Shown here: positions 1 to 64,000 of the stretch, piece by piece
How positions within the stretch are numbered: position 1 is the first letter of the stretch
How the letters are laid out: each line of letters begins with the position of its first letter
Assembly: GCF_000425365.1 (NCBI RefSeq)
Contig: NZ_AUDH01000003.1
Coordinates: 62,001 to 126,000 of the forward strand
Direction of reading: 5' to 3'
From: Rubritepida flocculans DSM 14296
Lineage (GTDB): Bacteria > Pseudomonadota > Alphaproteobacteria > Acetobacterales > Acetobacteraceae
DNA length: 64,000 nt
The notes under the pieces: generated by a model
Seen by the model: the letters and a program-made list of their open reading frames with translations, nothing else
The model's database searches: none
What the model was told of the DNA's origin: nothing
Position numbers and translations under genes: made by a program

Positions 1-2
1 CA

Positions 3-1637
3 TCGGCCTGGCTGAGGAAGGAGGCGCGCGCCCAGCGGGGGCGCGTGGCGCTGCCCATCGCGCTCGGGCTGCTCTCCACGCTCTGCGCCGCGGGGCTCGC
101 CTGGCTCATCGCGCGGCTGCTCGCCACGCTGCTGGGCTTTCCGGGCGGCGGCTGGGCGGATGTCGGGCTCGCGCTGCTGCTCATCCTCGTCGTCGCGCTG
201 CTCGGCATGGCGCAGGAGGCGGCGCAGACCCGCGCGGGCGAGGCGGCGCGCGCGCGCATCCGCGCCGCGCTCTTCGCGCGGCTCATGGCGCTCGGCCCCG
301 ACGATCCGCGCGGCGTGGGCGAGAAGGCCTCGCTGCTGGTGGACAGGGTGGAAGCGCTGGAGGGCTTCTTCGCGCGCTGGCTGCCGGCCATGGCGCTCGC
401 GCTGCTCTCGCCGCTGCTGATCATCCTGATCGCCTGGTGGGCGGACTGGGTGAGCGCGCTGGTGCTGCTCGTCATGGGGCTGCTCGTGCCGGTCGGCATG
501 GCGGTGACGGGCATCGGCGCGGCGCGCGAGAGCCGGCGGCAGCTCGAGGTGCTGGGCCGGCTTTCGGGCCGCTTCGTGGACCGGCTGCGCGGCCTCGCCA
601 CCCTCGTGCAGTTCGACCAGGCGGAGGCGGAGGCGCGCGCGCTCGCCGGCAAGGCCGAGGAGTTCCGCGCGCGCACCATGCGCGTGCTGCGCGTGGCCTT
701 CCTCTCCACCACGGTGCTGGAGCTGCTGGCCGCCGGGACCATCGCCTACCTCGCCTGGCGGCATGGCGCGCATCTGGGCGCGAACCACCCGGACCCGGCC
801 ACGGCGCTGTTCTGCCTGCTGCTCGTGCCCGCCTTCTTCCAGCCGCTGCGCACCTTCTCCCAGGCCTATCACGAGGCGCTGGCGGCGCGCGGTGCGGCGG
901 CCGATCTCGCGCCGCTGCTCGAGGGCGCGCCGCCCGCCGGTCTGCGGCTTGCGGAAGTGCCGCCGCGCGTGGCGGTGGCCTTCACCGAGGTGAGCCTCGC
1001 CTATCCCGGCGCGCCCGCGCCCGCGCTCGATCGCCTCACCTTCGCCCTCGCGCCGGGCGAGGCGCTGCTGCTGGTGGGCCCTTCGGGGGCGGGCAAATCC
1101 TCGGTGCTGAAGCTGCTGATGGGCTTCGCGCGGCCCACATCGGGGCGCATCGCGCTGAACGGTCAGGACGCGACGCTGCTCGCGCCGGCCGAGCTGCGCC
1201 GCCTCTCGGCCTATGTGGGCCAGCGCGCGCATCTCTTCGCGGGCACGATCCGCGAGAACATCCTGCTCGCCCGGCCCGAGGCGAGCGAGGCGGAGCTGCT
1301 GCGCGCCGCCGAGGCCGCGCGCGTTCTCGCCTTCGCGCGCGAACTGCCCGAGGGGCTGGAGACGCGCGTGGGCGAGGGCGGCTACGGCCTCTCGGGCGGC
1401 CAGGCGCAGCGCGTCGCGCTCGCCCGAGCCTTCCTGCGCGATGCGCCGCTCGTGCTGCTGGACGAGCCCACCACCGCGCTCGATCCGGGCACGGAGGCCG
1501 AGGTGATGGAGGCCATCGCGCGGCTCTGCGCCGGGCGCACCGCCATCATCGCCACCCATTCGCCCGTGCTGCGCGGCCTCTCGGCCCGGGTGCTGGCGCT
1601 GGGCGAGGGCCGCCGCGCCGAGAGCCCCGTGGCATGA
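3..1637 (+). CDS. cydD: CydD subunit of the CydDC thiol exporter (5' end cut by window edge)
   Basis: ABC half-transporter with a fused membrane domain. With CydC it forms a heterodimer that exports glutathione/cysteine to the periplasm and is needed for cytochrome bd and c-type cytochrome assembly (family knowledge). About the first 290 residues are hydrophobic helices. The ATPase domain follows, with Walker A GPSGAGKSS near base 1080, signature LSGGQAQR and Walker B VLLDEP followed by a T-T-A-L-D D-loop. A GTG at 45 could start translation, but the frame stays open to base 3, and the 14 preceding codons (SAWLRKEARAQRGR) resemble the amphipathic start of CydD, so the real start probably lies off the window. 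The stop codon overlaps the cydC start by 4 bases. No cydAB genes follow. Confidence 0.9.
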   Translation, partial: SAWLRKEARAQRGRVALPIALGLLSTLCAAGLAWLIARLLATLLGFPGGGWADVGLALLLILVVALLGMAQEAAQTRAGEAARARIRAALFARLMALGPDDPRGVGEKASLLVDRVEALEGFFARWLPAMALALLSPLLIILIAWWADWVSALVLLVMGLLVPVGMAVTGIGAARESRRQLEVLGRLSGRFVDRLRGLATLVQFDQAEAEARALAGKAEEFRARTMRVLRVAFLSTTVLELLAAGTIAYLAWRHGAHLGANHPDPATALFCLLLVPAFFQPLRTFSQAYHEALAARGAAADLAPLLEGAPPAGLRLAEVPPRVAVAFTEVSLAYPGAPAPALDRLTFALAPGEALLLVGPSGAGKSSVLKLLMGFARPTSGRIALNGQDATLLAPAELRRLSAYVGQRAHLFAGTIRENILLARPEASEAELLRAAEAARVLAFARELPEGLETRVGEGGYGLSGGQAQRVALARAFLRDAPLVLLDEPTTALDPGTEAEVMEAIARLCAGRTAIIATHSPVLRGLSARVLALGEGRRAESPVA

Positions 1638-3286
1638 GCATGTGGGCGGATCTGGCGAGCGTCTGGCGGCTGTGGGCGGCGCGGCGGCGCGCGCTGTGGG
1701 CGGGGCTCGCGGTGGCCATGCTCTCCGCCCTGGCGGGCGTGGCGCTGATGACGCTGGCGGGCAAGGGCGTGGCGGCCGGGGTGGCGGGAGGCGGGATGCT
1801 CGGCGTCGCCGCGCTGCTCTGGCTGCGCCCCTTCGTGCTGATCCGCCCCGCCCTGCGCTGGTGGGAGCGCATGGCGAGCCATGACGCCGCCTTCCGCGCC
1901 CTGGCCGACACGCGGGTGTGGTTCTTCCGCCGCCTCGCCGAACGCATGCCGGGCGGCATCGGCTTCACCGGCTCGGGCGATCTGCTGGGGCGCCTCGTCT
2001 CGGACGTGGACGCGCTGGATCGCTTCTACCTCGGCGCGGTCGTGCCGGCGGCGGGGGCGCTGGCGGCGGTGCTCGCCATCGCGCTGCTGCTGGGGGCGGA
2101 GCCCGCGCTGCTGCTCTGGGTGGCGCTGCCGCTCGCGGTGGCGCTGGTGCTGCCGCTCGCTCTCGCGCCCGCCACCGCCCGCGCCGCCCAGCGCGCGGCC
2201 GAGGCGCGCGGCGCGCTGCGCGCGGCGGCGGTGGACCCGCTGGCGGGGATGGAGGATGTGCTGGCCGCCAACGCCGAGGGGCGGGCCGCGGCCCGCCTCG
2301 CCGAGGCCGATCGCGCGATGATGGCCGCGCAGCGCCGCCTCGTCGCGCGCGGGGCCTGGGCGGGCGCGGCGGGGCAGCTTCTGACGCAGATGGCGCTGAT
2401 CGGCGGGCTGGCCTGGGGGCTGATGGCGGGCGAGGCCGGGGCGGCGCTCGCGGTGCTCGCGCTCTTCCTCGCCATCGGCGCGGCGGAGATGCTGGGGCTC
2501 ATGCCGCGCGCCGGCGCGGCGCTCGCGGCCGCGGGGGCGGGGGCGCGGCGGCTCTTCGAGGCCGCCGACGCGCCGCCGCCCGTCGCCGAGCCCGCCACGC
2601 CCGCCGCGCCGCCCGAGGACGCCACGCTGGCGCTCGAGCGCCTCTCCTTCGCCTGGAGCCCGACTGCCCCGCCCGTGCTGCGCGCGGTGGATCTCGTGAT
2701 CCGCCCGGGCGAGCGCATCGCCATCCTCGGGCCTTCGGGGGCGGGGAAATCGAGCCTCGCCGCGCTGCTGCTGCGCTTCGCCGCGCCCGGCGAAGGGCGG
2801 ATCACGCTCGGCGGGGTGGACATCGCGGCGCTGGAGGGGGCGGCGCTGCGCCGGCGCGTGGTGGTGCTCTCGCAGAACGCCCGGCTGTTCGACGACAGCA
2901 TCGCGGCCAACCTGCGCCTCGCCGCGCCCGAGGCGCCCGAGGCCGCGCTCTGGCGCGCCCTGGCCAAGGCCGGGGTGGGGGAGTTCGTGCGCTCCCTGCC
3001 CGAGGGGCTCGAGACCCTCTGCGGCGAGGGTGGCAGCCGCTTCTCGGGCGGGGAGGCGCGGCGCATCGCCCTCGCCCGCGCCCTGCTGCCGCCCGCGCCG
3101 GTGCTGGTGCTGGACGAGCCGACGGCGGGGCTGGATCAGGCCGCGGCGCGCGCCTTCCTCGCCACCCTCGGCACGGCGGCGGAGGGGCGCACGCTCATCC
3201 TCCTCACCCATGAGCTGACGGGGGTGGAGCCGCTGGACCGCGCCTTCCGCCTCGCCGGAGGGCGGCTGCTGCCGGCGGCGGGTTGA
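1634..3286 (+). CDS. cydC: CydC subunit of the CydDC thiol exporter
   Basis: Second half of the CydDC transporter, 550 residues. The ATG at 1634 overlaps the cydD stop (ATGA), so the two are translationally coupled. The membrane domain covers about residues 15-310. The ATPase domain carries Walker A LGPSGAGKSS, the Q-loop VLSQNARLF, the slightly unusual signature FSGGEARRIALARAL, and Walker B VLVLDEP. Length and order match CydC, and the pairing with CydD rules out a generic lipid or drug exporter. The next gene, 52 bases downstream, is an unrelated lipoprotein with its own ribosome binding site. Confidence 0.9.
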   Translation: MSMWADLASVWRLWAARRRALWAGLAVAMLSALAGVALMTLAGKGVAAGVAGGGMLGVAALLWLRPFVLIRPALRWWERMASHDAAFRALADTRVWFFRRLAERMPGGIGFTGSGDLLGRLVSDVDALDRFYLGAVVPAAGALAAVLAIALLLGAEPALLLWVALPLAVALVLPLALAPATARAAQRAAEARGALRAAAVDPLAGMEDVLAANAEGRAAARLAEADRAMMAAQRRLVARGAWAGAAGQLLTQMALIGGLAWGLMAGEAGAALAVLALFLAIGAAEMLGLMPRAGAALAAAGAGARRLFEAADAPPPVAEPATPAAPPEDATLALERLSFAWSPTAPPVLRAVDLVIRPGERIAILGPSGAGKSSLAALLLRFAAPGEGRITLGGVDIAALEGAALRRRVVVLSQNARLFDDSIAANLRLAAPEAPEAALWRALAKAGVGEFVRSLPEGLETLCGEGGSRFSGGEARRIALARALLPPAPVLVLDEPTAGLDQAAARAFLATLGTAAEGRTLILLTHELTGVEPLDRAFRLAGGRLLPAAG

Positions 3287-3338
3287 CGGGACTCTGCCCG
3301 CTCTGGCCTTGAAGCGGCCACAGGAAGGAGACCGCCCG

Positions 3339-3737
3339 ATGCGCCGACGCCTCTTCGCCCTCGCCGCGCTGCCGCTGCTCGCGGGCTGCGAGGCGCTCAC
3401 CCTCACCCGGCTGCAGGACGAGCCGGTGCGCGTCGTCTTCTTCAACGAGGACAGAGCCGAGCTGGACGCCCCCGCGCGGGAGGTGGTGCGCTCGGCCGCG
3501 CGGGCGGCGGCGCGCCACCCTTCGGCGCGGGTGAACGTGTTCGGCTATGCCGGGCCGGCCGGCGGCCTCGCCTACAACCGCGCGCTCTCCGAGCAGCGGG
3601 CGCGGCATGTGGCGGAGCTGCTGCGCGAGATGGGGGTGGCGGCCGAGCGCGTCTTCGTCGTGCCGCGCGGGCCCGTGCCCTTCGAGGCCGCCCCCATCGA
3701 GAGCCGCCGCGTCGAAATCCGCCTCGTCGCCGGCTGA
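3339..3737 (+). CDS. OmpA-like domain lipoprotein
   Basis: Predicted lipoprotein of 132 residues. The start at ATG 3339 is chosen because AGGAAGGAG lies 9 bases upstream and the product then begins with a classic signal, MRRRLFALAALPLLAGC, whose LLAGC is a lipobox. The rest is a compact OmpA/MotB-type peptidoglycan-binding fold: a VNVFGYAG strand, then NRALSEQRARHVAELL matching the usual N-x2-LSx-x-RA-x2-V helix, then a final RRVEIRL strand. It is shorter than most OmpA C-terminal domains but retains the core. It probably sits in the outer membrane facing the periplasm. The exact function is unknown. recQ begins one base after its stop. Confidence 0.75.
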   Translation: MRRRLFALAALPLLAGCEALTLTRLQDEPVRVVFFNEDRAELDAPAREVVRSAARAAARHPSARVNVFGYAGPAGGLAYNRALSEQRARHVAELLREMGVAAERVFVVPRGPVPFEAAPIESRRVEIRLVAG

Positions 3738-3738
3738 G

Positions 3739-5529
3739 GTGCGCGGGCCGGACGAGATCCTCCGCGAGGTCTTCGGCCATGCCGGCTTCCGCGGTCGCCA
3801 GCGCGAGATCGTGGAGCATGTGCTGGCCGGCGGGTCGGGCCTCGTGCTCATGCCCACGGGGGGCGGAAAGTCGCTCTGCTTCCAGGTGCCGGCGCTGTGC
3901 CGGCCCGGGCTCGCCGTCGTCGTCTCGCCGCTGATCGCGCTGATGGAGGACCAGGTGGCGGCGCTGCGCCAGCAGGGCGTGGCCGCCGCCGCGCTCCATT
4001 CGGAGCTGGAGGAGGCGGAGCGGCGCGCCGTGTGGCGCGGCGTCTTCGAGGGCAGCCTCAAGCTGCTCTACGTCAGCCCCGAAAGGCTGACCATGGAGGG
4101 GATGCTGGAGCGCCTGGCGGAGCGGCCCCTTGCGCTCTTCGCGGTGGACGAGGCGCACTGCATCTCCCAATGGGGGCACCATTTCCGCCCCGAATACCGG
4201 GCGCTGACGCGGCTTGCGGAGAGTTTCCCCGGCGTGCCGCGGCTCGCGCTCACCGCCACCGCCGATGCGCGCACGGTGCAGGACATCCGCGCCCAGCTCG
4301 GCCTGCTCGACGCGCCGGTGTTCCGCTCCTCCTTCGACCGGCCCAACATCCACCTCGCCGCCGCGCCGCGCGAGCAGGAGCGCGCGCAGCTCCGCGCCTT
4401 CCTGCGCGAGGGCTGGGAGGGAAGGGGCGCGGGCATCGTCTATTGCGGCACCCGCGCCCGCACCGAGCAGACCGCCGACTGGCTGCGCGCCGAGGGCCAT
4501 GATTCCATGGCCTTCCACGCCGGCATGGAGCCCGCGGCCAAGCGCGAGGCGCATCGCCGCTTCGCGCGCGGGGATGCGGTGATCATGTGCGCCACCATCG
4601 CCTTCGGCATGGGCATAGACCGGCCCGATGTGCGCTTCGTCGCCCATCTCTCGCTGCCGCAGGGGCCGGAGGGGTGGTACCAGGAGATCGGCCGCGCGGG
4701 GCGCGACGGCGCGCCCGCCCGCGCGCTGCTGCTCTATGGCGCGGGCGACATCGCGCTCGCCCGCCATCGCATCGAGGAAAGCCCGGCGGGCGAGGAGCAG
4801 AAGCGCATCGAGCGCGCGCGGCTGGAGGCGATGGTGGGCATCGCCGAGGCCGCCACCTGCCGCCGCCGCGTGCTGCTGCGCTGCTTCGGCGAGGATCTGG
4901 CGCAGGATTGCGGCAACTGCGACATCTGCCGCCAGCCGCCGCGCCTCTCGGACGCCACGGAGGCCGCGCAGAAGCTGCTCTCCGCGGCGGTGCGCACGGG
5001 CGGGCGCTTCGGCCTGCTGCATCTGATCGACGTGCTGCGCGGCCGGCTGACGGAGAAGGTGGCGCAGCACGGGCATGACCGGCTGCCCACCTTCGGCGTG
5101 GGCGCTGATCTGCCCGAGGGGGTCTGGCGCGGCGTGGCGCGGCAGCTCGTCTCGCTCGGCGCGCTGGACATGCGCGTGGAGAACCACGGCGAACTGGTGG
5201 CCACCGAGGCCGCCCGCCCCTTCCTGCGCGGCGAGAAGCGGCTGCTGCTGCGCGAGGCCGCCTTCGCGCCCCGCAGCGCCCGCCCGCCCGCCCAGCGGCG
5301 CGAGGCCCCGCACGACGACCCGGCCTTCGCCGCCCTGCGCGACTGGCGCAAGACGGAGGCGCGCGCCCAGGCCGTGCCGGCCTATGTGATCTTCCACGAC
5401 GCCACGCTCGCCGAGATCGCGGCGCGCCGCCCCGCGAGCCTCGAGGAGCTGCGCCTCGTGCCCGGGGTGGGCGAGAGCAAGCTCGAACGCTACGGCGAGG
5501 CGGTGCTGGCGGTGCTGCGCGCGGCGTGA
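3739..5529 (+). CDS. recQ: ATP-dependent DNA helicase RecQ
   Basis: 3'-5' superfamily 2 helicase of recombination and replication-fork repair, 596 residues. Motif I is MPTGGGKSLCFQ, motif II is VDEAHCISQWGHHFRPEY and motif VI is QEIGRAGRDG. A zinc subdomain follows with Cys residues in TCRRRVLLRCF and CGNCDIC, then a winged-helix RQC region, then a C-terminal HRDC domain (about residues 520-596). The GTG at 3739 is the best start: it lies just after the lipoprotein stop and places the first helicase residues (DEILREVFGH) at the usual distance. An in-frame upstream extension would run through the lipoprotein gene and is not needed. Confidence 0.92.
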   Translation: MRGPDEILREVFGHAGFRGRQREIVEHVLAGGSGLVLMPTGGGKSLCFQVPALCRPGLAVVVSPLIALMEDQVAALRQQGVAAAALHSELEEAERRAVWRGVFEGSLKLLYVSPERLTMEGMLERLAERPLALFAVDEAHCISQWGHHFRPEYRALTRLAESFPGVPRLALTATADARTVQDIRAQLGLLDAPVFRSSFDRPNIHLAAAPREQERAQLRAFLREGWEGRGAGIVYCGTRARTEQTADWLRAEGHDSMAFHAGMEPAAKREAHRRFARGDAVIMCATIAFGMGIDRPDVRFVAHLSLPQGPEGWYQEIGRAGRDGAPARALLLYGAGDIALARHRIEESPAGEEQKRIERARLEAMVGIAEAATCRRRVLLRCFGEDLAQDCGNCDICRQPPRLSDATEAAQKLLSAAVRTGGRFGLLHLIDVLRGRLTEKVAQHGHDRLPTFGVGADLPEGVWRGVARQLVSLGALDMRVENHGELVATEAARPFLRGEKRLLLREAAFAPRSARPPAQRREAPHDDPAFAALRDWRKTEARAQAVPAYVIFHDATLAEIAARRPASLEELRLVPGVGESKLERYGEAVLAVLRAA

Positions 5530-5532
5530 GCG

Positions 5533-6504
5533 CTACTCCGGCTGCACGCCGGCGGCGCGCAGGATGGCCGTGTGGCTCTCCATGCTCTGGCGGACCAGTT
5601 CCATCACCTGCTGCGAGGTCTCGAAGCCCGCGCGGGGCGCGACGCCCGCGACCTCGGCGAGCCGCCCGGCCGTCTGGGCGATGGCGCCGCGGAAGGCCTC
5701 GCCGAGGGCGGCCACCGCGGCGGGCGGCGTGGCGACGGGGGCGAGGATGGGGAAGAACTCCTCGATCACAGCGCCCGAGAGCCCGGCCTCCGGGGCGCTC
5801 AGCACATCGGGCAGGGCGGGGGTGCGCTGTGCCGCCAGCACGGCCAGCGCGCGCAGATTGCCCCCGCGCACCTGGCCGATGGAGGAGGCCATGGTGGGCG
5901 TGCCGAAATGCACCTCGTTCGCCACCAGCGCCGCCACCGAGGGCCCGCCGCCGCGGTAGTGGATCAGCTCCACCTGCACGCCCGTCTGGGCGCGGAAGAG
6001 CTCGGCCGCCACATGCACGCCGCTGCCGATGCCCGCGGTCGCCATGTTGTAGCGGCTGGGCGCGCCGCGCAGCAGCGCCACCAGCTCCTGCGCCGTGCGC
6101 ACCGGAAGCTGCGGCGAGGCGACGAGCACATAGGGCGAAAAGCCCGCCACCGCGATGCCGACGAAGTCGCCCAGCGTGTTGTAGGGCACGCGCGCCACCA
6201 GCGCGGGGATGGTGGCGTGCGAGCTGTTGATCAGCAGCGTGTGCCCGTCCGGCGCGGCGCGCGCCGCCGCCTCGGCCCCGATGGCGCCGCCCGCCCCGGC
6301 GCGGTTCTCGATGACGATGGGCTGGCCCAGGCTCTGCGCCGCCGCTTCGGCCACGATGCGCCCCACGATGTCGTTCGAGCCGCCGGGCGCGAAGGGCACG
6401 ATGAGGCGGATCGGCCGGCTCGGCCGCCAGGCCTGGGCGCGGGCGATGGCGGGCGAGAGCCCCGCGGCGAGGGCCGCGGCGAGGGTGAGGCGGCGAGTGG
6501 GCAT
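5533..6504 (-). CDS. Tripartite tricarboxylate transporter substrate-binding protein (Bug/TctC family)
   Basis: Periplasmic solute-binding protein of 323 residues. The start at 6504 gives a signal peptide (MPTRRLTLAAALAAGLSPAIARAQA), and AGGGGAAA lies upstream. The mature part begins PSRPIRLIVPFAPGGSNDIVGR, the diagnostic Bug-family motif, with IENRAGAGGAIGAEAAARA and INSSHATIPAL further on. Such proteins bind carboxylates for a TctAB permease, or act as extracytoplasmic sensors when orphan. No tctA or tctB lies nearby, so the ligand cannot be inferred. It is convergent with recQ, 3 bases apart. Confidence 0.88.
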   Translation of the reverse strand: MPTRRLTLAAALAAGLSPAIARAQAWRPSRPIRLIVPFAPGGSNDIVGRIVAEAAAQSLGQPIVIENRAGAGGAIGAEAAARAAPDGHTLLINSSHATIPALVARVPYNTLGDFVGIAVAGFSPYVLVASPQLPVRTAQELVALLRGAPSRYNMATAGIGSGVHVAAELFRAQTGVQVELIHYRGGGPSVAALVANEVHFGTPTMASSIGQVRGGNLRALAVLAAQRTPALPDVLSAPEAGLSGAVIEEFFPILAPVATPPAAVAALGEAFRGAIAQTAGRLAEVAGVAPRAGFETSQQVMELVRQSMESHTAILRAAGVQPE

Positions 6505-6631
6505 GGATCGTTTCCCCTGGACCTGGCTGCGGGCCCGCGCCGTCTGCCGCGGCGTTCGGGCCCATGCCATTGAAGGGGGAAGGGGCCGCGCCCCGCAAGG
6601 GCCCTTCATGCCAGCGGCCGCCACACCGGGG

Positions 6632-6656
6632 CCCATCGAAGCGAAGCTTCGATGGG
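6632..6656. terminator. Perfect 11-bp hairpin downstream of lpdA
   Basis: Arms CCCATCGAAGC (6632-6642) and GCTTCGATGGG (6646-6656) pair perfectly around a GAA loop. It lies 28 bases past the lpdA stop, so it is a good candidate for the 3' end of the pyruvate dehydrogenase operon. There is no clear T-run on the minus strand, so it may act as an RNA 3'-end stabiliser or as a rho-assisted terminator. A second inverted repeat (TGAAGGG at 6571-6577 with CCCTTCA at 6602-6608) lies next to it. Confidence 0.55.
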
Positions 6657-6684
6657 TGCCCGTCAAGCCCGCGCGCCGGGCGAA

Positions 6685-8079
6685 TCAGATGTGGATCACG
6701 CGCCCATAGGCGTCGAGCACGCTCTCGTGCATCGTCTCGCTCACCGTCGGGTGGGGGAAGACGGTGTGCATCAGCTCGGCCTCGGTGGATTCGAGGGTGC
6801 GGGCGATGGCGTAGCCCTGGATCATCTCCGTCACCTCCGGGCCCACCATGTGCGCGCCCAGAAGCTCGCCCGTCTTCGCGTCGAACACGGTCTTGCAGAA
6901 GCCTTCGGGCTCGCCGAGCGCGATGGCCTTGCCGTTGCCGATGAAGGGGAAGCGGCCGACGCGCACCTCGTGGCCGAGTTCTTTCGCGCGCGCCTCGGTC
7001 AGCCCCACGCTCGCCACCTGCGGGCGGCAATAGGTGCAGCCGGGGATGTTCGTCGCCTCCATCGGGTGCGGGTCGAGCCCCGCGATGGCCTCGACGCAGA
7101 TGATCCCCTCGTGGCTCGCCTTGTGCGCGAGCCAGGGCGGGCCCGTCAGGTCGCCGATGGCATAGACGCCCGGTTCGCCGGTGCGGCCCATGGCGTCGGT
7201 GAGGATGTGCGTGCGCTCCACCCGCACCTGCGTGCCCTCGAGGCCGATGTCCTCGACATTGCCGACGATGCCCACCGCGCTGATCAGCCGCTCGGCCTGC
7301 AGCTCCACCACCTTGCCCTCGGCCTCGACGATGGCGGTCAGGCTGTCGGCCGCCTTGCGCACGCCCTGCACCTTGGCGCCGGTGAGGATCTTCATGCCCT
7401 GCTTCTCGAAGGATTTGCGCACGAAGGCGCTCACCTCCGCGTCCTCCACGGGCAGGATGCGGTCCATCACCTCGATGAGCGTCACCTCGCTGCCCATGTT
7501 GAGGTAGAAGGAGGCGAACTCGGCGCCGATGGCGCCCGAGCCCATGACGATGAGCCGCCTGGGCAGGGCGGCGGGCGTCATCGCCTCCTTGTAGGACCAG
7601 ATCAGCCGGCCGTCCGGCTCCAGCCCCGGCAGCAGGCGCGCGCGCGCGCCGGTGGCGAGAATGATGTGCTTCGCCGCGAGCTCCGCGACCGGCCTGCCCT
7701 CCTTCGTCACGGCGAGCCTGCCGGGGCCGGCCAGCGCGCCGTGGCCGTCGAAGACGGTGACCTTGTTCTTCTTCAGCAGATGCTTCACGCCGCCCGAGAG
7801 CTGGCCCGCCACGGCGCGCGAGCGCTTGACCACCTTCGCGAAGTCGAAGCGCACATTGTCGGCCGCGAAGCCGTAGGCGTCGAGGCTGTGCAGCAGATGG
7901 TTGATCTCCGAGGCGCGCAGCAGCGCCTTGGTCGGGATGCAGCCCCAGTTGAGGCAGATGCCGCCCAGGTGCTCGCGCTCGACGAGCGCCACCTTCATCC
8001 TGAGCTGGGCGGCGCGGATGGCCGCGACATAGCCGCCGGGCCCGCCGCCCAGCACGATGAGGTCGAACTGCTCGGCCAT
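6685..8079 (-). CDS. lpdA: Dihydrolipoyl dehydrogenase (E3)
   Basis: Flavoprotein that reoxidises dihydrolipoamide with NAD+ as the E3 component of 2-oxo acid dehydrogenase complexes; 464 residues. FAD site LGGGPGGYVAAIRAAQL, redox disulfide GGICLNWGCIPTK, NAD-binding VMGSGAIGAEFA, and the C-terminal interface motif HTVFPHPTVSE holding the catalytic His-Glu pair. It is the last gene of a pdhA-pdhB-pdhC-GNAT-lpdA operon, so it most likely serves pyruvate dehydrogenase. It is separated by 3 bases from the GNAT gene. Confidence 0.95.
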   Translation of the reverse strand: MAEQFDLIVLGGGPGGYVAAIRAAQLRMKVALVEREHLGGICLNWGCIPTKALLRASEINHLLHSLDAYGFAADNVRFDFAKVVKRSRAVAGQLSGGVKHLLKKNKVTVFDGHGALAGPGRLAVTKEGRPVAELAAKHIILATGARARLLPGLEPDGRLIWSYKEAMTPAALPRRLIVMGSGAIGAEFASFYLNMGSEVTLIEVMDRILPVEDAEVSAFVRKSFEKQGMKILTGAKVQGVRKAADSLTAIVEAEGKVVELQAERLISAVGIVGNVEDIGLEGTQVRVERTHILTDAMGRTGEPGVYAIGDLTGPPWLAHKASHEGIICVEAIAGLDPHPMEATNIPGCTYCRPQVASVGLTEARAKELGHEVRVGRFPFIGNGKAIALGEPEGFCKTVFDAKTGELLGAHMVGPEVTEMIQGYAIARTLESTEAELMHTVFPHPTVSETMHESVLDAYGRVIHI

Positions 8080-8082
8080 CTC

Positions 8083-8559
8083 TCAGCCCCTTTCCGCGAG
8101 GGCGCGCAGCGCCTCGCCGCTCACGCGCATGTCGGTCCACTGCTCGCGCGGGAGGGCGCCCATCGCGCGGTAGGCGGCGATGGCGGGCGCGTTCCAGTCG
8201 AGCACATTCCACTCCAGCGTTGCGCCGCCCTCGGCCAGCACGCGCCGCGCGAGGAGGCGGAAGGCGGCGGTGCCGAGGCCCCTGCGGCGATGCGCGGGCT
8301 CCACGAACACATCCTCGATCCAGATGCCGGGCTTGCCGGTGAAGGAGGGGAAGACGCGATACCAGAGGCAGACGCCGACGGCCCGCCCCTCCACCTCCGC
8401 GATCATCGCCTGCGCCGCGGGCGAGGGGCCGAACAGCGCGGCCTCGTAATCGGCCTCGGTGGCGGTGAACTCGTGCAGCAGCTTCTCGTAGTCGGCGAGC
8501 GCGCGCAGGAGGCGGAACACCTCCGCAAGGTCCGCCCGCGTCGCGTCGCGCCAGGCCAT
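8083..8559 (-). CDS. GNAT family N-acetyltransferase (diamine acetyltransferase-like)
   Basis: Single GNAT domain, 158 residues. It resembles the spermidine/spermine acetyltransferase-like subgroup: GIWIEDVFVEPAHRRRGLG contains the acetyl-CoA pyrophosphate loop (RRRGLG), followed by LEWNVLDWNAPAIAAYRAMGA, typical of this subgroup. It lies between pdhC (4 bases away) and lpdA (3 bases away) on the same strand, so it is transcribed with the pyruvate dehydrogenase genes. Its substrate is unknown. Its operon position next to the acetyl-CoA-forming complex may be incidental. Confidence 0.85.
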   Translation of the reverse strand: MAWRDATRADLAEVFRLLRALADYEKLLHEFTATEADYEAALFGPSPAAQAMIAEVEGRAVGVCLWYRVFPSFTGKPGIWIEDVFVEPAHRRRGLGTAAFRLLARRVLAEGGATLEWNVLDWNAPAIAAYRAMGALPREQWTDMRVSGEALRALAERG

Positions 8560-8563
8560 GGCG

Positions 8564-9871
8564 TCAGAGCATCAGCGAGAGCGGGTTCTCGATCAGCCCC
8601 TTCAGCGTCTGCATGAACTCCGCCGCCAGCGCGCCGTCGATCACGCGGTGGTCCACGCTGAGCTGGCAGGTCATCACGGTGGCGATGGCGAGCGCGCCGT
8701 TCTTCACCACCGGCCGCTGCTCGCCCGCACCCACCGCGAGGATGCCGGCCTGGGGCGGGTTGATGATCGCCGCGAAGTGGCTGACGCCGTACATCCCCAT
8801 GTTGGAGATCGAGAAGCCGCCGCCCTGGAACTCCTCGGGCTTGAGCCGGCCGGCCTTCGCGCGCGCCGCGAGATCCTTCATCTCGTTCGAGATGGTCGCG
8901 AGGCCCTTCTGGTCGGCCCGCTTCACGATGGGCGTGATCAGCCCCTCGGGGATGGCGACGGCGACGCTGATGTCCACATCGCTGAAGCGCAGGATCGCCT
9001 CCTCCGTCCAGGAGGCGTTCACGCCCGGGTGGCGGCGCAGCGCCACGGCGCAGGCCTTGATGATGAGGTCGTTCACGCTGAGCCGGAAGGCGCCCGGCCC
9101 CTCCTTCGGCGCCTGGGCGTTGAGCTCGGCGCGCAGCTTGAGCAGCGCGTCGAGCTCGATGTCCATGGCCACGTAGAAGTGCGGGATGCTCGCCTTGGAC
9201 TCCGAGAGCCGCCGCGAGATCACCTTGCGCATGGTGGAGTGCGGCACGGCCTCATGCGGCGCGGCGATGGCGGCGCGCGCGGCGCTGGGCGCGGGCCTGG
9301 GTGCCGGCGCGGCGACGGGCGCGGGCGCCACCGCCGCCACGGTCACGGGCGCGGCGGCGCGCGTCGGGGCCGCCGGGCGGTTCATCGCCGCCTCGACATC
9401 GGCCTTCACGATTCGCCCCTGCGGGCCGCTGCCCGTGACCGTCGTCAAATCGAGACCGGCCTGCTGCGCCATCCGCCGCGCGAGCGGCGAGGCGAAGACC
9501 CGGTCACGGTTGCCGGCCGGCGCCGCCGCGGGCGCCGCCGGGGTGGACGCAGGTGCGGCCGCGGGCACGGGTGCGGGCGCGCTGGCGGGCTTGGGCGCGG
9601 CGGGGGCGGGCCCGCCCGGCACGGCCTCTCCGGGCGCCACCAGCACCGCGATCACCTCGTTCACCTTCACGCCTTCCGTGCCGCCGGGCACCAGGATCTT
9701 TCCCAGCACCCCCTCGTCCACGGCCTCCACCTCCATGGTGGCCTTGTCCGTCTCGATCTCGGCGATGACGTCGCCCGCCTTGATCGCCTCGCCTTCCTTC
9801 TTGAGCCAGCGCGCCAGCGTGCCCTCCGTCATGGTGGGCGAGAGGGCGGGCATCAGGATGTTGGTGGCCAT
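8564..9871 (-). CDS. pdhC: Pyruvate dehydrogenase E2, dihydrolipoyl acetyltransferase
   Basis: Core of the complex, 435 residues, transferring the acetyl group from lipoyl-lysine to CoA. An N-terminal lipoyl domain (residues 1-80) has the lipoylated Lys in [11 protein letters not shown]. An Ala/Pro linker follows, then a peripheral-subunit-binding domain ([27 protein letters not shown] in the sequence near residue 130), a second Ala/Pro linker, and the catalytic domain ending in [14 protein letters not shown] with the catalytic His and Asp. A single lipoyl domain here plus one on PdhB is the usual alphaproteobacterial arrangement. Confidence 0.95.
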
Positions 9872-9884
9872 CGCGCTACCCTCC

Positions 9885-11210
9885 TCAGCGGTAGGTGACG
9901 GCGCGCGCCGCCTCGATCACCTGCTCGAGCCGCGGCAGGGCGAGCTTCTCGAGATTCGCGGCATAGGGCATGGGCACATCCGCGCCCGTCACGCGCATGG
10001 GCGGCGCGTCGAGATGGTCGAAGGCGTGCTCCATGATCCGCATCGCCACCTCCGCGCCGATGCCGGCATAGGGCCAGCCCTCCTCGAGCGTGACGAGGCG
10101 GTTGGTCTTCTTCACGCTCTCGACGATGGTCGCGGTGTCGAGCGGGCGCAGGCTGCGCAGGTTGATCACCTCCGCGCTGATGCCCTGCTCGGCCAGCTTC
10201 TCGGCCGCCTGCATCGCCATGCCCACCATGATGGAGAAGGCGACCAGCGTGACGTCCGTGCCCGCGCGCTCCACCTTCGCCCGGCCGATGGGCAGGATGA
10301 ACTCCTCGTCCACCGGCACCTCGAAGCTCTGGCCGTAGAGGATCTCGTTCTCGAGCACGATCACCGGGTTCGGGTCGCGGATGGCGGCGCGCAGCAGCCC
10401 CTTGGCGTCGGCCGCGCTCCAGGGCGCGACCACCTTCAGCCCCGGGCAATGCGCGTACCAGGAGGCGTAGCACTGGCTGTGCTGGGCGGCGACGCGCGAG
10501 GCCGCACCGTTGGGCCCGCGGAAGACGATGGGGCAGCCGAGCTGGCCGCCCGACATGTAGAGCGTCTTGGCGGCCGAGTTGATGATCTGGTCGATCGCCT
10601 GCATCGAGAAGTTGAAGGTCATGAACTCCACGATGGGCTTGAGCCCCGTGAAGGCCGCGCCCACCGCCATGCCGGCGAAGCCGTGCTCGGTGATGGGCAT
10701 GTCCATCACGCGCTTCGGCCCGAACTCCTCGAGCAGCCCCTGGGAGACCTTGTAGGCCCCCTGATACTGCGCGACCTCCTCGCCGATCAGGAACACGTCC
10801 GGATCGCGTCGCATCTCGGCCGCCATGGCGTCGCGCAGCGCCTCGCGCACCGTCATGGTCCGGGTGGGGCCCCAGTCCTTCTCCGCCGCCGCGGCGGCGG
10901 GTGCGGCGGGCAGGGCGGGGGCGGAGGCCGGCGCGACCGCCGTGGGGGCGGGAGAGGGCGCGGGCGCAGCCCCGCCGTCCAGCTCGGCGATCGGCGCGTT
11001 CACCTGCACATTCTCCGTGCCTTCGGGGACCAGGATGCGCGTCAGCACGCCCTCGTCCACCGCCTCCACTTCCATGGTGGCCTTGTCGGTCTCGATCTCG
11101 GCGATCACCTCGCCGGCCTTGATGCGCTCGCCCTCCTTCTTCAGCCAGCGGGCGAGCTTGCCCTCCGTCATGGTCGGCGAGAGGGCGGGCATGAGGATCG
11201 CGACACCCAT
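9885..11210 (-). CDS. pdhB: Pyruvate dehydrogenase E1 beta with N-terminal lipoyl domain
   Basis: Beta subunit of the thiamine-dependent E1, 441 residues. Residues 1-80 are a lipoyl domain with the same [15 protein letters not shown] stretch as PdhC. An Ala/Pro linker joins it to the transketolase-type domain ([51 protein letters not shown]). A lipoyl domain fused to E1 beta is characteristic of Alphaproteobacteria. It starts 3 bases after pdhA and ends 13 bases before pdhC. Confidence 0.95.
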
Positions 11211-11213
11211 GGC

Positions 11214-12227
11214 TCAGCCCTCCACCAGCACGTCGGTCCAGAGCTCGGACTCGGGCGGCTCGGGCGAGGTCTGCGCGAAATCCGCGCTGTCCTGCACGAT
11301 GGCCTTCACCTCCTCGTCGATCACCTTGAGCTCGGCCTCCGCCACGCCCAGCGCGAGGAGGTCGGCGCGCGCGGTCTCGATGCAGTCGTGCTGCTCGCGC
11401 ATCTTCTGCACCTCTTCGCGCGTGCGGTACTTCGCCGGGTCGCTCATCGAATGGCCGCGGTAGCGGTAGGTCTTCATCTCCAGCAGATAGGGGCCGTTGC
11501 CGGCGCGGCAGTGCGCCACCGCCCGCCGCCCCGCCTCATGGACGGACTGCACGTTCATCCCGTCCACCTGCTCGCCCGGGATGCCCCAGGGCGAGCCGTT
11601 CTTCGAGAGGTCGCGGCTCGCGCTCGCGCGGTCCACGCTGGTGCCCATGCCGTATTTGTTGTTCTCGATGATGAACACGACGGGCAGCTTGAACAGCGCG
11701 GCCAGGTTGAAGCTCTCGTACACCTGGCCCTGGTTGGAGGCGCCCTCGCCGAAATAGGTCAGCGCCACGCGCCCGTCGTTGCGGTACCAGTTGGCGAAGG
11801 CGAGGCCCGTGCCCAGGCTCACCTGCGCGCCGACGATGCCATGCCCGCCGTAGAAGCCCTGCTCGCGCGAGAACATGTGCATGCTCCCGCCCTTGCCCTT
11901 GGAATAGCCGCCGATGCGGCCCGTCAGCTCCGCCATCACGCCGCGCGCCTCCATCCCGCAGGCGAGCATGTGGCCGTGGTCGCGATAGGAGGTGATCACC
12001 TGGTCGCCCGGCTGCAGGGCGGCCTGCATGCCGACCACCACCGCCTCCTGGCCGATGTAGAGGTGGCAGAAGCCGCCGATCAGCCCCATGCCATAGAGCT
12101 GGCCCGCCTTCTCCTCGAAACGGCGGATCAGCAGCATGTCGCGGTAGGCCTTGAGGAGGGCGTCGCGGCCCATCGGGGGCTCCTTCGCCTTGCTGCGGCG
12201 CTTGCTCCCGGCGCTGTCCGTGGCCAT
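11214..12227 (-). CDS. pdhA: Pyruvate dehydrogenase E1 alpha
   Basis: Alpha subunit of E1, 337 residues, decarboxylating pyruvate on thiamine diphosphate. The cofactor-binding motif is GEGASNQG...ENN. YRYRGHSMSDPAKYRTREE is the usual phosphorylation-loop region of mitochondrial/alphaproteobacterial enzymes. First gene of the operon; GGAGGGAAAG lies just ahead of the ATG. Upstream is an AT-rich island with inverted repeats that may hold its promoter. Confidence 0.95.
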   Translation of the reverse strand: MATDSAGSKRRSKAKEPPMGRDALLKAYRDMLLIRRFEEKAGQLYGMGLIGGFCHLYIGQEAVVVGMQAALQPGDQVITSYRDHGHMLACGMEARGVMAELTGRIGGYSKGKGGSMHMFSREQGFYGGHGIVGAQVSLGTGLAFANWYRNDGRVALTYFGEGASNQGQVYESFNLAALFKLPVVFIIENNKYGMGTSVDRASASRDLSKNGSPWGIPGEQVDGMNVQSVHEAGRRAVAHCRAGNGPYLLEMKTYRYRGHSMSDPAKYRTREEVQKMREQHDCIETARADLLALGVAEAELKVIDEEVKAIVQDSADFAQTSPEPPESELWTDVLVEG

Positions 12228-12326
12228 GGGCTTTCCCTCCGAAACTGCGCCTCCTTACGCGCCCGGGGCGCGGCGCGCAAGCCCGTTCTGAGGCAAAAGG
12301 CCCATCAGAAATGTAGTTTTTTCCGT

Positions 12327-12355
12327 ATCTTATAAAGATTAACCGAAATCCGGTT
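12327..12355. promoter_or_regulatory. AT-rich island with two small inverted repeats ahead of pdhA
   Basis: This is the most AT-rich short stretch of a very GC-rich region. ATCTT-ATA-AAGAT (12327-12339) and AACCG-AAATC-CGGTT (12341-12355) are both inverted repeats. On the minus strand TATAAG (12334-12329) could be the -10 of pdhA, but the -35 at 17-bp spacing is only TGAACC, a poor match. The repeats may be an operator. The gap 12228-12446 also holds the leader of the divergent aldolase gene. Confidence 0.35.
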
Positions 12356-12446
12356 CACATGCTGCGGCGCGGCATCGCGGCCCCGGCGCGCGGGCCTCTG
12401 CGGCCCCGCGGTGGCCGCGGCGCGAGGACTGCGCTACACGCCTCGC

Positions 12447-13511
12447 ATGGTCCACGCCCCGCCTCGCCCGCCCGCGGGCAGCCCGCCCGTCCGCATCAAC
12501 CTCTACTCCGACACCCAGACGCGCCCCACGCCCGCCATGAAGGAGGCGATGATGCGCGCCGAGGTCGGCGACGAACAGCACGGCGACGACCCGACCGTGC
12601 ACGCCCTCTGCGACCGCATGGCCGCGCTGATGGGCAAGGAGGCGGCGATGTTCCTGCCCTCCGGCACCATGTGCAACGTCATCGCCATCCTCACCCATTG
12701 CCGGAAGGGCGATGAGGTGCTCGCCCACGAGACGAGCCACATCCTGCACAGCGAGGGCGGAACCCACGCGGCGCTGACGGGCGTGCAGATCATGCCGCTG
12801 CGCGGGCCCCGCGGCATGTTCACCGCCGAGGAGGTCCGCGCCGGCATCCGTCCGCGCACGCGCTACGCCCCGCCGCAGCGCCTTCTCGAAGTGGAGCAGA
12901 CCGCGAACATCGGCGGCGGCGCCGTCTGGCCGCTCGCGCAGTTGCACGCCGTCGTGGAGGTGGCGCGCGAGCAGGGCTGGGCCACGCACATGGACGGGGC
13001 GCGGCTGATGAACGCCTGCGTCGCGACCGGCATCGCCCCGGCCGAGATGGTGGCGGGATTCGACTCCGTCTGGCTGGACTTCACCAAGGGGCTCGGCGCG
13101 CCGCTCGGCGCGGTGCTCTGCGGCACGCGCGCGTTCATCGGCGAGGCCTGGCGCTGGAAGCAGCGGCTGGGCGGTTCCATGCGCCAGGCCGGCATCTGCG
13201 CCGCCGCCTGCCTCTACGCGCTCGATCACCATGTCGAGCGGCTGGCGGAGGATCACGCCAACGCCAGGGCCCTCGCACGCGGCCTCGCGCAGATCGAGGG
13301 CGTGGCGGTGGAGGAGCCGGAGACGAACCTCGTCTTCTTCGACATCGGCGCGACCGGCGTGAGCGTGGCGGAGCTGCAGCGGCGCCTGCTGGCGCAGGGC
13401 ATCGCCGTCAGCGCGCTCGGCGGGCGGGTGCGGGCCTGCACGCATCTGGACGTGACGGCTGCGATGATCCCCGAGGCGGTGGCCGCCATCCGGGATGCGC
13501 TCGCCGCCTGA
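12447..13511 (+). CDS. Low-specificity L-threonine aldolase family enzyme
   Basis: PLP enzyme of the beta-eliminating lyase family, 354 residues from ATG 12447, likely splitting L-threonine/L-allo-threonine to glycine and acetaldehyde. Conserved features are INLYSDTQTRPTPAMKEAM at the N terminus, GDDPTVHALCDRMA, the substrate/PLP loop LPSGTMCN, the PLP-ring Asp in HMDGARLMNA, and the Schiff-base Lys in DFTKGLGAPLGA. An in-frame start 36 bases earlier exists but adds an atypical extension. The last 17 bases overlap the yraN start, so the two are co-transcribed. Confidence 0.88.
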   Translation: MVHAPPRPPAGSPPVRINLYSDTQTRPTPAMKEAMMRAEVGDEQHGDDPTVHALCDRMAALMGKEAAMFLPSGTMCNVIAILTHCRKGDEVLAHETSHILHSEGGTHAALTGVQIMPLRGPRGMFTAEEVRAGIRPRTRYAPPQRLLEVEQTANIGGGAVWPLAQLHAVVEVAREQGWATHMDGARLMNACVATGIAPAEMVAGFDSVWLDFTKGLGAPLGAVLCGTRAFIGEAWRWKQRLGGSMRQAGICAAACLYALDHHVERLAEDHANARALARGLAQIEGVAVEEPETNLVFFDIGATGVSVAELQRRLLAQGIAVSALGGRVRACTHLDVTAAMIPEAVAAIRDALAA

Positions 13512-13881
13512 GGCGCTGCGCGCGGCCCGCGGCGCGGTGGCCGAGCGCGCCGGACGCGCCGCCGAAGCCCGCGCGCGCGATCTGCTGGAGGCGGAGGGCT
13601 GGCGCGTGCTCGCCGCCCGCGCCCGGACGCCGGCCGGGGAGATCGACCTGATCGCCGAGCGCGCGGGGCTGCTCGCCTTCGTGGAGGTGAAGGCGCGCAG
13701 CAGCCTGCGCGAGGCCGCGCACGCGCTTTCTGCGCGGCAGCGCGCCCGGCTGCTCGCCGCGGCCGAGGCCTGGTGCGCGGCCCATCCCGGCCATGGCGCG
13801 GCCGGCATGCGCTTCGACGTGATCCTGATCGCCGCCGACGGCGCGGCGCGGCGCATCGCCGACGCCTTCCGGCTGGAGTGA
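13495..13881 (+). CDS. YraN family (UPF0102) putative nuclease-fold protein
   Basis: Small protein of 128 residues with the YraN signature: A-E-x-x-A-x-x-L-L at the start of the domain (GRAAEARARDLLEAEGWRV), GEIDLIAERAGLLAFVEVKAR, and the C-terminal RFDVILI strand. The GEIDLI plus E-V-K residues match a PD-(D/E)xK nuclease-like active site, as in Holliday-junction resolvases. Activity for the family is not firmly established. It overlaps the aldolase gene and is followed by a hairpin. Confidence 0.85.
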   Translation: MRSPPEALRAARGAVAERAGRAAEARARDLLEAEGWRVLAARARTPAGEIDLIAERAGLLAFVEVKARSSLREAAHALSARQRARLLAAAEAWCAAHPGHGAAGMRFDVILIAADGAARRIADAFRLE

Positions 13882-13908
13882 TACGCCCGGCGGTCACGCC
13901 GGACGTAT
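13881..13908. terminator. Hairpin between yraN and the convergent spermidine synthase-like gene
   Basis: Arms ATACG-C-CCGGCG (13881-13892) and CGCCGG-A-CGTAT (13897-13908) pair with one mismatch around the loop GTCA. The hairpin begins at the last base of the yraN stop codon and lies between two converging operons, so it may end transcription from both. No T-run follows. Confidence 0.5.
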
Positions 13909-13977
13909 CGTGCACGCCGGTTTGGCGGGCGGCGGCGGGCCGAAGCAGGGCCATCGCGGCGGCCGCTGGCATGCGCC

Positions 13978-16215
13978 TCAGCGCCGCCGCGGCTGGTAGG
14001 CGTCGAGATAGGCGTGGTTGATGAAGAACTCGTCGCGCGGGAACATGTCCGTCAGCGGCGGCGGCACGCGCGGCGTTTCCGGCGTCCAGACCGTCATCTC
14101 GCCCGAGACCATGGGCGTGAGGTCGGCGATGTTGGGGTTGCCGCGCCGCGTGAAGGCGACGAGCTCGGGCGAGCGCAGCCGCTCCAGCAGCGCCTGCTGG
14201 TCGATCGGGATGGGCCGGTCGCTGCCGATCAGCACATTCGCCGGGCGCAGCAGCACCGCATGGGGGAAGACAGCGGCGAAAGTGTCCACCACCCGCCAGG
14301 TCGGCGCCCACTGCACATAGAGGCCGCCGGGGGCCAGGCGCTCGCGCACCTGCATCAGGAACTCGGCGCTGTAGAGCAGGCCGGAGTGCGAGGTCTGCGG
14401 CCGGATCGCATCCGCCTCGATCACGTCGTAGAGGCCCTGGCCGCGCGTCAGCGCCCGCCGCCCGTCGCCGTATTCGAGCTTCACCCGCGGGTCGCGCAGG
14501 AGCTGGGCCACGCCGGAATCCGGCCGCTCGCGGGCGATCTCGCCCAGCGTGTCCAGCACGGGGCGGATCAGCTCGATGCCGCGCACCTCGCGCGTGGCGG
14601 GGTTCACCGTGGCGCCATAGGGCGTGCCGCCCGAGCCGATGCCGATGGTCAGCACCCGCTCGGGGTTGGGATGCACGAGCGGGCCGATCATGCCGAGCAG
14701 GATGTGCGTGTCGAGGAAGGGCACGAAGCCCTGGCCATGGCCCATGATGAAGAAGCGGCCCGGCGCGCGCCCCTCGCCCTCGCCGCGCTCGCGCCAGAAG
14801 GCGACGCCGGAGCGGTCCTCGCTCCAGGCGAACTCCGTGTTCTCCGGAAGCCCGTGCAGCCGCGCCCAGAAGCGCTCGTTGCTGGGCGCGAGCAGCGCGA
14901 TGGCCGCGGTGGCGGCGGCCAGCCCCGCCGTCCAGGGGCGCGAGGCGCGCGCCTGCCACAGCCAGGCGAAGAGCAGCCCGAGCGAGAGCAGCGCGAGCAG
15001 CAGCATCGTCCCCATGGTGCCGAAAAAGTGGAAGGTGACGAGGCCGGTGCCGATCGAGCCCGCCGCATTGCCCAGGATGTTGGCGAGCTGCACCCAGCCC
15101 ACCCGCGCGCCCACGCTCGCCAGATCCTGCTGCACGGCGCGCTGCACGAAGGGGAAGGTCATGCCGATGATGAAGGAGGGCGGCCCCACCACGACGAGGA
15201 TCAGCGCGGTGGAGATGGCGAGGTGCAGCGGCCCGAAGCGGTCGAAATCCACCGCCATGAAGTCCGCGAGCGGCGAGCGCCCCATCGCCCACCACAGCGC
15301 GCCGAGGAGCAGCGCGCCCAGCACGAAGCCCGCCCCCTGCGTCAGGAAGAAGGCCGGGCGCGGATCGGCGAGGCGGCGCACCATCCGCGCCGCCAGCGCC
15401 ATGCCCAGCCCGTCCATCAGCAGGAACACGCCGAGGATCGTGGGGAAGAGATAGGCGTGATACTGCCCCACCTGCCCGAGCAGCCGCACCCAGACGATCT
15501 CCAGCGCCACGATCACGTAGCCGGAGAGGAAGACGAGCAGGCACCAGAGTTTCAGCCCGCCGAAGGGCTCGGCCGGGCCGGTCGCGCCGGCCGCGCCCGG
15601 CGCGGGGGCGGGGGCGCCGCGCGCCAGCCCCGGCAGCAGCGACAGCGCGAGCAGCCCGGCCAGCACGTCGAGCGCCGCCGCGAGCCCGAGCGCGCCCACG
15701 AAGCCGAGCGAGCCCACGACGAACCAGCCGCCGATCAGCGCCCCGAGCCCCGCGCCCAGCGTGTTCAGCCCGTAGAGCGTGCCGATGCGCTCGGCCACCG
15801 TGGCGAGATCGGTCGCCACCGCGCGCGCGAGGAAGGGCAGCGAGGCGCCCATGAGCGTGGTGGGCACCACCAGCCCCGCGAAGCACAGCGCGAAGACCGC
15901 GAGCGGCTGCTGCACCTCCTCGGCGAGGCCGATGGCGATGAAGTCGTAGAGGAAGGGCTTGGAAAGCAGCGCGCAGACCGCGACCCCGAGCTCCGCCAGC
16001 ACGAAGCCCAGCATGGCCTGGCGCGGCGAAAGCCGGTCCGCGAGCTTCGCGCCGATGATGGAGCCGAGCCCGAGCCCCGCGAGGAAGGCGCTGACCACCA
16101 GCGCCGCCGAGACCGTGTCCGAACCCGCGAAGACGCCGAGCATGCGCTGCCAGATGATCTGGCAGAGCAGCGCCGCGAAGCCCGAGCAGAAGAAAGCGAC
16201 CATCAGGCGCGTCAT
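13978..16215 (-). CDS. Membrane-fused spermidine synthase-like protein
   Basis: A 745-residue fusion. The N-terminal part (about residues 1-430) is a many-helix membrane domain starting MTRLMVAFFCSGFAALLCQIIW, with MFS-like loops (GSIIGAKLADRLSPRQ). The C-terminal part has the Rossmann fold of spermidine synthases: TIGIGSGGTPYG for the S-adenosyl ligand, GDGRRALTR, and YDVIEADAI in place of the usual DV-I-x-D-x-x-D. These fused proteins are widespread in proteobacteria. Aminopropyl transfer has not been shown for most and the substrate is unclear. Start taken at 16215; another Met lies 4 codons later. Confidence 0.85.
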   Translation of the reverse strand: MTRLMVAFFCSGFAALLCQIIWQRMLGVFAGSDTVSAALVVSAFLAGLGLGSIIGAKLADRLSPRQAMLGFVLAELGVAVCALLSKPFLYDFIAIGLAEEVQQPLAVFALCFAGLVVPTTLMGASLPFLARAVATDLATVAERIGTLYGLNTLGAGLGALIGGWFVVGSLGFVGALGLAAALDVLAGLLALSLLPGLARGAPAPAPGAAGATGPAEPFGGLKLWCLLVFLSGYVIVALEIVWVRLLGQVGQYHAYLFPTILGVFLLMDGLGMALAARMVRRLADPRPAFFLTQGAGFVLGALLLGALWWAMGRSPLADFMAVDFDRFGPLHLAISTALILVVVGPPSFIIGMTFPFVQRAVQQDLASVGARVGWVQLANILGNAAGSIGTGLVTFHFFGTMGTMLLLALLSLGLLFAWLWQARASRPWTAGLAAATAAIALLAPSNERFWARLHGLPENTEFAWSEDRSGVAFWRERGEGEGRAPGRFFIMGHGQGFVPFLDTHILLGMIGPLVHPNPERVLTIGIGSGGTPYGATVNPATREVRGIELIRPVLDTLGEIARERPDSGVAQLLRDPRVKLEYGDGRRALTRGQGLYDVIEADAIRPQTSHSGLLYSAEFLMQVRERLAPGGLYVQWAPTWRVVDTFAAVFPHAVLLRPANVLIGSDRPIPIDQQALLERLRSPELVAFTRRGNPNIADLTPMVSGEMTVWTPETPRVPPPLTDMFPRDEFFINHAYLDAYQPRRR

Positions 16216-16425
16216 CGCGCGAGCCTTCCCAGCAAGACCGTTCCCCGTATCCTTCCGCCCCTGCGGCGGCGCTTTTGTGGCGATTGGACACGAAATTGCG
16301 ACGAAGCCGTGGCGGCGGCAAGCACCCCCGCCCGGCCGCGCCGGCATCCCGATGACGGGGGGGCCGTTGACGGACGGGCGGCCGGACGCTCCCATTCCCG
16401 CAAGCAAGCCTGGAGGAAGCGCGCC

Positions 16426-17490
16426 ATGAAGGCCTGGGCCGTCGTCGAGAACGGGAAGCCGCTACAGGAGATCGAACTCCCCACGCCCGAGCCCAAGGGC
16501 GATGAGGTGCTGCTGGAGGTGACGCATGCCGGCGTCTGCCACTCCGACATCCACATCTGGGAGGGCGAGTACGACATGGGCGCGCGCGGCAAGCTGCGCA
16601 TGACCGACCGCGGCCTGAAGCTGCCCCTCGCGATGGGCCATGAGATCGTGGGCCGGGTGGTGAAGTGGGGCCCGGGCGCCAAGGGGCAGGGGCTGAAGAA
16701 GGGGCAGCTCCGCCTCGTCTTTCCCTGGGTGGGCTGCGGGGAGTGCGCGCGCTGCCGCAAGGGGGAGGAGAATCTCTGCGCCGTGAGGCCGCGCGCGCTC
16801 GGCGTCTATCAGAACGGCGGCTACGCGACCCATGTGCTCGCCACGCACTGGAAGCACCTGATCCCGATCGAGGGGCTCGACCCGGCGCTGGCGGCCACCT
16901 ACGCCTGCTCGGGCGTCACGGTCTATTCCGCCATCCGCAAGCTGATGCCCATGCCGAAGACGCAGCCCATCGTGGTGGTGGGCGCGGGCGGGCTCGGGCT
17001 GCAGGCCATCGCGGTGCTCAAGGCGCTCGGCCATCGGCGGATTTGCGCGGTGGACGTGGACGCGGCGAAGCTCGAGGCCGCGCGCGCCCAGGGCGCGACC
17101 GAGACGGTGCTCGCCACGCCCGAGGGCACGGCGAAGCGCATCATCGAGGCCTGCGGCGGGCCGGTGCTCGGCATCGTGGATCTCGTGAACGGCAGCCAGT
17201 CCGCCACCGCGGCCTTCGACGCGCTGGCCAAGGGGGGCAAGATGGTGCAGGTCGGCCTCTTCGGGGGCGAGCTGCGCCTGCCGCTGCCGCTCGTGCCCAT
17301 CAAGGCGGTGACGATCCAGGGCAGCTATGTGGGCAGCATTCCCGAACTCAAGGCGGTGGTGAAGCTCGCGCAGTCCGGCAAGCTGCCGCCCATTCCCATC
17401 AGCACGGAGCCGATGGCCAACGCCAACCTCGCCCTCAACCGGCTGCGCGAGGGCAAGGTGACGGGCCGCACCATCCTGGTCGCGGGCTGA
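16426..17490 (+). CDS. Zinc-dependent alcohol dehydrogenase (MDR family)
   Basis: Medium-chain dehydrogenase of 354 residues. Catalytic zinc ligands lie in HAGVCHSDIH and GHEIVG. The structural zinc loop is GCGECARCRKGEENLC, with all four Cys at C-x2-C-x2-C-x7-C. The nucleotide site GAGGLGLQAIAVLKALG is followed by an Asp (CAVDVD), so NAD+ is preferred over NADP+. GGAGGA lies 9 bases ahead of the ATG. The gene diverges from the spermidine synthase-like gene over a 210-base gap in which I see no convincing promoter beyond a TTGACG at 16367. The substrate alcohol is unknown. Confidence 0.9.
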   Translation: MKAWAVVENGKPLQEIELPTPEPKGDEVLLEVTHAGVCHSDIHIWEGEYDMGARGKLRMTDRGLKLPLAMGHEIVGRVVKWGPGAKGQGLKKGQLRLVFPWVGCGECARCRKGEENLCAVRPRALGVYQNGGYATHVLATHWKHLIPIEGLDPALAATYACSGVTVYSAIRKLMPMPKTQPIVVVGAGGLGLQAIAVLKALGHRRICAVDVDAAKLEAARAQGATETVLATPEGTAKRIIEACGGPVLGIVDLVNGSQSATAAFDALAKGGKMVQVGLFGGELRLPLPLVPIKAVTIQGSYVGSIPELKAVVKLAQSGKLPPIPISTEPMANANLALNRLREGKVTGRTILVAG

Positions 17491-18459
17491 TCAGCCAAGC
17501 CGCGCGGCCAGCCACTCCCCGGCGGCGGCCACGGCCCGGTCCGCCGCGCCCACCCGCCCCAGCGCGCGCAGGAAGCCGTGCAGCGTGCCGGGAAAGGCCT
17601 GCATCTCCAGCGCCACGCCCGCATGGCGCAGGCGCTCGGCGAAGGCGAAGTTCTCGCTCGCCAGCACATCCAGCTCGGCGATGTGCAGCAGCGTGGGCGG
17701 CAGCACCGAGAGATCCCCGCGGATGGGCGAGGCGAGGGGCGAGAGCCGCGCCACCGGGTCGGGGCAGTAGGCGTCCCAGTAGAAGCGCATCTTCTCCAGG
17801 GTGAGGCCGTAGCCCTCGCCGAACTCGCGGTAGGAGGGCGTGTCGAGCACATGGTCGAAGACGCCGTAGTTCAGCAGAAGTCCGCGCAGCGGCGTGGGCC
17901 GCGGCTGCCCCGCCTCCAGCAGCGCGACCGCGGCGGCGAGGTTCGCGCCCGCGCTGTCGCCGCCCAGCGCGATGCGCGCGGGATCGAGCCCGAGCGCGGC
18001 GCCCTCGCGCGCGACATGGCGCAGCACCGCCGCGCATTCCTCCAGCGCCTGGGGGAAGACCGCCTCCGGGCTGAGCGCGTAGTCGGGGCCGAGCACGGCG
18101 CAGCCCGCGGCGGCGGCGTAGCTGCGCATGATGCGGTCGTGCGTGTCGAGGCTCCCCCAGACCCAGCCGCCGCCGTGGAAGTAGATCAGCACCGGCAGGG
18201 GCGCGTCGGTGCGCGGGCGGTGCAGGCGCAGCAGCATCCGCCGCCCGCGGATGGGCAGCCAGAGATCGCGGCTTTCGGCCATCGCGGGCCCGCCCTCGGC
18301 GAGGAACTCCTGCGGGCCGTCGTTGAGGCGGCGCTGCGCGTCGAAGGGCGCCGAGCGCGGCGGGGAGGGGAAGAGGATGGGCGGCAGCCCGGCCGTGCGC
18401 TCCGCCATCATGGCGGTGAAGGCGGCCATCTCGGGGTCCAAGCGCGGGTCGTGGGTCAT
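17491..18459 (-). CDS. Alpha/beta hydrolase, hormone-sensitive lipase-type esterase
   Basis: Esterase of family IV, 322 residues. The oxyanion motif HGGGWVWGS, the nucleophile motif GGDSAGAN (Ser), the acid in AELDVLASEN and the C-terminal His in GTLHGFLR form the full triad. No signal peptide is seen, so it is cytoplasmic. Its stop codon abuts the alcohol dehydrogenase stop with no spacer. It diverges from the Pat-like gene. The natural ester is unknown. Confidence 0.9.
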   Translation of the reverse strand: MTHDPRLDPEMAAFTAMMAERTAGLPPILFPSPPRSAPFDAQRRLNDGPQEFLAEGGPAMAESRDLWLPIRGRRMLLRLHRPRTDAPLPVLIYFHGGGWVWGSLDTHDRIMRSYAAAAGCAVLGPDYALSPEAVFPQALEECAAVLRHVAREGAALGLDPARIALGGDSAGANLAAAVALLEAGQPRPTPLRGLLLNYGVFDHVLDTPSYREFGEGYGLTLEKMRFYWDAYCPDPVARLSPLASPIRGDLSVLPPTLLHIAELDVLASENFAFAERLRHAGVALEMQAFPGTLHGFLRALGRVGAADRAVAAAGEWLAARLG

Positions 18460-18522
18460 GCTCGCGGCCTTTTCATGCGAGGGTAACGCAGCAAGGGCGG
18501 AAGGGTTCCGCAAGATGGCGCC

Positions 18523-21048
18523 ATGTCGCTGATCATGGAGGCGCGCCCGGGCGTCGGGTTCCGGGTGGCCGCGCTGTTCCGGCCGCGCGCGGTGCTGCTG
18601 CTGGCCGATCCCGCCCTGCCGGAATCGGCGCTGCTCGCGCGCAACCTCGCCGCGGGCGGCTTCCAGGGCCGGCTGATGATCGAGGGCATGGCGCATGAGG
18701 GCTTCGGCCCCGCCGAGGACGTGCCCGACCTCGCGGTGCTCAGCCTGCCCCCGCCCGCCCAGGCCGAGGCGCTTCAGCGTCTCGCCGCGCGCGGCTGCCG
18801 TGCGGTGGTTGCGCCGGTCGCCGCGCCGGGCCTTGCGGAGATGGCGCGCGCGGCCGGGGTGCGGGCGCTGGGCGAGCGCAGTTTCGGGATCGCGGTGACG
18901 GAGATCGGCCTCAACGCCACCCTGGCCCATGCGCCGCTCCGGCCGGGCCGTCTCGCGCTGATGACGCAGTCGGCCAGCATCGCGCGCAGCGTGCTCGACT
19001 GGGCCGAGGCCGAGGGGCTCGGCTTCTCCCACGTGATCGGCGTGGGGGCGAACGACGATATCGGCTTCGCTGCGGGGCTCGACTGGCTGGCGCGGGATGC
19101 GCGCACCGGCTGCGTGCTGCTGGAGCTGCGGCGCATCAAGAACCGGCGGGAGTTCGTCTCGGCCGCGCGGGCCACGGCGCGCACCCGCCCCGTGCTGGCG
19201 CTGCGGCCCGGCGTGCGCGCCGAGGATCCCTCGGGGCTCGGCGAGGCGGTGATGGAGGCGCTGCTGCGCCGCGCCGGGGTGCTCTCGGCCGGGGGGCTGG
19301 AGGACTGGCTGGCCGCCGCCGAGACGCTGGCCCGCGCCCGCCCGCGCGAGGGGCCGGGGCCGGGAGACCGCATCGCCATCCTGGCCAATGGCCGGGGCGT
19401 GGCGCGGCTCGCGGCCGATGCGGCGCTGCGCGAGGGGCTGCGGCTGGCGGGCGAACCCCTCTCGCTCGGCCCCGGCGAGGCGGAGCGCATCGCGGAGGCG
19501 CTGGCGCCGCTGCTGCGCGGGGGCGAGGCGGACGCCGTGGTGGCGCTGCACGCGCCGGAGGAGGCGGCGGAGCGCCCCTCCGCCGCGCTGCTGGCCGCGC
19601 TCGCGCGGCTGCGGGGCGCGCCGCTGCTGCTCGCCTGGATGGGCGAGGGCGCTGGCCGGGCGGGGCGCGCGGCGCTGGCCGAAGCGGGGCTCGCGGCCTT
19701 CGCGACCCCCGAGGCGGCGGTGCGCGGCGCGGCGCATCTGCTGGCCGAACGCCGCAACCGCGCCGCCGCGGCCGAGCTGCCGCCCGCCGACATCCTGGAG
19801 GTGACGCCCGATCGCGAGCGCGTGCGCGCGCTCTTCGCCGCGGTGCGCGCCGAGGGGCGGCTCGATCTCTACGAGGACGAGGCGCTCTCCGTGCTCGACG
19901 CCTATGGCGTTCCGGTCGTCGAGGGCCGCCGTGCAGCCACCCCGGCGGAGGCCGCCTTGGCGGCGCACGCCATGGGCCCGCCGCTGGTGCTGAAGGCGCG
20001 CATGCTGCTCGCGCACAAGAGCGAGCATGGCGGGGTGGTGCTGAACCTGCGCGAGAGCGGGGCGGTGCGCGAGGCCGCGCAGGAGATGGAGCGCGAGATC
20101 GCCGCGCGCCTGCCCGCGGCGCGCATGGACGGCTTCCTGCTGCAGCGCCAGGCGCCGCGCGGCGCGCTGGAGCTGCGCCTGCGCGCCGGCGAGGACGCGA
20201 TGTTCGGCCCCTGGATCGGCTTCGGCCAGGGCGGCACCACGGCCGATCTCGCGCGCGACGAGGCGGTGGAGATGCCGCCGCTCAACCTGCCGCTCGCGCA
20301 TGCGCTGATCGCGCGCACGCGCCTGTCGCGCCTGCTGCCGGGCTGGCGCGACCGCCCGGCGGTGGCCGAGCCCGCCATCGCCGATTCCCTCGTGCGTCTC
20401 TCCCAGCTTCTGGTGGACTTTCCCGAGATCGCCTCGCTGGCGGTGAACCCGCTGCTCGCCACCGCCGCGGGGGTCCTGGCGGTGGACGCCGAGCTCGCCC
20501 TGCGCCCCGCTGGCGAGGCGGCGCTGCATGCCATCGCCCCATACCCCGCCCATCTCGCCGAGAGATGGACGGCGCGCGACGGGCGGGTCTTCGAGCTGCG
20601 CCCCATCCGGCCCGAGGACGCGGCGGCGCAGGGCGCCTTCTTCCGCGCCCTGCCGGCCGAGGATGTGCGCTTCCGCTTCTTCTCGACGATGAAGGAGCTG
20701 CCGCCGCCGCTGCTCGCCCGGCTCACCCAGATCGACTACGCGCGCGAGATGGCCTTCGTCGCCATGCGCGAGGGGCGCAACCACGGCACCGCGCGGGTGA
20801 TCCGCGAGCCGCTGGGCAACTCGGCCGAGTTCGCGGTGGTGGTGACGCCGGACGCGAAGGGAACCGGCCTCGCCCGGCGGCTGATGGAGCGCGCGGAGGA
20901 ATGGGCGCGCAGCCAGGGCGTGAGCGAACTCGTCGGCCATGTGCTGGCCGACAACCAGCCCATGCTGGGCTTCGTGCGCAAGCTCGGCTACGCGCTGCGG
21001 CGCAGCGCCGAGGATGCCGAGGTGATGCTCGCCGTGAAGCGGCTGTGA
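18523..21048 (+). CDS. Pat-like protein lysine acetyltransferase (NDP-forming acyl-CoA synthetase-like plus GNAT)
   Basis: Fusion of 841 residues. Residues 1-430 resemble the CoA-binding and ligase alpha domains of ADP-forming acetyl-CoA synthetase, about 440-680 the ATP-grasp beta domain (LDAYGVPVVEGRRA, GPPLVLKARMLLAHKSEHGGVVLNL), and 690-841 a GNAT domain (VFELRPIRPED, DAKGTGLARRLM). This is the architecture of Pat/YfiQ, which acetylates acetyl-CoA synthetase. The Ser-His-Thr-Gly region holding the phosphohistidine of active synthetases is replaced near residues 233-245 (AEDPSGLGEAVMEA), so the synthetase part is probably regulatory only, as in Pat. It converges on uvrA. Confidence 0.87.
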   Translation: MSLIMEARPGVGFRVAALFRPRAVLLLADPALPESALLARNLAAGGFQGRLMIEGMAHEGFGPAEDVPDLAVLSLPPPAQAEALQRLAARGCRAVVAPVAAPGLAEMARAAGVRALGERSFGIAVTEIGLNATLAHAPLRPGRLALMTQSASIARSVLDWAEAEGLGFSHVIGVGANDDIGFAAGLDWLARDARTGCVLLELRRIKNRREFVSAARATARTRPVLALRPGVRAEDPSGLGEAVMEALLRRAGVLSAGGLEDWLAAAETLARARPREGPGPGDRIAILANGRGVARLAADAALREGLRLAGEPLSLGPGEAERIAEALAPLLRGGEADAVVALHAPEEAAERPSAALLAALARLRGAPLLLAWMGEGAGRAGRAALAEAGLAAFATPEAAVRGAAHLLAERRNRAAAAELPPADILEVTPDRERVRALFAAVRAEGRLDLYEDEALSVLDAYGVPVVEGRRAATPAEAALAAHAMGPPLVLKARMLLAHKSEHGGVVLNLRESGAVREAAQEMEREIAARLPAARMDGFLLQRQAPRGALELRLRAGEDAMFGPWIGFGQGGTTADLARDEAVEMPPLNLPLAHALIARTRLSRLLPGWRDRPAVAEPAIADSLVRLSQLLVDFPEIASLAVNPLLATAAGVLAVDAELALRPAGEAALHAIAPYPAHLAERWTARDGRVFELRPIRPEDAAAQGAFFRALPAEDVRFRFFSTMKELPPPLLARLTQIDYAREMAFVAMREGRNHGTARVIREPLGNSAEFAVVVTPDAKGTGLARRLMERAEEWARSQGVSELVGHVLADNQPMLGFVRKLGYALRRSAEDAEVMLAVKRL

Positions 21049-21074
21049 TGCGGCCGGCCTGGGCGCCGCCCCTA

Positions 21075-23978
<2,904 letters not shown>

Positions 23979-24126
23979 GGAAGACACTCCGGGCGGGCGG
24001 CATGGCGGGGCTTGTCGCAGGTCGGCCGGGGGGCCGGAAGGGGGCCGCGGGTTGGCGCGGCGGCCGGCAAGAGGTAGTTTGCCGCTCCGTTTTGCCCACC
24101 CCGAACAGCGTCAGGAGGCGCGCCCC

Positions 24127-24621
24127 ATGGCCGGCGTGAACAAGGTGATCATCCTCGGCCGGCTCGGGAAGGACCCCGAGGTGCGGAACTTCCAGAATGG
24201 CGGGCGGGTGGTGAACCTGCGCATCGCCACCTCCGAACGCTACAAGGACCGCGAGGGGAACATGCAGGAGCGCACGGAGTGGCACTCCGTCGCCATCTTC
24301 AACGAGAAGCTGGGCGAGATCGCCGAGCGCTATCTGCGCAAGGGCAGCGAGGTGTACATCGAGGGCCAGCTCGAGACCCGCAAATGGCAGGACCAGTCGG
24401 GCCAGGACCGCTACACCACCGAGATCGTGCTGCGGCCCTACCGGGGCGAGCTCGCGCTCGTCGGCGGGCGCGGCGGCGCGGGCGAGGGGGCGGAGGAGCG
24501 CGGCTATGGCGGGGCCGAGCGCGCCTCGGGCGGGTCCGCGCCCGCGCGCCCGGGCGGGGCGCGCGGCGGCGGCTGGGACGCGCCCCGCAAGGCCGACCTG
24601 GACGACGACATCCCCTTCTGA
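24127..24621 (+). CDS. ssb: Single-stranded DNA-binding protein
   Basis: Homotetrameric SSB, 164 residues. An OB fold covers residues 1-110 ([45 protein letters not shown]), followed by a Gly/Arg-rich flexible linker and the acidic tip DLDDDIPF that recruits repair and replication partners. The length fits the family. It diverges from uvrA. Confidence 0.96.
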
Positions 24622-24685
24622 GGCCCGCCCCGCCGCCCTCCCGCGAAGGCCGGGCCGCCTGCGCGCCCCCTGAGGAACAGAGCGT

Positions 24686-27404
<2,719 letters not shown>

Positions 27405-27412
<8 letters not shown>

Positions 27413-27917
27413 GCGCGTGGCCCTCTATCCGGGCACCTTCGACCCCATCACCAACGGGCATCTGGACGTGATCGGCCGCGCCGCGCGGCTGGTGGACCGG
27501 CTCGTGGTCGGGGTGGCGATGAACGCCGGCAAGGGCCCGCTCTTCCCGCTCGAGGAGCGGGCGGAGCTCGTGCGCGCGGAGATGGAGCCCATCGCCCGGC
27601 GCAGCGGCTGCCGCATCGAGGTGCGGCCCTTCACCGGGCTGCTCGTTCATTTCGCGCGCGAACTCGGCGCGCAGATGATCGTGCGCGGGCTGCGCGCCGT
27701 GACGGATTTCGACTACGAGTTCCAGATGGCGGGGATGAACGCGCGCCTCGCGCCGGACATCGAGGCGGTGTATCTCATGGCCAGCGAGCGCAACCACTTC
27801 ATCTCCTCGCGATTCGTGAAGGAGATCGCGCAGCTCGGCGGGGACATCTCCTCCTTCGTCCCGCCGCTCACGCTGGAGCGCACCCTCGCGCGCGTCCGCC
27901 GCCCCGCGGCGGGCTGA
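27405..27917 (+). CDS. coaD: Phosphopantetheine adenylyltransferase
   Basis: Fourth step of coenzyme A synthesis, turning 4'-phosphopantetheine and ATP into dephospho-CoA; 170 residues, a normal length. The nucleotidyltransferase motif [14 protein letters not shown] at the N terminus and the second motif [21 protein letters not shown] are both intact. The ATG at 27405 lies inside the end of gyrA, with GAGGAGGCCCAGGAG upstream serving as ribosome binding site, so the two genes are coupled. Confidence 0.95.
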
Positions 27918-27945
27918 TCGCGCCCATCCGCACGGAGGAACAGAG

Positions 27946-28536
<591 letters not shown>

Positions 28537-28543
28537 TCGGCGG

Positions 28544-28572
28544 TTGACTTCCCGTCCGCGGCGCGGTTTCTG
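28544..28572 (+). promoter_or_regulatory. Possible promoter of tRNA-Lys
   Basis: TTGACT at 28544-28549 is a near-consensus -35. The hexamer 17 bases on (TTTCTG, 28567-28572) is a poor -10. The distance to the tRNA 5' end (about 20 bases) is plausible. The tRNA could also be read through from the cyclophilin gene. Confidence 0.35.
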
Positions 28573-28591
28573 CCCCGCGCCGCGGGCGCGC

Positions 28592-28664
28592 GGGCCGGTA
28601 GCTCAGTTGGTAGAGCACGTGACTTTTAATCATGTGGTCGCGGGTTCGAGTCCCGCCCGGCTCA
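28592..28664 (+). tRNA. tRNA-Lys, anticodon UUU
   Basis: A full cloverleaf is visible. Acceptor GGGCCGG (28592-28598) pairs with CCGGCTC (28657-28663) with one G-U, and the discriminator A is at 28664. The D arm lies in TAGCTCAGTTGGTAGAGCA. Anticodon stem CGTGA/TCATG surrounds the loop CTTTTAA with TTT at 28625-28627. The T stem is GCGGG/CCCGC around TTCGAGT. The 3' CCA is not encoded. The last three bases are shared with the stop codon of the opposite-strand DUF3141 gene. Confidence 0.97.
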
Positions 28665-30962
28665 TTCCCTCCGCGTCGCCGGCGCTGCGGCCTCCTCCGC
28701 GCCGCTGAGCCCCAGCACCGCCCGCTGCCGCGCCAGCATCGCCCGCGCGTGCTCGCCCAGCTCCTCCTCCGGACCCGCCACGCCCTCCACGGCGGCCATG
28801 GCCCGGCGGCGATCCTCCTCCTCCGGCAGCAGCAGCGGCAGACTTTCGAGCGCGAGCGCGGGCTGCAGCGCGACGATCAGCGTCTGCTCGCGGATCATCT
28901 CCTGACGCCGCTCGGGGCTGAGGGAGCGGAAGGGCTCCTCCGTCGTCAGCAGCGCGCTGGAGCGTTCGAGGCGCGAGCGCCGCACCGCCCCGCGCGCCTC
29001 GGCGAGCAGCACCAGCATGCGCACCACCGCCTCCGCATAGCCGCCGAGCGGCGCGAGGCGTTCCGCCCGGCCCGCCGCCTCCTCCAGCAGCGCCGCCTCC
29101 TGCCCCTCTGCGGCGGCGCGGGCCGGGGCGCGCGCGCCGATCCCGAGCGCGGCGAGGCCGCCATAGACGGCGTGGAAGGCGATCTCCGCCACCGCCTCCT
29201 GCGCCTCGCGCCAGCGGGTGATGCCCTCCTCCACCGCATCGGCGAAGACCCGCTCCCAGGCGAGGAAGGGGTTGTCGGCCGCGGCGGGGGCGCGGTGCCG
29301 GCGCGCGATCTCCGCCGCCGGCGCCACCCAGGCGAGGAAGGGGTTGCGGTCGGAAACCAGGGTGCGGCGCAGCCGCAGCGGATGAAGCTGCCGGCGCAGC
29401 TCCGCCCCCGCCTCGGTGGCCGTCGCGCGCACGAGCGGACTCACGGCCGTGTCGTAGATCGCCTGGCCGAGTTCGGAAATCTGCGCGACGGCGGGGAAGG
29501 CGTGATTGTCCGCCTCGCCGGCGAGCGCGCGGATGTCGCTCATCTTCCGCTCGACGAGCTCGACGGCGTAGGGCGCGTTGCCGCCGCCCTCCTCGGTGAT
29601 CACCATCTCGTAGAGGCCCGGGGCCACCGCCTCGATCATCTCCAGCGTGGTCGCGATCTCGCTGTGCTCCTTCCGCGCCACCTTGCCCGAGACGAAGATG
29701 CCGAGGTGCCCGATCTCCTCGTGCAGCAGATAGACGATGGTCTGCCCGCGCGCGCGGATTTCGCGCTCGTCGCCGTACACGTCCGCGATCCAGCGCAGCG
29801 CCTGGCCGGGCGGGGTGATGTTGTCGCCCGCCGAGGCGAAGACGATGACGGGCGAGCGCACGGCGCGCATGTCGAAGCGCCCCTGTTCGGGGGCGGCGAG
29901 CGCGCCCTGCGCGAAGCGGTCGCCAATAAAGAGGTTGTCCACGATCCAGCCGATCTCGTCGCGGTTCATCAGGAAGAACCCGCCCCACCAGCGCTCGAAC
30001 TCCAGGAAGCGCGGCCCCTCGTGGTCGGCCTTCTCGTAGAGGTCCCAGTATTTGCGGAACCAGGTGGTGGCGGGCGAGAGGGCCTCGAAGTTCAGCACGA
30101 GGTTCGCCCCGTCGAAGCGCCCGTTGCCGAGATCGGCCAGCAGCGCCGCGGGCCAGCCGCCGCCGGCGAGCCCGCCCAGGTAGCGCATCGGGTTGCGGCC
30201 CTTCTCGCCCGCCCAGTAGGAGAGCGGCGCGCCGTTCAGCACCAGCGGGCCGACGAGATCGGGCTCGGCGCTGCCCAGCATCATCACCGCCCAGCCGCCC
30301 TGGCAGTTCCCGATCACCACGGGCTTGGGCGCATCCGGGTGGCGGTCGCGCACCAGGCGCAGGAAGGCGCCCTCGGCGGCGGTGATGTCGAGGATGGTCT
30401 GCCCCGGCTCCGGGTCGCGGAAGAAGATGACGAAATAGACCGGGTGGCCGCGCCGCAGCGCCACGCCCACCTGGCTGTCGGACTTGAAGCCGCCGATGCC
30501 CGCGCCATGGCCCGCCCGCGGGTCCACGATCACGAAGGGGCGCAGCGCGGGATCGGTGGCGGGCATGCCCGCGCCGGGGAGGATGCGCACCAGCGCGTAG
30601 TTCACCGGGCGCGGCAGGCTGCGGCCGTCGAGCAGCGTCTCGTAGTCGAAGACGAGCACGGGCGGGCAGCCCGCCTCCTCGTGCGCGATGAAGATGTTGC
30701 CCGCCTGCCGCATGATGTCGAGGAAGAGCGCGCCGCGCTGCGCCGCATCCAGCGCGTATTCCGCCGCCGCGGCGAACAGCGCCGGCGGCGGGGGCGGCGG
30801 GGGCAGCGATTCCGGCAGCCGCGGCAGGTTGGCGGCGAGGCCGATGGCCCGCGCGGCGGCGAGGTCCATCACGCCCTGCGCCTGCGCGGCCATGCGGCGC
30901 CAGGCCTGCTGGCCGCGCTCCGCCAGCTCGAGGAAGGCCGAGGCGGGATGCGGGTCGGTCAT
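28662..30962 (-). CDS. DUF3141 protein, PHA synthase-like alpha/beta hydrolase
   Basis: A 766-residue protein of the DUF3141 family. The N-terminal half (about 60-430) resembles PHA synthase: the lipase-box variant G-N-C-Q-G-G puts a Cys at residue 220 as nucleophile, Asp380 lies in SAGDNITPP, and His419 lies in EEIGHLG. The C-terminal 330 residues are helical and specific to the family. It is the last gene of a fabI-ackA-DUF3141 operon, overlapping ackA by 4 bases (ATGA). In other proteobacteria the family lies next to phosphotransacetylase, acetate kinase and FabI genes, suggesting a role in PHB or acyl-CoA turnover, but the reaction is not known to me. The stop codon lies inside the tRNA-Lys gene on the other strand. 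Confidence 0.85.
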   Translation of the reverse strand: MTDPHPASAFLELAERGQQAWRRMAAQAQGVMDLAAARAIGLAANLPRLPESLPPPPPPPALFAAAAEYALDAAQRGALFLDIMRQAGNIFIAHEEAGCPPVLVFDYETLLDGRSLPRPVNYALVRILPGAGMPATDPALRPFVIVDPRAGHGAGIGGFKSDSQVGVALRRGHPVYFVIFFRDPEPGQTILDITAAEGAFLRLVRDRHPDAPKPVVIGNCQGGWAVMMLGSAEPDLVGPLVLNGAPLSYWAGEKGRNPMRYLGGLAGGGWPAALLADLGNGRFDGANLVLNFEALSPATTWFRKYWDLYEKADHEGPRFLEFERWWGGFFLMNRDEIGWIVDNLFIGDRFAQGALAAPEQGRFDMRAVRSPVIVFASAGDNITPPGQALRWIADVYGDEREIRARGQTIVYLLHEEIGHLGIFVSGKVARKEHSEIATTLEMIEAVAPGLYEMVITEEGGGNAPYAVELVERKMSDIRALAGEADNHAFPAVAQISELGQAIYDTAVSPLVRATATEAGAELRRQLHPLRLRRTLVSDRNPFLAWVAPAAEIARRHRAPAAADNPFLAWERVFADAVEEGITRWREAQEAVAEIAFHAVYGGLAALGIGARAPARAAAEGQEAALLEEAAGRAERLAPLGGYAEAVVRMLVLLAEARGAVRRSRLERSSALLTTEEPFRSLSPERRQEMIREQTLIVALQPALALESLPLLLPEEEDRRRAMAAVEGVAGPEEELGEHARAMLARQRAVLGLSGAEEAAAPATRRE

Positions 30963-32161
30963 GGCAGCGTCTCCGTCGCCGGGGCGATCAGGGCAAGGCA
31001 ATGCGCGGCGATCATGCCTTCCTCGTCGGTGGGGCGGACCAGCACGCGCACGGGGCCGGCGCCGATCTCCGGGGCGTTGCGCGCATTCGCCGCGGGATCG
31101 AGCGCGATGCCGAGGAAGCCCAGCCCCTCGCAGATGCGCGCGCGCGCGCCCGCCGCGTTCTCGCCGATGCCGGCGGTGAAGACCAGCGCGTCGAGCCCGC
31201 CCATGGTCGTGGCCAGCGCCGCGATCTCGCGCCGCACGCGATAGGCGAAATGGCCGAGCGCGCGCTCGGCCGCCTCGCCGCCCGCCGCCTCGATCTCGCG
31301 CACGTCCTGCGAGACGCCGGAGAGGCCCTTGAGCCCGCTCTCGTGGTAGAGCAGCCGCGTCACCTCCGCGGTCGTCATGCCCATGGCGTCCAGCAGATGC
31401 AGCACCACGCCGGGGTCGAGCTGGCCGCAGCGCGTGCCCATGGGCACGCCGTCGAGCGCGGTGAATCCCATGCTCGTCGCCACGCTCCGCCCCCCGGCGA
31501 TGGCGCACAGCGAGGCCCCATTGCCGAGATGCGCCACGACGAGGCGCGCCCCGCCCAGCGCCGCATCCTCGCGCGCGAGGCGGCGCGCGATGGATTCGTA
31601 GGAGAGGCCGTGGAAGCCGTAGCGCCGGATGCCCTGGCGGAAGAAGCGGTCGGGCAGGGCGAAGCGCTCCGCCACCTCGGGCTGGGTGCGGTGGAAGGCG
31701 GTGTCGAAGCAGGCGATCTGCGGCACGCCCGGGAAATGCCGCGCCGCCGCCTCGATGCCCGCGAGGTTGTGCGGCTGATGCAGCGGCGCGAGCGGGATGA
31801 GGGCGCGCAGCCGCTCCATCACCGGCGGCGAAAGGCGCACGGGGGCCGCGAACTCCGCCCCGCCATGGACGACGCGGTGGCCGATGGCCCGCGGCGGGGC
31901 CGCGCCCAGCACCTCCGGCAGCCAGGCGATGATGGTGGCGAGCGCCTCCTCATGGGTGGCGGGCGCGCCGCCGCCCTCCCAGCGCCGCTCGGCCAGCGCC
32001 TCGCCGCCGGGCCCGCGCGCGCGGAAGCGCGGCGCGGCGCCCAAGCCCTCCACCTGCCCCGCGCAGAGCGGCGCGGGCGGCCCGTCTGCGGCCGCATAGG
32101 CGGCGAATTTCAGCGAGGAGGAGCCGGCGTTGAGGACGAGGATCGAGGGCGGCATGCTCAT
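30959..32161 (-). CDS. ackA: Acetate kinase family protein
   Basis: Acetyl phosphate + ADP <-> acetate + ATP; 400 residues. LVLNAGSSSLKFA at the N terminus, GHRVVHGG, the substrate-pocket FDTAFH, GNGASLCAI and FTAGIGENA are the ASKHA-fold signatures. The ATG at 32161 overlaps the fabI stop (ATGA). Butyrate or propionate kinase activity is possible, but the motifs fit acetate kinase best. No phosphotransacetylase gene lies beside it. Confidence 0.93.
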   Translation of the reverse strand: MSMPPSILVLNAGSSSLKFAAYAAADGPPAPLCAGQVEGLGAAPRFRARGPGGEALAERRWEGGGAPATHEEALATIIAWLPEVLGAAPPRAIGHRVVHGGAEFAAPVRLSPPVMERLRALIPLAPLHQPHNLAGIEAAARHFPGVPQIACFDTAFHRTQPEVAERFALPDRFFRQGIRRYGFHGLSYESIARRLAREDAALGGARLVVAHLGNGASLCAIAGGRSVATSMGFTALDGVPMGTRCGQLDPGVVLHLLDAMGMTTAEVTRLLYHESGLKGLSGVSQDVREIEAAGGEAAERALGHFAYRVRREIAALATTMGGLDALVFTAGIGENAAGARARICEGLGFLGIALDPAANARNAPEIGAGPVRVLVRPTDEEGMIAAHCLALIAPATETLP

Positions 32162-32979
32162 GCCCGGATGTGCAGGCCGCCATCCACGTGGATGACCTCG
32201 CCCGTCATGCCCGAGGCCGCGCCGCTGACCAGGAAGGCGACGACGCGCCCCACCTCCGCGATGTCCACGAGGCGCTGCTGCGGGGCGCGGCGTTCGGCCA
32301 TCTCCAGCAGCGTGTCGAACCGCGCGATGCCCGAGGCCGCGCGGGTGGGCATCGGCCCCGGCGAGACGGCGAAGACGCGGATGCCCCGCGGCCCCAGCTC
32401 GGCCGCCGCATAGCGCACCGCGGCCTCGAGCGCGGCCTTCACCGGGCCCATGAGGCTGTAGTGGTCCACCACCCGCTCGGCGCCGTGATAGCTCATGGTG
32501 ACGAGCGCGCCGCCCTCGCCCATCAGCGGCTCCGCGAGATGCGCCATGCGCAGGAAGGACCAGCAGGAGACGTGCATGGCCTGGGCGAAGCCCTCGGCCG
32601 AGCAGTCCACCACGCGGCCGTGCAGGTCGGCGCGCGGGGCGAAGGCGATGGAGTGGATCACGAAGTCGAGCCGCCCCCATTCCTGCCCGAGCCGCGCGAA
32701 GACCGCCTCCATCGCGCCGGGCTGTTCCACGTCCAGCGGCATGGCGAGGCGCGCGCCGAGCCTCTCGGCCAGCGGGCGCACATGCGGCTCCGCCTTCTCG
32801 TTGCGCCAGGTGAGGGCGAGCTCGGCCCCGCAGGCGCGCAGCACGGCGGCGCAGCCATAGGCGATGCTGCGCGCATCGGCGATGCCCACGACCAGGCCGC
32901 GCCGGCCCCGCAGCGCCTCGCCCAGCCGCGTCTGCGCGGACCAGAGGCGGGGCAGGAGGTCGCTCGGCATCTCGTCCAT
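32158..32979 (-). CDS. fabI: Enoyl-ACP reductase FabI-type SDR
   Basis: NADH-dependent enoyl reductase fold, 273 residues from the ATG at 32979, which has a GGAG ahead of it. The nucleotide site VVGIADARSIAYG matches the FabI pattern. The catalytic Tyr/Lys pair is in DHYSLMGPVKAALE (Y-x6-K), preceded by MSYHGAERVV as in FabI. A GPMPTRAASGI loop is the substrate/triclosan-binding region. The setting in an ackA-DUF3141 operon suggests a specialised or second copy; whether the main FabI lies elsewhere cannot be seen. An alternative start at 33003 exists. Confidence 0.87.
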   Translation of the reverse strand: MDEMPSDLLPRLWSAQTRLGEALRGRRGLVVGIADARSIAYGCAAVLRACGAELALTWRNEKAEPHVRPLAERLGARLAMPLDVEQPGAMEAVFARLGQEWGRLDFVIHSIAFAPRADLHGRVVDCSAEGFAQAMHVSCWSFLRMAHLAEPLMGEGGALVTMSYHGAERVVDHYSLMGPVKAALEAAVRYAAAELGPRGIRVFAVSPGPMPTRAASGIARFDTLLEMAERRAPQQRLVDIAEVGRVVAFLVSGAASGMTGEVIHVDGGLHIRA

Positions 32980-32993
32980 CCGGGGCTCCGTGC

Positions 32994-33015
32994 GGTGCAG
33001 CATGCTTCCTGCACC
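32994..33015. repeat. 7-bp inverted repeat between crtF and fabI
   Basis: GGTGCAG (32994-33000) pairs with CTGCACC (33009-33015) around an 8-base loop. It lies between the crtF stop and the chosen fabI start on the same strand, so it could end the crtF transcript. No T-run follows. Confidence 0.35.
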
Positions 33016-33070
33016 ATAGGCAGAGCGGCCGCCAAGGGGCGATGACCGTTGCGCGACGCAGGGGGGCGGA

Positions 33071-34216
33071 TCAGGCCCTGGCGAGCAGCAGGCTGGTCAG
33101 CATCGGCGTGCGGGTGGGCAGGGGGCGGCTGTCGCGGAAGCCGGCCTCGCGCAGCATCGCCTGCAGCTCCTCCATCCGGCGCGGTCGGCCGCGCCCCATG
33201 GCGAGCAGGTAGAAGCCGAAATAGGCCTCGCCCACCGGCTCCGCGCCCGGCGTGCCGGACATGGGCTCGGCCAGCAGCAGCACCCCCCCGGGCGGCAGGG
33301 CGGCATGGACCCGGCGCAGCAGGGCGCGCGCCTCGGCGTCGTCGTGGTCGTGCACCACCCGCACGAGGGAGATCGCGTCCGCCCCGCGCGGAAGCCCCTC
33401 GCTGTGGAAGCTGCCGCCATGCACCTCGGCGCGCGCGGCGAGCCCCTCGCGGGCGAAGCGCGCGCGGGCGCGCTCGGCCACCGCCGGCAGGTCGAAGAGC
33501 ACCAGGCCGAGCGACGGGTGGCGCTTGCCGGCGGCGCAGAGGAAGGCGCCCTCGCCGCCGCCCACATCCATCAGCCGGCGATGGCGCGAGAGGTCGTAGG
33601 CGGCGAGGATTTCGGCCGCGATCATGGGCTGGGAGGCGGCCATGAGCGCGCTGTACTCCCCCACCGCGCCGGCCTCCAGCGCCTCCGCCTCCGCATGGCC
33701 CGCATAGGCCCAGTAGCGGGCGAGCCGCGTGCCGCCGCGCGGGTTGCGCAGCAGCGCCACGGGGGCGGCGAGGTCGGCGTAGAACAGCGCGTGGTGCTCC
33801 ACCATCGCGGCCACGCCCGGGTTGTCCACCAGCGCCGCGCCGAGCGCGCCGAGGCCGTAGCGCCCGCCGCTGCGCGGCGCGACGAGCTTCAGCGCCGCCG
33901 CCGCCTCCATCAGCCGGATCGTCGCGTCGGTGGAGAGGGAAAGCCGCTGCGCGAGCCAGGGAACCGGCCGCGGCCCCTCGCGCAGCGCCTCGAAGACGCC
34001 CAGCCGCACCGCGGCGGCGAGGATCTGCGAATAGACGAAGCCCGCATTGAGGTCGAACAGCGCCCGCGCCCGGCGCCGCGCGAGCGGCCGGGTGAGCGGG
34101 AAACGCGCCGCCCAGTCGCGGAAGCGCGGATCGGCCACCATCCGGTCGCGGAAGGCGAGGAAACGCTCCTTCAGCGAGGGGGCGGGCGGCGGGACATCGG
34201 CCACGCGGTCGCTCAT
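33071..34216 (-). CDS. crtF: Demethylspheroidene O-methyltransferase (hydroxyneurosporene methyltransferase)
   Basis: S-adenosylmethionine-dependent enzyme of 381 residues that methylates the tertiary 1-hydroxyl made by CrtC in the spheroidene/spirilloxanthin pathway. An N-terminal winged-helix dimerisation part (FDLNAGFVYSQILAAAVRLGVFEAL) is followed by the SAM motif LMDVGGGEGAFL, LFDLPAV, and the catalytic region SLVRVVHDHDD with His. It diverges from crtC over a gap holding a perfect PpsR/CrtJ palindrome, which supports assignment to photosynthesis rather than to generic small-molecule O-methylation. Confidence 0.88.
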   Translation of the reverse strand: MSDRVADVPPPAPSLKERFLAFRDRMVADPRFRDWAARFPLTRPLARRRARALFDLNAGFVYSQILAAAVRLGVFEALREGPRPVPWLAQRLSLSTDATIRLMEAAAALKLVAPRSGGRYGLGALGAALVDNPGVAAMVEHHALFYADLAAPVALLRNPRGGTRLARYWAYAGHAEAEALEAGAVGEYSALMAASQPMIAAEILAAYDLSRHRRLMDVGGGEGAFLCAAGKRHPSLGLVLFDLPAVAERARARFAREGLAARAEVHGGSFHSEGLPRGADAISLVRVVHDHDDAEARALLRRVHAALPPGGVLLLAEPMSGTPGAEPVGEAYFGFYLLAMGRGRPRRMEELQAMLREAGFRDSRPLPTRTPMLTSLLLARA

Positions 34217-34273
34217 GCGGCTCTCCACAACGGGCGCGAGCCTAGACCAGTCACGAGGCCAAGCCCAGATGAA

Positions 34274-34291
34274 TGTCAGAATGGATTGACA
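34274..34291. promoter_or_regulatory. PpsR/CrtJ operator between crtF and crtC
   Basis: TGTCAGAATGGATTGACA is a perfect TGT-N12-ACA element with TGTCA/TGACA arms. On the plus strand its right arm includes a consensus -35 TTGACA (34286-34291) oriented towards crtC; no good -10 is seen. PpsR/CrtJ represses photosynthesis promoters by binding such palindromes in oxygen (family knowledge). One site placed here could control both divergent genes. Confidence 0.75.
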
Positions 34292-34392
34292 GTGAGAGCC
34301 GGTCCGGGCGTCACTCCGCGCATGGGACGCGCGATCACCCGGCAGGCGCCGGCCGGTTTCCGGGGCCACGCGGCGGCGTCCGGGGGGCGGCG

Positions 34393-35322
34393 ATGAGGGG
34401 CTGGGAGTTCGACAGGCCGGTGCCGGAGCGCGGCTATGCCTGGTGGTATGTGGACGCGCTCTCGGAGGACGGAACGCAGGGCATCACGCTGATCGCCTTC
34501 ATCGGCACGGTGTTCTCGCCCTGGTATGCCCTGGCCCGTCGCGGCGGCGGGGGCGATCCGCACAACCACTGCTGCCTGAACGTCGCGCTCTACGGCCGGC
34601 CGCGCCGCTGGGCGATGACCGACCGCCGCCGCGGCGCCCTCGCCCGCGGCGCGGATTTCCTGCAGATCGGCCCATCGCGCCTCGACTGGGACGGCGAGGC
34701 GCTGACCATCCGCATCCAGGAGGTGACGGCGCCCATCCCCTCGCGCCTCTCGGGCGTGGTGCGGCTGCGGCCGCGCGCGCTCAGCACGCGCCGGTTCGAG
34801 CTCGACCGCGCGGGCCGGCACCTGTGGCACCCCATCGCCGCGCGCGCGCGCGTCGAGGTGGCGCTGGAGAACCCGGCGCTGCGCTGGTCGGGCCCCGCCT
34901 ATTTCGACTGGAACGCGGGGGCGGCGCCGCTCGAGCAGGATTTCCGGGAGTGGGACTGGTGCCGCGCGCCGATGGCCGACCGCACCGCCATCCTCTACCA
35001 CGCCGAGCGGCGCGACGGATCGAGCCAGAGCCTCGCGCTGCGCGTGGACGAGGACGGCGCGGTGGGCGCCTTCCCGCCGCCGCCGCCGGTGAGCCTGCCG
35101 CGCACGCTGTGGCGCATCCGCCGCCCCACCCGTTCGGAGGACGGCCATGCGCGGGTGCTGCGCACGCTGGAGGACACGCCCTTCTACGCGCGCTCCGTCA
35201 TCGAGACCCGGCTGCTGGGCGAGCGCGCGACGGCGGTGCACGAGAGCCTCGACCTCGACCGCTTCGCCCACCCCTCCATGTACGCGATGCTGCCCTTCAA
35301 GGTGCCGCGGGCGCTAGGCTGA
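34393..35322 (+). CDS. crtC: Carotenoid 1,2-hydratase (hydroxyneurosporene synthase)
   Basis: Adds water across the C-1,2 double bond of acyclic carotenoids, the first step towards spheroidene or spirilloxanthin; 309 residues. Family hallmarks are YAWWYVDALSEDGTQGITLIAFIGTVFSPWY, HNHCCLNVALYG, and the SGPAYFDWNAG...EQDFREWDW block. ATG 34393 is the likely start; an in-frame GTG/ATG further up would add about 40 low-complexity residues through the operator. Its last 9 bases overlap the end of the convergent ATP-grasp gene. Confidence 0.93.
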   Translation: MRGWEFDRPVPERGYAWWYVDALSEDGTQGITLIAFIGTVFSPWYALARRGGGGDPHNHCCLNVALYGRPRRWAMTDRRRGALARGADFLQIGPSRLDWDGEALTIRIQEVTAPIPSRLSGVVRLRPRALSTRRFELDRAGRHLWHPIAARARVEVALENPALRWSGPAYFDWNAGAAPLEQDFREWDWCRAPMADRTAILYHAERRDGSSQSLALRVDEDGAVGAFPPPPPVSLPRTLWRIRRPTRSEDGHARVLRTLEDTPFYARSVIETRLLGERATAVHESLDLDRFAHPSMYAMLPFKVPRALG

Positions 35323-36453
35323 GGGCGGGCGCTCGCCCTCGTACCAGTCGAGGTCGAGGGTCGCGACCTCGCCGAAGGGCCGGCGCCGCTGCAGCGCGAG
35401 GCGCAGGATGGGCCAGGTGGTCCAGGTCATGGTCAGGAAGGGCAGCGGGTCGCGCCAGGACCAGGTGACGTCGCGCGTGCCGAGCAGGGTGCGCAGCGTG
35501 GCGAGATAGCCGCGTCGGAACATCACGCCCGAGAGCGCGGTGAGCACCGAGTAGAACTGCTGCAGCCGCGCCTCCTCGCGCGGAGCCGCCGGGATCCCCT
35601 CCAGGATGGCGGGCGCGATGGCCTCGGTGCGCAGGAAATGCACGCCGCTCGTCGCGCGCGGATTGCACTCGATGCCCCAGGGTTCGCCCGCCTCGTCCAC
35701 CATCAGGTCGAAGGAGATGAAGCCGGTATGGCCCGAGGCGGCGACGAAGCGCGCGATCCACTCCTCGATGCGCGGCGCGTCCGTCACCCGCTCGAAGACG
35801 GTGGCGACGGAGCCTGCGAACATCACGCCCCGGTAGATGGCGTTGGCGACCAGCCGGCCCTCCTGCGCGATCCCGCAGGAGGAATGCACGCGCCCCGGCA
35901 CGAAGGCCTGCACCACATGCGGGGCGGGCTCGGCGGGCAGGGGCGCGCCGCGCCGGACAAGGCGGAAGCCCCGCCCGCCGCAGGAATGCACGGGCTTCAC
36001 CACCACATCCTGCCGCGCCGCGAGGGCGGCCGCCTCCTCCGTGCCGAGCGGATGGGTTTCCGGCACGCGCACCCCGTAGGCCGCGCAGCGCCGGGCGAAG
36101 GCGAGCTTGTCGTGCAGCGGCAGCAGGCGCTCGGGCGGGGGCGCGAACAGGCGCACCCCGGGGGGCAGGCGGCCGTGCAGCGCCGCCACATGCATCGTCT
36201 CCTCCGAGACGGGAAGCACGAGCCGCGCCTCCTCCTCGCGCACGACGCGCAGGAGATCATCGAGATAGGCCTGCTTCCCCGCGCTCGGCGGCCGCACCGC
36301 GACGGATTTCGCCACATGGCGCGAGGCCCCGGTGAGGTGCCGCGCGAAGGGCTCGGCCACCACCACGCGCCAGCCCGCGGCCGAGAAGCTGCGCGCGATG
36401 TCGAGCGCCTTGGGCAGCCGCCCGAGCGTAAGAAGGACGGTGGGCGCGCTCAT
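35314..36453 (-). CDS. ATP-grasp domain protein of unknown substrate
   Basis: ATP-grasp enzyme of 379 residues with a carbamoyl-phosphate synthase/carboxylate-amine ligase layout. A Rossmann-like pre-domain (MSAPTVLLTLGRLPKALDIARSF) precedes the ATP-binding strands VVVKPVHSCGGRGF and APHVVQAFVPG, and the Mg-binding pair in GFISFDLMVDE...WGIECNPRATSG. Such enzymes activate a carboxylate as acyl phosphate and join it to an amine, thiol or hydroxyl. The start overlaps the P450 stop by 4 bases (ATGA), so P450 and ligase are made together. It lies between crtC and crtD, so a carotenoid or bacteriochlorophyll-related substrate is an inference only. Confidence 0.8.
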   Translation of the reverse strand: MSAPTVLLTLGRLPKALDIARSFSAAGWRVVVAEPFARHLTGASRHVAKSVAVRPPSAGKQAYLDDLLRVVREEEARLVLPVSEETMHVAALHGRLPPGVRLFAPPPERLLPLHDKLAFARRCAAYGVRVPETHPLGTEEAAALAARQDVVVKPVHSCGGRGFRLVRRGAPLPAEPAPHVVQAFVPGRVHSSCGIAQEGRLVANAIYRGVMFAGSVATVFERVTDAPRIEEWIARFVAASGHTGFISFDLMVDEAGEPWGIECNPRATSGVHFLRTEAIAPAILEGIPAAPREEARLQQFYSVLTALSGVMFRRGYLATLRTLLGTRDVTWSWRDPLPFLTMTWTTWPILRLALQRRRPFGEVATLDLDWYEGERPPSA

Positions 36454-37850
36454 CCGCCCGCGCGCGAGACCATGACCATCACCTGCTCGGTGGGCCTCGT
36501 GGTGAGGCGCGCGGCGGGGCGAACGCGGCCGGGCTCCAGCACGCGGAAGTCGAAGCGGCGGAACAGCCGCGCGATGAGCAGGATGGCCTCGGTGGTGGCG
36601 AAGGCGGCGCCGGCGCAGACGCGCGGGCCCAGGCCGAAGGGGATGTAGGCGCCGGGCGTGATCTCGCCCTCGCGCTCGGGCAGGAAGCGGTCGGCGTCGA
36701 AGAGGTGCGGATCGCGCCAGTAGCGCTGGTGGCGGTGCAGCACCCAGGGCGCGACCATGACCAGCGCGCCGCGCTTCACCTTGAAGTCGCCGATCGTGGT
36801 CGCCTCCAGCGCCACGCGCGGCAGGAAGGTGATGGGCGGATAGAGGCGCAGCGTCTCGCGGAAGAGGTTGCGCGCGAAAACGAGGCGCCTGGTGTGCTCG
36901 AACTCCACCGGGCCGTCGCCGCACACCTCGCGCAGCTCCGCGCGCAGCCGCGCCACCAGGGCGGGGCGGGTGGCGAGGAGGAAGAACACCCAGGTCAGCG
37001 CGCTCGCGCTCGTCTCGTGCCCGGCGAGGAAGAGCACGCCGAGCTGGTCGATCAGCTCCTCGCGCGAGAAGGCCTCGCCCGTCTGCGGATCGCGCGCGGC
37101 GATGACGGCGCTCGCGATGTCGTCGAAGCGCCCGGCCTGCGGGCCGGCATGGGTGTCGAGCAGCTCGGCGAGGTGATGGCGGATGGTGCGGCAGGCTTCC
37201 AGCACTTCGGGCCGCTGCGGGGCGTTGCGCCAGGCCTCGTCGAAGATGAGGCGGCGGATTTCCACCTGCGCCACGCTGCGCTCGAAGAGGGTGAAGGCGT
37301 CGAACACGTCCCGCGCCGCCTGGTGGCGCAGGCTGGTGGAGAAGACGGTGCGGCAGATGATGTCGGCCGTCAGATGGCTCATCGTGAGGTCGAGCGAGAC
37401 GGGGCGGCGCCGGGCGGCCTCCTCCTCCAGCGCCTCCTCCGCCGCCTCGCAGCCCGCGACCATGGCGGGGAAGGCGTTGGTCACGCGCATCATGGTCAGC
37501 GAGGGGTCGATCATCCGGCGCTGCCGCTTCCAGGTGGCGCCGGAGGAGACGAAGATCGAATCGCCGATCAGCGGATCGAGCGCCTCCACCATCAGGTCGC
37601 TCTTGGGGAAGATGCCCTCCGGGTCGGAGAGCACGCGCCGCACCTGGTCGGGGCGGTTCACGATGAGGATCTGCCGGCGCGACCAGCCCAGATGCCCCAC
37701 CTCGACCCGATAGGCGGCGGCCGGCAGCAGGGAGAGCAGGTCACCATCGCCCCGCAGCATCACCCGCAGCAGCGAGACGAGGGCGGAGAGCGAGGTGGGC
37801 TTGGGCGGGGTGAAGGTCTCGGGCCGCGGCGGCGGCGCCATCATGTTCAT
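36450..37850 (-). CDS. Cytochrome P450 in the photosynthesis gene cluster
   Basis: Complete P450, 466 residues from the MNMM start (a Met 10 codons earlier is the alternative). I-helix oxygen groove FLAGHETSASALTW, K-helix FRETLRLYPP (E-x-x-R), and heme loop FGLGPRVCAGAAFA with the thiolate Cys near residue 412. No membrane anchor. The R-V-C-A-G heme loop, the CYP102/CYP175-like I helix and the length suggest fatty-acid or carotenoid hydroxylases rather than the camphor type; this is impression, not proof. It is operonic with the ATP-grasp gene. A partial PpsR operator lies just upstream. A redox partner is not in the window. Confidence 0.87.
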   Translation of the reverse strand: MNMMAPPPRPETFTPPKPTSLSALVSLLRVMLRGDGDLLSLLPAAAYRVEVGHLGWSRRQILIVNRPDQVRRVLSDPEGIFPKSDLMVEALDPLIGDSIFVSSGATWKRQRRMIDPSLTMMRVTNAFPAMVAGCEAAEEALEEEAARRRPVSLDLTMSHLTADIICRTVFSTSLRHQAARDVFDAFTLFERSVAQVEIRRLIFDEAWRNAPQRPEVLEACRTIRHHLAELLDTHAGPQAGRFDDIASAVIAARDPQTGEAFSREELIDQLGVLFLAGHETSASALTWVFFLLATRPALVARLRAELREVCGDGPVEFEHTRRLVFARNLFRETLRLYPPITFLPRVALEATTIGDFKVKRGALVMVAPWVLHRHQRYWRDPHLFDADRFLPEREGEITPGAYIPFGLGPRVCAGAAFATTEAILLIARLFRRFDFRVLEPGRVRPAARLTTRPTEQVMVMVSRAGG

Positions 37851-37902
37851 GGGGCTTACCCGTCGAGAAGGCGGGTGCATTCGGCGGCGTGACGGCGTAG
37901 TG

Positions 37903-37920
37903 TGTCAAGCAAGATTGTCG
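37903..37920. promoter_or_regulatory. Degenerate PpsR-like site between P450 and a membrane protein gene
   Basis: TGTCAAGCAAGATTGTCG shares its first ten bases, TGTCAAGCAA, with the strict operator upstream of bchC, but the second half is TCG instead of ACA. On the minus strand it supplies a TTGACA (37908-37903) facing the P450 gene. This makes the later P450 start at 37850 more likely, because the Met at 37880 would fall within the core promoter. Confidence 0.4.
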
Positions 37921-37943
37921 CCCCCGCTGTCCGAGGCCCGCGC

Positions 37944-38705
37944 ATGGACCTGAGCAAGCTGCTCGACCTCGCCGAACTGGACCTGTTCCACACGCTGGTC
38001 CTGCTGCACATCTTCACGGGGGCCACGGGGGCCATCGCCTTCTGGGTGCCCGTGATCGGCCGCAAGGGCGGGGCGAACCACAAGCTCTGGGGCCTGGTGT
38101 TCAACACCTGCCTGCTCGTCACCGGGCTGCTGGCGCTGGGGATGAGCCTGCTGACGCTGCGCGACCCCTTCGGCACGCACCCGCACCTCGTCGGTCGCTT
38201 CGAGGCGGAGTTCATCCGCGGCCTCTTCGGCTGGATGATGCTGCACAACGCCATCCTGACCGTGAACCTCGTCTGGTACGGCTGGCTGTGCGTGCGCAAC
38301 CGCCGCGACCATGCGGCGAACCGCACGCCGCTGAACCGCGCCCTGCAATGGCTTCTGCTCGCGGCCGCCATCGCCTGCGCGGCGGATGGCTGGCGGATCG
38401 GCCAGCCGCTGATGATCGGCATCGCCGTGGTGGGCGTGGCGACGGTGGCGACGAACTGGTGGTTCCTCTGGCGCGACAATCCCGGGCCGCTCGACTGGCT
38501 GAAGGAGCACATCAAGGCGCTCGTCGGCGCCGGGATCAGCGTCTACACGGCCTTCTTCGCCTTCGGCTCGGTGCGGATCATGCCGGTGCTGGCCCTGCAC
38601 CCGGTCACCTGGGCGATCCCGCTCGTCACCGGCATCGCGCTGATCGTCTGGCACCAGCGCAAGGTGACGCTCGGGCTGCGCGCGCGGCGCGCGGCCGCGG
38701 CCTGA
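37944..38705 (+). CDS. Multi-pass membrane protein of unknown function
   Basis: Hydrophobic protein of 253 residues with about seven predicted helices (for example FHTLVLLHIFTGATGAIAFWV, LWGLVFNTCLLVTGLLALGM, ALQWLLLAAAIACAADGW, WAIPLVTGIALIVW). The first helix has a LLHIFTGATG stretch with a His that recalls DUF2306-type membrane proteins, but I cannot assign it. It ends 7 bases before crtD on the same strand, so it is probably co-expressed with the carotenoid desaturase. ATG 37944 is chosen over a GTG at 37902, which would lie in the operator-like site. Confidence 0.7.
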   Translation: MDLSKLLDLAELDLFHTLVLLHIFTGATGAIAFWVPVIGRKGGANHKLWGLVFNTCLLVTGLLALGMSLLTLRDPFGTHPHLVGRFEAEFIRGLFGWMMLHNAILTVNLVWYGWLCVRNRRDHAANRTPLNRALQWLLLAAAIACAADGWRIGQPLMIGIAVVGVATVATNWWFLWRDNPGPLDWLKEHIKALVGAGISVYTAFFAFGSVRIMPVLALHPVTWAIPLVTGIALIVWHQRKVTLGLRARRAAAA

Positions 38706-38712
38706 GGGCGAT

Positions 38713-40293
38713 ATGCGCGTCGCCGTCATCGGCGCGGGGGTGGGCGGGCTCGCCGCGGCGGCCGACCTCGCCCGGCGCGGCTGCGAGGTGACGGTGTTCG
38801 AGGCCGCCGCCGCCCCAGGCGGAAAGATGCGGCAGATCGAGGTGGCGGGGCGCGGCGTGGATGCGGGGCCCACCGTCTTCACCATGCGCTGGATCTTCGA
38901 GGCGCTCTTCGCCGATGCGGGGCGGCGGCTCGAGGACCACCTGGACATGCTGCCCTCGGAGCTTCTGGCGCGGCATGCCTGGCGGGCGGGCGGGCGGCTC
39001 GACCTCTTCGCGGACATCGGGCGCTCGATGGAGGCGATCGCCGCCTTCGCCTCGCCGGAGGACGCGCGCGGCTATCGCGAGTTCTGCGCGCGCAGCGCCG
39101 CGATCTACCGCACGCTGGCCGGGCCCTTCATCGCCTCCGAGCGGCCCTCGCCGCTGGAACTCGTGCGGCGCGTGGGGGCGGGGAATCTCGGACAGTTCTG
39201 GCGCACCGCGCCGCTGCGCAGCCTCTGGGGCGCGCTCGGCGCGCATTTCCGCGACGTGCGGCTGCGCCAGCTCTTCGCGCGCTACGCCACCTATGTGGGC
39301 GCCTCGCCCTTCCTCGCGCCGGCCACGCTGATGCTCATCGCGCATGTGGAGCAGGACGGGGTGTGGCAGGTGCGCGGGGGCATGGCGGCGGTCGCGCGGG
39401 CGCTGCATGGGCTGGCCGAGGCGCAGGGCGCGCGGTTCCGTTTCGGGGCGCGCGTCGAGGAGGTCCTCGTCGATGGCGGGCGCGCGGCCGGGGTGCGGCT
39501 CGCGACGGGCGAGGTGCAGCGGGCGGAGGCCGTGCTGTTCAACGGCGACGCCTCGGCGCTCGGGCAGGGGCTGCTCGGCGCGGGCGCGCGGCGGGCCGCG
39601 CCGGAGACGCCGCGCGCGCGCCGCTCGCTCTCCGCCATCACCTGGTGCGTGAATGCGCCGACCGAGGGCTTCGCGCTGGCGCACCACAATGTCTTCTTCG
39701 CGGAGGACTACGCCGAGGAGTTCGACGCGATCTTCCGCCGCCGGAGCCTGTGCGCCGCGCCCACCGTCTATGTCTGCGCGCAGGATCGCGGGCCCGCCGC
39801 CGAGGCGCCCGCGCCGGGTGGGGCGGAGCGGCTTCTGGTTCTCGTGAACGCGCCCGCGGAGGGCGATGCCCAGGCCCTCGACCTCGCGCGGCACGAGGCG
39901 GAGGCCTTCGCGCTGCTGGCGGCCTGCGGGCTGCATGTCGCGCGCGCGCCCGGGCGCATGGCGGCCACCACGCCCAAGGGTTTCCACGCGCTGTTTCCCG
40001 GCACGGGCGGGGCGCTCTACGGCCGCGCGAACCATGGGATGACGGGCAGCTTCGCGCGGCCCGGCGCCGCCTCGCGCCTGCCCGGGCTCTACCTCGCCGG
40101 AGGATCGGTGCATCCGGGCGCGGGCGTGCCGATGGCCGCGATGTCGGGCCGGCTGGCCGCCGCGCGGCTGCTGGAGGACCGCGCGGGCGAGCGGCGCGCA
40201 ATTGTCGGGCTGGGGCTTTCGCCAGCGGCCGCCGGCGTCACTGCCGATACGTCCCGCCCTCCGGCCGGTCGCATCAGACCCGCGCCGACGTGA
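38713..40293 (+). CDS. crtD: Carotenoid 3,4-desaturase (methoxyneurosporene dehydrogenase, CrtD-type)
   Basis: FAD-dependent desaturase of the CrtI/CrtD family, 526 residues, expected to introduce the C-3,4 double bonds after CrtC/CrtF action. Dinucleotide site AVIGAGVGGLAAAADLARRG. The C-terminal FAD signature LPGLYLAGGSVHPGAGVPMAAMSG is typical of CrtD. The substrate-side GPTVFTMRWIFEALF replaces the GPTIITAPYLL of CrtI, supporting CrtD over phytoene desaturase. The last 35 or so residues extend past the usual end and overlap the 3' end of crtI by 20 bases. Confidence 0.87.
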   Translation: MRVAVIGAGVGGLAAAADLARRGCEVTVFEAAAAPGGKMRQIEVAGRGVDAGPTVFTMRWIFEALFADAGRRLEDHLDMLPSELLARHAWRAGGRLDLFADIGRSMEAIAAFASPEDARGYREFCARSAAIYRTLAGPFIASERPSPLELVRRVGAGNLGQFWRTAPLRSLWGALGAHFRDVRLRQLFARYATYVGASPFLAPATLMLIAHVEQDGVWQVRGGMAAVARALHGLAEAQGARFRFGARVEEVLVDGGRAAGVRLATGEVQRAEAVLFNGDASALGQGLLGAGARRAAPETPRARRSLSAITWCVNAPTEGFALAHHNVFFAEDYAEEFDAIFRRRSLCAAPTVYVCAQDRGPAAEAPAPGGAERLLVLVNAPAEGDAQALDLARHEAEAFALLAACGLHVARAPGRMAATTPKGFHALFPGTGGALYGRANHGMTGSFARPGAASRLPGLYLAGGSVHPGAGVPMAAMSGRLAAARLLEDRAGERRAIVGLGLSPAAAGVTADTSRPPAGRIRPAPT

Positions 40294-41791
40294 AGGACTC
40301 CGCGGGCGGCAGCACCTGATCCAGCACGCGGGCGGAGGCGATCACGCCCGGCACGCCCGCGCCCGGATGGGTGCCCGCGCCGACGAGGAAGAGGTTGCGC
40401 AGCTCCTCGCTCATGTTGTGCGGGCGGAACCAGGCCGACTGGAAGAGCTGCGGCTCCATGGCGAAGGCCGCGCCCTGCCAGGCGTTCAGCCTCTCGCGGA
40501 AGTCGAGCGGCGTCAGCAGACGCTGCGTGACGATGTGCCGGCCGAGGCCGGGCAGCACCGTCTCCTCCAGGCGCTGCTGGATGCGTGCGCGATAGGGCTC
40601 GGCCATGGCCCGCCAGTCGATGCCGCCGCCCAGATGCGGCACCGGCGAGAGCACGTAGAAGGCGTCGCAGCCCGGCGGCGCGAGGGAGGGGTCATTGGCC
40701 GTCGGGCGATGGAGGTAGAGCGACATGTCCTCGGCGAGGCGCTTGCGCTGGAAGATGTCCCGCAGCAGCCCTTCGTAGCGCGGGCCGAGCACCATGGTGT
40801 GGTGGTACACCTCGTCGAAGCGCCGGTCGGTTCCGAAATACCAGACGAACAGGCCCATGGAATACTTCGCGCGCGCGAGCTTCGCATCCGTCCAGCGCCG
40901 GCGAGGCCGTGCGCCGAGAAGCCTCGCATAGGTCCAGGCCGGATCGGCGTTGGAGACGACGACATCGGCGCGCAGCACCTCGCCAGAGGCCAGGCGCACG
41001 CCGGCGGCGGCGCCGTTCTCGGCCAGGATTTCCGTCACCTCCGCGTCGCAGCGCAGGCGCCCGCCCTTGGCTTCGATCAGGCGCACCAGCGCGCGCACCA
41101 CGGCCCCCGTGCCGCCCATGGCGTAATGGACGCCGTGCAGCTTCTCCAGATGCGCGATGAGGCAGTAGTAGGCCGTGGTGTTCAGCGGGTTCCCGCCGAT
41201 CAGCAGCGGGTGGAAGCTGAAGGCGACGCGCAGCTTCGGGTTGCGGAAGTTCGAGCAGACCTTGCCGAAGACGGAGCGGTATCCCTGCAGGCGGATCATG
41301 TCCGGCACCGCGGCCAGCATGGCGCCGAGACGGTGGAAGGGCCGGTCGGCGAGCTGCGCGAAGGCGACGTCGTAGATCGCCTCCGAGTCGCGGATGTGGC
41401 GCTCGAAGCCCTCGACATCCTCGGGCGCGATGCGCCGCACCTCCTCGCGCATGGCGCTGACGTCGGCGCTGGCGCGGAACTCCGTGCCGTCGTCGAAGCG
41501 GATCACGTAGAAGGGGTCGATGGCGCGCAGGTCGAGGTCATCGGCCATGCGGCGGCCGTGCAGCGCCCACAGCTCCTCGAGCAGATAGGGCGCGGTGATG
41601 ATGGTGGGGCCGGCGTCGAAGGTGAAACCGTCCTGGCGGAAGGTGTAGGCGCGGCCGCCCGGCGCATCGAGCTTCTCCAGCACCGTGACGCGATAGCCGC
41701 GCGCGAGGAGCCGCACGGCCGCGGCGAGGCCGCCGAAGCCCGAGCCGATGACGATGGCATCGGGGCGCGGGGGGGCGGAGATCACGTTCAT
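40274..41791 (-). CDS. crtI: Phytoene desaturase
   Basis: Converts phytoene to neurosporene/lycopene by stepwise desaturation; 505 residues, the normal length. FAD site IVIGSGFGGLAAAVRLLARG, FTFDAGPTIITAPYLLEELW, and the C-terminal NLFLVGAGTHPGAGVPGVIASA are diagnostic. Unusually for this gene, crtB (phytoene synthase), its common partner, is not adjacent or anywhere in the window. The gene converges on crtD with a 20-base overlap. Confidence 0.92.
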   Translation of the reverse strand: MNVISAPPRPDAIVIGSGFGGLAAAVRLLARGYRVTVLEKLDAPGGRAYTFRQDGFTFDAGPTIITAPYLLEELWALHGRRMADDLDLRAIDPFYVIRFDDGTEFRASADVSAMREEVRRIAPEDVEGFERHIRDSEAIYDVAFAQLADRPFHRLGAMLAAVPDMIRLQGYRSVFGKVCSNFRNPKLRVAFSFHPLLIGGNPLNTTAYYCLIAHLEKLHGVHYAMGGTGAVVRALVRLIEAKGGRLRCDAEVTEILAENGAAAGVRLASGEVLRADVVVSNADPAWTYARLLGARPRRRWTDAKLARAKYSMGLFVWYFGTDRRFDEVYHHTMVLGPRYEGLLRDIFQRKRLAEDMSLYLHRPTANDPSLAPPGCDAFYVLSPVPHLGGGIDWRAMAEPYRARIQQRLEETVLPGLGRHIVTQRLLTPLDFRERLNAWQGAAFAMEPQLFQSAWFRPHNMSEELRNLFLVGAGTHPGAGVPGVIASARVLDQVLPPAESFTSARV

Positions 41792-41870
41792 GCGTGTGGG
41801 ATCCTCGGCGGTTCCCGGCTCCCGCATCCTCGCGCATCGCGCTGCGGAATCCAAAGGGAAACCTCGGCCC

Positions 41871-42308
41871 TCACGCGAGCTGCAAGGCGATCCACGCGAG
41901 CACGACATAGCGTCCCGTCTTGGCGAGCGCCACGAGCGGCACGAAGCGCCAAAAGGGCTCGCGCATCACGCCCGCAACCACGGTCAGCGGGTCTCCGATG
42001 ATCGGCGCCCAGCTCGCCAGCAGCGACCATCGGCCCCAGCGCGCATACCAGGCCTGGGCGCGGTCGAGCGCCGCCTCGCCCACGGGAAACCAGCGGCGAT
42101 GGCGGAAGCGCTCGACCATGCGCCCGAGCGCGTAGTTCACGCAGGAGCCGAGCGTGTTGCCGAGGCTCGCCACCAGCACCAGCGCCCAGGCCGGATGGTC
42201 GGAGGCGAGCAGCAGCCCGACCAGCACCGGCTCCGACTGCATGGGCAGCAGCGAGGCGGCGCCGAAGGCGACGAGGAACAGCGAGGCGTAGGTGGCGAGC
42301 GCGCTCAT
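41871..42308 (-). CDS. YqaA family inner membrane protein (DedA-like)
   Basis: Small membrane protein of 145 residues, YqaA branch of the SNARE-associated/DedA superfamily, with helices around MSALATYASLFLVAFGAASL, PAWALVLVASLGNTLGSCVNY (the conserved G-N-x-x-G motif) and a final WIALQLA helix. RWSLLASWAPIIGDPLTVVAGVMR is the re-entrant loop typical of the family. The family is linked to lipid flipping and envelope homeostasis; function here is unknown. It lies between the puf operon terminator and crtI on the same strand. Confidence 0.82.
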   Translation of the reverse strand: MSALATYASLFLVAFGAASLLPMQSEPVLVGLLLASDHPAWALVLVASLGNTLGSCVNYALGRMVERFRHRRWFPVGEAALDRAQAWYARWGRWSLLASWAPIIGDPLTVVAGVMREPFWRFVPLVALAKTGRYVVLAWIALQLA

Positions 42309-42335
42309 CGCCCCGCAGGGAAGGCGAAAAGGGAA

Positions 42336-42365
42336 GGGGGCGGAAGGCCCTCGCCCTCCGCCCCC
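42336..42365 (-). terminator. Terminator of the puf operon
   Basis: GGGGGCGGA (42336-42344) and TCCGCCCCC (42357-42365) form a 9-bp GC stem with a 12-base loop, 28 bases past the pufC stop. On the minus strand the hairpin is followed by TTCCCTTTTCG, a broken T-run, so it looks like an intrinsic terminator for transcripts leaving pufC. Confidence 0.65.
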
Positions 42366-42392
42366 CTCGAGGCTGCGCCCGCGCGGGGCGGA

Positions 42393-43472
42393 TCAGTTGC
42401 GCGCCGGCTGCGACGCGGCCTCCGCGCGGCGCGGCGGCGGGTTCAGCTCCGGATAGTCGCTGAGCATGGGCGCGCCGTAGAGCGGGCGGTACACGCCCTG
42501 GTGGCAGGTGGTGCAGTTCACCTTCAGCGTGTCGCCGAGCGGGCCGAGGCGATGCGGCGGGAAGCGCTCGCGCAGCGGCTCGATGTAGTCGTTGTTGATG
42601 GCCCGCACCATGCGGATGCCGTGCCAGGCGGTGACGCGCTGCGGCGTGCTCGTCTCCCACGAGGCGAAGGAGCGGCTGTTGTGGCAGAAGGTGCAGTTGA
42701 CGCCGAGCGAGGTGGACATGTGCATCATCAGCCCGTAGATCCACTCGGTCTGGATGATGCTTGCGTTGTTGTTCCGCTCGCGCGCCGTCTCCGACTGGTG
42801 ACGGATGGGCTCGTCCCGCAGCAGATAGGGCGTGAAGGGATCGGAGGGCAGCGTGGCGTAGCCGGTGGCCGCCACGGGCCGGTTCTGCTCGCCCGCCACC
42901 TGCCACATGCGCGAGGCGGGCGCGTTGGATGGCGCCTGCGACCACACCGCGGCCGGCACGGCCTGGCCGCGATGGCAGGTGTAGCAGGTGACGCCCGTGT
43001 TCTGCACATGGTTGGCGAAGCTGCTGTTGATGGTGTGGACCATCTGCAGCATCCGCCGCGCGACATGCTTGGTGTAGATGTCCTCGGCGGCGAAATTGCC
43101 GGGGACGTGGCAGCCGTTGCAGCTCTCGGCCGGGTTCTCGTTGGGGTAGATCCACTCGGACATGGCCTGCATGATCCGGTTGAACTGCTCCACCGAGAGG
43201 TGGCCGAGCACCTGCACGTTCTCGAACACCTCCGAGGCGCGCGGCCCTTCGGGGTCGGCGGGCTCGATGGCGGCGGGGACGATGTTGCGCGCCTGGATGC
43301 GGTCCAGGTTGCGGTTGTTGTACACCACCTCCATCGCCGTTCCGCGGAAGCCCATCTGGACCTCCGTGGTGCCGGGGCGCTCGAAGGTCACCACCAGGAA
43401 GGCGGCGGTTGCGATGGCCGCCACGCCCGTCCAGAAGAGGAAACCGAAGGTCCTGTAGAATTCGGGCTTCAT
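42393..43472 (-). CDS. pufC: Photosynthetic reaction centre tetraheme cytochrome c subunit
   Basis: Periplasmic electron donor to the special pair, 359 residues. Four C-x2-C-H heme sites are at residues 118-122, 163-167, 260-264 and 320-324, arranged as two pairs. Met candidates for sixth ligands lie in helices ahead of each (for example RIMQAMSEW, GLMMHM). The N terminus has one hydrophobic segment (FLFWTGVAAIATAAFLVVTF) without a lipobox Cys, so it is probably anchored by an uncleaved helix rather than by lipid. Last gene of the puf operon, 13 bases after pufM. Confidence 0.96.
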   Translation of the reverse strand: MKPEFYRTFGFLFWTGVAAIATAAFLVVTFERPGTTEVQMGFRGTAMEVVYNNRNLDRIQARNIVPAAIEPADPEGPRASEVFENVQVLGHLSVEQFNRIMQAMSEWIYPNENPAESCNGCHVPGNFAAEDIYTKHVARRMLQMVHTINSSFANHVQNTGVTCYTCHRGQAVPAAVWSQAPSNAPASRMWQVAGEQNRPVAATGYATLPSDPFTPYLLRDEPIRHQSETARERNNNASIIQTEWIYGLMMHMSTSLGVNCTFCHNSRSFASWETSTPQRVTAWHGIRMVRAINNDYIEPLRERFPPHRLGPLGDTLKVNCTTCHQGVYRPLYGAPMLSDYPELNPPPRRAEAASQPARN

Positions 43473-43485
43473 GGCTCGATCCTCC

Positions 43486-44445
43486 TCACCGCGCCGCCGG
43501 GTCGAGGATCGGGCCCCACACCTGCGGATACTCGGGTGCGAAACGCTTCTCGATGGCCCAGAGGTACCAGTTGTCCACGATGGTGCCGGTCAGCAGGATG
43601 CCGATGCCGCCGGTGAGCGGGGTGAGCACCGCGAACCACCAGGCCCAGCGGTGGATGCTCTCCGAGGTGGCGTTGAAGCCCATGGTCCAGCGCCAGAAGA
43701 GGCCGGCGCGCTCCATCGCCGTGCCGCGGTCGATCGCCTGGTCCACCTCGCGCTCGCCGCCGAAGCGCGCGACCGCGAGGATCGTCGCCCCGTGCATCGC
43801 GAAGAGCAGCGTCGAGCCGTAGAGGAAGACGATCGAGAGGGCGTGGAACGGGTTGTAGAAGAGGTTGCCGTAGCGGATGGAGAAGGCGGCGGTCCAGTCG
43901 AGGTGCGGGAAGATGCCGAAGGGCACCGCCTCGCTCCAGGAGCCCATCCAGAGCGGGCGCAGGAAGCCCAGCACCAGGTAGAGCCAGATCGCGGCCAGGA
44001 AGGCCCAGAAGGTGTGCTGGCCGAGGCCGAGCTGATCGGCCCGCCGCCACACCCGCGCCGCCCAGAGGAAGAGGGAGAGCGTGAGGAAGAAGCCCGCGGC
44101 CAGCCACCATCCGCCCTCGTTGAGAGGCGGGATGCGCAGCCCCCATTGCGGGCCAGGCGGCTCGAGCGCGAGCCATGGCAGCAGCCGGATGAACTGCACT
44201 GGATCCCAGTTCACCGAGGCCAGCATGTTGAGCCCGATGATCTCGATCGCGATGAAGCCGCACAGCAGCGAGAGCGAGCCGAGCGTGCCGAGATAGAGCG
44301 GCCCGATCTGCGCATCCGCGAAGAGGCCGAGGAGGCGGCTGTGCAGCGGCTTGCCGATGCGCGCGTCGTTGTCCGCCGGCAGCGGCACGCCCGGATAGGA
44401 GGGGCCGTGCGGCTGGATGCGGGTGAAGAGGAACTGGTATTCCAT
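43486..44445 (-). CDS. pufM: Photosynthetic reaction centre M subunit
   Basis: Five-helix core subunit of the type 2 reaction centre, 319 residues. It binds one special-pair bacteriochlorophyll, QA and, with L, the non-heme iron. Visible ligands include the His in [13 protein letters not shown], in [12 protein letters not shown], in [12 protein letters not shown], and the C-terminal [12 protein letters not shown]. The start [11 protein letters not shown] has GGGAGGA upstream. It lies 17 bases from pufL. Confidence 0.97.
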
Positions 44446-44462
44446 GGTTCGCGTCCTCCCGC

Positions 44463-45287
44463 TCAGTTCCAGATCGGCAGCTGGAGCCACCAGTTCCACC
44501 ACTCGGGCCAGCCGCGCGTCCAGAACGGGCCGCTGATGACGATGCACACCGCGCTCCAGAAGCCGGCGGAAAGGGCGATGAACAGGCCGAGCCGGTGGAT
44601 GCCCAGCGTGCCGATCGAGTAGCCGATGAAGTCGCGGTAGAAGGTGTTCTCGTGCTCGGGCGTCTTCACCGGCTCGCCCTTCTTGGGGTTGATCGCGGCG
44701 AGCACGAGCGAGGCGTGCAGCGAGAGCGCGAGCGTCGTGGTGAAGAAGAAGGTCACCGCGATCATGTGCGCCGGGTTGTAGTGGAAGTGCAGGAACTGGT
44801 AGCCCACGTTGCTCACCCAATCGAGGTGGCTCCAGATGCCGTAGGGGAAGCCGTGGCCCCAGGCGCCCAGCAGCACGGGGCGGATCACCACCAGCGTGAA
44901 GTAGGCGAAGACGGCCATGCCGTAGGCCCAGGGAATGTGCATCCCCATGCCGAGCTTGCGCGCGATCTCCGCCTGGCGGAACGCCCAGGAGAGGAAGGCG
45001 CCGAGCGCGCAGACGGTGATGAGCTGCCACAGCCCGCCCTCGCGCAGCGGCGCGAGCCTGAGGCCGTAGCTCAGATCCGGCGGGGCGATGTTGATCAGCC
45101 ACGGATTCCAGGTTCCGCCGATGGCCGCGCCGTAGAGGATCAGGGAGACGCCGACGAGCGTGAAGAAGAACGTCGTGACGCCGAAGAAGCCCACGTAGAA
45201 GGGGCCGACCCAGAAGTCGAACAGGTTCCCTCCGACGAGGGTGCCGCCCCGGACGCGGTACTTGGCTTCGAAAGTCAGCATCGCCAT
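44463..45287 (-). CDS. pufL: Photosynthetic reaction centre L subunit
   Basis: Partner of PufM, 274 residues. It begins [20 protein letters not shown] and [14 protein letters not shown] as in all PufL proteins. Ligand His residues are in [25 protein letters not shown] and LGIHRLGLF. An AGGAG lies 11 bases ahead of the ATG. It is separated from pufA by a 117-base spacer with an RNA hairpin, the place where puf mRNA segments of different stability are divided in other species. Confidence 0.97.
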
Positions 45288-45331
45288 GGCTTGATGCTCC
45301 TGTGGGGGCTCGGCGTTGACCGGCTGCGGCG

Positions 45332-45348
45332 CGTCGCGATCCGCGACG
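45332..45348. other. Hairpin in the pufA-pufL spacer
   Basis: CGTCGCG (45332-45338), loop ATC, CGCGACG (45342-45348). In Rhodobacter a hairpin at this position protects the pufBA message from 3' decay and sets the excess of antenna over reaction-centre protein (established knowledge). The same role here is inferred from position. Confidence 0.5.
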
Positions 45349-45404
45349 GCGGAGGGAAGGGCAAGCCCCGGCCCCTCCGCCGCCGCGGCGCGGCGCGGCC
45401 CGCG

Positions 45405-45599
45405 CTAGCGGCCGGCCGGGGTCCGCTGCACGGGCTGTCCCGTCGTGTACGTGACCGACCCGGCACACCAGCCGAGGTGGTCGCAGTAGCGCGGCGAGGA
45501 CAGCACGACGAAATGGATCACGAGCGCGATCGCCATCACGCCCACGGCGCCGAGGATGCCGAGGCGCAAGGGGTTCGACACCATCCAGATCTTGTGCAC
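45405..45599 (-). CDS. pufA: Light-harvesting 1 alpha chain
   Basis: Antenna polypeptide of the RC-LH1 core, 64 residues. It starts at GTG 45599 ([13 protein letters not shown] follows the initiator, matching the invariant HKIW of LH1 alpha). The single transmembrane helix holds the bacteriochlorophyll ligand His29 in [11 protein letters not shown]. The C terminus, on the periplasmic side, has two Cys (positions 39 and 45, YCDHLGWC), which is uncommon. The AAGGAG ribosome binding site, 9 bases upstream, is locked in an 8-bp hairpin. Confidence 0.95.
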
Positions 45600-45608
45600 T
45601 GGGTTGAT

Positions 45609-45627
45609 CTCCTTTCCTGGAAAGGAG
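45609..45627 (-). promoter_or_regulatory. Hairpin masking the pufA ribosome binding site
   Basis: Read on the minus strand, CTCCTTTC-CAG-GAAAGGAG is a perfect 8-bp stem with a 3-base loop. The right arm holds AAGGAG, the only Shine-Dalgarno sequence for the pufA GTG start 9 bases on. A closed stem would block ribosome entry unless it is opened, for instance by ribosomes finishing pufB. Confidence 0.6.
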
Positions 45628-45664
45628 GGGCGGGCCGACGGCTCGCGCCGCCGGACCGCATCCC

Positions 45665-45853
45665 TCAGTTGATGAAGAAGCGCCAGTCCGGCGGGACGAC
45701 CTGCGACCCGTAGACCAGCGGACGCCACAGCCAGACCAGGATGTGCGCGCCCATCGACGCGAACACCGAAAAGATCCAGCCCTGCATCACGAGGCGGTGG
45801 ACCTCGCGGGCTTCGGGCTCGGTCAGGCCCGTCCTCGCACTCACATCGGCCAT
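45665..45853 (-). CDS. pufB: Light-harvesting 1 beta chain
   Basis: Antenna polypeptide of 62 residues. [19 protein letters not shown] is the conserved cytoplasmic segment, the His37 ligand lies in [15 protein letters not shown], and the W-L-W-R-P end of the helix is invariant in LH1 beta. GGAGGT lies 6 bases before the ATG. First gene of the pufBALMC segment. Confidence 0.96.
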
Positions 45854-45869
45854 CAGTTGACCTCCATTC

Positions 45870-45962
45870 GGCCTTTCGGCCCGTTACCGCGCAACTCCCG
45901 CGCAGCAGGGATGTGCGTGGCGCGAGAGGCCACGCACCTCTGTCTGCCCGGGCATGCCGGGC
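45870..45962 (-). other. Cluster of RNA hairpins between bchZ and pufB
   Basis: Three structures lie in the 136-base spacer. A 9-bp stem GTGCGTGGC / GCCACGCAC (45913-45921 with 45929-45937) has a 7-base loop. A 6-bp stem GCCCGG / CCGGGC (45946-45962) has a 5-base loop. A short GGCC-GAAA-GGCC (45881-45870, minus strand) ends in a GNRA-type tetraloop just before the pufB ribosome binding site. None has a T-run, so partial termination, RNase processing or 5'-end stabilisation of the puf message are all possible. Confidence 0.5.
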
Positions 45963-45989
45963 GGGCAGGGAGATGGGCGGGGCGCGCGC

Positions 45990-47432
45990 TCATGCGGGCT
46001 GCGCCTCCGCCGCCAGGATCGCGCGCGCGCGCGCGGCCGTGACGCGCGCCTCGCCCGCCTCGCGCGCCGCCTGCTCCACCTGCTCGCGCAGGCGCTTGGC
46101 GGCCGAGATGCGGATGAGGAAGGGCTCGCGCTCCACCCGCGCATCGAGCAGCGCCTGGGCCTCGGGCTCCCAGATGTCGGCGGGGCGGGCCGGCGTGGCC
46201 GCCACCTTGTCGAGCTCGGTCCCGAGCGGAAGGATGTGGAACAGCGCGTCGAACAGCGCGTTGCAGTATTCCTGCACGATGTAGGTCGCGCCCGCGTAGC
46301 CCATGAAGGGCGTGCCCGTGGCGCGGCGGATGATGGCGCCGGGGAAGCTCGCGGGGATGTAGGCCGTCTTCTTTCCCGCCTCGGCCAGGTACATGCGCTC
46401 GTTGAAGCTGCCGAAGACGACGAGGCCCGGGTTGCCGTGCATCGCCGCGCGCGTGGCGTCGTTCTGCGGTTTCTCTCCGGGCTTGCGCGCGGCGCTGTAC
46501 GCGCAGGGGATGCCGAGCTCCTCGGTGAGGAACTGCCTGAGGCCGAAGCTGTAGGTGTGGTTGGCCACCACCGAATAGGGCGCGGAGGCGAAGAAGTCCT
46601 GCGTCACCGAACGCCAGAGATCCCACAGGGGCTTCAGCGTCGTGTGCTTCTCGCGCTCGATGAAGGGCTCGGGATCGAGCCCGGTGAGCTCGCCCAGCGT
46701 GCGCAGGAAGTTCGTGGTCGCGAACATGCCGATGGGCGCCTGCAGGTAGGGCCGCTCCAGCGCCTCGCAGAGCTTCCGGCCGAACTCGCGGTAGAGGCAG
46801 ATGTTCACGTCCGCATCCGGCAGGCGCTGGATGTCCTCCACATGGCTGCCGAGCGGGAAGACGAGGTTCACCTCGCAGCCGATGCCCTCGACGAGGCGGC
46901 GGATCTCCGCGAGATCCGAGGGCATGTTGAAGGTGCCGTAGATCGGCCCGATGATGTTGACGCGGGGCTTCTCGCCGAGCTTCGGGTTGCGCGCGCGCAC
47001 CTTTCGCCCGCGCGCGCCGAACTCGTTCCACAGCCACATGATGGCGCGGTCGGCCGCCTGCCACTGGTCCTCGTCGATGGTGCGGCAGATGAAGCGCTGC
47101 AGGTTCGAGCCCTGCGGCGTCACCCCGCCGCCGATCATCTCGGCGATCGAGCCGGTGACGACCACGGCGGGCAGATCGGGATCCTGGGTGCCGGCGGCGC
47201 GGCGCAGCAGCCCCTCCGTGCCGTCCTTGCTCATCGCGTCCTCGTCGATCCCGGTGACGACGATGGGCAACTCGTGCGGCGGCAGCGCGTCGGTGTAGTG
47301 CAGCACCGCGGTGACAGGCAGGTTCTCGCAGCCCACCGGGCCGTCGATCACCACGCGCAGGCCGCGCACGGCCGAGAAGGCGTAGATGGCGCCCCAGTAT
47401 CCGCCGGCGCGGTCATGGTCGAGGACGAGCAT
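45990..47432 (-). CDS. bchZ: Chlorophyllide a reductase subunit Z
   Basis: Catalytic NifK-like subunit of chlorophyllide a oxidoreductase, which reduces ring B to give the bacteriochlorin; 480 residues. Diagnostic stretches are [21 protein letters not shown], the cluster Cys in [27 protein letters not shown] (listed by key residues C35 and the T-A-V-L-H-Y run), and [16 protein letters not shown]. It is separated from bchY by 3 bases and from pufB by a structured 136-base spacer with no room for pufQ. Confidence 0.95.
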
Positions 47433-47435
47433 GGC

Positions 47436-48944
47436 TCAGCTCCCCACCGCTTCTTCGGCCTTGGCGCGGGCGGCGCGCAGCTTGCGCATCCGCTCGCGGA
47501 AGCCCGGTGGATCCTCGGGCTTGTCGCGGAAGCCGTAGCCCGCGCGGTCGGCGCTGCCCACGCCCTCGAAGAAGCCCACCATGCGGGCGAAGCGCTCGCG
47601 CCCGCGCGTCTGCGCCGCCACGATGCCCGCCATGGAGCCCGCGCCCATGATGCCGAAGAGCGGCCGGGCGCTAACCATGTTGGTGAAGTAGAGGGCGGGC
47701 CAGCCCATCTCCTTCGCCTTCTGCACGAGCGGCGTGGTGCCGAGGGCGAGATCGGGCTTCGCCTCCTTCATCGCCGCGATGTCCTGCTCCAGCGAGGCGC
47801 GGAACTGCACGTGGCAGCCATGGGCGTTCAGCCACTCCGCATCCGCGGCGCTCCACTCGGTGCGCGGGCAGGCGGTGCCGACATAGGGCACCTCCGCGCC
47901 CGCCTCGATCAGCAGCCGCGCCACCAGCAGCTCGCTGCCCTCGTAGCCGGAGACGGTGATGCGCGCGGCGATGGCGTTCTTCTCGAGCTGCGCGCGGATC
48001 GCGGGCAGCACGGCCTGGCGGGCGGCGTCGCGCATCGCTTCCGGCACCTCGGCGGCGCGGCCGATGGCCTCCATCCACGCCGCCGTCCCCTCCACGCCGA
48101 CCGGGCCGGAGCCGACCACGGGCCGCCCGGCCGCCACGAACTCGCGCACGCTCGCGGTGTAGAAGGGGTGCAGCGCGGCGACCGCCACGCCGTCCAGCGC
48201 GGCGTAGAGGTCGCGCCACTCGCGGCAGGGCGCCTGCGCGCCGGCGGCGAGGCCCATGGGCGCGAGGAGCTGGCCGATGGCCACGGGGTCGGCGGGAAAC
48301 AACTCGCCGATCAGGGTCACCGCGCGGCCTTCGACCAGGCTGCGCGGCCGCGCGACGGGGCCCTGCTCGGCCTCCTGCCGTGCGTAGCGCAGCATCGCGC
48401 CGGTCAGCACGTCCTTGGCTTCCGCATGCGTCGGCACGCCGAAGCCCGGCACGTCGATGCCGATGATCCGCACGCCGTTGATCTGCCGGGGGAGGAGATC
48501 GAGCGGCACGCCGGATGCCGTGGGCACGCAGAGATTGGTGACGACGACCGCGTCGTAGTCCTCGGGCTTCGCGGTCGCGATCACCGCCTCGCGGATGTCC
48601 TCGAACAGCTTGCCGGTGACGAGGGTTTCCGAGTTGAAGGGCACATAGCCCACGCTGCGCTTCGCGCCGTAGAAGTGGCTCGTGAAGGTCAGGCCATAGA
48701 CGCAGCAGGCGCTGCCCGAGAGGATGGTCGCCACGCGCCGCATGCGCAGGCCCACGCGCAGCGAACCGAAGGCGGGGCACATGCTCTGCGGCTGGTCGTG
48801 CGGGCCGCGCGGATAATCGGCCATCAGCCGGTCCATCGCCTCGGTCTTGCCGGCGGCGCGCGCGGCGGCCTGCATGGTCTCGCGGCCGGCATGGCAGCCG
48901 GCCTCGGCGGAGGGGGAGGGCGCGGAGGGCGGCAGGGTGTCCAT
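47436..48944 (-). CDS. bchY: Chlorophyllide a reductase subunit Y
   Basis: NifD-like partner of BchZ, 502 residues. The 4Fe-4S cluster Cys candidates lie in QSMCPAFGSL, LSGSACCVYGL and VTNLCVPTASG. FNSETLVTGKLFEDIREAV and GIDVPGFGVPTHAEAKDVL are typical. The start at 48944 follows bchX by 8 bases. The first 50 residues are low-conservation and Ala/Pro rich, so a downstream start (for example MQAAARAAGK) cannot be excluded. Confidence 0.95.
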   Translation of the reverse strand: MDTLPPSAPSPSAEAGCHAGRETMQAAARAAGKTEAMDRLMADYPRGPHDQPQSMCPAFGSLRVGLRMRRVATILSGSACCVYGLTFTSHFYGAKRSVGYVPFNSETLVTGKLFEDIREAVIATAKPEDYDAVVVTNLCVPTASGVPLDLLPRQINGVRIIGIDVPGFGVPTHAEAKDVLTGAMLRYARQEAEQGPVARPRSLVEGRAVTLIGELFPADPVAIGQLLAPMGLAAGAQAPCREWRDLYAALDGVAVAALHPFYTASVREFVAAGRPVVGSGPVGVEGTAAWMEAIGRAAEVPEAMRDAARQAVLPAIRAQLEKNAIAARITVSGYEGSELLVARLLIEAGAEVPYVGTACPRTEWSAADAEWLNAHGCHVQFRASLEQDIAAMKEAKPDLALGTTPLVQKAKEMGWPALYFTNMVSARPLFGIMGAGSMAGIVAAQTRGRERFARMVGFFEGVGSADRAGYGFRDKPEDPPGFRERMRKLRAARAKAEEAVGS

Positions 48945-48952
48945 GCGCCGCC

Positions 48953-49930
48953 TCACACCCCCTCGTAGACGATCTCGAGCGAGGGCTTCGCGCGCTTCTC
49001 GGGCCCGCACATGTCCTCGATCGCGGCGGGGGTGAGCACCACGTCGCGCCCCACCGCGTCGCCCTTGAAGAGGTTCAGCAGCGCCTCCTGCGACAGCGGC
49101 GTGGGCCTGAGCGGCGGCGCGTTCGCGACCTGCTCCGCAAGGCCCGCGAAGAGCGGGCCCCAGGGCCCATCCGGCGTGCCGACGATCTCGTAGGAGGCGG
49201 ATTTGCGGCGGATGTCCTCGTGCGCGGGGATGGAGGCGAGCACGGGGATGCCCGCGGCGGCGGCGAAGGCCGCGGCCTCGCCGGTGCCGTCGTCCTTGTT
49301 CACCACCATGCCGGCCACGCCGACATTGCCGCCGAGCTTGCGGAAGTACTCGACGGCCGAGCAGACGTTGTTCGCGACGTAGAGGGACTGCAGGTCGTTC
49401 GAGCCGACGACGATGACCTTCTGGCACATGTCGCGCGCGATCGGCAGGCCGAAGCCGCCGCAGACCACGTCGCCCAGGAAGTCGAGCAGCACGTAGTCGA
49501 AGTCCCAGTCGTGGAAGCCGAGCTTCTCCAGCGTCTCGAAGCCGTGGATGATGCCGCGTCCGCCGCAGCCGCGGCCCACTTCCGGCCCGCCGAGTTCCAT
49601 GGCGAAGACGCCGTCGCGCTTGAAGCAGACATCGCCGATCGCGACCGGCTCGCCGGCGGCCTTCTTGCGCGAGGAGGTCTCGATGATGGTGGGCGTGGAG
49701 CGGCCGCCGAAGAGCAGCGAGGTGGTGTCGCTCTTCGGGTCGCAGCCGATGAGCAGCACGCGCTTGCCCTGCTGCGCCATCATGTAGCTGAGGTTGGCCA
49801 GAGTGAAGGATTTGCCGATGCCGCCCTTGCCGTAGATCGCGACGATCTGCGTCCTCTTCGCGGGCGCGGCGGGCTCGGCGCCGCTCGCGCCCTCGCTGGA
49901 AGGCTGCATGTTCCCGGGCAGGGCGTTCAT
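48953..49930 (-). CDS. bchX: Chlorophyllide a reductase iron protein subunit X
   Basis: NifH-like ATPase that donates electrons to BchYZ; 325 residues. P-loop AIYGKGGIGKSFT, switch region LIGCDPKSDTTSLL, and the Cys ligands of the bridging 4Fe-4S cluster in GGRGIIHGFE...FLGDVVCGGFGLP. The conserved KVIVVGSNDLQSLYVANNV follows. An N-terminal extension of about 27 residues precedes the P-loop, as usual for BchX. Start overlaps the bchC stop (ATGA). Confidence 0.96.
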   Translation of the reverse strand: MNALPGNMQPSSEGASGAEPAAPAKRTQIVAIYGKGGIGKSFTLANLSYMMAQQGKRVLLIGCDPKSDTTSLLFGGRSTPTIIETSSRKKAAGEPVAIGDVCFKRDGVFAMELGGPEVGRGCGGRGIIHGFETLEKLGFHDWDFDYVLLDFLGDVVCGGFGLPIARDMCQKVIVVGSNDLQSLYVANNVCSAVEYFRKLGGNVGVAGMVVNKDDGTGEAAAFAAAAGIPVLASIPAHEDIRRKSASYEIVGTPDGPWGPLFAGLAEQVANAPPLRPTPLSQEALLNLFKGDAVGRDVVLTPAAIEDMCGPEKRAKPSLEIVYEGV

Positions 49931-50856
49931 TCGGACTTCCTCCAGTCGAGAACCATCTTCAGGCAGGTGGCATCGCCGAAGGCGGTGCGATAGGCGGCGG
50001 GCGCGGCCATCGCCGGCTCGCGGTGGGTGATCAGCCCGTCGAGGGAGAGGCGCCCGGCGTCGAGCAGGGCGCGCAGCGCCGCCATGTCGGCCGGGGTCCA
50101 TTCGGCGGCGATGCGCAGCCGCGCCTCGCGCATGAAGGCGGGTGCGAAGGCGAAGGAGAGTCGGTCGTAGAACCCCGCGAGGGTGATCTCGCCCTGCGGC
50201 GCGAGGCGGGCGATGAGCGCATCGAGCAGCGCGGCGTCGCCGCTGGCGTCGCAGATGCGCGCGTAGTCGCGGCGCTGGTCGGCCTCGGCGGTGGTGACCG
50301 TATAGCCCTCGGCGCCGCCGGCGCGGGCGGCGTTCGCCTCCCACACGGTGGGCGCGGGCGCGCCCATGGCCAGGGTGATGCGCGCGAGCAGCCGGCCCAG
50401 CACGCCATGCCCCACGATGAGCTCGGGCGGATGGTCGAGGATGGCGTGGCAGGCGGTGGCGGCCAGCGCCAGCAGCACCGCGCGTTCGCCCAGCGCCTCG
50501 TCCACCGGCACCACGCGGCGGCCGGGCGCGACCAGCCGCCGGGCCGCGCCGCCGAACAGGCCGCGCACATCCTTGAAGCCCCGCGAGCCGGGGATGAACA
50601 CCCGGCTGCCCACGCTGCGGCCCGAGGCGGCGCCCGCAGCGACGACGCGGCCCACGCTCTCGTAGCCCGGCACCAGCGGATAGCCCATGCCCGGGAAGTG
50701 CGGCATCCGCCCGCTCCAGAGCAGCTTCTCGGTGCCGGTGGAGATGCCGGACCACTCCACATCCACCACCACATCCTCCTCGCCCGGGGGCAGGAGGGCC
50801 ACGCGCTCCAGCCGGAGCTGTTCCGGCTCGGTGAGGATCACGGCGATCGTGTCCAT
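49927..50856 (-). CDS. bchC: 3-hydroxyethyl bacteriochlorophyllide a dehydrogenase
   Basis: Oxidises the C-3 hydroxyethyl group to the acetyl group of bacteriochlorophyll a; 309 residues. MDR-like fold without the zinc Cys cluster. WSGISTGTEKLLWSGRMPHFPGMGYPLVPGYE is the signature region (key residues S-G-I-S-T-G-T-E-K), with FGGAARRLV and VGHGVLGRLLAR further on. It has its own PpsR-overlapped promoter 31 bases upstream and heads the bchCXYZ-puf run. Confidence 0.95.
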   Translation of the reverse strand: MDTIAVILTEPEQLRLERVALLPPGEEDVVVDVEWSGISTGTEKLLWSGRMPHFPGMGYPLVPGYESVGRVVAAGAASGRSVGSRVFIPGSRGFKDVRGLFGGAARRLVAPGRRVVPVDEALGERAVLLALAATACHAILDHPPELIVGHGVLGRLLARITLAMGAPAPTVWEANAARAGGAEGYTVTTAEADQRRDYARICDASGDAALLDALIARLAPQGEITLAGFYDRLSFAFAPAFMREARLRIAAEWTPADMAALRALLDAGRLSLDGLITHREPAMAAPAAYRTAFGDATCLKMVLDWRKSE

Positions 50857-50886
50857 CGGGTGGTGTTTCCTCGGGAATCAGAAATC

Positions 50887-50926
50887 AATCTAAGGAGACG
50901 CGCAAAACTGTCAAGCAAAATGGACA
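50887..50926 (-). promoter_or_regulatory. bchC promoter with overlapping PpsR/CrtJ operator
   Basis: TGTCAAGCAAAATGGACA (50909-50926, plus-strand reading) is a perfect TGT-N12-ACA element. On the minus strand its end gives a consensus -35 TTGACA (50914-50909), then 16 bases, then TAGATT (50892-50887, four of six -10 bases). The start of transcription would lie about 25 bases before the bchC ATG. A repressor on the palindrome would block polymerase, as at the bchC promoters of Rhodobacter. Confidence 0.75.
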
Positions 50927-50962
50927 TTCCGGACGGAGATCGGCCCTCCAGCGCCCGCGGCG

Positions 50963-51823
50963 TCAGGTGGCCGTGACGGGAAGACTCCTGGGCAGCAGCC
51001 GCCGGGCCTCGCGGCGGATCAGCGCGCCGAGCTGCTCCCGCCCGGGACAGGCGGGCACGGCGGCGGCGGCCGAATCCGCCAGGGCTTCCAGCCGCGCCAC
51101 CGCGCCGCGCAGGCCCAGCTCGCGCACCGCGCTCGGCCGGCCATGCGCCGCGTCCTGCCCCACCGGCTTGCCGAACTCCTCGGCGGCGGCGAGCGCATCG
51201 GCGATGTCGTCCGCCACCTGGTAGGCCTCGCCCAGCCGCTCGCCCACGGCGCGCCAGGCCTCGACGGGCCCTCCGGCGGCGGCCGCCCCGGCCATGCTGG
51301 CCCCGGCGAAGAGCGCGGCCGTCTTGGCGCGGTGATAGGCCGAGACATCCACGCGCGGCTCGCATTCCCAGGCCTGGCCGGCGACGATGCCGAGCGGCGT
51401 GCCCACCGCCTCCGCGACGATGCCGAGCACGGTGGCCACCCGCTCCCGATGCGCGGCGGGGCAGCGCAGCACGTGCTGGAAGGCCAGGACGATCAGCGCA
51501 TCGCCAGCCAGCAGCGCCAGCGGCTCGCCATAGGCCTTGTGGACGGTGAGCCGGCCGCGGCGCGTGGCCGCGTCGTCGAAGGCGGGCATGTCGTCATGCA
51601 CCAGAGAGGCGCAGTGCAGCAGCTCGATCGCCGCGGCGGTGGCGTCCGCAAGAGCGGGGTCATCGCCCCCGCAGGCTTCGGCCGCGGCGAGGCACAGCCG
51701 CGGGCGGATGCGCGCGCCGCCGGGGAAGACCGCATGGCTCATCGCAAGGCTGAGCAGGGGCGGGGTGGGCCCTGGCTGGAGGGCCTCGGTCAGGCTCCGC
51801 TCGATGCGCGCAATGGCGTCCAT
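50963..51823 (-). CDS. crtE: Geranylgeranyl diphosphate synthase
   Basis: Short-to-medium chain prenyl synthase of 286 residues making C20-PP for carotenoids and the bacteriochlorophyll tail. First Asp-rich motif DDMPAFDD, GGARIRPRL with the diphosphate-binding Arg, and second Asp motif ADDIAD. Placement directly upstream of bchC and behind a PpsR-type promoter supports photosynthetic GGPP synthase over farnesyl-PP synthase IspA, which has very similar motifs. Confidence 0.9.
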   Translation of the reverse strand: MDAIARIERSLTEALQPGPTPPLLSLAMSHAVFPGGARIRPRLCLAAAEACGGDDPALADATAAAIELLHCASLVHDDMPAFDDAATRRGRLTVHKAYGEPLALLAGDALIVLAFQHVLRCPAAHRERVATVLGIVAEAVGTPLGIVAGQAWECEPRVDVSAYHRAKTAALFAGASMAGAAAAGGPVEAWRAVGERLGEAYQVADDIADALAAAEEFGKPVGQDAAHGRPSAVRELGLRGAVARLEALADSAAAAVPACPGREQLGALIRREARRLLPRSLPVTAT

Positions 51824-51847
51824 GGAGGTCTCTCCCTTCAGAGCTCC

Positions 51848-51889
51848 ATGATGCCATCTGACGGGGGAGACTGTCAGCTAAAATAGACA
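51848..51889 (-). promoter_or_regulatory. crtE promoter with overlapping PpsR/CrtJ operator
   Basis: TGTCAGCTAAAATAGACA (51872-51889) is a perfect TGT-N12-ACA element. On the minus strand its end forms CTGACA (51877-51872), then 18 bases, then CATCAT (51853-51848), a weak -10. The layout matches that at bchC, so both halves of this gene run are probably repressed together in air. Confidence 0.68.
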
Positions 51890-51944
51890 TCCATTTTGGT
51901 CGGATGTTGCCGACGCCCGGTGCGGAGGCTGCGGCCGGAGGCCC

Positions 51945-52295
51945 TCAGCGCCGCCGCACATCGTCGAAGGCGCCCGTGGTGCCGCGCTGGCAGCTCCCGT
52001 CCTCCAGCATCCGGCGATAGCCGTTCGCGCCGCCCACGCAGGCCTGCGCGAGGCCGCGCTTGTTCGCGTCCGTGGCGCGGCGGACATCGTTGATGAAGCG
52101 GTTCACCTCGCCATGCGCCGCCGCCTTTTCCGCCGGAGTCTTGTTGGAGACGTCGATGCACTGGCGCCACAACCGCACCTGCTCGTCGCAGCTCGGCACC
52201 CCGGTCGCGTCGTTCGCCGCGGGGCGCGGCTGCGCGCCGGCCATGAGCGGGGCCAGGGCCAGCACCAGCACCAGGGACAATAGGGCAGCGCGCAT
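51945..52295 (-). CDS. Small secreted protein with four cysteines
   Basis: Predicted 116-residue product from ATG 52295, with GGAGGA just upstream. A clear signal peptide (MRAALLSLVLVLALAPLMAGAQ) is followed by a mature part of about 94 residues with Cys in PSCDEQ, RQCIDV, QACVGG and GSCQRG, which could form two disulfides. I do not recognise a family. It lies 55 bases upstream of the crtE operator on the same strand, and nothing suggests it belongs to the photosynthesis genes. Confidence 0.65.
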   Translation of the reverse strand: MRAALLSLVLVLALAPLMAGAQPRPAANDATGVPSCDEQVRLWRQCIDVSNKTPAEKAAAHGEVNRFINDVRRATDANKRGLAQACVGGANGYRRMLEDGSCQRGTTGAFDDVRRR

Positions 52296-52401
52296 GCGTC
52301 CTCCTCCGGGCATCGGCGCGAAGGAAGATAGCGTGGCGCGGGCGGCCTCCCACCAACCCGCGCGGGAGAATCCGCACGCGGCATGCACGCGGGGGGGCGC
52401 A

Positions 52402-53526
52402 TCACTCCCGCCGCCGCTCGAGCTCCGCCAGCACCGCCTCGGCCGCCGCCTCGCTCGGCCGGCCGGCAGGGGGGGCCAGCCGCGCCAGGGCCTCGCGGAA
52501 GCCGGCGCGCTGCGCCTCCGCCGCCGCGCCGCCCTCCAGCAGCGGCCGCAGCGCCGCCGCCAGCGCGGCCGGCGTGCAGTCCTGCTGGAGCAGCTCGGGC
52601 ACCACCTCCCGCCCGCAGAGCAGGTTCACGAGGCTCACATGGCGCACGCGGATCAGCCGCCGCGCCAGCGCCGCGGTGATGGGGTTCAGCCGGTAGGCCA
52701 CCACATGCGGCAGCCCGGCCACCGCGGCCTCCAGCGAGGAGGTGCCGGACTTGATGAGCCCCGCGCGCGCGGCCGCCATCGCGTCCGCCTTCTCGGCCGG
52801 AGTGCGGGCGAAGCGCAGCGGGCGCCCGAAGGCCTCGGCCCGGGCGCGCACCGCCTCCTCCACCGTGCCGGCCAGCGCGAGGACGGGCGTGACATCGCCG
52901 GGCAGGGCGCGCACCGTCTCGGCGAAGACGGGCAGCAGGCGCCGGACCTCGCCCGCCCGGCTGCCCGGCATGACGACGAGCCCCCGCCCGGGCAGCGGGC
53001 AGCGCGCCGCATCGCCGCGCGCCGCCTCGCTCTCCAGGATCGGGTGGCCGACGAAGCTGACGGGAATGCCCGCCGCCTCGAAGAGCGGCGCCTCGAAGGG
53101 CAGCAGGGCGAGGATGCGGTCCACCCGCCGCGCGATCTTCCGCACCCGCCCCGGCCGCCAGGCCCAGATCTGCGGGGCGACGTAGTGCACGACCGGAATC
53201 CCCATCGCCTTCACCCGCGCGGCGAGGCGCAGGGTGAAGCCCGGGCTGTCGATGGTGACGACGAGGCGCGGCGCGCGGCGCGCGATGTCCTGTGCCGTCT
53301 CCTCCAGCCGGCGCGCGAGGCGGCGCAGGCTGGGCAGCACCTCGAGCAGCCCCATGAGCGCGAGCTCGCGGATGGGAAACAGGCTCTGCAGGCCCTGTTC
53401 GGCCATGCGCTCGCCGCCCAGCCCGGCGAACTCGAGCCCGGGCGCGCGCGCGCGCAGCGCCGCCATCAGCCGTGCGCCGAGGATGTCGCCCGAGGCCTCG
53501 CCCGCGACGAGGTAGATCAGGCTCAC
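52402..53526 (-). CDS. lpxB: Lipid-A-disaccharide synthase
   Basis: Glycosyltransferase (GT19) joining UDP-diacyl-glucosamine and lipid X in lipid A synthesis; 374 residues. LVAGEASGDILGARLM, VTIDSPGFTLRLA, HYVAPQIWAWRPGR, VGHPI and MPGSRAGEVRRLLP are the family motifs. The start is GTG 53526, overlapping the nitrilase stop (GTGA). It is placed at the end of a hisI-headed operon instead of behind lpxD-fabZ-lpxA, an odd location for the family. Confidence 0.93.
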   Translation of the reverse strand: MSLIYLVAGEASGDILGARLMAALRARAPGLEFAGLGGERMAEQGLQSLFPIRELALMGLLEVLPSLRRLARRLEETAQDIARRAPRLVVTIDSPGFTLRLAARVKAMGIPVVHYVAPQIWAWRPGRVRKIARRVDRILALLPFEAPLFEAAGIPVSFVGHPILESEAARGDAARCPLPGRGLVVMPGSRAGEVRRLLPVFAETVRALPGDVTPVLALAGTVEEAVRARAEAFGRPLRFARTPAEKADAMAAARAGLIKSGTSSLEAAVAGLPHVVAYRLNPITAALARRLIRVRHVSLVNLLCGREVVPELLQQDCTPAALAAALRPLLEGGAAAEAQRAGFREALARLAPPAGRPSEAAAEAVLAELERRRE

Positions 53527-54407
53527 GCGAAGGCCGCGGGCTCTGGGCGCGGGATGGAGGCGCGCGGCCAGTCGCGGTGGTTGCGCACCGCGCCATCGGC
53601 GCGCACCGCCTCGATCCGCGCGGGATCCAGCCGCGCGAGCACGAGGCCGGGCGCGTCGTAGCCGCCCTCCGCGATCACGCCGTCCTCGCGGAAGCCGCGG
53701 TCCACGGGGCCGAAGATCCCGGCCGCGCCGTGGTTCTGGTCGAGCGCCGCGGAGGCCGCGAAGCCGCCCACGGTCGGCGCCACGGCCACGAAGCACTGGT
53801 TCTCCATGGCGCGGGCGCGCGCGGCGATGCGCACGCGCTGGAAGCCGTGCGCCGTGTCGGTGCAGGTGGGCACCAGCACCAGCCATGCGCCCGCCTCCAC
53901 CTGCGCGCGCACGAGCTTCGGGAACTCGGCATCGTAGCAGATGGCGATGCCGATCAGCCCCCAGGGCGTGGGGAAGACGCTGGGCGGCGCGCCCGGCGAG
54001 ACGCCCCAGCGCTCGCTCTCGAAGCGCGTCATCTGCCGCTTCTCCTGCATGGCGAGGCGGCCGTCGGGCGCGATGAGCGGCGCGCGGTTCACCACCCTGC
54101 CGCCATCGGCCATGGGCAGCGTGCCGGGCTGAAGCCAGAGGCGGTGCCGGCGCGCGGCGGCGCGCATCGCCTCCAGCACCTCGCCGCTCGCGGCCACCAT
54201 GGCGTGCAGCTCGCTCGCCTCATCGGCCGAGCGGTTGCCGGCGAGCGCGGCGCCGAGCTCCACGCAGGCGTATTCGGGGGCGAGCAGCAGATCGGCCCCG
54301 CCCGCCCTGGCCTCGGCGCAGAAGCCGTCGAGCTTCGCGGCGAAGGCGGAGACGGAGCCGAGCGGCTCCACGGGCCAGGCGAGGCAGGCGAGGGTGAGCG
54401 GGCTCAC
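53523..54407 (-). CDS. Carbon-nitrogen hydrolase (nitrilase superfamily)
   Basis: Single nitrilase-fold domain, 294 residues, from GTG 54407, which overlaps the upstream GNAT stop (GTGA). The catalytic Glu-Lys-Cys set is in LLLAPEYACVE, MQEKRQMTRFE and IAICYDAEFP. This branch often occurs as one chain or one operon with a GNAT domain, as here, and the natural amide is unknown. No signal peptide. Confidence 0.88.
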   Translation of the reverse strand: MSPLTLACLAWPVEPLGSVSAFAAKLDGFCAEARAGGADLLLAPEYACVELGAALAGNRSADEASELHAMVAASGEVLEAMRAAARRHRLWLQPGTLPMADGGRVVNRAPLIAPDGRLAMQEKRQMTRFESERWGVSPGAPPSVFPTPWGLIGIAICYDAEFPKLVRAQVEAGAWLVLVPTCTDTAHGFQRVRIAARARAMENQCFVAVAPTVGGFAASAALDQNHGAAGIFGPVDRGFREDGVIAEGGYDAPGLVLARLDPARIEAVRADGAVRNHRDWPRASIPRPEPAAFA

Positions 54408-54994
54408 GCGAGGCTCTTCGTCCAGAAGGAGAGGAGATGGGGCGTCTCGAAGGAATCCCCGTGCTCGCGCCAGCGGAACAGGCAGGTGAGGGTGGGCTGG
54501 TGGAGATAGCCGCGCCGCCGCCAGAACGCGTCGAGCGGCGCGTAGCCGGCGGGCTTGCGCGGGTCGTTCGCGTTGCGGATCACGGCGCAGAAGCAGGCCT
54601 TCGCGAAGCCCAGCGCGCGGGCGTGGGCCTCGCGCGCCTCGAAGAAACGCACGCCGACGCCCTGCCCGCGCCAGGGGGCGCGCAGCACGGATTCGCCGAA
54701 ATAGCACCATTCCCCCGGATCGAGCCCGGCCTCGAGGAAGGCGGCCCGCACCTCGGGATGGGTGCTCGCCATGGGCTGGGCGGAGGCCGCGCCCACCACC
54801 TCCCCGCCGTCCTTCGCGAGCACAATGGCCGCGCGCGGATCGTCGGCGTAGTGCGCCATGTACTTCGCCTCCTCCGCCGGATCGGCGTCGTAGAGGTAGG
54901 GCCATTCGGCGAAGACCTCCGCGCGCAGCCGCGAGAGGGCGGGGACATGGGGCAGCAGCGCCGCGCCCGTGACGGTCTCGATGGCGATGCTCAC
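54404..54994 (-). CDS. GNAT family acetyltransferase paired with the nitrilase
   Basis: GNAT domain of 196 residues: WPYLYDADPAEEAKYMAHY near the start, CYFGESVLRAPWRGQGVGVRFFEARE holding the acetyl-CoA loop, and CAVIRNANDPRKPAGYAPLDAFWRRRGY. These residues match the GNAT half of fused GNAT/carbon-nitrogen hydrolase proteins, so the two neighbouring genes probably work together on one substrate. It overlaps both neighbours by 4 bases. Confidence 0.87.
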   Translation of the reverse strand: MSIAIETVTGAALLPHVPALSRLRAEVFAEWPYLYDADPAEEAKYMAHYADDPRAAIVLAKDGGEVVGAASAQPMASTHPEVRAAFLEAGLDPGEWCYFGESVLRAPWRGQGVGVRFFEAREAHARALGFAKACFCAVIRNANDPRKPAGYAPLDAFWRRRGYLHQPTLTCLFRWREHGDSFETPHLLSFWTKSLA

Positions 54995-55980
54995 GCGGCG
55001 GCCTCCAGGAAGGCGCGCAGGCCCTGTTCCACCACGGCGGGCTCCAGATCCTGCAGGATGAAGACGAGGCGCGAGCCGCGCGGCGCATCCGCCGGCCAGG
55101 CGGGCAGGCGGCGCGGCGGGTGGAAGCTGTGCTGCACGCCATGCACCACGACGGGCAGCGCCTCGCCCCGGACGTCCAGGACGCCCTTCACCCGCAGCAG
55201 CCGCGCGCCCTGGGTCATCGCCATCATCTCGAGATAGCCCGCGACACCCTCCCAGGGCAGGGGCGCGTCGAAACGCAGGCAGAGCGCGCGGATGCGCGCG
55301 TCGTGCCGGTTCGGGTCGTGGCGATGGTGGTGATCGTGATGGTGGTGCGCGGCGCCCGCGCCGTCGATCCAGGCGGCGATGCTCTCCGCCTTGCCCTCGG
55401 CCGAGAAGGGGCCGAGGCCCAGCAGCGCCTCCGCCCGCACCTCGCGCGCATCGGCGATCCGCGCGACCGGGTTCAGCGCCGCGAGCCGCGCGGCGAGCGG
55501 CGCGGGGTCCGCGAGGTCGGTCTTGCTGATCAGCAGCAGATCGGCCACGGCCGCCTGGCGGCGCGCCTCCTCATGCGCGTCGAGGCTCGCCATGCCGGCT
55601 GTCGCGTCCACCACCGTCACCACCCCGTCCAGCGCGTAGTCGCGCAGCAGCAGCGGGTCGCGCATCAGGGTGTGCAGGATGGGCGCGGGGTCGGCGAGGC
55701 CCGTCGTCTCCACCACCACGCGGCGGAAGGGCCGGCCGCGGGCGGCGAGGTCGCGCAGCGCGCGGGAGAGGTCGCCGCGGATGGTGCAGCAGAGGCAGCC
55801 CGAGGCGAGCAGCACCGCATCGCCCTCCAGCGCCTCGACGAAGAGGTGGTCGAGCCCGATCTCGCCGAACTCGTTGACCAGCACGGCGCAGCCTTCCAGC
55901 GCGGGGTCGCGCAGCAGGCGGTTGAGCAGCGTGGTCTTGCCCGCGCCGAGGAAGCCCGTGAGCAGGGTGAGCGGCGTCAT
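54991..55980 (-). CDS. COG0523 GTPase, putative zinc metallochaperone (CobW/ZagA-like)
   Basis: G3E GTPase of 329 residues. P-loop [13 protein letters not shown], the metal-binding GCLCC (Cys-x-Cys-Cys), switch [10 protein letters not shown], and SKTDLAD in place of NKxD. Before the C-terminal domain is a His-rich stretch [11 protein letters not shown] that can bind zinc. The gene overlaps hisI by 4 bases, and hisI diverges from a Zur-like regulator, so zinc is the probable metal rather than cobalt. Confidence 0.9.
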
Positions 55981-56405
55981 GCGCCGTAGAGCTCCTCGGG
56001 GCTGACGAGGGGGGCCGCGATCTCCGCGAGCCCCTCGCCGCGCGGGGCGAGGAAGAAGCAGGAGCGCCGGCCGGTGTGGCAGGCCACCCCCGCCTGGTCC
56101 ACCAGCAGCAGCAGCGCATCGCCGTCGCAGTCGAGGCGCAGGTCGAGCACGCGCTGCACCTGGCCCGAGCTCTCGCCCTTGCGCCAGAGCCCGCCGCGGC
56201 TGCGGCTGAAATAGCAGGCGCGGCCGGTGGCAAGCGTCTCCTCCAGGGAGTCGCGGTTCATCCAGGCCAGCATCAGCACCTCCCCCGTGTCGTGCTGCTG
56301 GGCGATGGCGGGCACGAGGCCGCGCAGGTCGAAGCGCACCGCGTCCAGCACGCGCGCGCGCGCCGCGGGATCGGCGAGCGGCAGGGGGGAGGGGGTGTCG
56401 GTCAT
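55977..56405 (-). CDS. hisI: Phosphoribosyl-AMP cyclohydrolase
   Basis: Third step of histidine synthesis; 142 residues, no HisE fusion. The three zinc-binding Cys are present at C-x15-C-x6-C (DCDGD, ACHTG, SCFF), and the magnesium Asp ligands D-C-D-G-D are intact, so this is a normal zinc-dependent enzyme. First gene of a five-gene overlapping operon, far from other his genes. Confidence 0.93.
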
Positions 56406-56450
56406 GGCGTCGGAGTATAAGGGAGAGCCGAAAGCAGGGTGAGAGCCGGG

Positions 56451-56906
56451 ATGGACATGGAGGCGATGCTCGATCGGGCGGCGGCGCTGTGCGCGGCGCG
56501 CGGGGCGCAGCTCACGCCGCTGCGCCGGCAGGTGCTGCGCCTGGTGCTGGCCGCCGAGCAGCCGGTGGGCGCCTATGCGCTGCTCGACCAGCTCAAGGCC
56601 GAGCGCGGCGGCGCGGCCCCGCCCACCGTCTATCGCGCGCTCGATTTCCTGCTGGAGCAGGGGCTGATCCACAAGCTCGAGCGGCTGAACGCCTTTCTCC
56701 CCTGCGTCGAGGCCGGGCACGCCCACGCCCCGGGCGAGCACGACCACCCGCACCAGTTCCTGATCTGCCGCCGCTGCGGCGGCACGACCGAGATCGCCGA
56801 CCACGCCGCCGCCCATGCGCTGGAGGCCGCCGCCGCGCGCGCGGGCTTCCGGGTGCAGCGCATGACGGTGGAGCTGGAGGGGCTCTGCGCGCGCTGCGCG
56901 GGGTGA
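56451..56906 (+). CDS. zur: Fur family regulator, probably Zur
   Basis: Fur-type DNA-binding repressor of 151 residues from ATG 56451 (a GTG at 56439 is possible). The winged helix is [28 protein letters not shown]...[20 protein letters not shown]. The metal-binding part contains [21 protein letters not shown] and LCARCAG, the latter two being the structural zinc Cys pairs. Zur is favoured over Fur by the P-x-x-A-Y-x-L-L-D pattern and by the divergent hisI-COG0523 genes. I see no clear Zur box in the 45-base gap. Confidence 0.82.
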
Positions 56907-56910
56907 TCGC

Positions 56911-58557
56911 TCAGCCCGGCCTGCCGAAGCCGGGCGCGGCCTTGAGCGCCTCGGTGGTGTCGAAGTCGCGCAGCACGCCGTCCTCGCCCACCTCCACCTC
57001 CACCAGCCGGTCGGCATGGCGGCCGACGAGCTGGCGCGCGCCGACATCGCCCGTGATCGCCATGATCTCGGGGAAGAACTCCCGCCCCCAGAGCACCGGG
57101 TTGCCCTGCTTGCCGCGATAGGTGGGCTGGACGATGGCGCGCCCCTCCTCCGGATCGAAGGCGGCGACGAGGCGCTGCATCACCCCGGCCGTGACCAGCG
57201 GCATGTCGCCGAGGCAGACCAGCACGCCCTCGGCCTCGGGCGGAAGGGCGGCGATCCCCGCGCGCAGGCTGGCCGAGAGGCCCTGGGCGTAGTCCTCGGC
57301 GTGGACGAAGCTGACGGGGCGGCCGGCCAGCGCCTCCTCCACCCGCTCGCGCTCATGGCCGGTGACGACGAGGATGGGTCGCAGCCCGGAGGCCGCCACC
57401 TGGTCCACCACGCGCGCGATCATGGGCACGCCGTGATCGTCGGCCACCAGCAGCTTGTTCAGGGGCGCCATGCGGCGCGAGCGCCCGGCGGCCAGCACCA
57501 GCGCCGCCACGCCGCGCGGGCGGCGCGGCGCGCGCGCGGGGGGCGGGGCGGCGGGGGCCTTCTCGCGCGGCAGCGGGCGCGTCTCGATCTCCTTGAGCAA
57601 GCCGCCCACGCCCATCGCCATCACGTCGCGCGCGCGCACGGGGATGCCGGCGAAGAGCCGCTGCAGCACCCAGTCGAAGCCGTTGAGCTTGGGGCTGCGC
57701 GCGCAGCCGGGGAGCACCATGGCCGGGATGTCCTCGATGGCGCCGAGGCAGAGCAGGTTGCCCGGATCCACCGGCATGCCGAAATGCTCGATGCGCCCGC
57801 CGGCCTTCACGATCGCGGCGGGGCCGACATCGCGCCGGTCCACCACCGCCGAGGCGCCGGCGATGAGCAGCATCTGCGCGCCATGCCGGCGCAGGCGGTT
57901 CAGCGCATCCGCCACGGGGCCGGTCTCGTGGCGCACGCGCTCGACGGGCAGCAGGCTGCCGTGCAGCGCCTCCACCCGCTCGCGCGTCACCTCCACCGCG
58001 CCCTCCATGGCGCTTTCCTTCACGCCGGGCAGCTCGGTCATCACCAGGCCGACCTTGAGCGGGCGGAAGGGATGCAGCGCCAGCGCCGATCCCTTGCGCA
58101 GCAGCGCCTCCGCCACGCCCAGCGCCGCGCCCGGCGCGGCGAAGGGGATCACCTTGATGGTGGCCAGCATCTCGCGCGGCTGCACCACGGTGAAATTGGG
58201 CAGGGTGGCGAGGGTGAGGCTCTCGTCCAGCGCGTTGACGCGGTGCACCAGCTCCTCGTCCAGCACCAGCAGCCCGGCGGATTCGGAGAGGAGGTTCACG
58301 CGCCCCGTCGCGGCGCGCGTGCGCGCGATGAGCGGGCGCAGCATGGCATCCGCGAGGCGCGAGGCCGCCTCGTCCTCCGGCACATCGCCCGGGGCGAGGC
58401 GCGCGGCCATCACCTGGCCCTGGCCCGCGGCCTTGAGCGCCGCGATGGCCTCCGCATCCAGCACCGTGCCCTTCTTCAGCACGCGCCCCTTGAGGCGGAT
58501 GCTGTGGGCGAGGATGGCGCCCTCGGCCTCCTCCAGCGGGGTGGGACCGAAGATCAT
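56911..58557 (-). CDS. Molybdopterin-binding/nucleotidyltransferase fusion (MoeA-like plus MobA/MocA-like)
   Basis: Fusion of 548 residues. Residues 1-335 form a MoeA/MogA-type molybdopterin-binding domain ([38 protein letters not shown]). Residues from about 349 are a MobA-like transferase ([32 protein letters not shown]). The pair fits insertion of molybdenum followed by cytidylation to the dinucleotide cofactor used by xanthine oxidase-family enzymes. Last gene of the coxG-D-E-xdhC operon, overlapping xdhC by 4 bases. Confidence 0.88.
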
Positions 58558-59243
58558 GGCGCGCGCCGCTTCGGCCCGCGCCGCCGCTGCACGATCTCGG
58601 CCATGATGCTGAGCGCGATCTCGGGCGCCGTCACCGCGCCGATGTCGAGGCCGACGGGCGCGGCGATGCGCGCGATCGCGCCGTCCTCATGGCCCATCTC
58701 CTTCAGCCGCGCCACGCGCTTGGCGTGGGTGCGCGTGGAGCCGAGCGCCCCGATGTAGAAGGCGCGCGAGCGCAGCGCCACGTCGAGGGCGGGGTCGTCG
58801 AGCTTCGGGTCATGCGTCAGCGTCACCACCGCGGTGCGCGCATCGGGGGCGAGGGCCGTCAGCGCCTCGTCCGGCCAGTCGTGGTTCAGCGCCACGCCCG
58901 CGAAGCGCTCCTCGGTGGCGAAGGCGCGGCGCGGATCGACGATGGTGACGGCGTAGCCGAGCGTGGCGGCGAGCGGCGCCAGCGCCTGCGCCACATGCAC
59001 CGCGCCCACCACGATCAGGCGCAGCGGCGGGCTGAAGGGCTGCAGGAACCAGGCCTCGCCGTCGAGTGCGATGGTCTGCGGCTTGTCGAGATCGAGCGCG
59101 GCCTGTGCGGCCTCGGCCAGCGCGCCGGGCAGGGCTTCCTCGGGCCAGAGATGCTGCGCGCCATCGCCCAGCCGGGTGGCCAGCACCACGGCCCGCTTCG
59201 CCGCGCGCGCCGCCAGCAGCGCATCCAGCGTGGCGCGCCTCAT
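58554..59243 (-). CDS. XdhC/CoxI family protein, Rossmann-domain part
   Basis: Molybdenum hydroxylase maturation protein of 229 residues. The C-terminal half is the XdhC Rossmann domain (RLIVVGAVHVAQALAPLAATLG, IVDPRRAFATEERF, THDPKLDDPAL, YIGALGS), while the N-terminal CoxI domain is on the separate gene just upstream. XdhC binds the molybdenum cofactor and aids its sulfuration before insertion (family knowledge). It overlaps neighbours by 4 bases on both sides. Confidence 0.87.
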   Translation of the reverse strand: MRRATLDALLAARAAKRAVVLATRLGDGAQHLWPEEALPGALAEAAQAALDLDKPQTIALDGEAWFLQPFSPPLRLIVVGAVHVAQALAPLAATLGYAVTIVDPRRAFATEERFAGVALNHDWPDEALTALAPDARTAVVTLTHDPKLDDPALDVALRSRAFYIGALGSTRTHAKRVARLKEMGHEDGAIARIAAPVGLDIGAVTAPEIALSIMAEIVQRRRGPKRRAP

Positions 59244-59554
59244 GCGAGCTTCTCCACGAAGACCTTCAGCTTGCCGCCGCAGGCGAGGCCGACCTCCCAG
59301 GCGCGCTCGTCGCTGATGCCGAAGTCGAGAAGCTGGGGCGCGCCGGTCCGCATCGTCTCGCGCGCGGCCTCGGCCACGGCCCCTTCGATGCAGCCGCCCG
59401 AGACGCTGCCCGCCATGCGCCCGGAGGCGGTGACGGCCAGCATGGACCCCGCAGGGCGCGGCGAGGAGCCCCAGGTCTCCACCACGGTGGCGAGCGCCAC
59501 CTGTTCGCCTGCATCGGCCCAGGCGGCGGCGGTGGCGAGGATGTCGTCGCTCAT
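59240..59554 (-). CDS. XdhC/CoxI family protein, N-terminal domain part
   Basis: Short protein of 104 residues corresponding to the CoxI/XdhC N-terminal domain (VALATVVETWGSSPRPAGSMLAV, GSVSGGCIEGAV with the conserved Cys, and VGLACGGKLKVFVE). In many species this domain and the Rossmann domain form one chain; here they are two genes joined by a 4-base overlap. Both frames look intact, so this is a natural split, not a frameshift. Confidence 0.88.
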   Translation of the reverse strand: MSDDILATAAAWADAGEQVALATVVETWGSSPRPAGSMLAVTASGRMAGSVSGGCIEGAVAEAARETMRTGAPQLLDFGISDERAWEVGLACGGKLKVFVEKLA

Positions 59555-60747
59555 CTTGCCTGCTCCTTCCCCAGCGCCGCGATCAGGTCCTTGAGGCTTG
59601 CGAGGTTGTGCACCGGCCGGAACTCGTGGACATGCGGCAGCATGGCGCGGATGCCGAGGGATTTGGGCTGGAAGCCGGCGTAGCGCAACAGCGGATTGAG
59701 CCAGATGAGCCGCCGGCAGGAGCGCTGCAGCCGCGCCGTGGCCTCGGCGAGGCCCGCGCCGCCCTCGCGGTCCAGCCCGTCGGTGATGAGCAGCACCACC
59801 GCCCCCTGGCCCAGCACCCGGCGCGACCAGTCGCGGTTGAAACGCTCCAGCGCCTCGCCGATGCGCGTGCCGCCGGACCAGTCGGGCACCAGGCGGCCCA
59901 CCATCTCGAAGGCGATCTCGGGGTCCCGGTGGCGGAGTTGCCGCGTGATGTTGGTCAGCCGCGTGCCGAAGAGGAAGCAGTGCACGCGGTCGCGGTCATT
60001 GGTGACCGCGTGCAGGAAGTGCAGCAGCACCTGGGCGTAGCGCGCCATGCTGCCCGAGATGTCGCAGATCGCGACCAGCGGCGGCGGGCGCAGCACGCGC
60101 CGGCGCCGGGCGATGTCCGCCATCTCGCCGCCCGTGCGGGTGGCGGCGCGCAGCGTGCCGCGCAGGTCCACGCGGGGGCCGAGCGGATCGGGGCGGAAGC
60201 GCCGCGTGGGCCTTTCGTCGAGCGGCAGCGCGAGGTGGCGGATCTCGCGCTTCGCCAGCGCGATCTCGGCCGCGCTCATCGCCTCGAAATCCATCTGCTG
60301 CAGGCGCTCGCGCTCGGAGACGGTCATCGCCGCATCGAGCTGGCGTTCCGGCTCCTCGGGCTGCTCGGGGGGCGGCTTCGGGCGGTCGCCCGCCATGGCC
60401 TCGGCGAGGCGGCGGCCGCCGGGCTTCGCCTTCTCCTCAGGCTTCTGCGCCTCCAGCATGGCCAGCGCCGCGGCGGCCTGGGCGCGGTCGGGGTCGCGCC
60501 AGAAGAGGTCGAAGGCGGCGTCGAAAATCTCGCGCTGCTCCTGGCGGCGCAGCAGCGTGGCGGCGAGGGCGGCGCGCACCACCTCGCGGTTCTCGATGCC
60601 GGCGATGGTCAGCGCCTCGGCCGCGGCCAGCGCATCGCCGGGGCCGAGCTGCAGCCCCGCGCGCCGCAGCAGCCGCACGAAGCCGAGCAGGTTGGCCGCC
60701 AGGGCCTGGCCCGGGGCAGGGCGCAGCGCCGGCTGCGGCGGGATCAC
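59551..60747 (-). CDS. coxE: VWA domain protein CoxE
   Basis: Accessory protein of 398 residues with a C-terminal von Willebrand factor A domain. The MIDAS is D-I-S-G-S-M (CDISGSMARYAQ), with the Thr in SGGTRIGEAL and the Asp in LITDGLDREGG. The N-terminal third is helical. CoxE works with the CoxD AAA+ ATPase to mature CO dehydrogenase-type molybdenum hydroxylases (established in Oligotropha). It overlaps the neighbouring genes by 4 bases. Confidence 0.88.
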   Translation of the reverse strand: MIPPQPALRPAPGQALAANLLGFVRLLRRAGLQLGPGDALAAAEALTIAGIENREVVRAALAATLLRRQEQREIFDAAFDLFWRDPDRAQAAAALAMLEAQKPEEKAKPGGRRLAEAMAGDRPKPPPEQPEEPERQLDAAMTVSERERLQQMDFEAMSAAEIALAKREIRHLALPLDERPTRRFRPDPLGPRVDLRGTLRAATRTGGEMADIARRRRVLRPPPLVAICDISGSMARYAQVLLHFLHAVTNDRDRVHCFLFGTRLTNITRQLRHRDPEIAFEMVGRLVPDWSGGTRIGEALERFNRDWSRRVLGQGAVVLLITDGLDREGGAGLAEATARLQRSCRRLIWLNPLLRYAGFQPKSLGIRAMLPHVHEFRPVHNLASLKDLIAALGKEQAR

Positions 60748-61652
60748 GCCGCCTCGCCGTCCTTCGCCGCGGCGATGAGGCGCGCCGCCTCCTCGCCGCG
60801 CAGCTTGGCGATATCGTCCTGGTATTTCAGCAGCACGCCGAGCGTGGCGTCCACCGCGCCGCGCTCGAGTTCCCGCGCGTCGAGGGCGGCCAGCGCCTTC
60901 GCCCAGTCGATCGTCTCCGCCACGCCGGGCAGCTTGAAATAGTCCCCCTCGCGCAGCTTCTGCACGAAGGCCACCACCTGCCGCGAGAGCGTCTCGGCCA
61001 CCTCCGGCGCGCGCAGCTTCAGGATCGCGCGCTCGCGCGCTGCATCGGGGTAGTCCACCCAGTGGTAGAGGCAGCGCCGGCGGATCGCGTCATGCACCTC
61101 GCGCGTGCGGTTGGAGGTGATGACGACAACGGGCGGCGTGGCGGCGCGGATGGTGCCGAGCTCGGGCACGGTGATCTGGAAATCGGCCAGCACCTCGAGC
61201 AGGAAGGCCTCGAAGGGCTCGTCCGCGCGGTCCAGCTCGTCGATCAGCAGCACCGCGGGCTCGCCCTCCAGCGCCTGCAGCAGCGGGCGCGCCTCGAGGA
61301 AGCGGCGGTCGTAGATGGAGCGCTCGAGATCGGCCGTCTCGCCCCGCGCCTCGGCGAGGCGGATGGCCATGAGCTGGCGCGCGTGGTTCCACTCATAGGC
61401 CGCGGCCGAGAGGTCGAGCCCGTCATAGCACTGCAGCCGCACCAGGCGGCGCGGCAGCTTCGCGGCCAGCACCTTCGCGATCTCGGTCTTGCCGGTGCCG
61501 GGCTCGCCCTCCAGGAAGAGCGGCCGGCCCATGCGCAGGGCGAGATGCACGGTGGTGGCCAGCGCCGTGTCGGCCACATATCCGCCCGAGGCGAGAAGGG
61601 CCGCGGTGGCCGCGACGTCCGCCGGCGCGTCCTGCGGCGGCGCCGCGCTCAC
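60744..61652 (-). CDS. coxD: MoxR-type AAA+ ATPase CoxD
   Basis: AAA+ ATPase of 302 residues from GTG 61652, overlapping the coxG stop (GTGA). Walker A EGEPGTGKTEIAKVL, Walker B AVLLIDELDRAD, sensor 1 VVITSNRTREVHDA. CoxD is a chaperone-like ATPase required for building the [CuSMoO2] or related active site, acting with CoxE. The context, coxG upstream and coxE downstream, supports CoxD over other MoxR proteins. Confidence 0.9.
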   Translation of the reverse strand: MSAAPPQDAPADVAATAALLASGGYVADTALATTVHLALRMGRPLFLEGEPGTGKTEIAKVLAAKLPRRLVRLQCYDGLDLSAAAYEWNHARQLMAIRLAEARGETADLERSIYDRRFLEARPLLQALEGEPAVLLIDELDRADEPFEAFLLEVLADFQITVPELGTIRAATPPVVVITSNRTREVHDAIRRRCLYHWVDYPDAARERAILKLRAPEVAETLSRQVVAFVQKLREGDYFKLPGVAETIDWAKALAALDARELERGAVDATLGVLLKYQDDIAKLRGEEAARLIAAAKDGEAA

Positions 61653-62251
61653 GAGGCGAAGATGAGGAGAAGGATCGCCAGCATCGCGCCGCTGCCCAGC
61701 CAGAAGACGATCGGCATGCCCAGGAACTCCGAGGGAATGAGCGAGAAGAGGGAGATGGCGCCGGCCGGGGGCGGCGCGACCGGCGCGGTGCCCTCCGCCG
61801 CGGCGGGCGCGGGGGTGAGGCCGGCGGCGAAGCGGTCGAAGAACTGGTCGGACATCTGCTTGGCGGTGCTGTCGATGAGCCGCGCGCCAAGCTGCGCCAT
61901 CTTCCCGCCCACCTGCGCCTTGACCTGATAGCGCAGCAGCGTCTCCGAGGGGCCCGTCTCCTCCAGGGTCACGTCCGCGCCGCCCTTGGCGAAGCCCATG
62001 GCGCCGCCATTGCCCTCGCCGGTGATGGTGTAGCTCGCCGGCGGGTTGAGGTTCTCCAGATGCACCTTGGCGGAGAATTTCGCCGCCATCGGGCCGATCT
62101 TGATGGCCAGCCGCGCCGTCAGCTCCGTCTCGGAGAGCTTCTCGATGGACTCGCAGCCGGGAATGGCGGCCTTCAGCGCCTCGGGGTCGTTCAGCGCCTG
62201 CCAGACCTGGGCGCGGGGCGCGGGGATGCGGCGCTCGCCGGACATTTCCAT
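61649..62251 (-). CDS. coxG: CoxG-like SRPBCC protein with C-terminal membrane anchor
   Basis: CoxG/SRPBCC domain protein of 200 residues. MSGERRIPAPRAQVWQALNDPEALKAAIPGCE is the family start (key residues R-x-x-V-W-x-x-L-N-D-P). An Ala/Pro linker leads to a hydrophobic C-terminal helix (IVFWLGSGAMLAILLLIF). CoxG is thought to recruit CO dehydrogenase or other hydroxylases to the membrane, where electrons pass to quinone. First gene of the accessory operon. Confidence 0.9.
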   Translation of the reverse strand: MEMSGERRIPAPRAQVWQALNDPEALKAAIPGCESIEKLSETELTARLAIKIGPMAAKFSAKVHLENLNPPASYTITGEGNGGAMGFAKGGADVTLEETGPSETLLRYQVKAQVGGKMAQLGARLIDSTAKQMSDQFFDRFAAGLTPAPAAAEGTAPVAPPPAGAISLFSLIPSEFLGMPIVFWLGSGAMLAILLLIFAS

Positions 62252-62379
62252 GAGAGATCTCTCCCGAACTCGCGGGCGGTATTACGCGCCCGGCCGCCGT
62301 GCTGCAAACCCCCCGGCCGCGGTTGACGGGGGGGCGCTTTTCAGGAAAAGCCCGGCTGCGGGGATGGAGGAGGGGGTTC

Positions 62380-63777
62380 GTGCTGCGCCTCTTGGCTGCG
62401 CTGCTGGTGCTGGTGATGGCGGCGGGGCCTGCCGAGGCCGCGGCGATAGACGGGCGGCAGATCGGCCTGGTCTGGACGCTGCCCTTCGCGGGGGTGCTGC
62501 TCTCCATCGCGCTGATGCCGCTGCTCGCGCCCGCTTTCTGGCATCACCACTACGGCAAGGTGGCCGCCTTCTGGGGCGCGGCCTTCCTGCTGCCCTTCGC
62601 GCTCGTGTTCGGGCTGGACAAGGCGCTGGGCGAGGTCGCCTTCGTGCTGGTGCAGGAGTACATCCCCTTCATCGTGCTGCTGCTCGCGCTCTACACCACG
62701 GGCGGTGGGGTGCTGCTGCGCGGCACGCTGACGGGCACGCCGCTGACGAACACGGTGCTGCTCGCCGTCGGCACGGTGCTGGCGAGCCTGATGGGCACCA
62801 CCGGCGCCTCCATGCTGCTCATCCGCCCGGTGCTGCGCGCGAACGCGAACCGCACGCGCAAGGTGCACACCTTCGTGTTCTTCATCTTCCTCGTCTCCAA
62901 CATCGGCGGCAGCCTGACGCCGATCGGCGATCCGCCGCTCTATCTCGGCTTCCTCAAGGGGGTCTCCTTCTTCTGGCCGACGGTGCATCTCTTCCTGCCC
63001 TTCCTGCTCTGCGTCGCGGCGCTGCTCGGGATCTACTACCTGCTCGACGCCTGGCTCTATGCGCGCGAGCAGGCGAAGCCCGAGCCCGAGCTCGCGCGGC
63101 AGCGCCTGTCCATCGAGGGCTGGCCGAACGTGGCGCTGATCGGCGTCGTGGTGTTCGGCGTGCTGCTGCAGGGCGTCTGGCAGCCCGGCGAGATGGAGGT
63201 GCTGGGCGAGAGCGTGGGCATCGAGCGCCTGGTCGCCATCGGCATCTTCCTCGGCGTCACCGCGGCCTCGCTGATCCTCACGCCCGCCTCGCTGCGCGAG
63301 GCCAACGGCTTCGCCTGGGGCGCGATGGCGGAGGTGGCCAAGCTCTTCGCCGCCATCTTCCTCTGCATGGGCCCCGTGCTCGCCATCCTCAAGGCGGGGC
63401 CGGAGGGGGCGGCGGCGGGGCTGGTCGCGCTCACCTCCGACGCTTCCGGCGCGCCCATCCCCTGGGTGTATTTCTGGCTGACCGGCGCGCTCTCGAGCTT
63501 CCTCGACAATGCGCCGACCTATCTCGTCTTCTTCAACCTCGCCGGCGGCGATCCGGCCGTGCTGATGACGCAGGGGGCGACGACGCTCGCCGCCGTCTCG
63601 GCCGGGGCGGTGTTCATGGGCGCGAACAGCTACATCGGCAACGCGCCCAACTTCATGGTCAAGGCCATCGTGGAGGAGAACGGCGTGCGCATGCCCTCCT
63701 TCTTCGGCTATTGCGCCTGGGCCGCGATCTTCCTGCTGCCGCTCTTCGCGATCTGCACCCTGATCTTCTTCGTCTGA
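62380..63777 (+). CDS. NhaD-type sodium/proton antiporter (ion transporter superfamily)
   Basis: Polytopic membrane protein of 465 residues. It starts at GTG 62380, with GGAGGAGGGG just before it, giving a signal-like first helix (LRLLAALLVLVMAAGPAEA). The family motifs LMGTTGASMLLIRPVLRAN, GGSLTPIGDPPLYLGFLKG and SSFLDNAPTYLVFF are those of NhaD and related citrate-family carriers, where the Asp residues of G-D-P-P and L-D-N-A-P coordinate the ion. It is followed after 16 bases by a PrpB-family gene on the same strand. Confidence 0.85.
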   Translation: MLRLLAALLVLVMAAGPAEAAAIDGRQIGLVWTLPFAGVLLSIALMPLLAPAFWHHHYGKVAAFWGAAFLLPFALVFGLDKALGEVAFVLVQEYIPFIVLLLALYTTGGGVLLRGTLTGTPLTNTVLLAVGTVLASLMGTTGASMLLIRPVLRANANRTRKVHTFVFFIFLVSNIGGSLTPIGDPPLYLGFLKGVSFFWPTVHLFLPFLLCVAALLGIYYLLDAWLYAREQAKPEPELARQRLSIEGWPNVALIGVVVFGVLLQGVWQPGEMEVLGESVGIERLVAIGIFLGVTAASLILTPASLREANGFAWGAMAEVAKLFAAIFLCMGPVLAILKAGPEGAAAGLVALTSDASGAPIPWVYFWLTGALSSFLDNAPTYLVFFNLAGGDPAVLMTQGATTLAAVSAGAVFMGANSYIGNAPNFMVKAIVEENGVRMPSFFGYCAWAAIFLLPLFAICTLIFFV

Positions 63778-63793
63778 GGAAAGGCCACAGCCC

Positions 63794-64000
63794 ATGCCCT
63801 ATGTGATCGGCGCCGATCTGCCCTCGCAGCCGGCGGGCGAGCGTTTCCGCGCGCTGCTGGAGCGCCCCGGGATCCTGCGCATGCCGGGCGCGCATCTCGG
63901 CCTCGCGGCGCTGCTCGCGCAGAAGCAGGGCTTCGAGGCGCTCTACCTCTCGGGCGCGGCCATGTCGGCCACCATGGGCCTGCCCGATCTCGGCATGATC
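63794..64000 (+). CDS. prpB: Methylisocitrate lyase/PEP mutase family protein (3' end cut by window edge)
   Basis: Only the first 69 codons are present. MPYVIGADLPSQPAGERFRALLERPGILRMPGAHLGLAALLAQKQGFEALYLSGAAMSATMGLPDLGMI shows the start of a (beta/alpha)8 barrel of the isocitrate lyase/PEP mutase family (key residues: the P-G-A-H strand, the Y-L-S-G-A-A segment and G-L-P-D-L-G). This strongly resembles PrpB, which splits 2-methylisocitrate to pyruvate and succinate; oxaloacetate decarboxylase-like members look similar. The catalytic K-K-C-G-H loop lies beyond the window. Confidence 0.75.
   Translation, partial: MPYVIGADLPSQPAGERFRALLERPGILRMPGAHLGLAALLAQKQGFEALYLSGAAMSATMGLPDLGMI

Follow-up and report, generated by a model that had tools for sequence, protein, structure and literature searches.

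In the 64,000-nucleotide stretch of the Rubritepida flocculans DSM 14296 genome that we analysed (the window), a cytochrome P450, an ATP-grasp ligase and a membrane protein, hyp267, very probably make up a carotenoid-tailoring cassette; from comparative sequence analysis we put the probability of this reading at about 0.85. We tie the cassette to phototrophy because the P450 and ATP-grasp genes are inherited together, occur in genomes with pufLM and lie beside crt genes, and because a sister P450 is found directly after crtC. The genes are intact, coupled, co-inherited and carotenoid-linked, and they occur almost only in phototrophs. Its substrates would be the acyclic C40 carotenoids that aerobic phototrophs make by the spirilloxanthin route, and its product is probably a modified carotenoid not yet described.

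Features of the P450 and the ATP-grasp ligase

The P450 gene (36450..37850, minus strand) encodes 466 amino acids and matches PF00067 in Pfam (E 5e-68, 230 bits against a cut-off of 22.8). Residues A276, G277, H278, E279 and T280, E332, R335 and C412 are invariant among 24 aligned homologs; we take A276-T280 to be the I-helix oxygen-activation motif (AGxxT), E332 and R335 the ExxR motif and C412 the residue of the heme loop. Judged by its sequence, the protein is a canonical P450 with intact heme and oxygen-activation motifs. The highest-scoring solved structures for this P450 (rank 1) were the CYP97 plant carotene hydroxylases, whose substrates are ring carotenoids. CYP97 also ranked second for two unrelated P450 paralogs of the same genome that served as controls; hence the likeness is not specific, and we dropped it as a sign of a carotenoid substrate.

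The ligase gene (35314..36453, minus strand) encodes 379 amino acids and matches the Pfam profile ATP-grasp_3 (E 1e-11, 45.6 bits against a cut-off of 23.2), and K153, D249, E262, N264 and R266 are invariant among 19 aligned homologs. Its predicted model (pLDDT 87) gave the best VIA-align score to PurK (Z 23.1, rmsd 3.7 over 312 residues). Profile, fold, the lysine and the Glu/Asn metal-site residues place the protein in the ATP-grasp superfamily, and fold and intact residues together point to a putative carboxylate ligase. The family PRK06849/NF005315 matches ligase residues 5-370, including the C-terminal extension, with 225.8 bits, which is below the equivalog cut-off of 406, and is annotated as hypothetical protein only. 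A search of a class-wide sample of 385 genomes at E 1e-30 returned two distant ATP-grasp relatives in addition to the window's own genome, too sparse a set for scoring co-occurrence. The distant relatives in G181, G555 and G570 are near either a synthase gene of the FabH type or a capsule-type gene, not carotenoid genes.

Gene order and overlaps at the locus

An earlier note on this DNA had placed the two genes at 35314-37850, which is exact, and had described them as a pair with a 4-base overlap. The minus-strand bases 36453-36450 indeed read ATGA, combining stop and start (36450..36453). Of 21 orthologous pairs, 13 retain this 4-base overlap and 17 overlap to some extent, while the other four have a gap of 4 to 28 bases, with start codons picked by script. 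These frequencies indicate an overlap beyond chance, and the recurrence together with the constant adjacency of the orthologs bears out the description as a coupled pair. In locus L124 the two genes are convergent; coupled translation is therefore not essential for the pair. The ligase was also said to overlap crtC, and its stop codon (35316-35314) does lie within a 9-base tail-to-tail overlap with the end of crtC at 35322.

The third cassette member, hyp267 (37902..38705, plus strand), is divergent from the P450 gene. It is weakly DUF2306-like: a Pfam search for DUF2306 gave no match for the window protein, and the best of four homologs reached 21.9 bits, under the cut-off of 31.6. Its predicted model is helical (pLDDT 88), and a fold search returned nothing below E 0.1. 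Among the spirilloxanthin genes beside the pair, the scores of crtD and crtI exceed the curated cut-offs, that of crtC is below its own, and crtF is assigned by Pfam family and position. The crtD paralog crtD2, for a 1-hydroxycarotenoid 3,4-desaturase (38713..40293, plus strand), scores 661 bits with NF045637 (cut-off 580) and sits in a clade of 30 rows separate from the crtC-adjacent crtD. The phytoene desaturase gene crtI (40274..41908, minus strand) scores 604 bits with TIGR02734; its true start probably lies further in than this call. The carotenoid 1,2-hydratase gene crtC (34393..35322, plus strand), convergent with the ligase gene, scores 305 bits with NF045922 (E 5e-91, cut-off 400), and the crtF-like O-methyltransferase gene (33071..34216, minus strand) matches Methyltransf_2 and lies beside crtC. 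We considered crtD2 as an obligatory cassette member and rejected this, as none lies beside the cassette in Dankookia, two Paracraurococcus loci, Paeniroseomonas and three Hyphomicrobiales loci; crtD2 is a usual but not constant neighbour. A small VTT-domain (DedA-like) membrane protein is encoded beside crtI (41871..42308, minus strand; PF09335); 24 of the 80 named loci have its gene, which adjoins the cassette in three Hyphomicrobiales loci. Further on, the window contains pufC (42393-43472) and, within 45990-50856, bchZ, bchY and bchC.

Distribution of the cassette and its link to phototrophy

We analysed the presence of the pair in a family sample of 249 genomes, with ortholog thresholds of >385 bits for the ATP-grasp protein and >665 bits for the P450. 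Both orthologs occurred in the same 21 genomes and were adjacent in every one. The co-occurrence with puf genes, proposed in the earlier note as a check, was found: pufLM scored over the cut-off in 20 of the 21 carriers versus 60 of the 228 other genomes (Fisher p 3.5e-10, uncorrected for kinship). The pair was missing from 60 of the 80 phototrophs in this sample and is thus not needed for phototrophy. In a second set, which shares 18 of the 21 family carriers, pufLM was present in 72 of the 78 genomes behind the 80 named loci, and the remaining six were MAGs. One of these six MAGs (G120, behind locus L130) was also the single exception among the 21 family carriers, and it lacked bchZ as well. 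Hence, the pair is almost but not strictly confined to genomes with reaction-centre genes, and the exceptions look like incomplete bins.

The named loci carry labels from Acetobacteraceae, Sphingomonadales, Hyphomicrobiales and others. The P450 is present in 78 of the 80, and the ATP-grasp gene adjoins it in all 78 loci whose contig extends to the P450 side, on the same strand in 77. The gene for hyp267 was found in 70 loci, and in the other 10 the contig ends before it. Genes for carotenoid synthesis were in view at 74 of the 80 loci; five of the six crt-less loci end early on the P450 side, and the sixth, from a Bosea MAG (L106), has 7.7 kb beyond hyp267. At 19 of the 44 full-flank loci, no puf or bch gene was in view. 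The carotenoid and photosynthesis setting claimed for the pair therefore stands, including its co-occurrence with puf, with the refinement that the physical link is to crt genes more than to puf. A PpsR-type palindrome, TGT-N12-ACA, lies between the P450 and hyp267 genes at 23 of 70 loci, 15 of them in Sphingomonadales, where base shuffling predicts 1.6; the corresponding region of the window has no exact TGT-N12-ACA.

A sister P450 (56-57%) lies directly after crtC in four genomes, all of which have bchZ. One of them, G207, gave no pufLM match; since its bchZ shares a contig with the sister P450, we regard this genome as that of a phototroph from which some parts are missing. A search for the ATP-grasp protein in the four genomes gave no match, so the ligase is not necessarily part of the P450 step. 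This sister clade and the convergent genes of L124 would fit an ATP-grasp gene that is an unrelated rider, overlapping the P450 gene through compact gene packing. We give this explanation hardly any credence, given the unbroken adjacency of the two genes in both sets.

The cassette seems to have been transferred without the photosynthesis cluster into Rhabdaerophilum and a Beijerinckiaceae MAG. Their P450 (81-82%), ATP-grasp protein (69-70%), hyp267 (78%) and CrtI (80%) resemble those of the window much as the counterparts in Roseococcus thiosulfatophilus do (82, 68, 76 and 81%), whereas pufLM matched the window at 72-74% versus 91-92% and crtC at 48-50% versus 78%.

The pair could instead modify a quinone, a hopanoid, the bacteriochlorophyll tail or another non-carotenoid, with crt adjacency reflecting cluster history. 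The many phototrophs without the pair allow for this, as does the putative nature of the carotenoid chemistry. We consider it quite improbable, as crtI accompanies the cassette in the apparent Hyphomicrobiales transfer, the cassette of Novosphingobium fuchskuhlense lies by crtI and the genes for a lycopene cyclase and a phytoene synthase, the sister P450 directly follows crtC, and puf and bch genes are so often out of view at full-flank loci.

C30 or C40 carotenoids as substrate

R. thiosulfatophilus carries the pair (L064), and a C30 carotene-dioate and its diglucosyl ester are reported for this species in passages of PMC12654162. The pair might thus make or tailor this C30 pigment. The C30 route to diapolycopenedioic acid glucosyl esters in Methylobacterium extorquens and Roseococcus shares with our proposal carotenoid carboxylic acids and a conjugating step; in that route, as described in part of PMC10448405, conjugation proceeds via a glycosyltransferase and an acyltransferase. 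Such a locus is separate in the window genome: contig C29 encodes two crtI-family oxidoreductases together with a glycosyltransferase and an ORF that resembles acyltransferases by a weak Pfam match. The same C30 tandem occurs in R. thiosulfatophilus, with a first gene at 85%, and in R. suduntuyensis, at 84%; in all, six of nine pair carriers searched have it. Two Novosphingobium and Rhabdaerophilum have the pair and gave no C30 tandem at E 1e-60, with one 33% match each, which adjoins the cassette in N. fuchskuhlense and Rhabdaerophilum and lies elsewhere in AAP83. With a locus of its own and three carriers without that locus at the threshold used, the C30 dioate was set aside as the product; its involvement is highly improbable, and C40 carotenoids are the likelier substrate.

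Proposed pathway and relation to known carotenoids

In line with the chemistry suggested in the earlier note, we propose that the P450 would oxidise a C40 carotenoid, as suggested by the recurrent crt neighbours and the sister P450 after crtC, most likely at a terminal methyl group and through to a carboxylic acid. The ATP-grasp enzyme, to judge from its fold and intact residues, would use ATP to activate the carboxylate as an acyl phosphate and couple it to an amine or a hydroxyl. More speculatively, hyp267 may anchor the P450 or supply electrons. We hold this full scheme of acid formation followed by ligation, with its presumed substrate, site, product and order, only tentatively, at a little under even odds.

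Alternatively, the P450 could add a hydroxyl to the carotenoid, and the ATP-grasp enzyme could activate a small acid, for example an amino acid, and esterify that hydroxyl, with the carotenoid as nucleophile. The gene evidence is identical for both schemes, the simplest reaction to expect of a P450 is one hydroxylation, and Foldseek matches of the ATP-grasp model include L-amino acid ligase and PylC. Graspetide synthetases are ATP-grasp enzymes that make esters. The acid substrate would be putative, and the PurK fold comparison does not distinguish donor from acceptor; we regard this alternative as somewhat unlikely. Within the acid-first scheme, the cassette could make nitrogen-bearing carotenoids, in which the ATP-grasp enzyme links a P450-made C40 acid to an amino compound through an amide bond. 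We know of no natural carotenoid amide, and a literature search for such compounds gave one match, on nanoencapsulation, among the matches listed. The amide product is unlikely; if it is made, it would be charged or strongly polar and would act as a pigment of the antenna or the membrane.

The cassette shares its gene cluster and neighbours, and probably its acyclic C40 substrates, with the spirilloxanthin pathway (CrtI, CrtC, CrtD and CrtF, with the ketolase CrtA). The pair had been placed outside this pathway, in agreement with the pathway sections of a review (PMC10604819), which contain no such P450 or ATP-grasp ligase and in which CrtA is not a P450. Gemmatoxanthin from the phototroph Gemmatimonas phototrophica is a C40 16-oic acid carotenoid with one spirilloxanthin-type methoxy end and a terminal methyl oxidised to a carboxylate, and the existence of such an acid in a phototroph favours our scheme. 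According to the discussion of this pigment in PMC8342508, its oxidising enzymes are not established, none is named for C-19 oxidation, and CruH-like oxidases, not a P450, are proposed as candidates for the carboxyl, which speaks against our scheme. No description of the P450/ATP-grasp pair was found among the matches listed from passages of the open-licence literature, and published passages on Sediminicoccus KRV36 name no P450. Passages of a 2023 review of purple-bacterial carotenoid enzymes describe the genes for rhodopinal, glycosylation and esterification as still unknown.

The presence of the cassette in cultured Roseococcus, Falsiroseomonas, Paracraurococcus and Novosphingobium provides named genes for the genetic study of pigment differences. 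If the cassette does make a conjugated C40 carotenoid acid, this would be a new type of pigment in photosynthetic membranes.

The P450 and ATP-grasp genes and their neighborhood

The cytochrome P450 gene (36450-37850, minus strand) and the ATP-grasp ligase gene (35314-36453, minus strand) have the bases ATGA in common, as the earlier note claimed, and the ligase gene, said to overlap crtC, does end 9 bases inside the tail of that convergent gene. Profile matches placed crtF, crtC, a membrane protein, crtD, crtI, a VTT protein and pufC around the pair; pufC is followed by pufL and pufM (two PF00124 matches) and then by bchZ, bchY and bchC. The P450 motifs did not vary across 24 aligned homologs, nor did the ATP-grasp lysine and Glu/Asn/Arg residues across 19. 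Because of this invariance in motifs that we take to be functionally meaningful, both enzymes look active.

Adjoining the P450 gene and divergent from it is the gene for the membrane protein hyp267 (37902-38705, plus strand). Its predicted structure is a bundle of long helices, a fold search of solved structures gave no match below an E-value of 0.1, and sub-threshold DUF2306 matches were seen in homologs only. All 21 aligned sequences have histidines 20, 77 and 187, so one may speculate about a heme or metal role.

Several other features of the region were observed. The VTT-domain membrane protein gene (41871-42308), between crtI and pufC, also adjoins the cassette (the pair plus hyp267) in three Hyphomicrobiales loci. 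Beside crtF, a minus-strand run (28662-33003) encodes a DUF3141 protein, acetate kinase and a FabI-type enoyl reductase. In Roseococcus thiosulfatophilus and R. suduntuyensis, an additional crtD separates crtF from crtC; the window has none there (33071-35322) and keeps only its crtD paralog crtD2 (38713-40293, plus strand).

Distribution of the pair

One set of 249 Acetobacteraceae genomes was searched for ATP-grasp, PF00124 and P450. Strong ATP-grasp orthologs (>385 bits) were present in 21 genomes, the identical 21 had the P450 (>665 bits), and the two genes were adjacent in every one. Co-occurrence with puf genes, which the earlier note proposed to score, was pronounced, with pufLM in 20 of the 21 carriers and over the cut-off in 60 of the 228 other genomes (Fisher p 3.5e-10, 249 genomes, kinship ignored). 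The sole carrier without pufLM, G120, is 80% complete and also without bchZ; in two genomes of the window's genus (G175 and G248) neither pair nor puf was found. Hence, the pair is strongly associated with phototrophy, which does not require it, since 60 of the 80 pufLM genomes in this sample are without it.

We also scanned named genomes and analyzed the best 80 of 183 confirmed loci, and the statements on loci below refer to these 80. They come from Acetobacteraceae/Roseomonadaceae, Novosphingobium, Sphingomonas, Rhabdaerophilum, MAGs of Beijerinckiaceae and Bosea, and MAGs labelled Gammaproteobacteria or Proteobacteria. Because 18 of the 21 loci from the family set reappear among them, the two sets cannot be treated as independent. 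The window genome groups with Roseococcus: of the named genomes, that of a Roseococcus MAG is nearest to it (ATP-grasp identity 91%), and the type strains of R. suduntuyensis (70%) and R. thiosulfatophilus (68%) are classed in the same genus. The P450 gene adjoins the ligase gene in 78 of the 80 loci, the remaining two ending at a contig edge, and the strands agree in 77 of 78 (the genes are convergent in L124). Divergent hyp267 lies beside the P450 gene in 70 loci, and the other ten end before its position. Among the 78 genomes behind these loci, 72 have pufLM; it was not found in six, all MAGs (L082, which shows pufC, L099, L103, L126, L135 and L130, whose genome is G120).

Linkage to carotenoid genes

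Genes of the crt type are in view in 74 of the 80 loci, and 19 of the 44 loci with full flanks have no puf or bch gene in view. The cassette is thus linked to carotenoid rather than photosystem genes, and it is improbable that the pair acts on a non-carotenoid substrate. Remote relatives of the ATP-grasp enzyme are encoded near a FabH-type synthase (L057), near a capsule-type protein (L138), or, in L139 (4481-10743), in a cluster that also codes for a FabH-type synthase, an epimerase, a metallo-beta-lactamase-fold protein and a Rieske protein; the wider family is therefore not carotenoid-specific, and the L139 cluster is presumably another uncharacterized use of it.

The cassette and crtI of Rhabdaerophilum and of a Beijerinckiaceae MAG match the window as closely as those of R. 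thiosulfatophilus do, whereas pufLM, bchZ and crtC of both are far more divergent from their window counterparts, which suggests a transfer of the cassette that left the photosynthesis cluster behind. In both, pufLM, bchZ and crtC lie ~90 kb from the cassette, on the same contig in Rhabdaerophilum and, to judge from contigs of matching length, also in the MAG. The cassette of N. fuchskuhlense adjoins lycopene cyclase, crtI and phytoene synthase genes; unlike there, a crtC-type gene comes after the cassette in the Novosphingobium genome AAP83. Such a gene was present in 22 of 24 chosen genomes outside Acetobacteraceae, none over the curated cut-off, and the two without are MAGs. In N. fuchskuhlense the ATP-grasp gene is directly followed by genes for cytochrome b561-type and MsrP-like proteins (L118, 11186-12891), which could be redox partners; the b561-type family was found in 10 loci. 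In four genomes, all with bchZ, crtC is directly followed by a co-oriented gene for a sister P450 (56-57%); an ATP-grasp search of these four gave no match, and hyp267 is present in one of the four loci (L055).

Between the P450 gene and hyp267, TGT-N12-ACA, which we assume to be the PpsR-type consensus, occurs in 23 of the 70 loci, compared with a mean of 1.6 and a maximum of 5 in 200 base shuffles. Spacings of 11, 13, 14 and 8 occurred in 1, 0, 8 and 5 loci. As 15 of the 23 come from records that carry the label Sphingomonadales or that of one of its genera, the independent count is much below 23. The exact palindrome was not found at this position in the window or the two Roseococcus type strains.

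Candidate substrates and chemistry

Among solved structures, the P450 matches CYP97 carotene hydroxylases best. We give this likeness no weight, because CYP97 ranks second for two other, unrelated P450s that the genome encodes. Among the structures similar to the ATP-grasp model are PurK, GAR synthetase, biotin carboxylase, PylC and an amino-acid ligase, a resemblance that supports activation of a carboxylate, with no particular partner favored. Our best single guess, a tentative one, is the scheme of the earlier note, in which the P450 would produce a carotenoid acid that the ATP-grasp enzyme would couple. The text available from a review on the carotenoid enzymes of purple bacteria covers CrtA and CruO, has no P450 in the pathway, in line with the claim that this P450 lies outside the known spirilloxanthin pathway, and states that the enzymes for rhodopinal, glycosylation and esterification are unknown in purple bacteria (PMC10604819). 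A phototroph-made C40 acid, gemmatoxanthin, has one methoxylated spirilloxanthin-type end; the part of its description available names no enzyme for C-19 oxidation and suggests CruH-like proteins for the carboxyl (PMC8342508).

R. thiosulfatophilus, a pair carrier, is reported to contain a C30 carotenedioate and its diglucosyl ester (PMC12654162, in part). It is very unlikely that the pair makes or tailors these pigments, as the C30-type route has its own genes on another contig of the window's genome, C29 (L148, 6999-12126: two crtI-family genes, a weakly matching acyltransferase ORF and an HpnB/CruG-like family 2 glycosyltransferase). Together with crtI and crtD2, the two crtI-family genes on C29 make up the four over the cut-off in the whole genome. 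The C30 gene tandem is also present in both Roseococcus type strains and four other acetobacterial carriers, but was not found at an E-value of 1e-60 in two Novosphingobium genomes and Rhabdaerophilum, which have the pair. Given the separate C30 locus and these three carriers, a C40 substrate seems likelier. Overall, the pair and hyp267, not described previously as far as we searched the literature, form with a probability of roughly 85% a widespread carotenoid-tailoring cassette.
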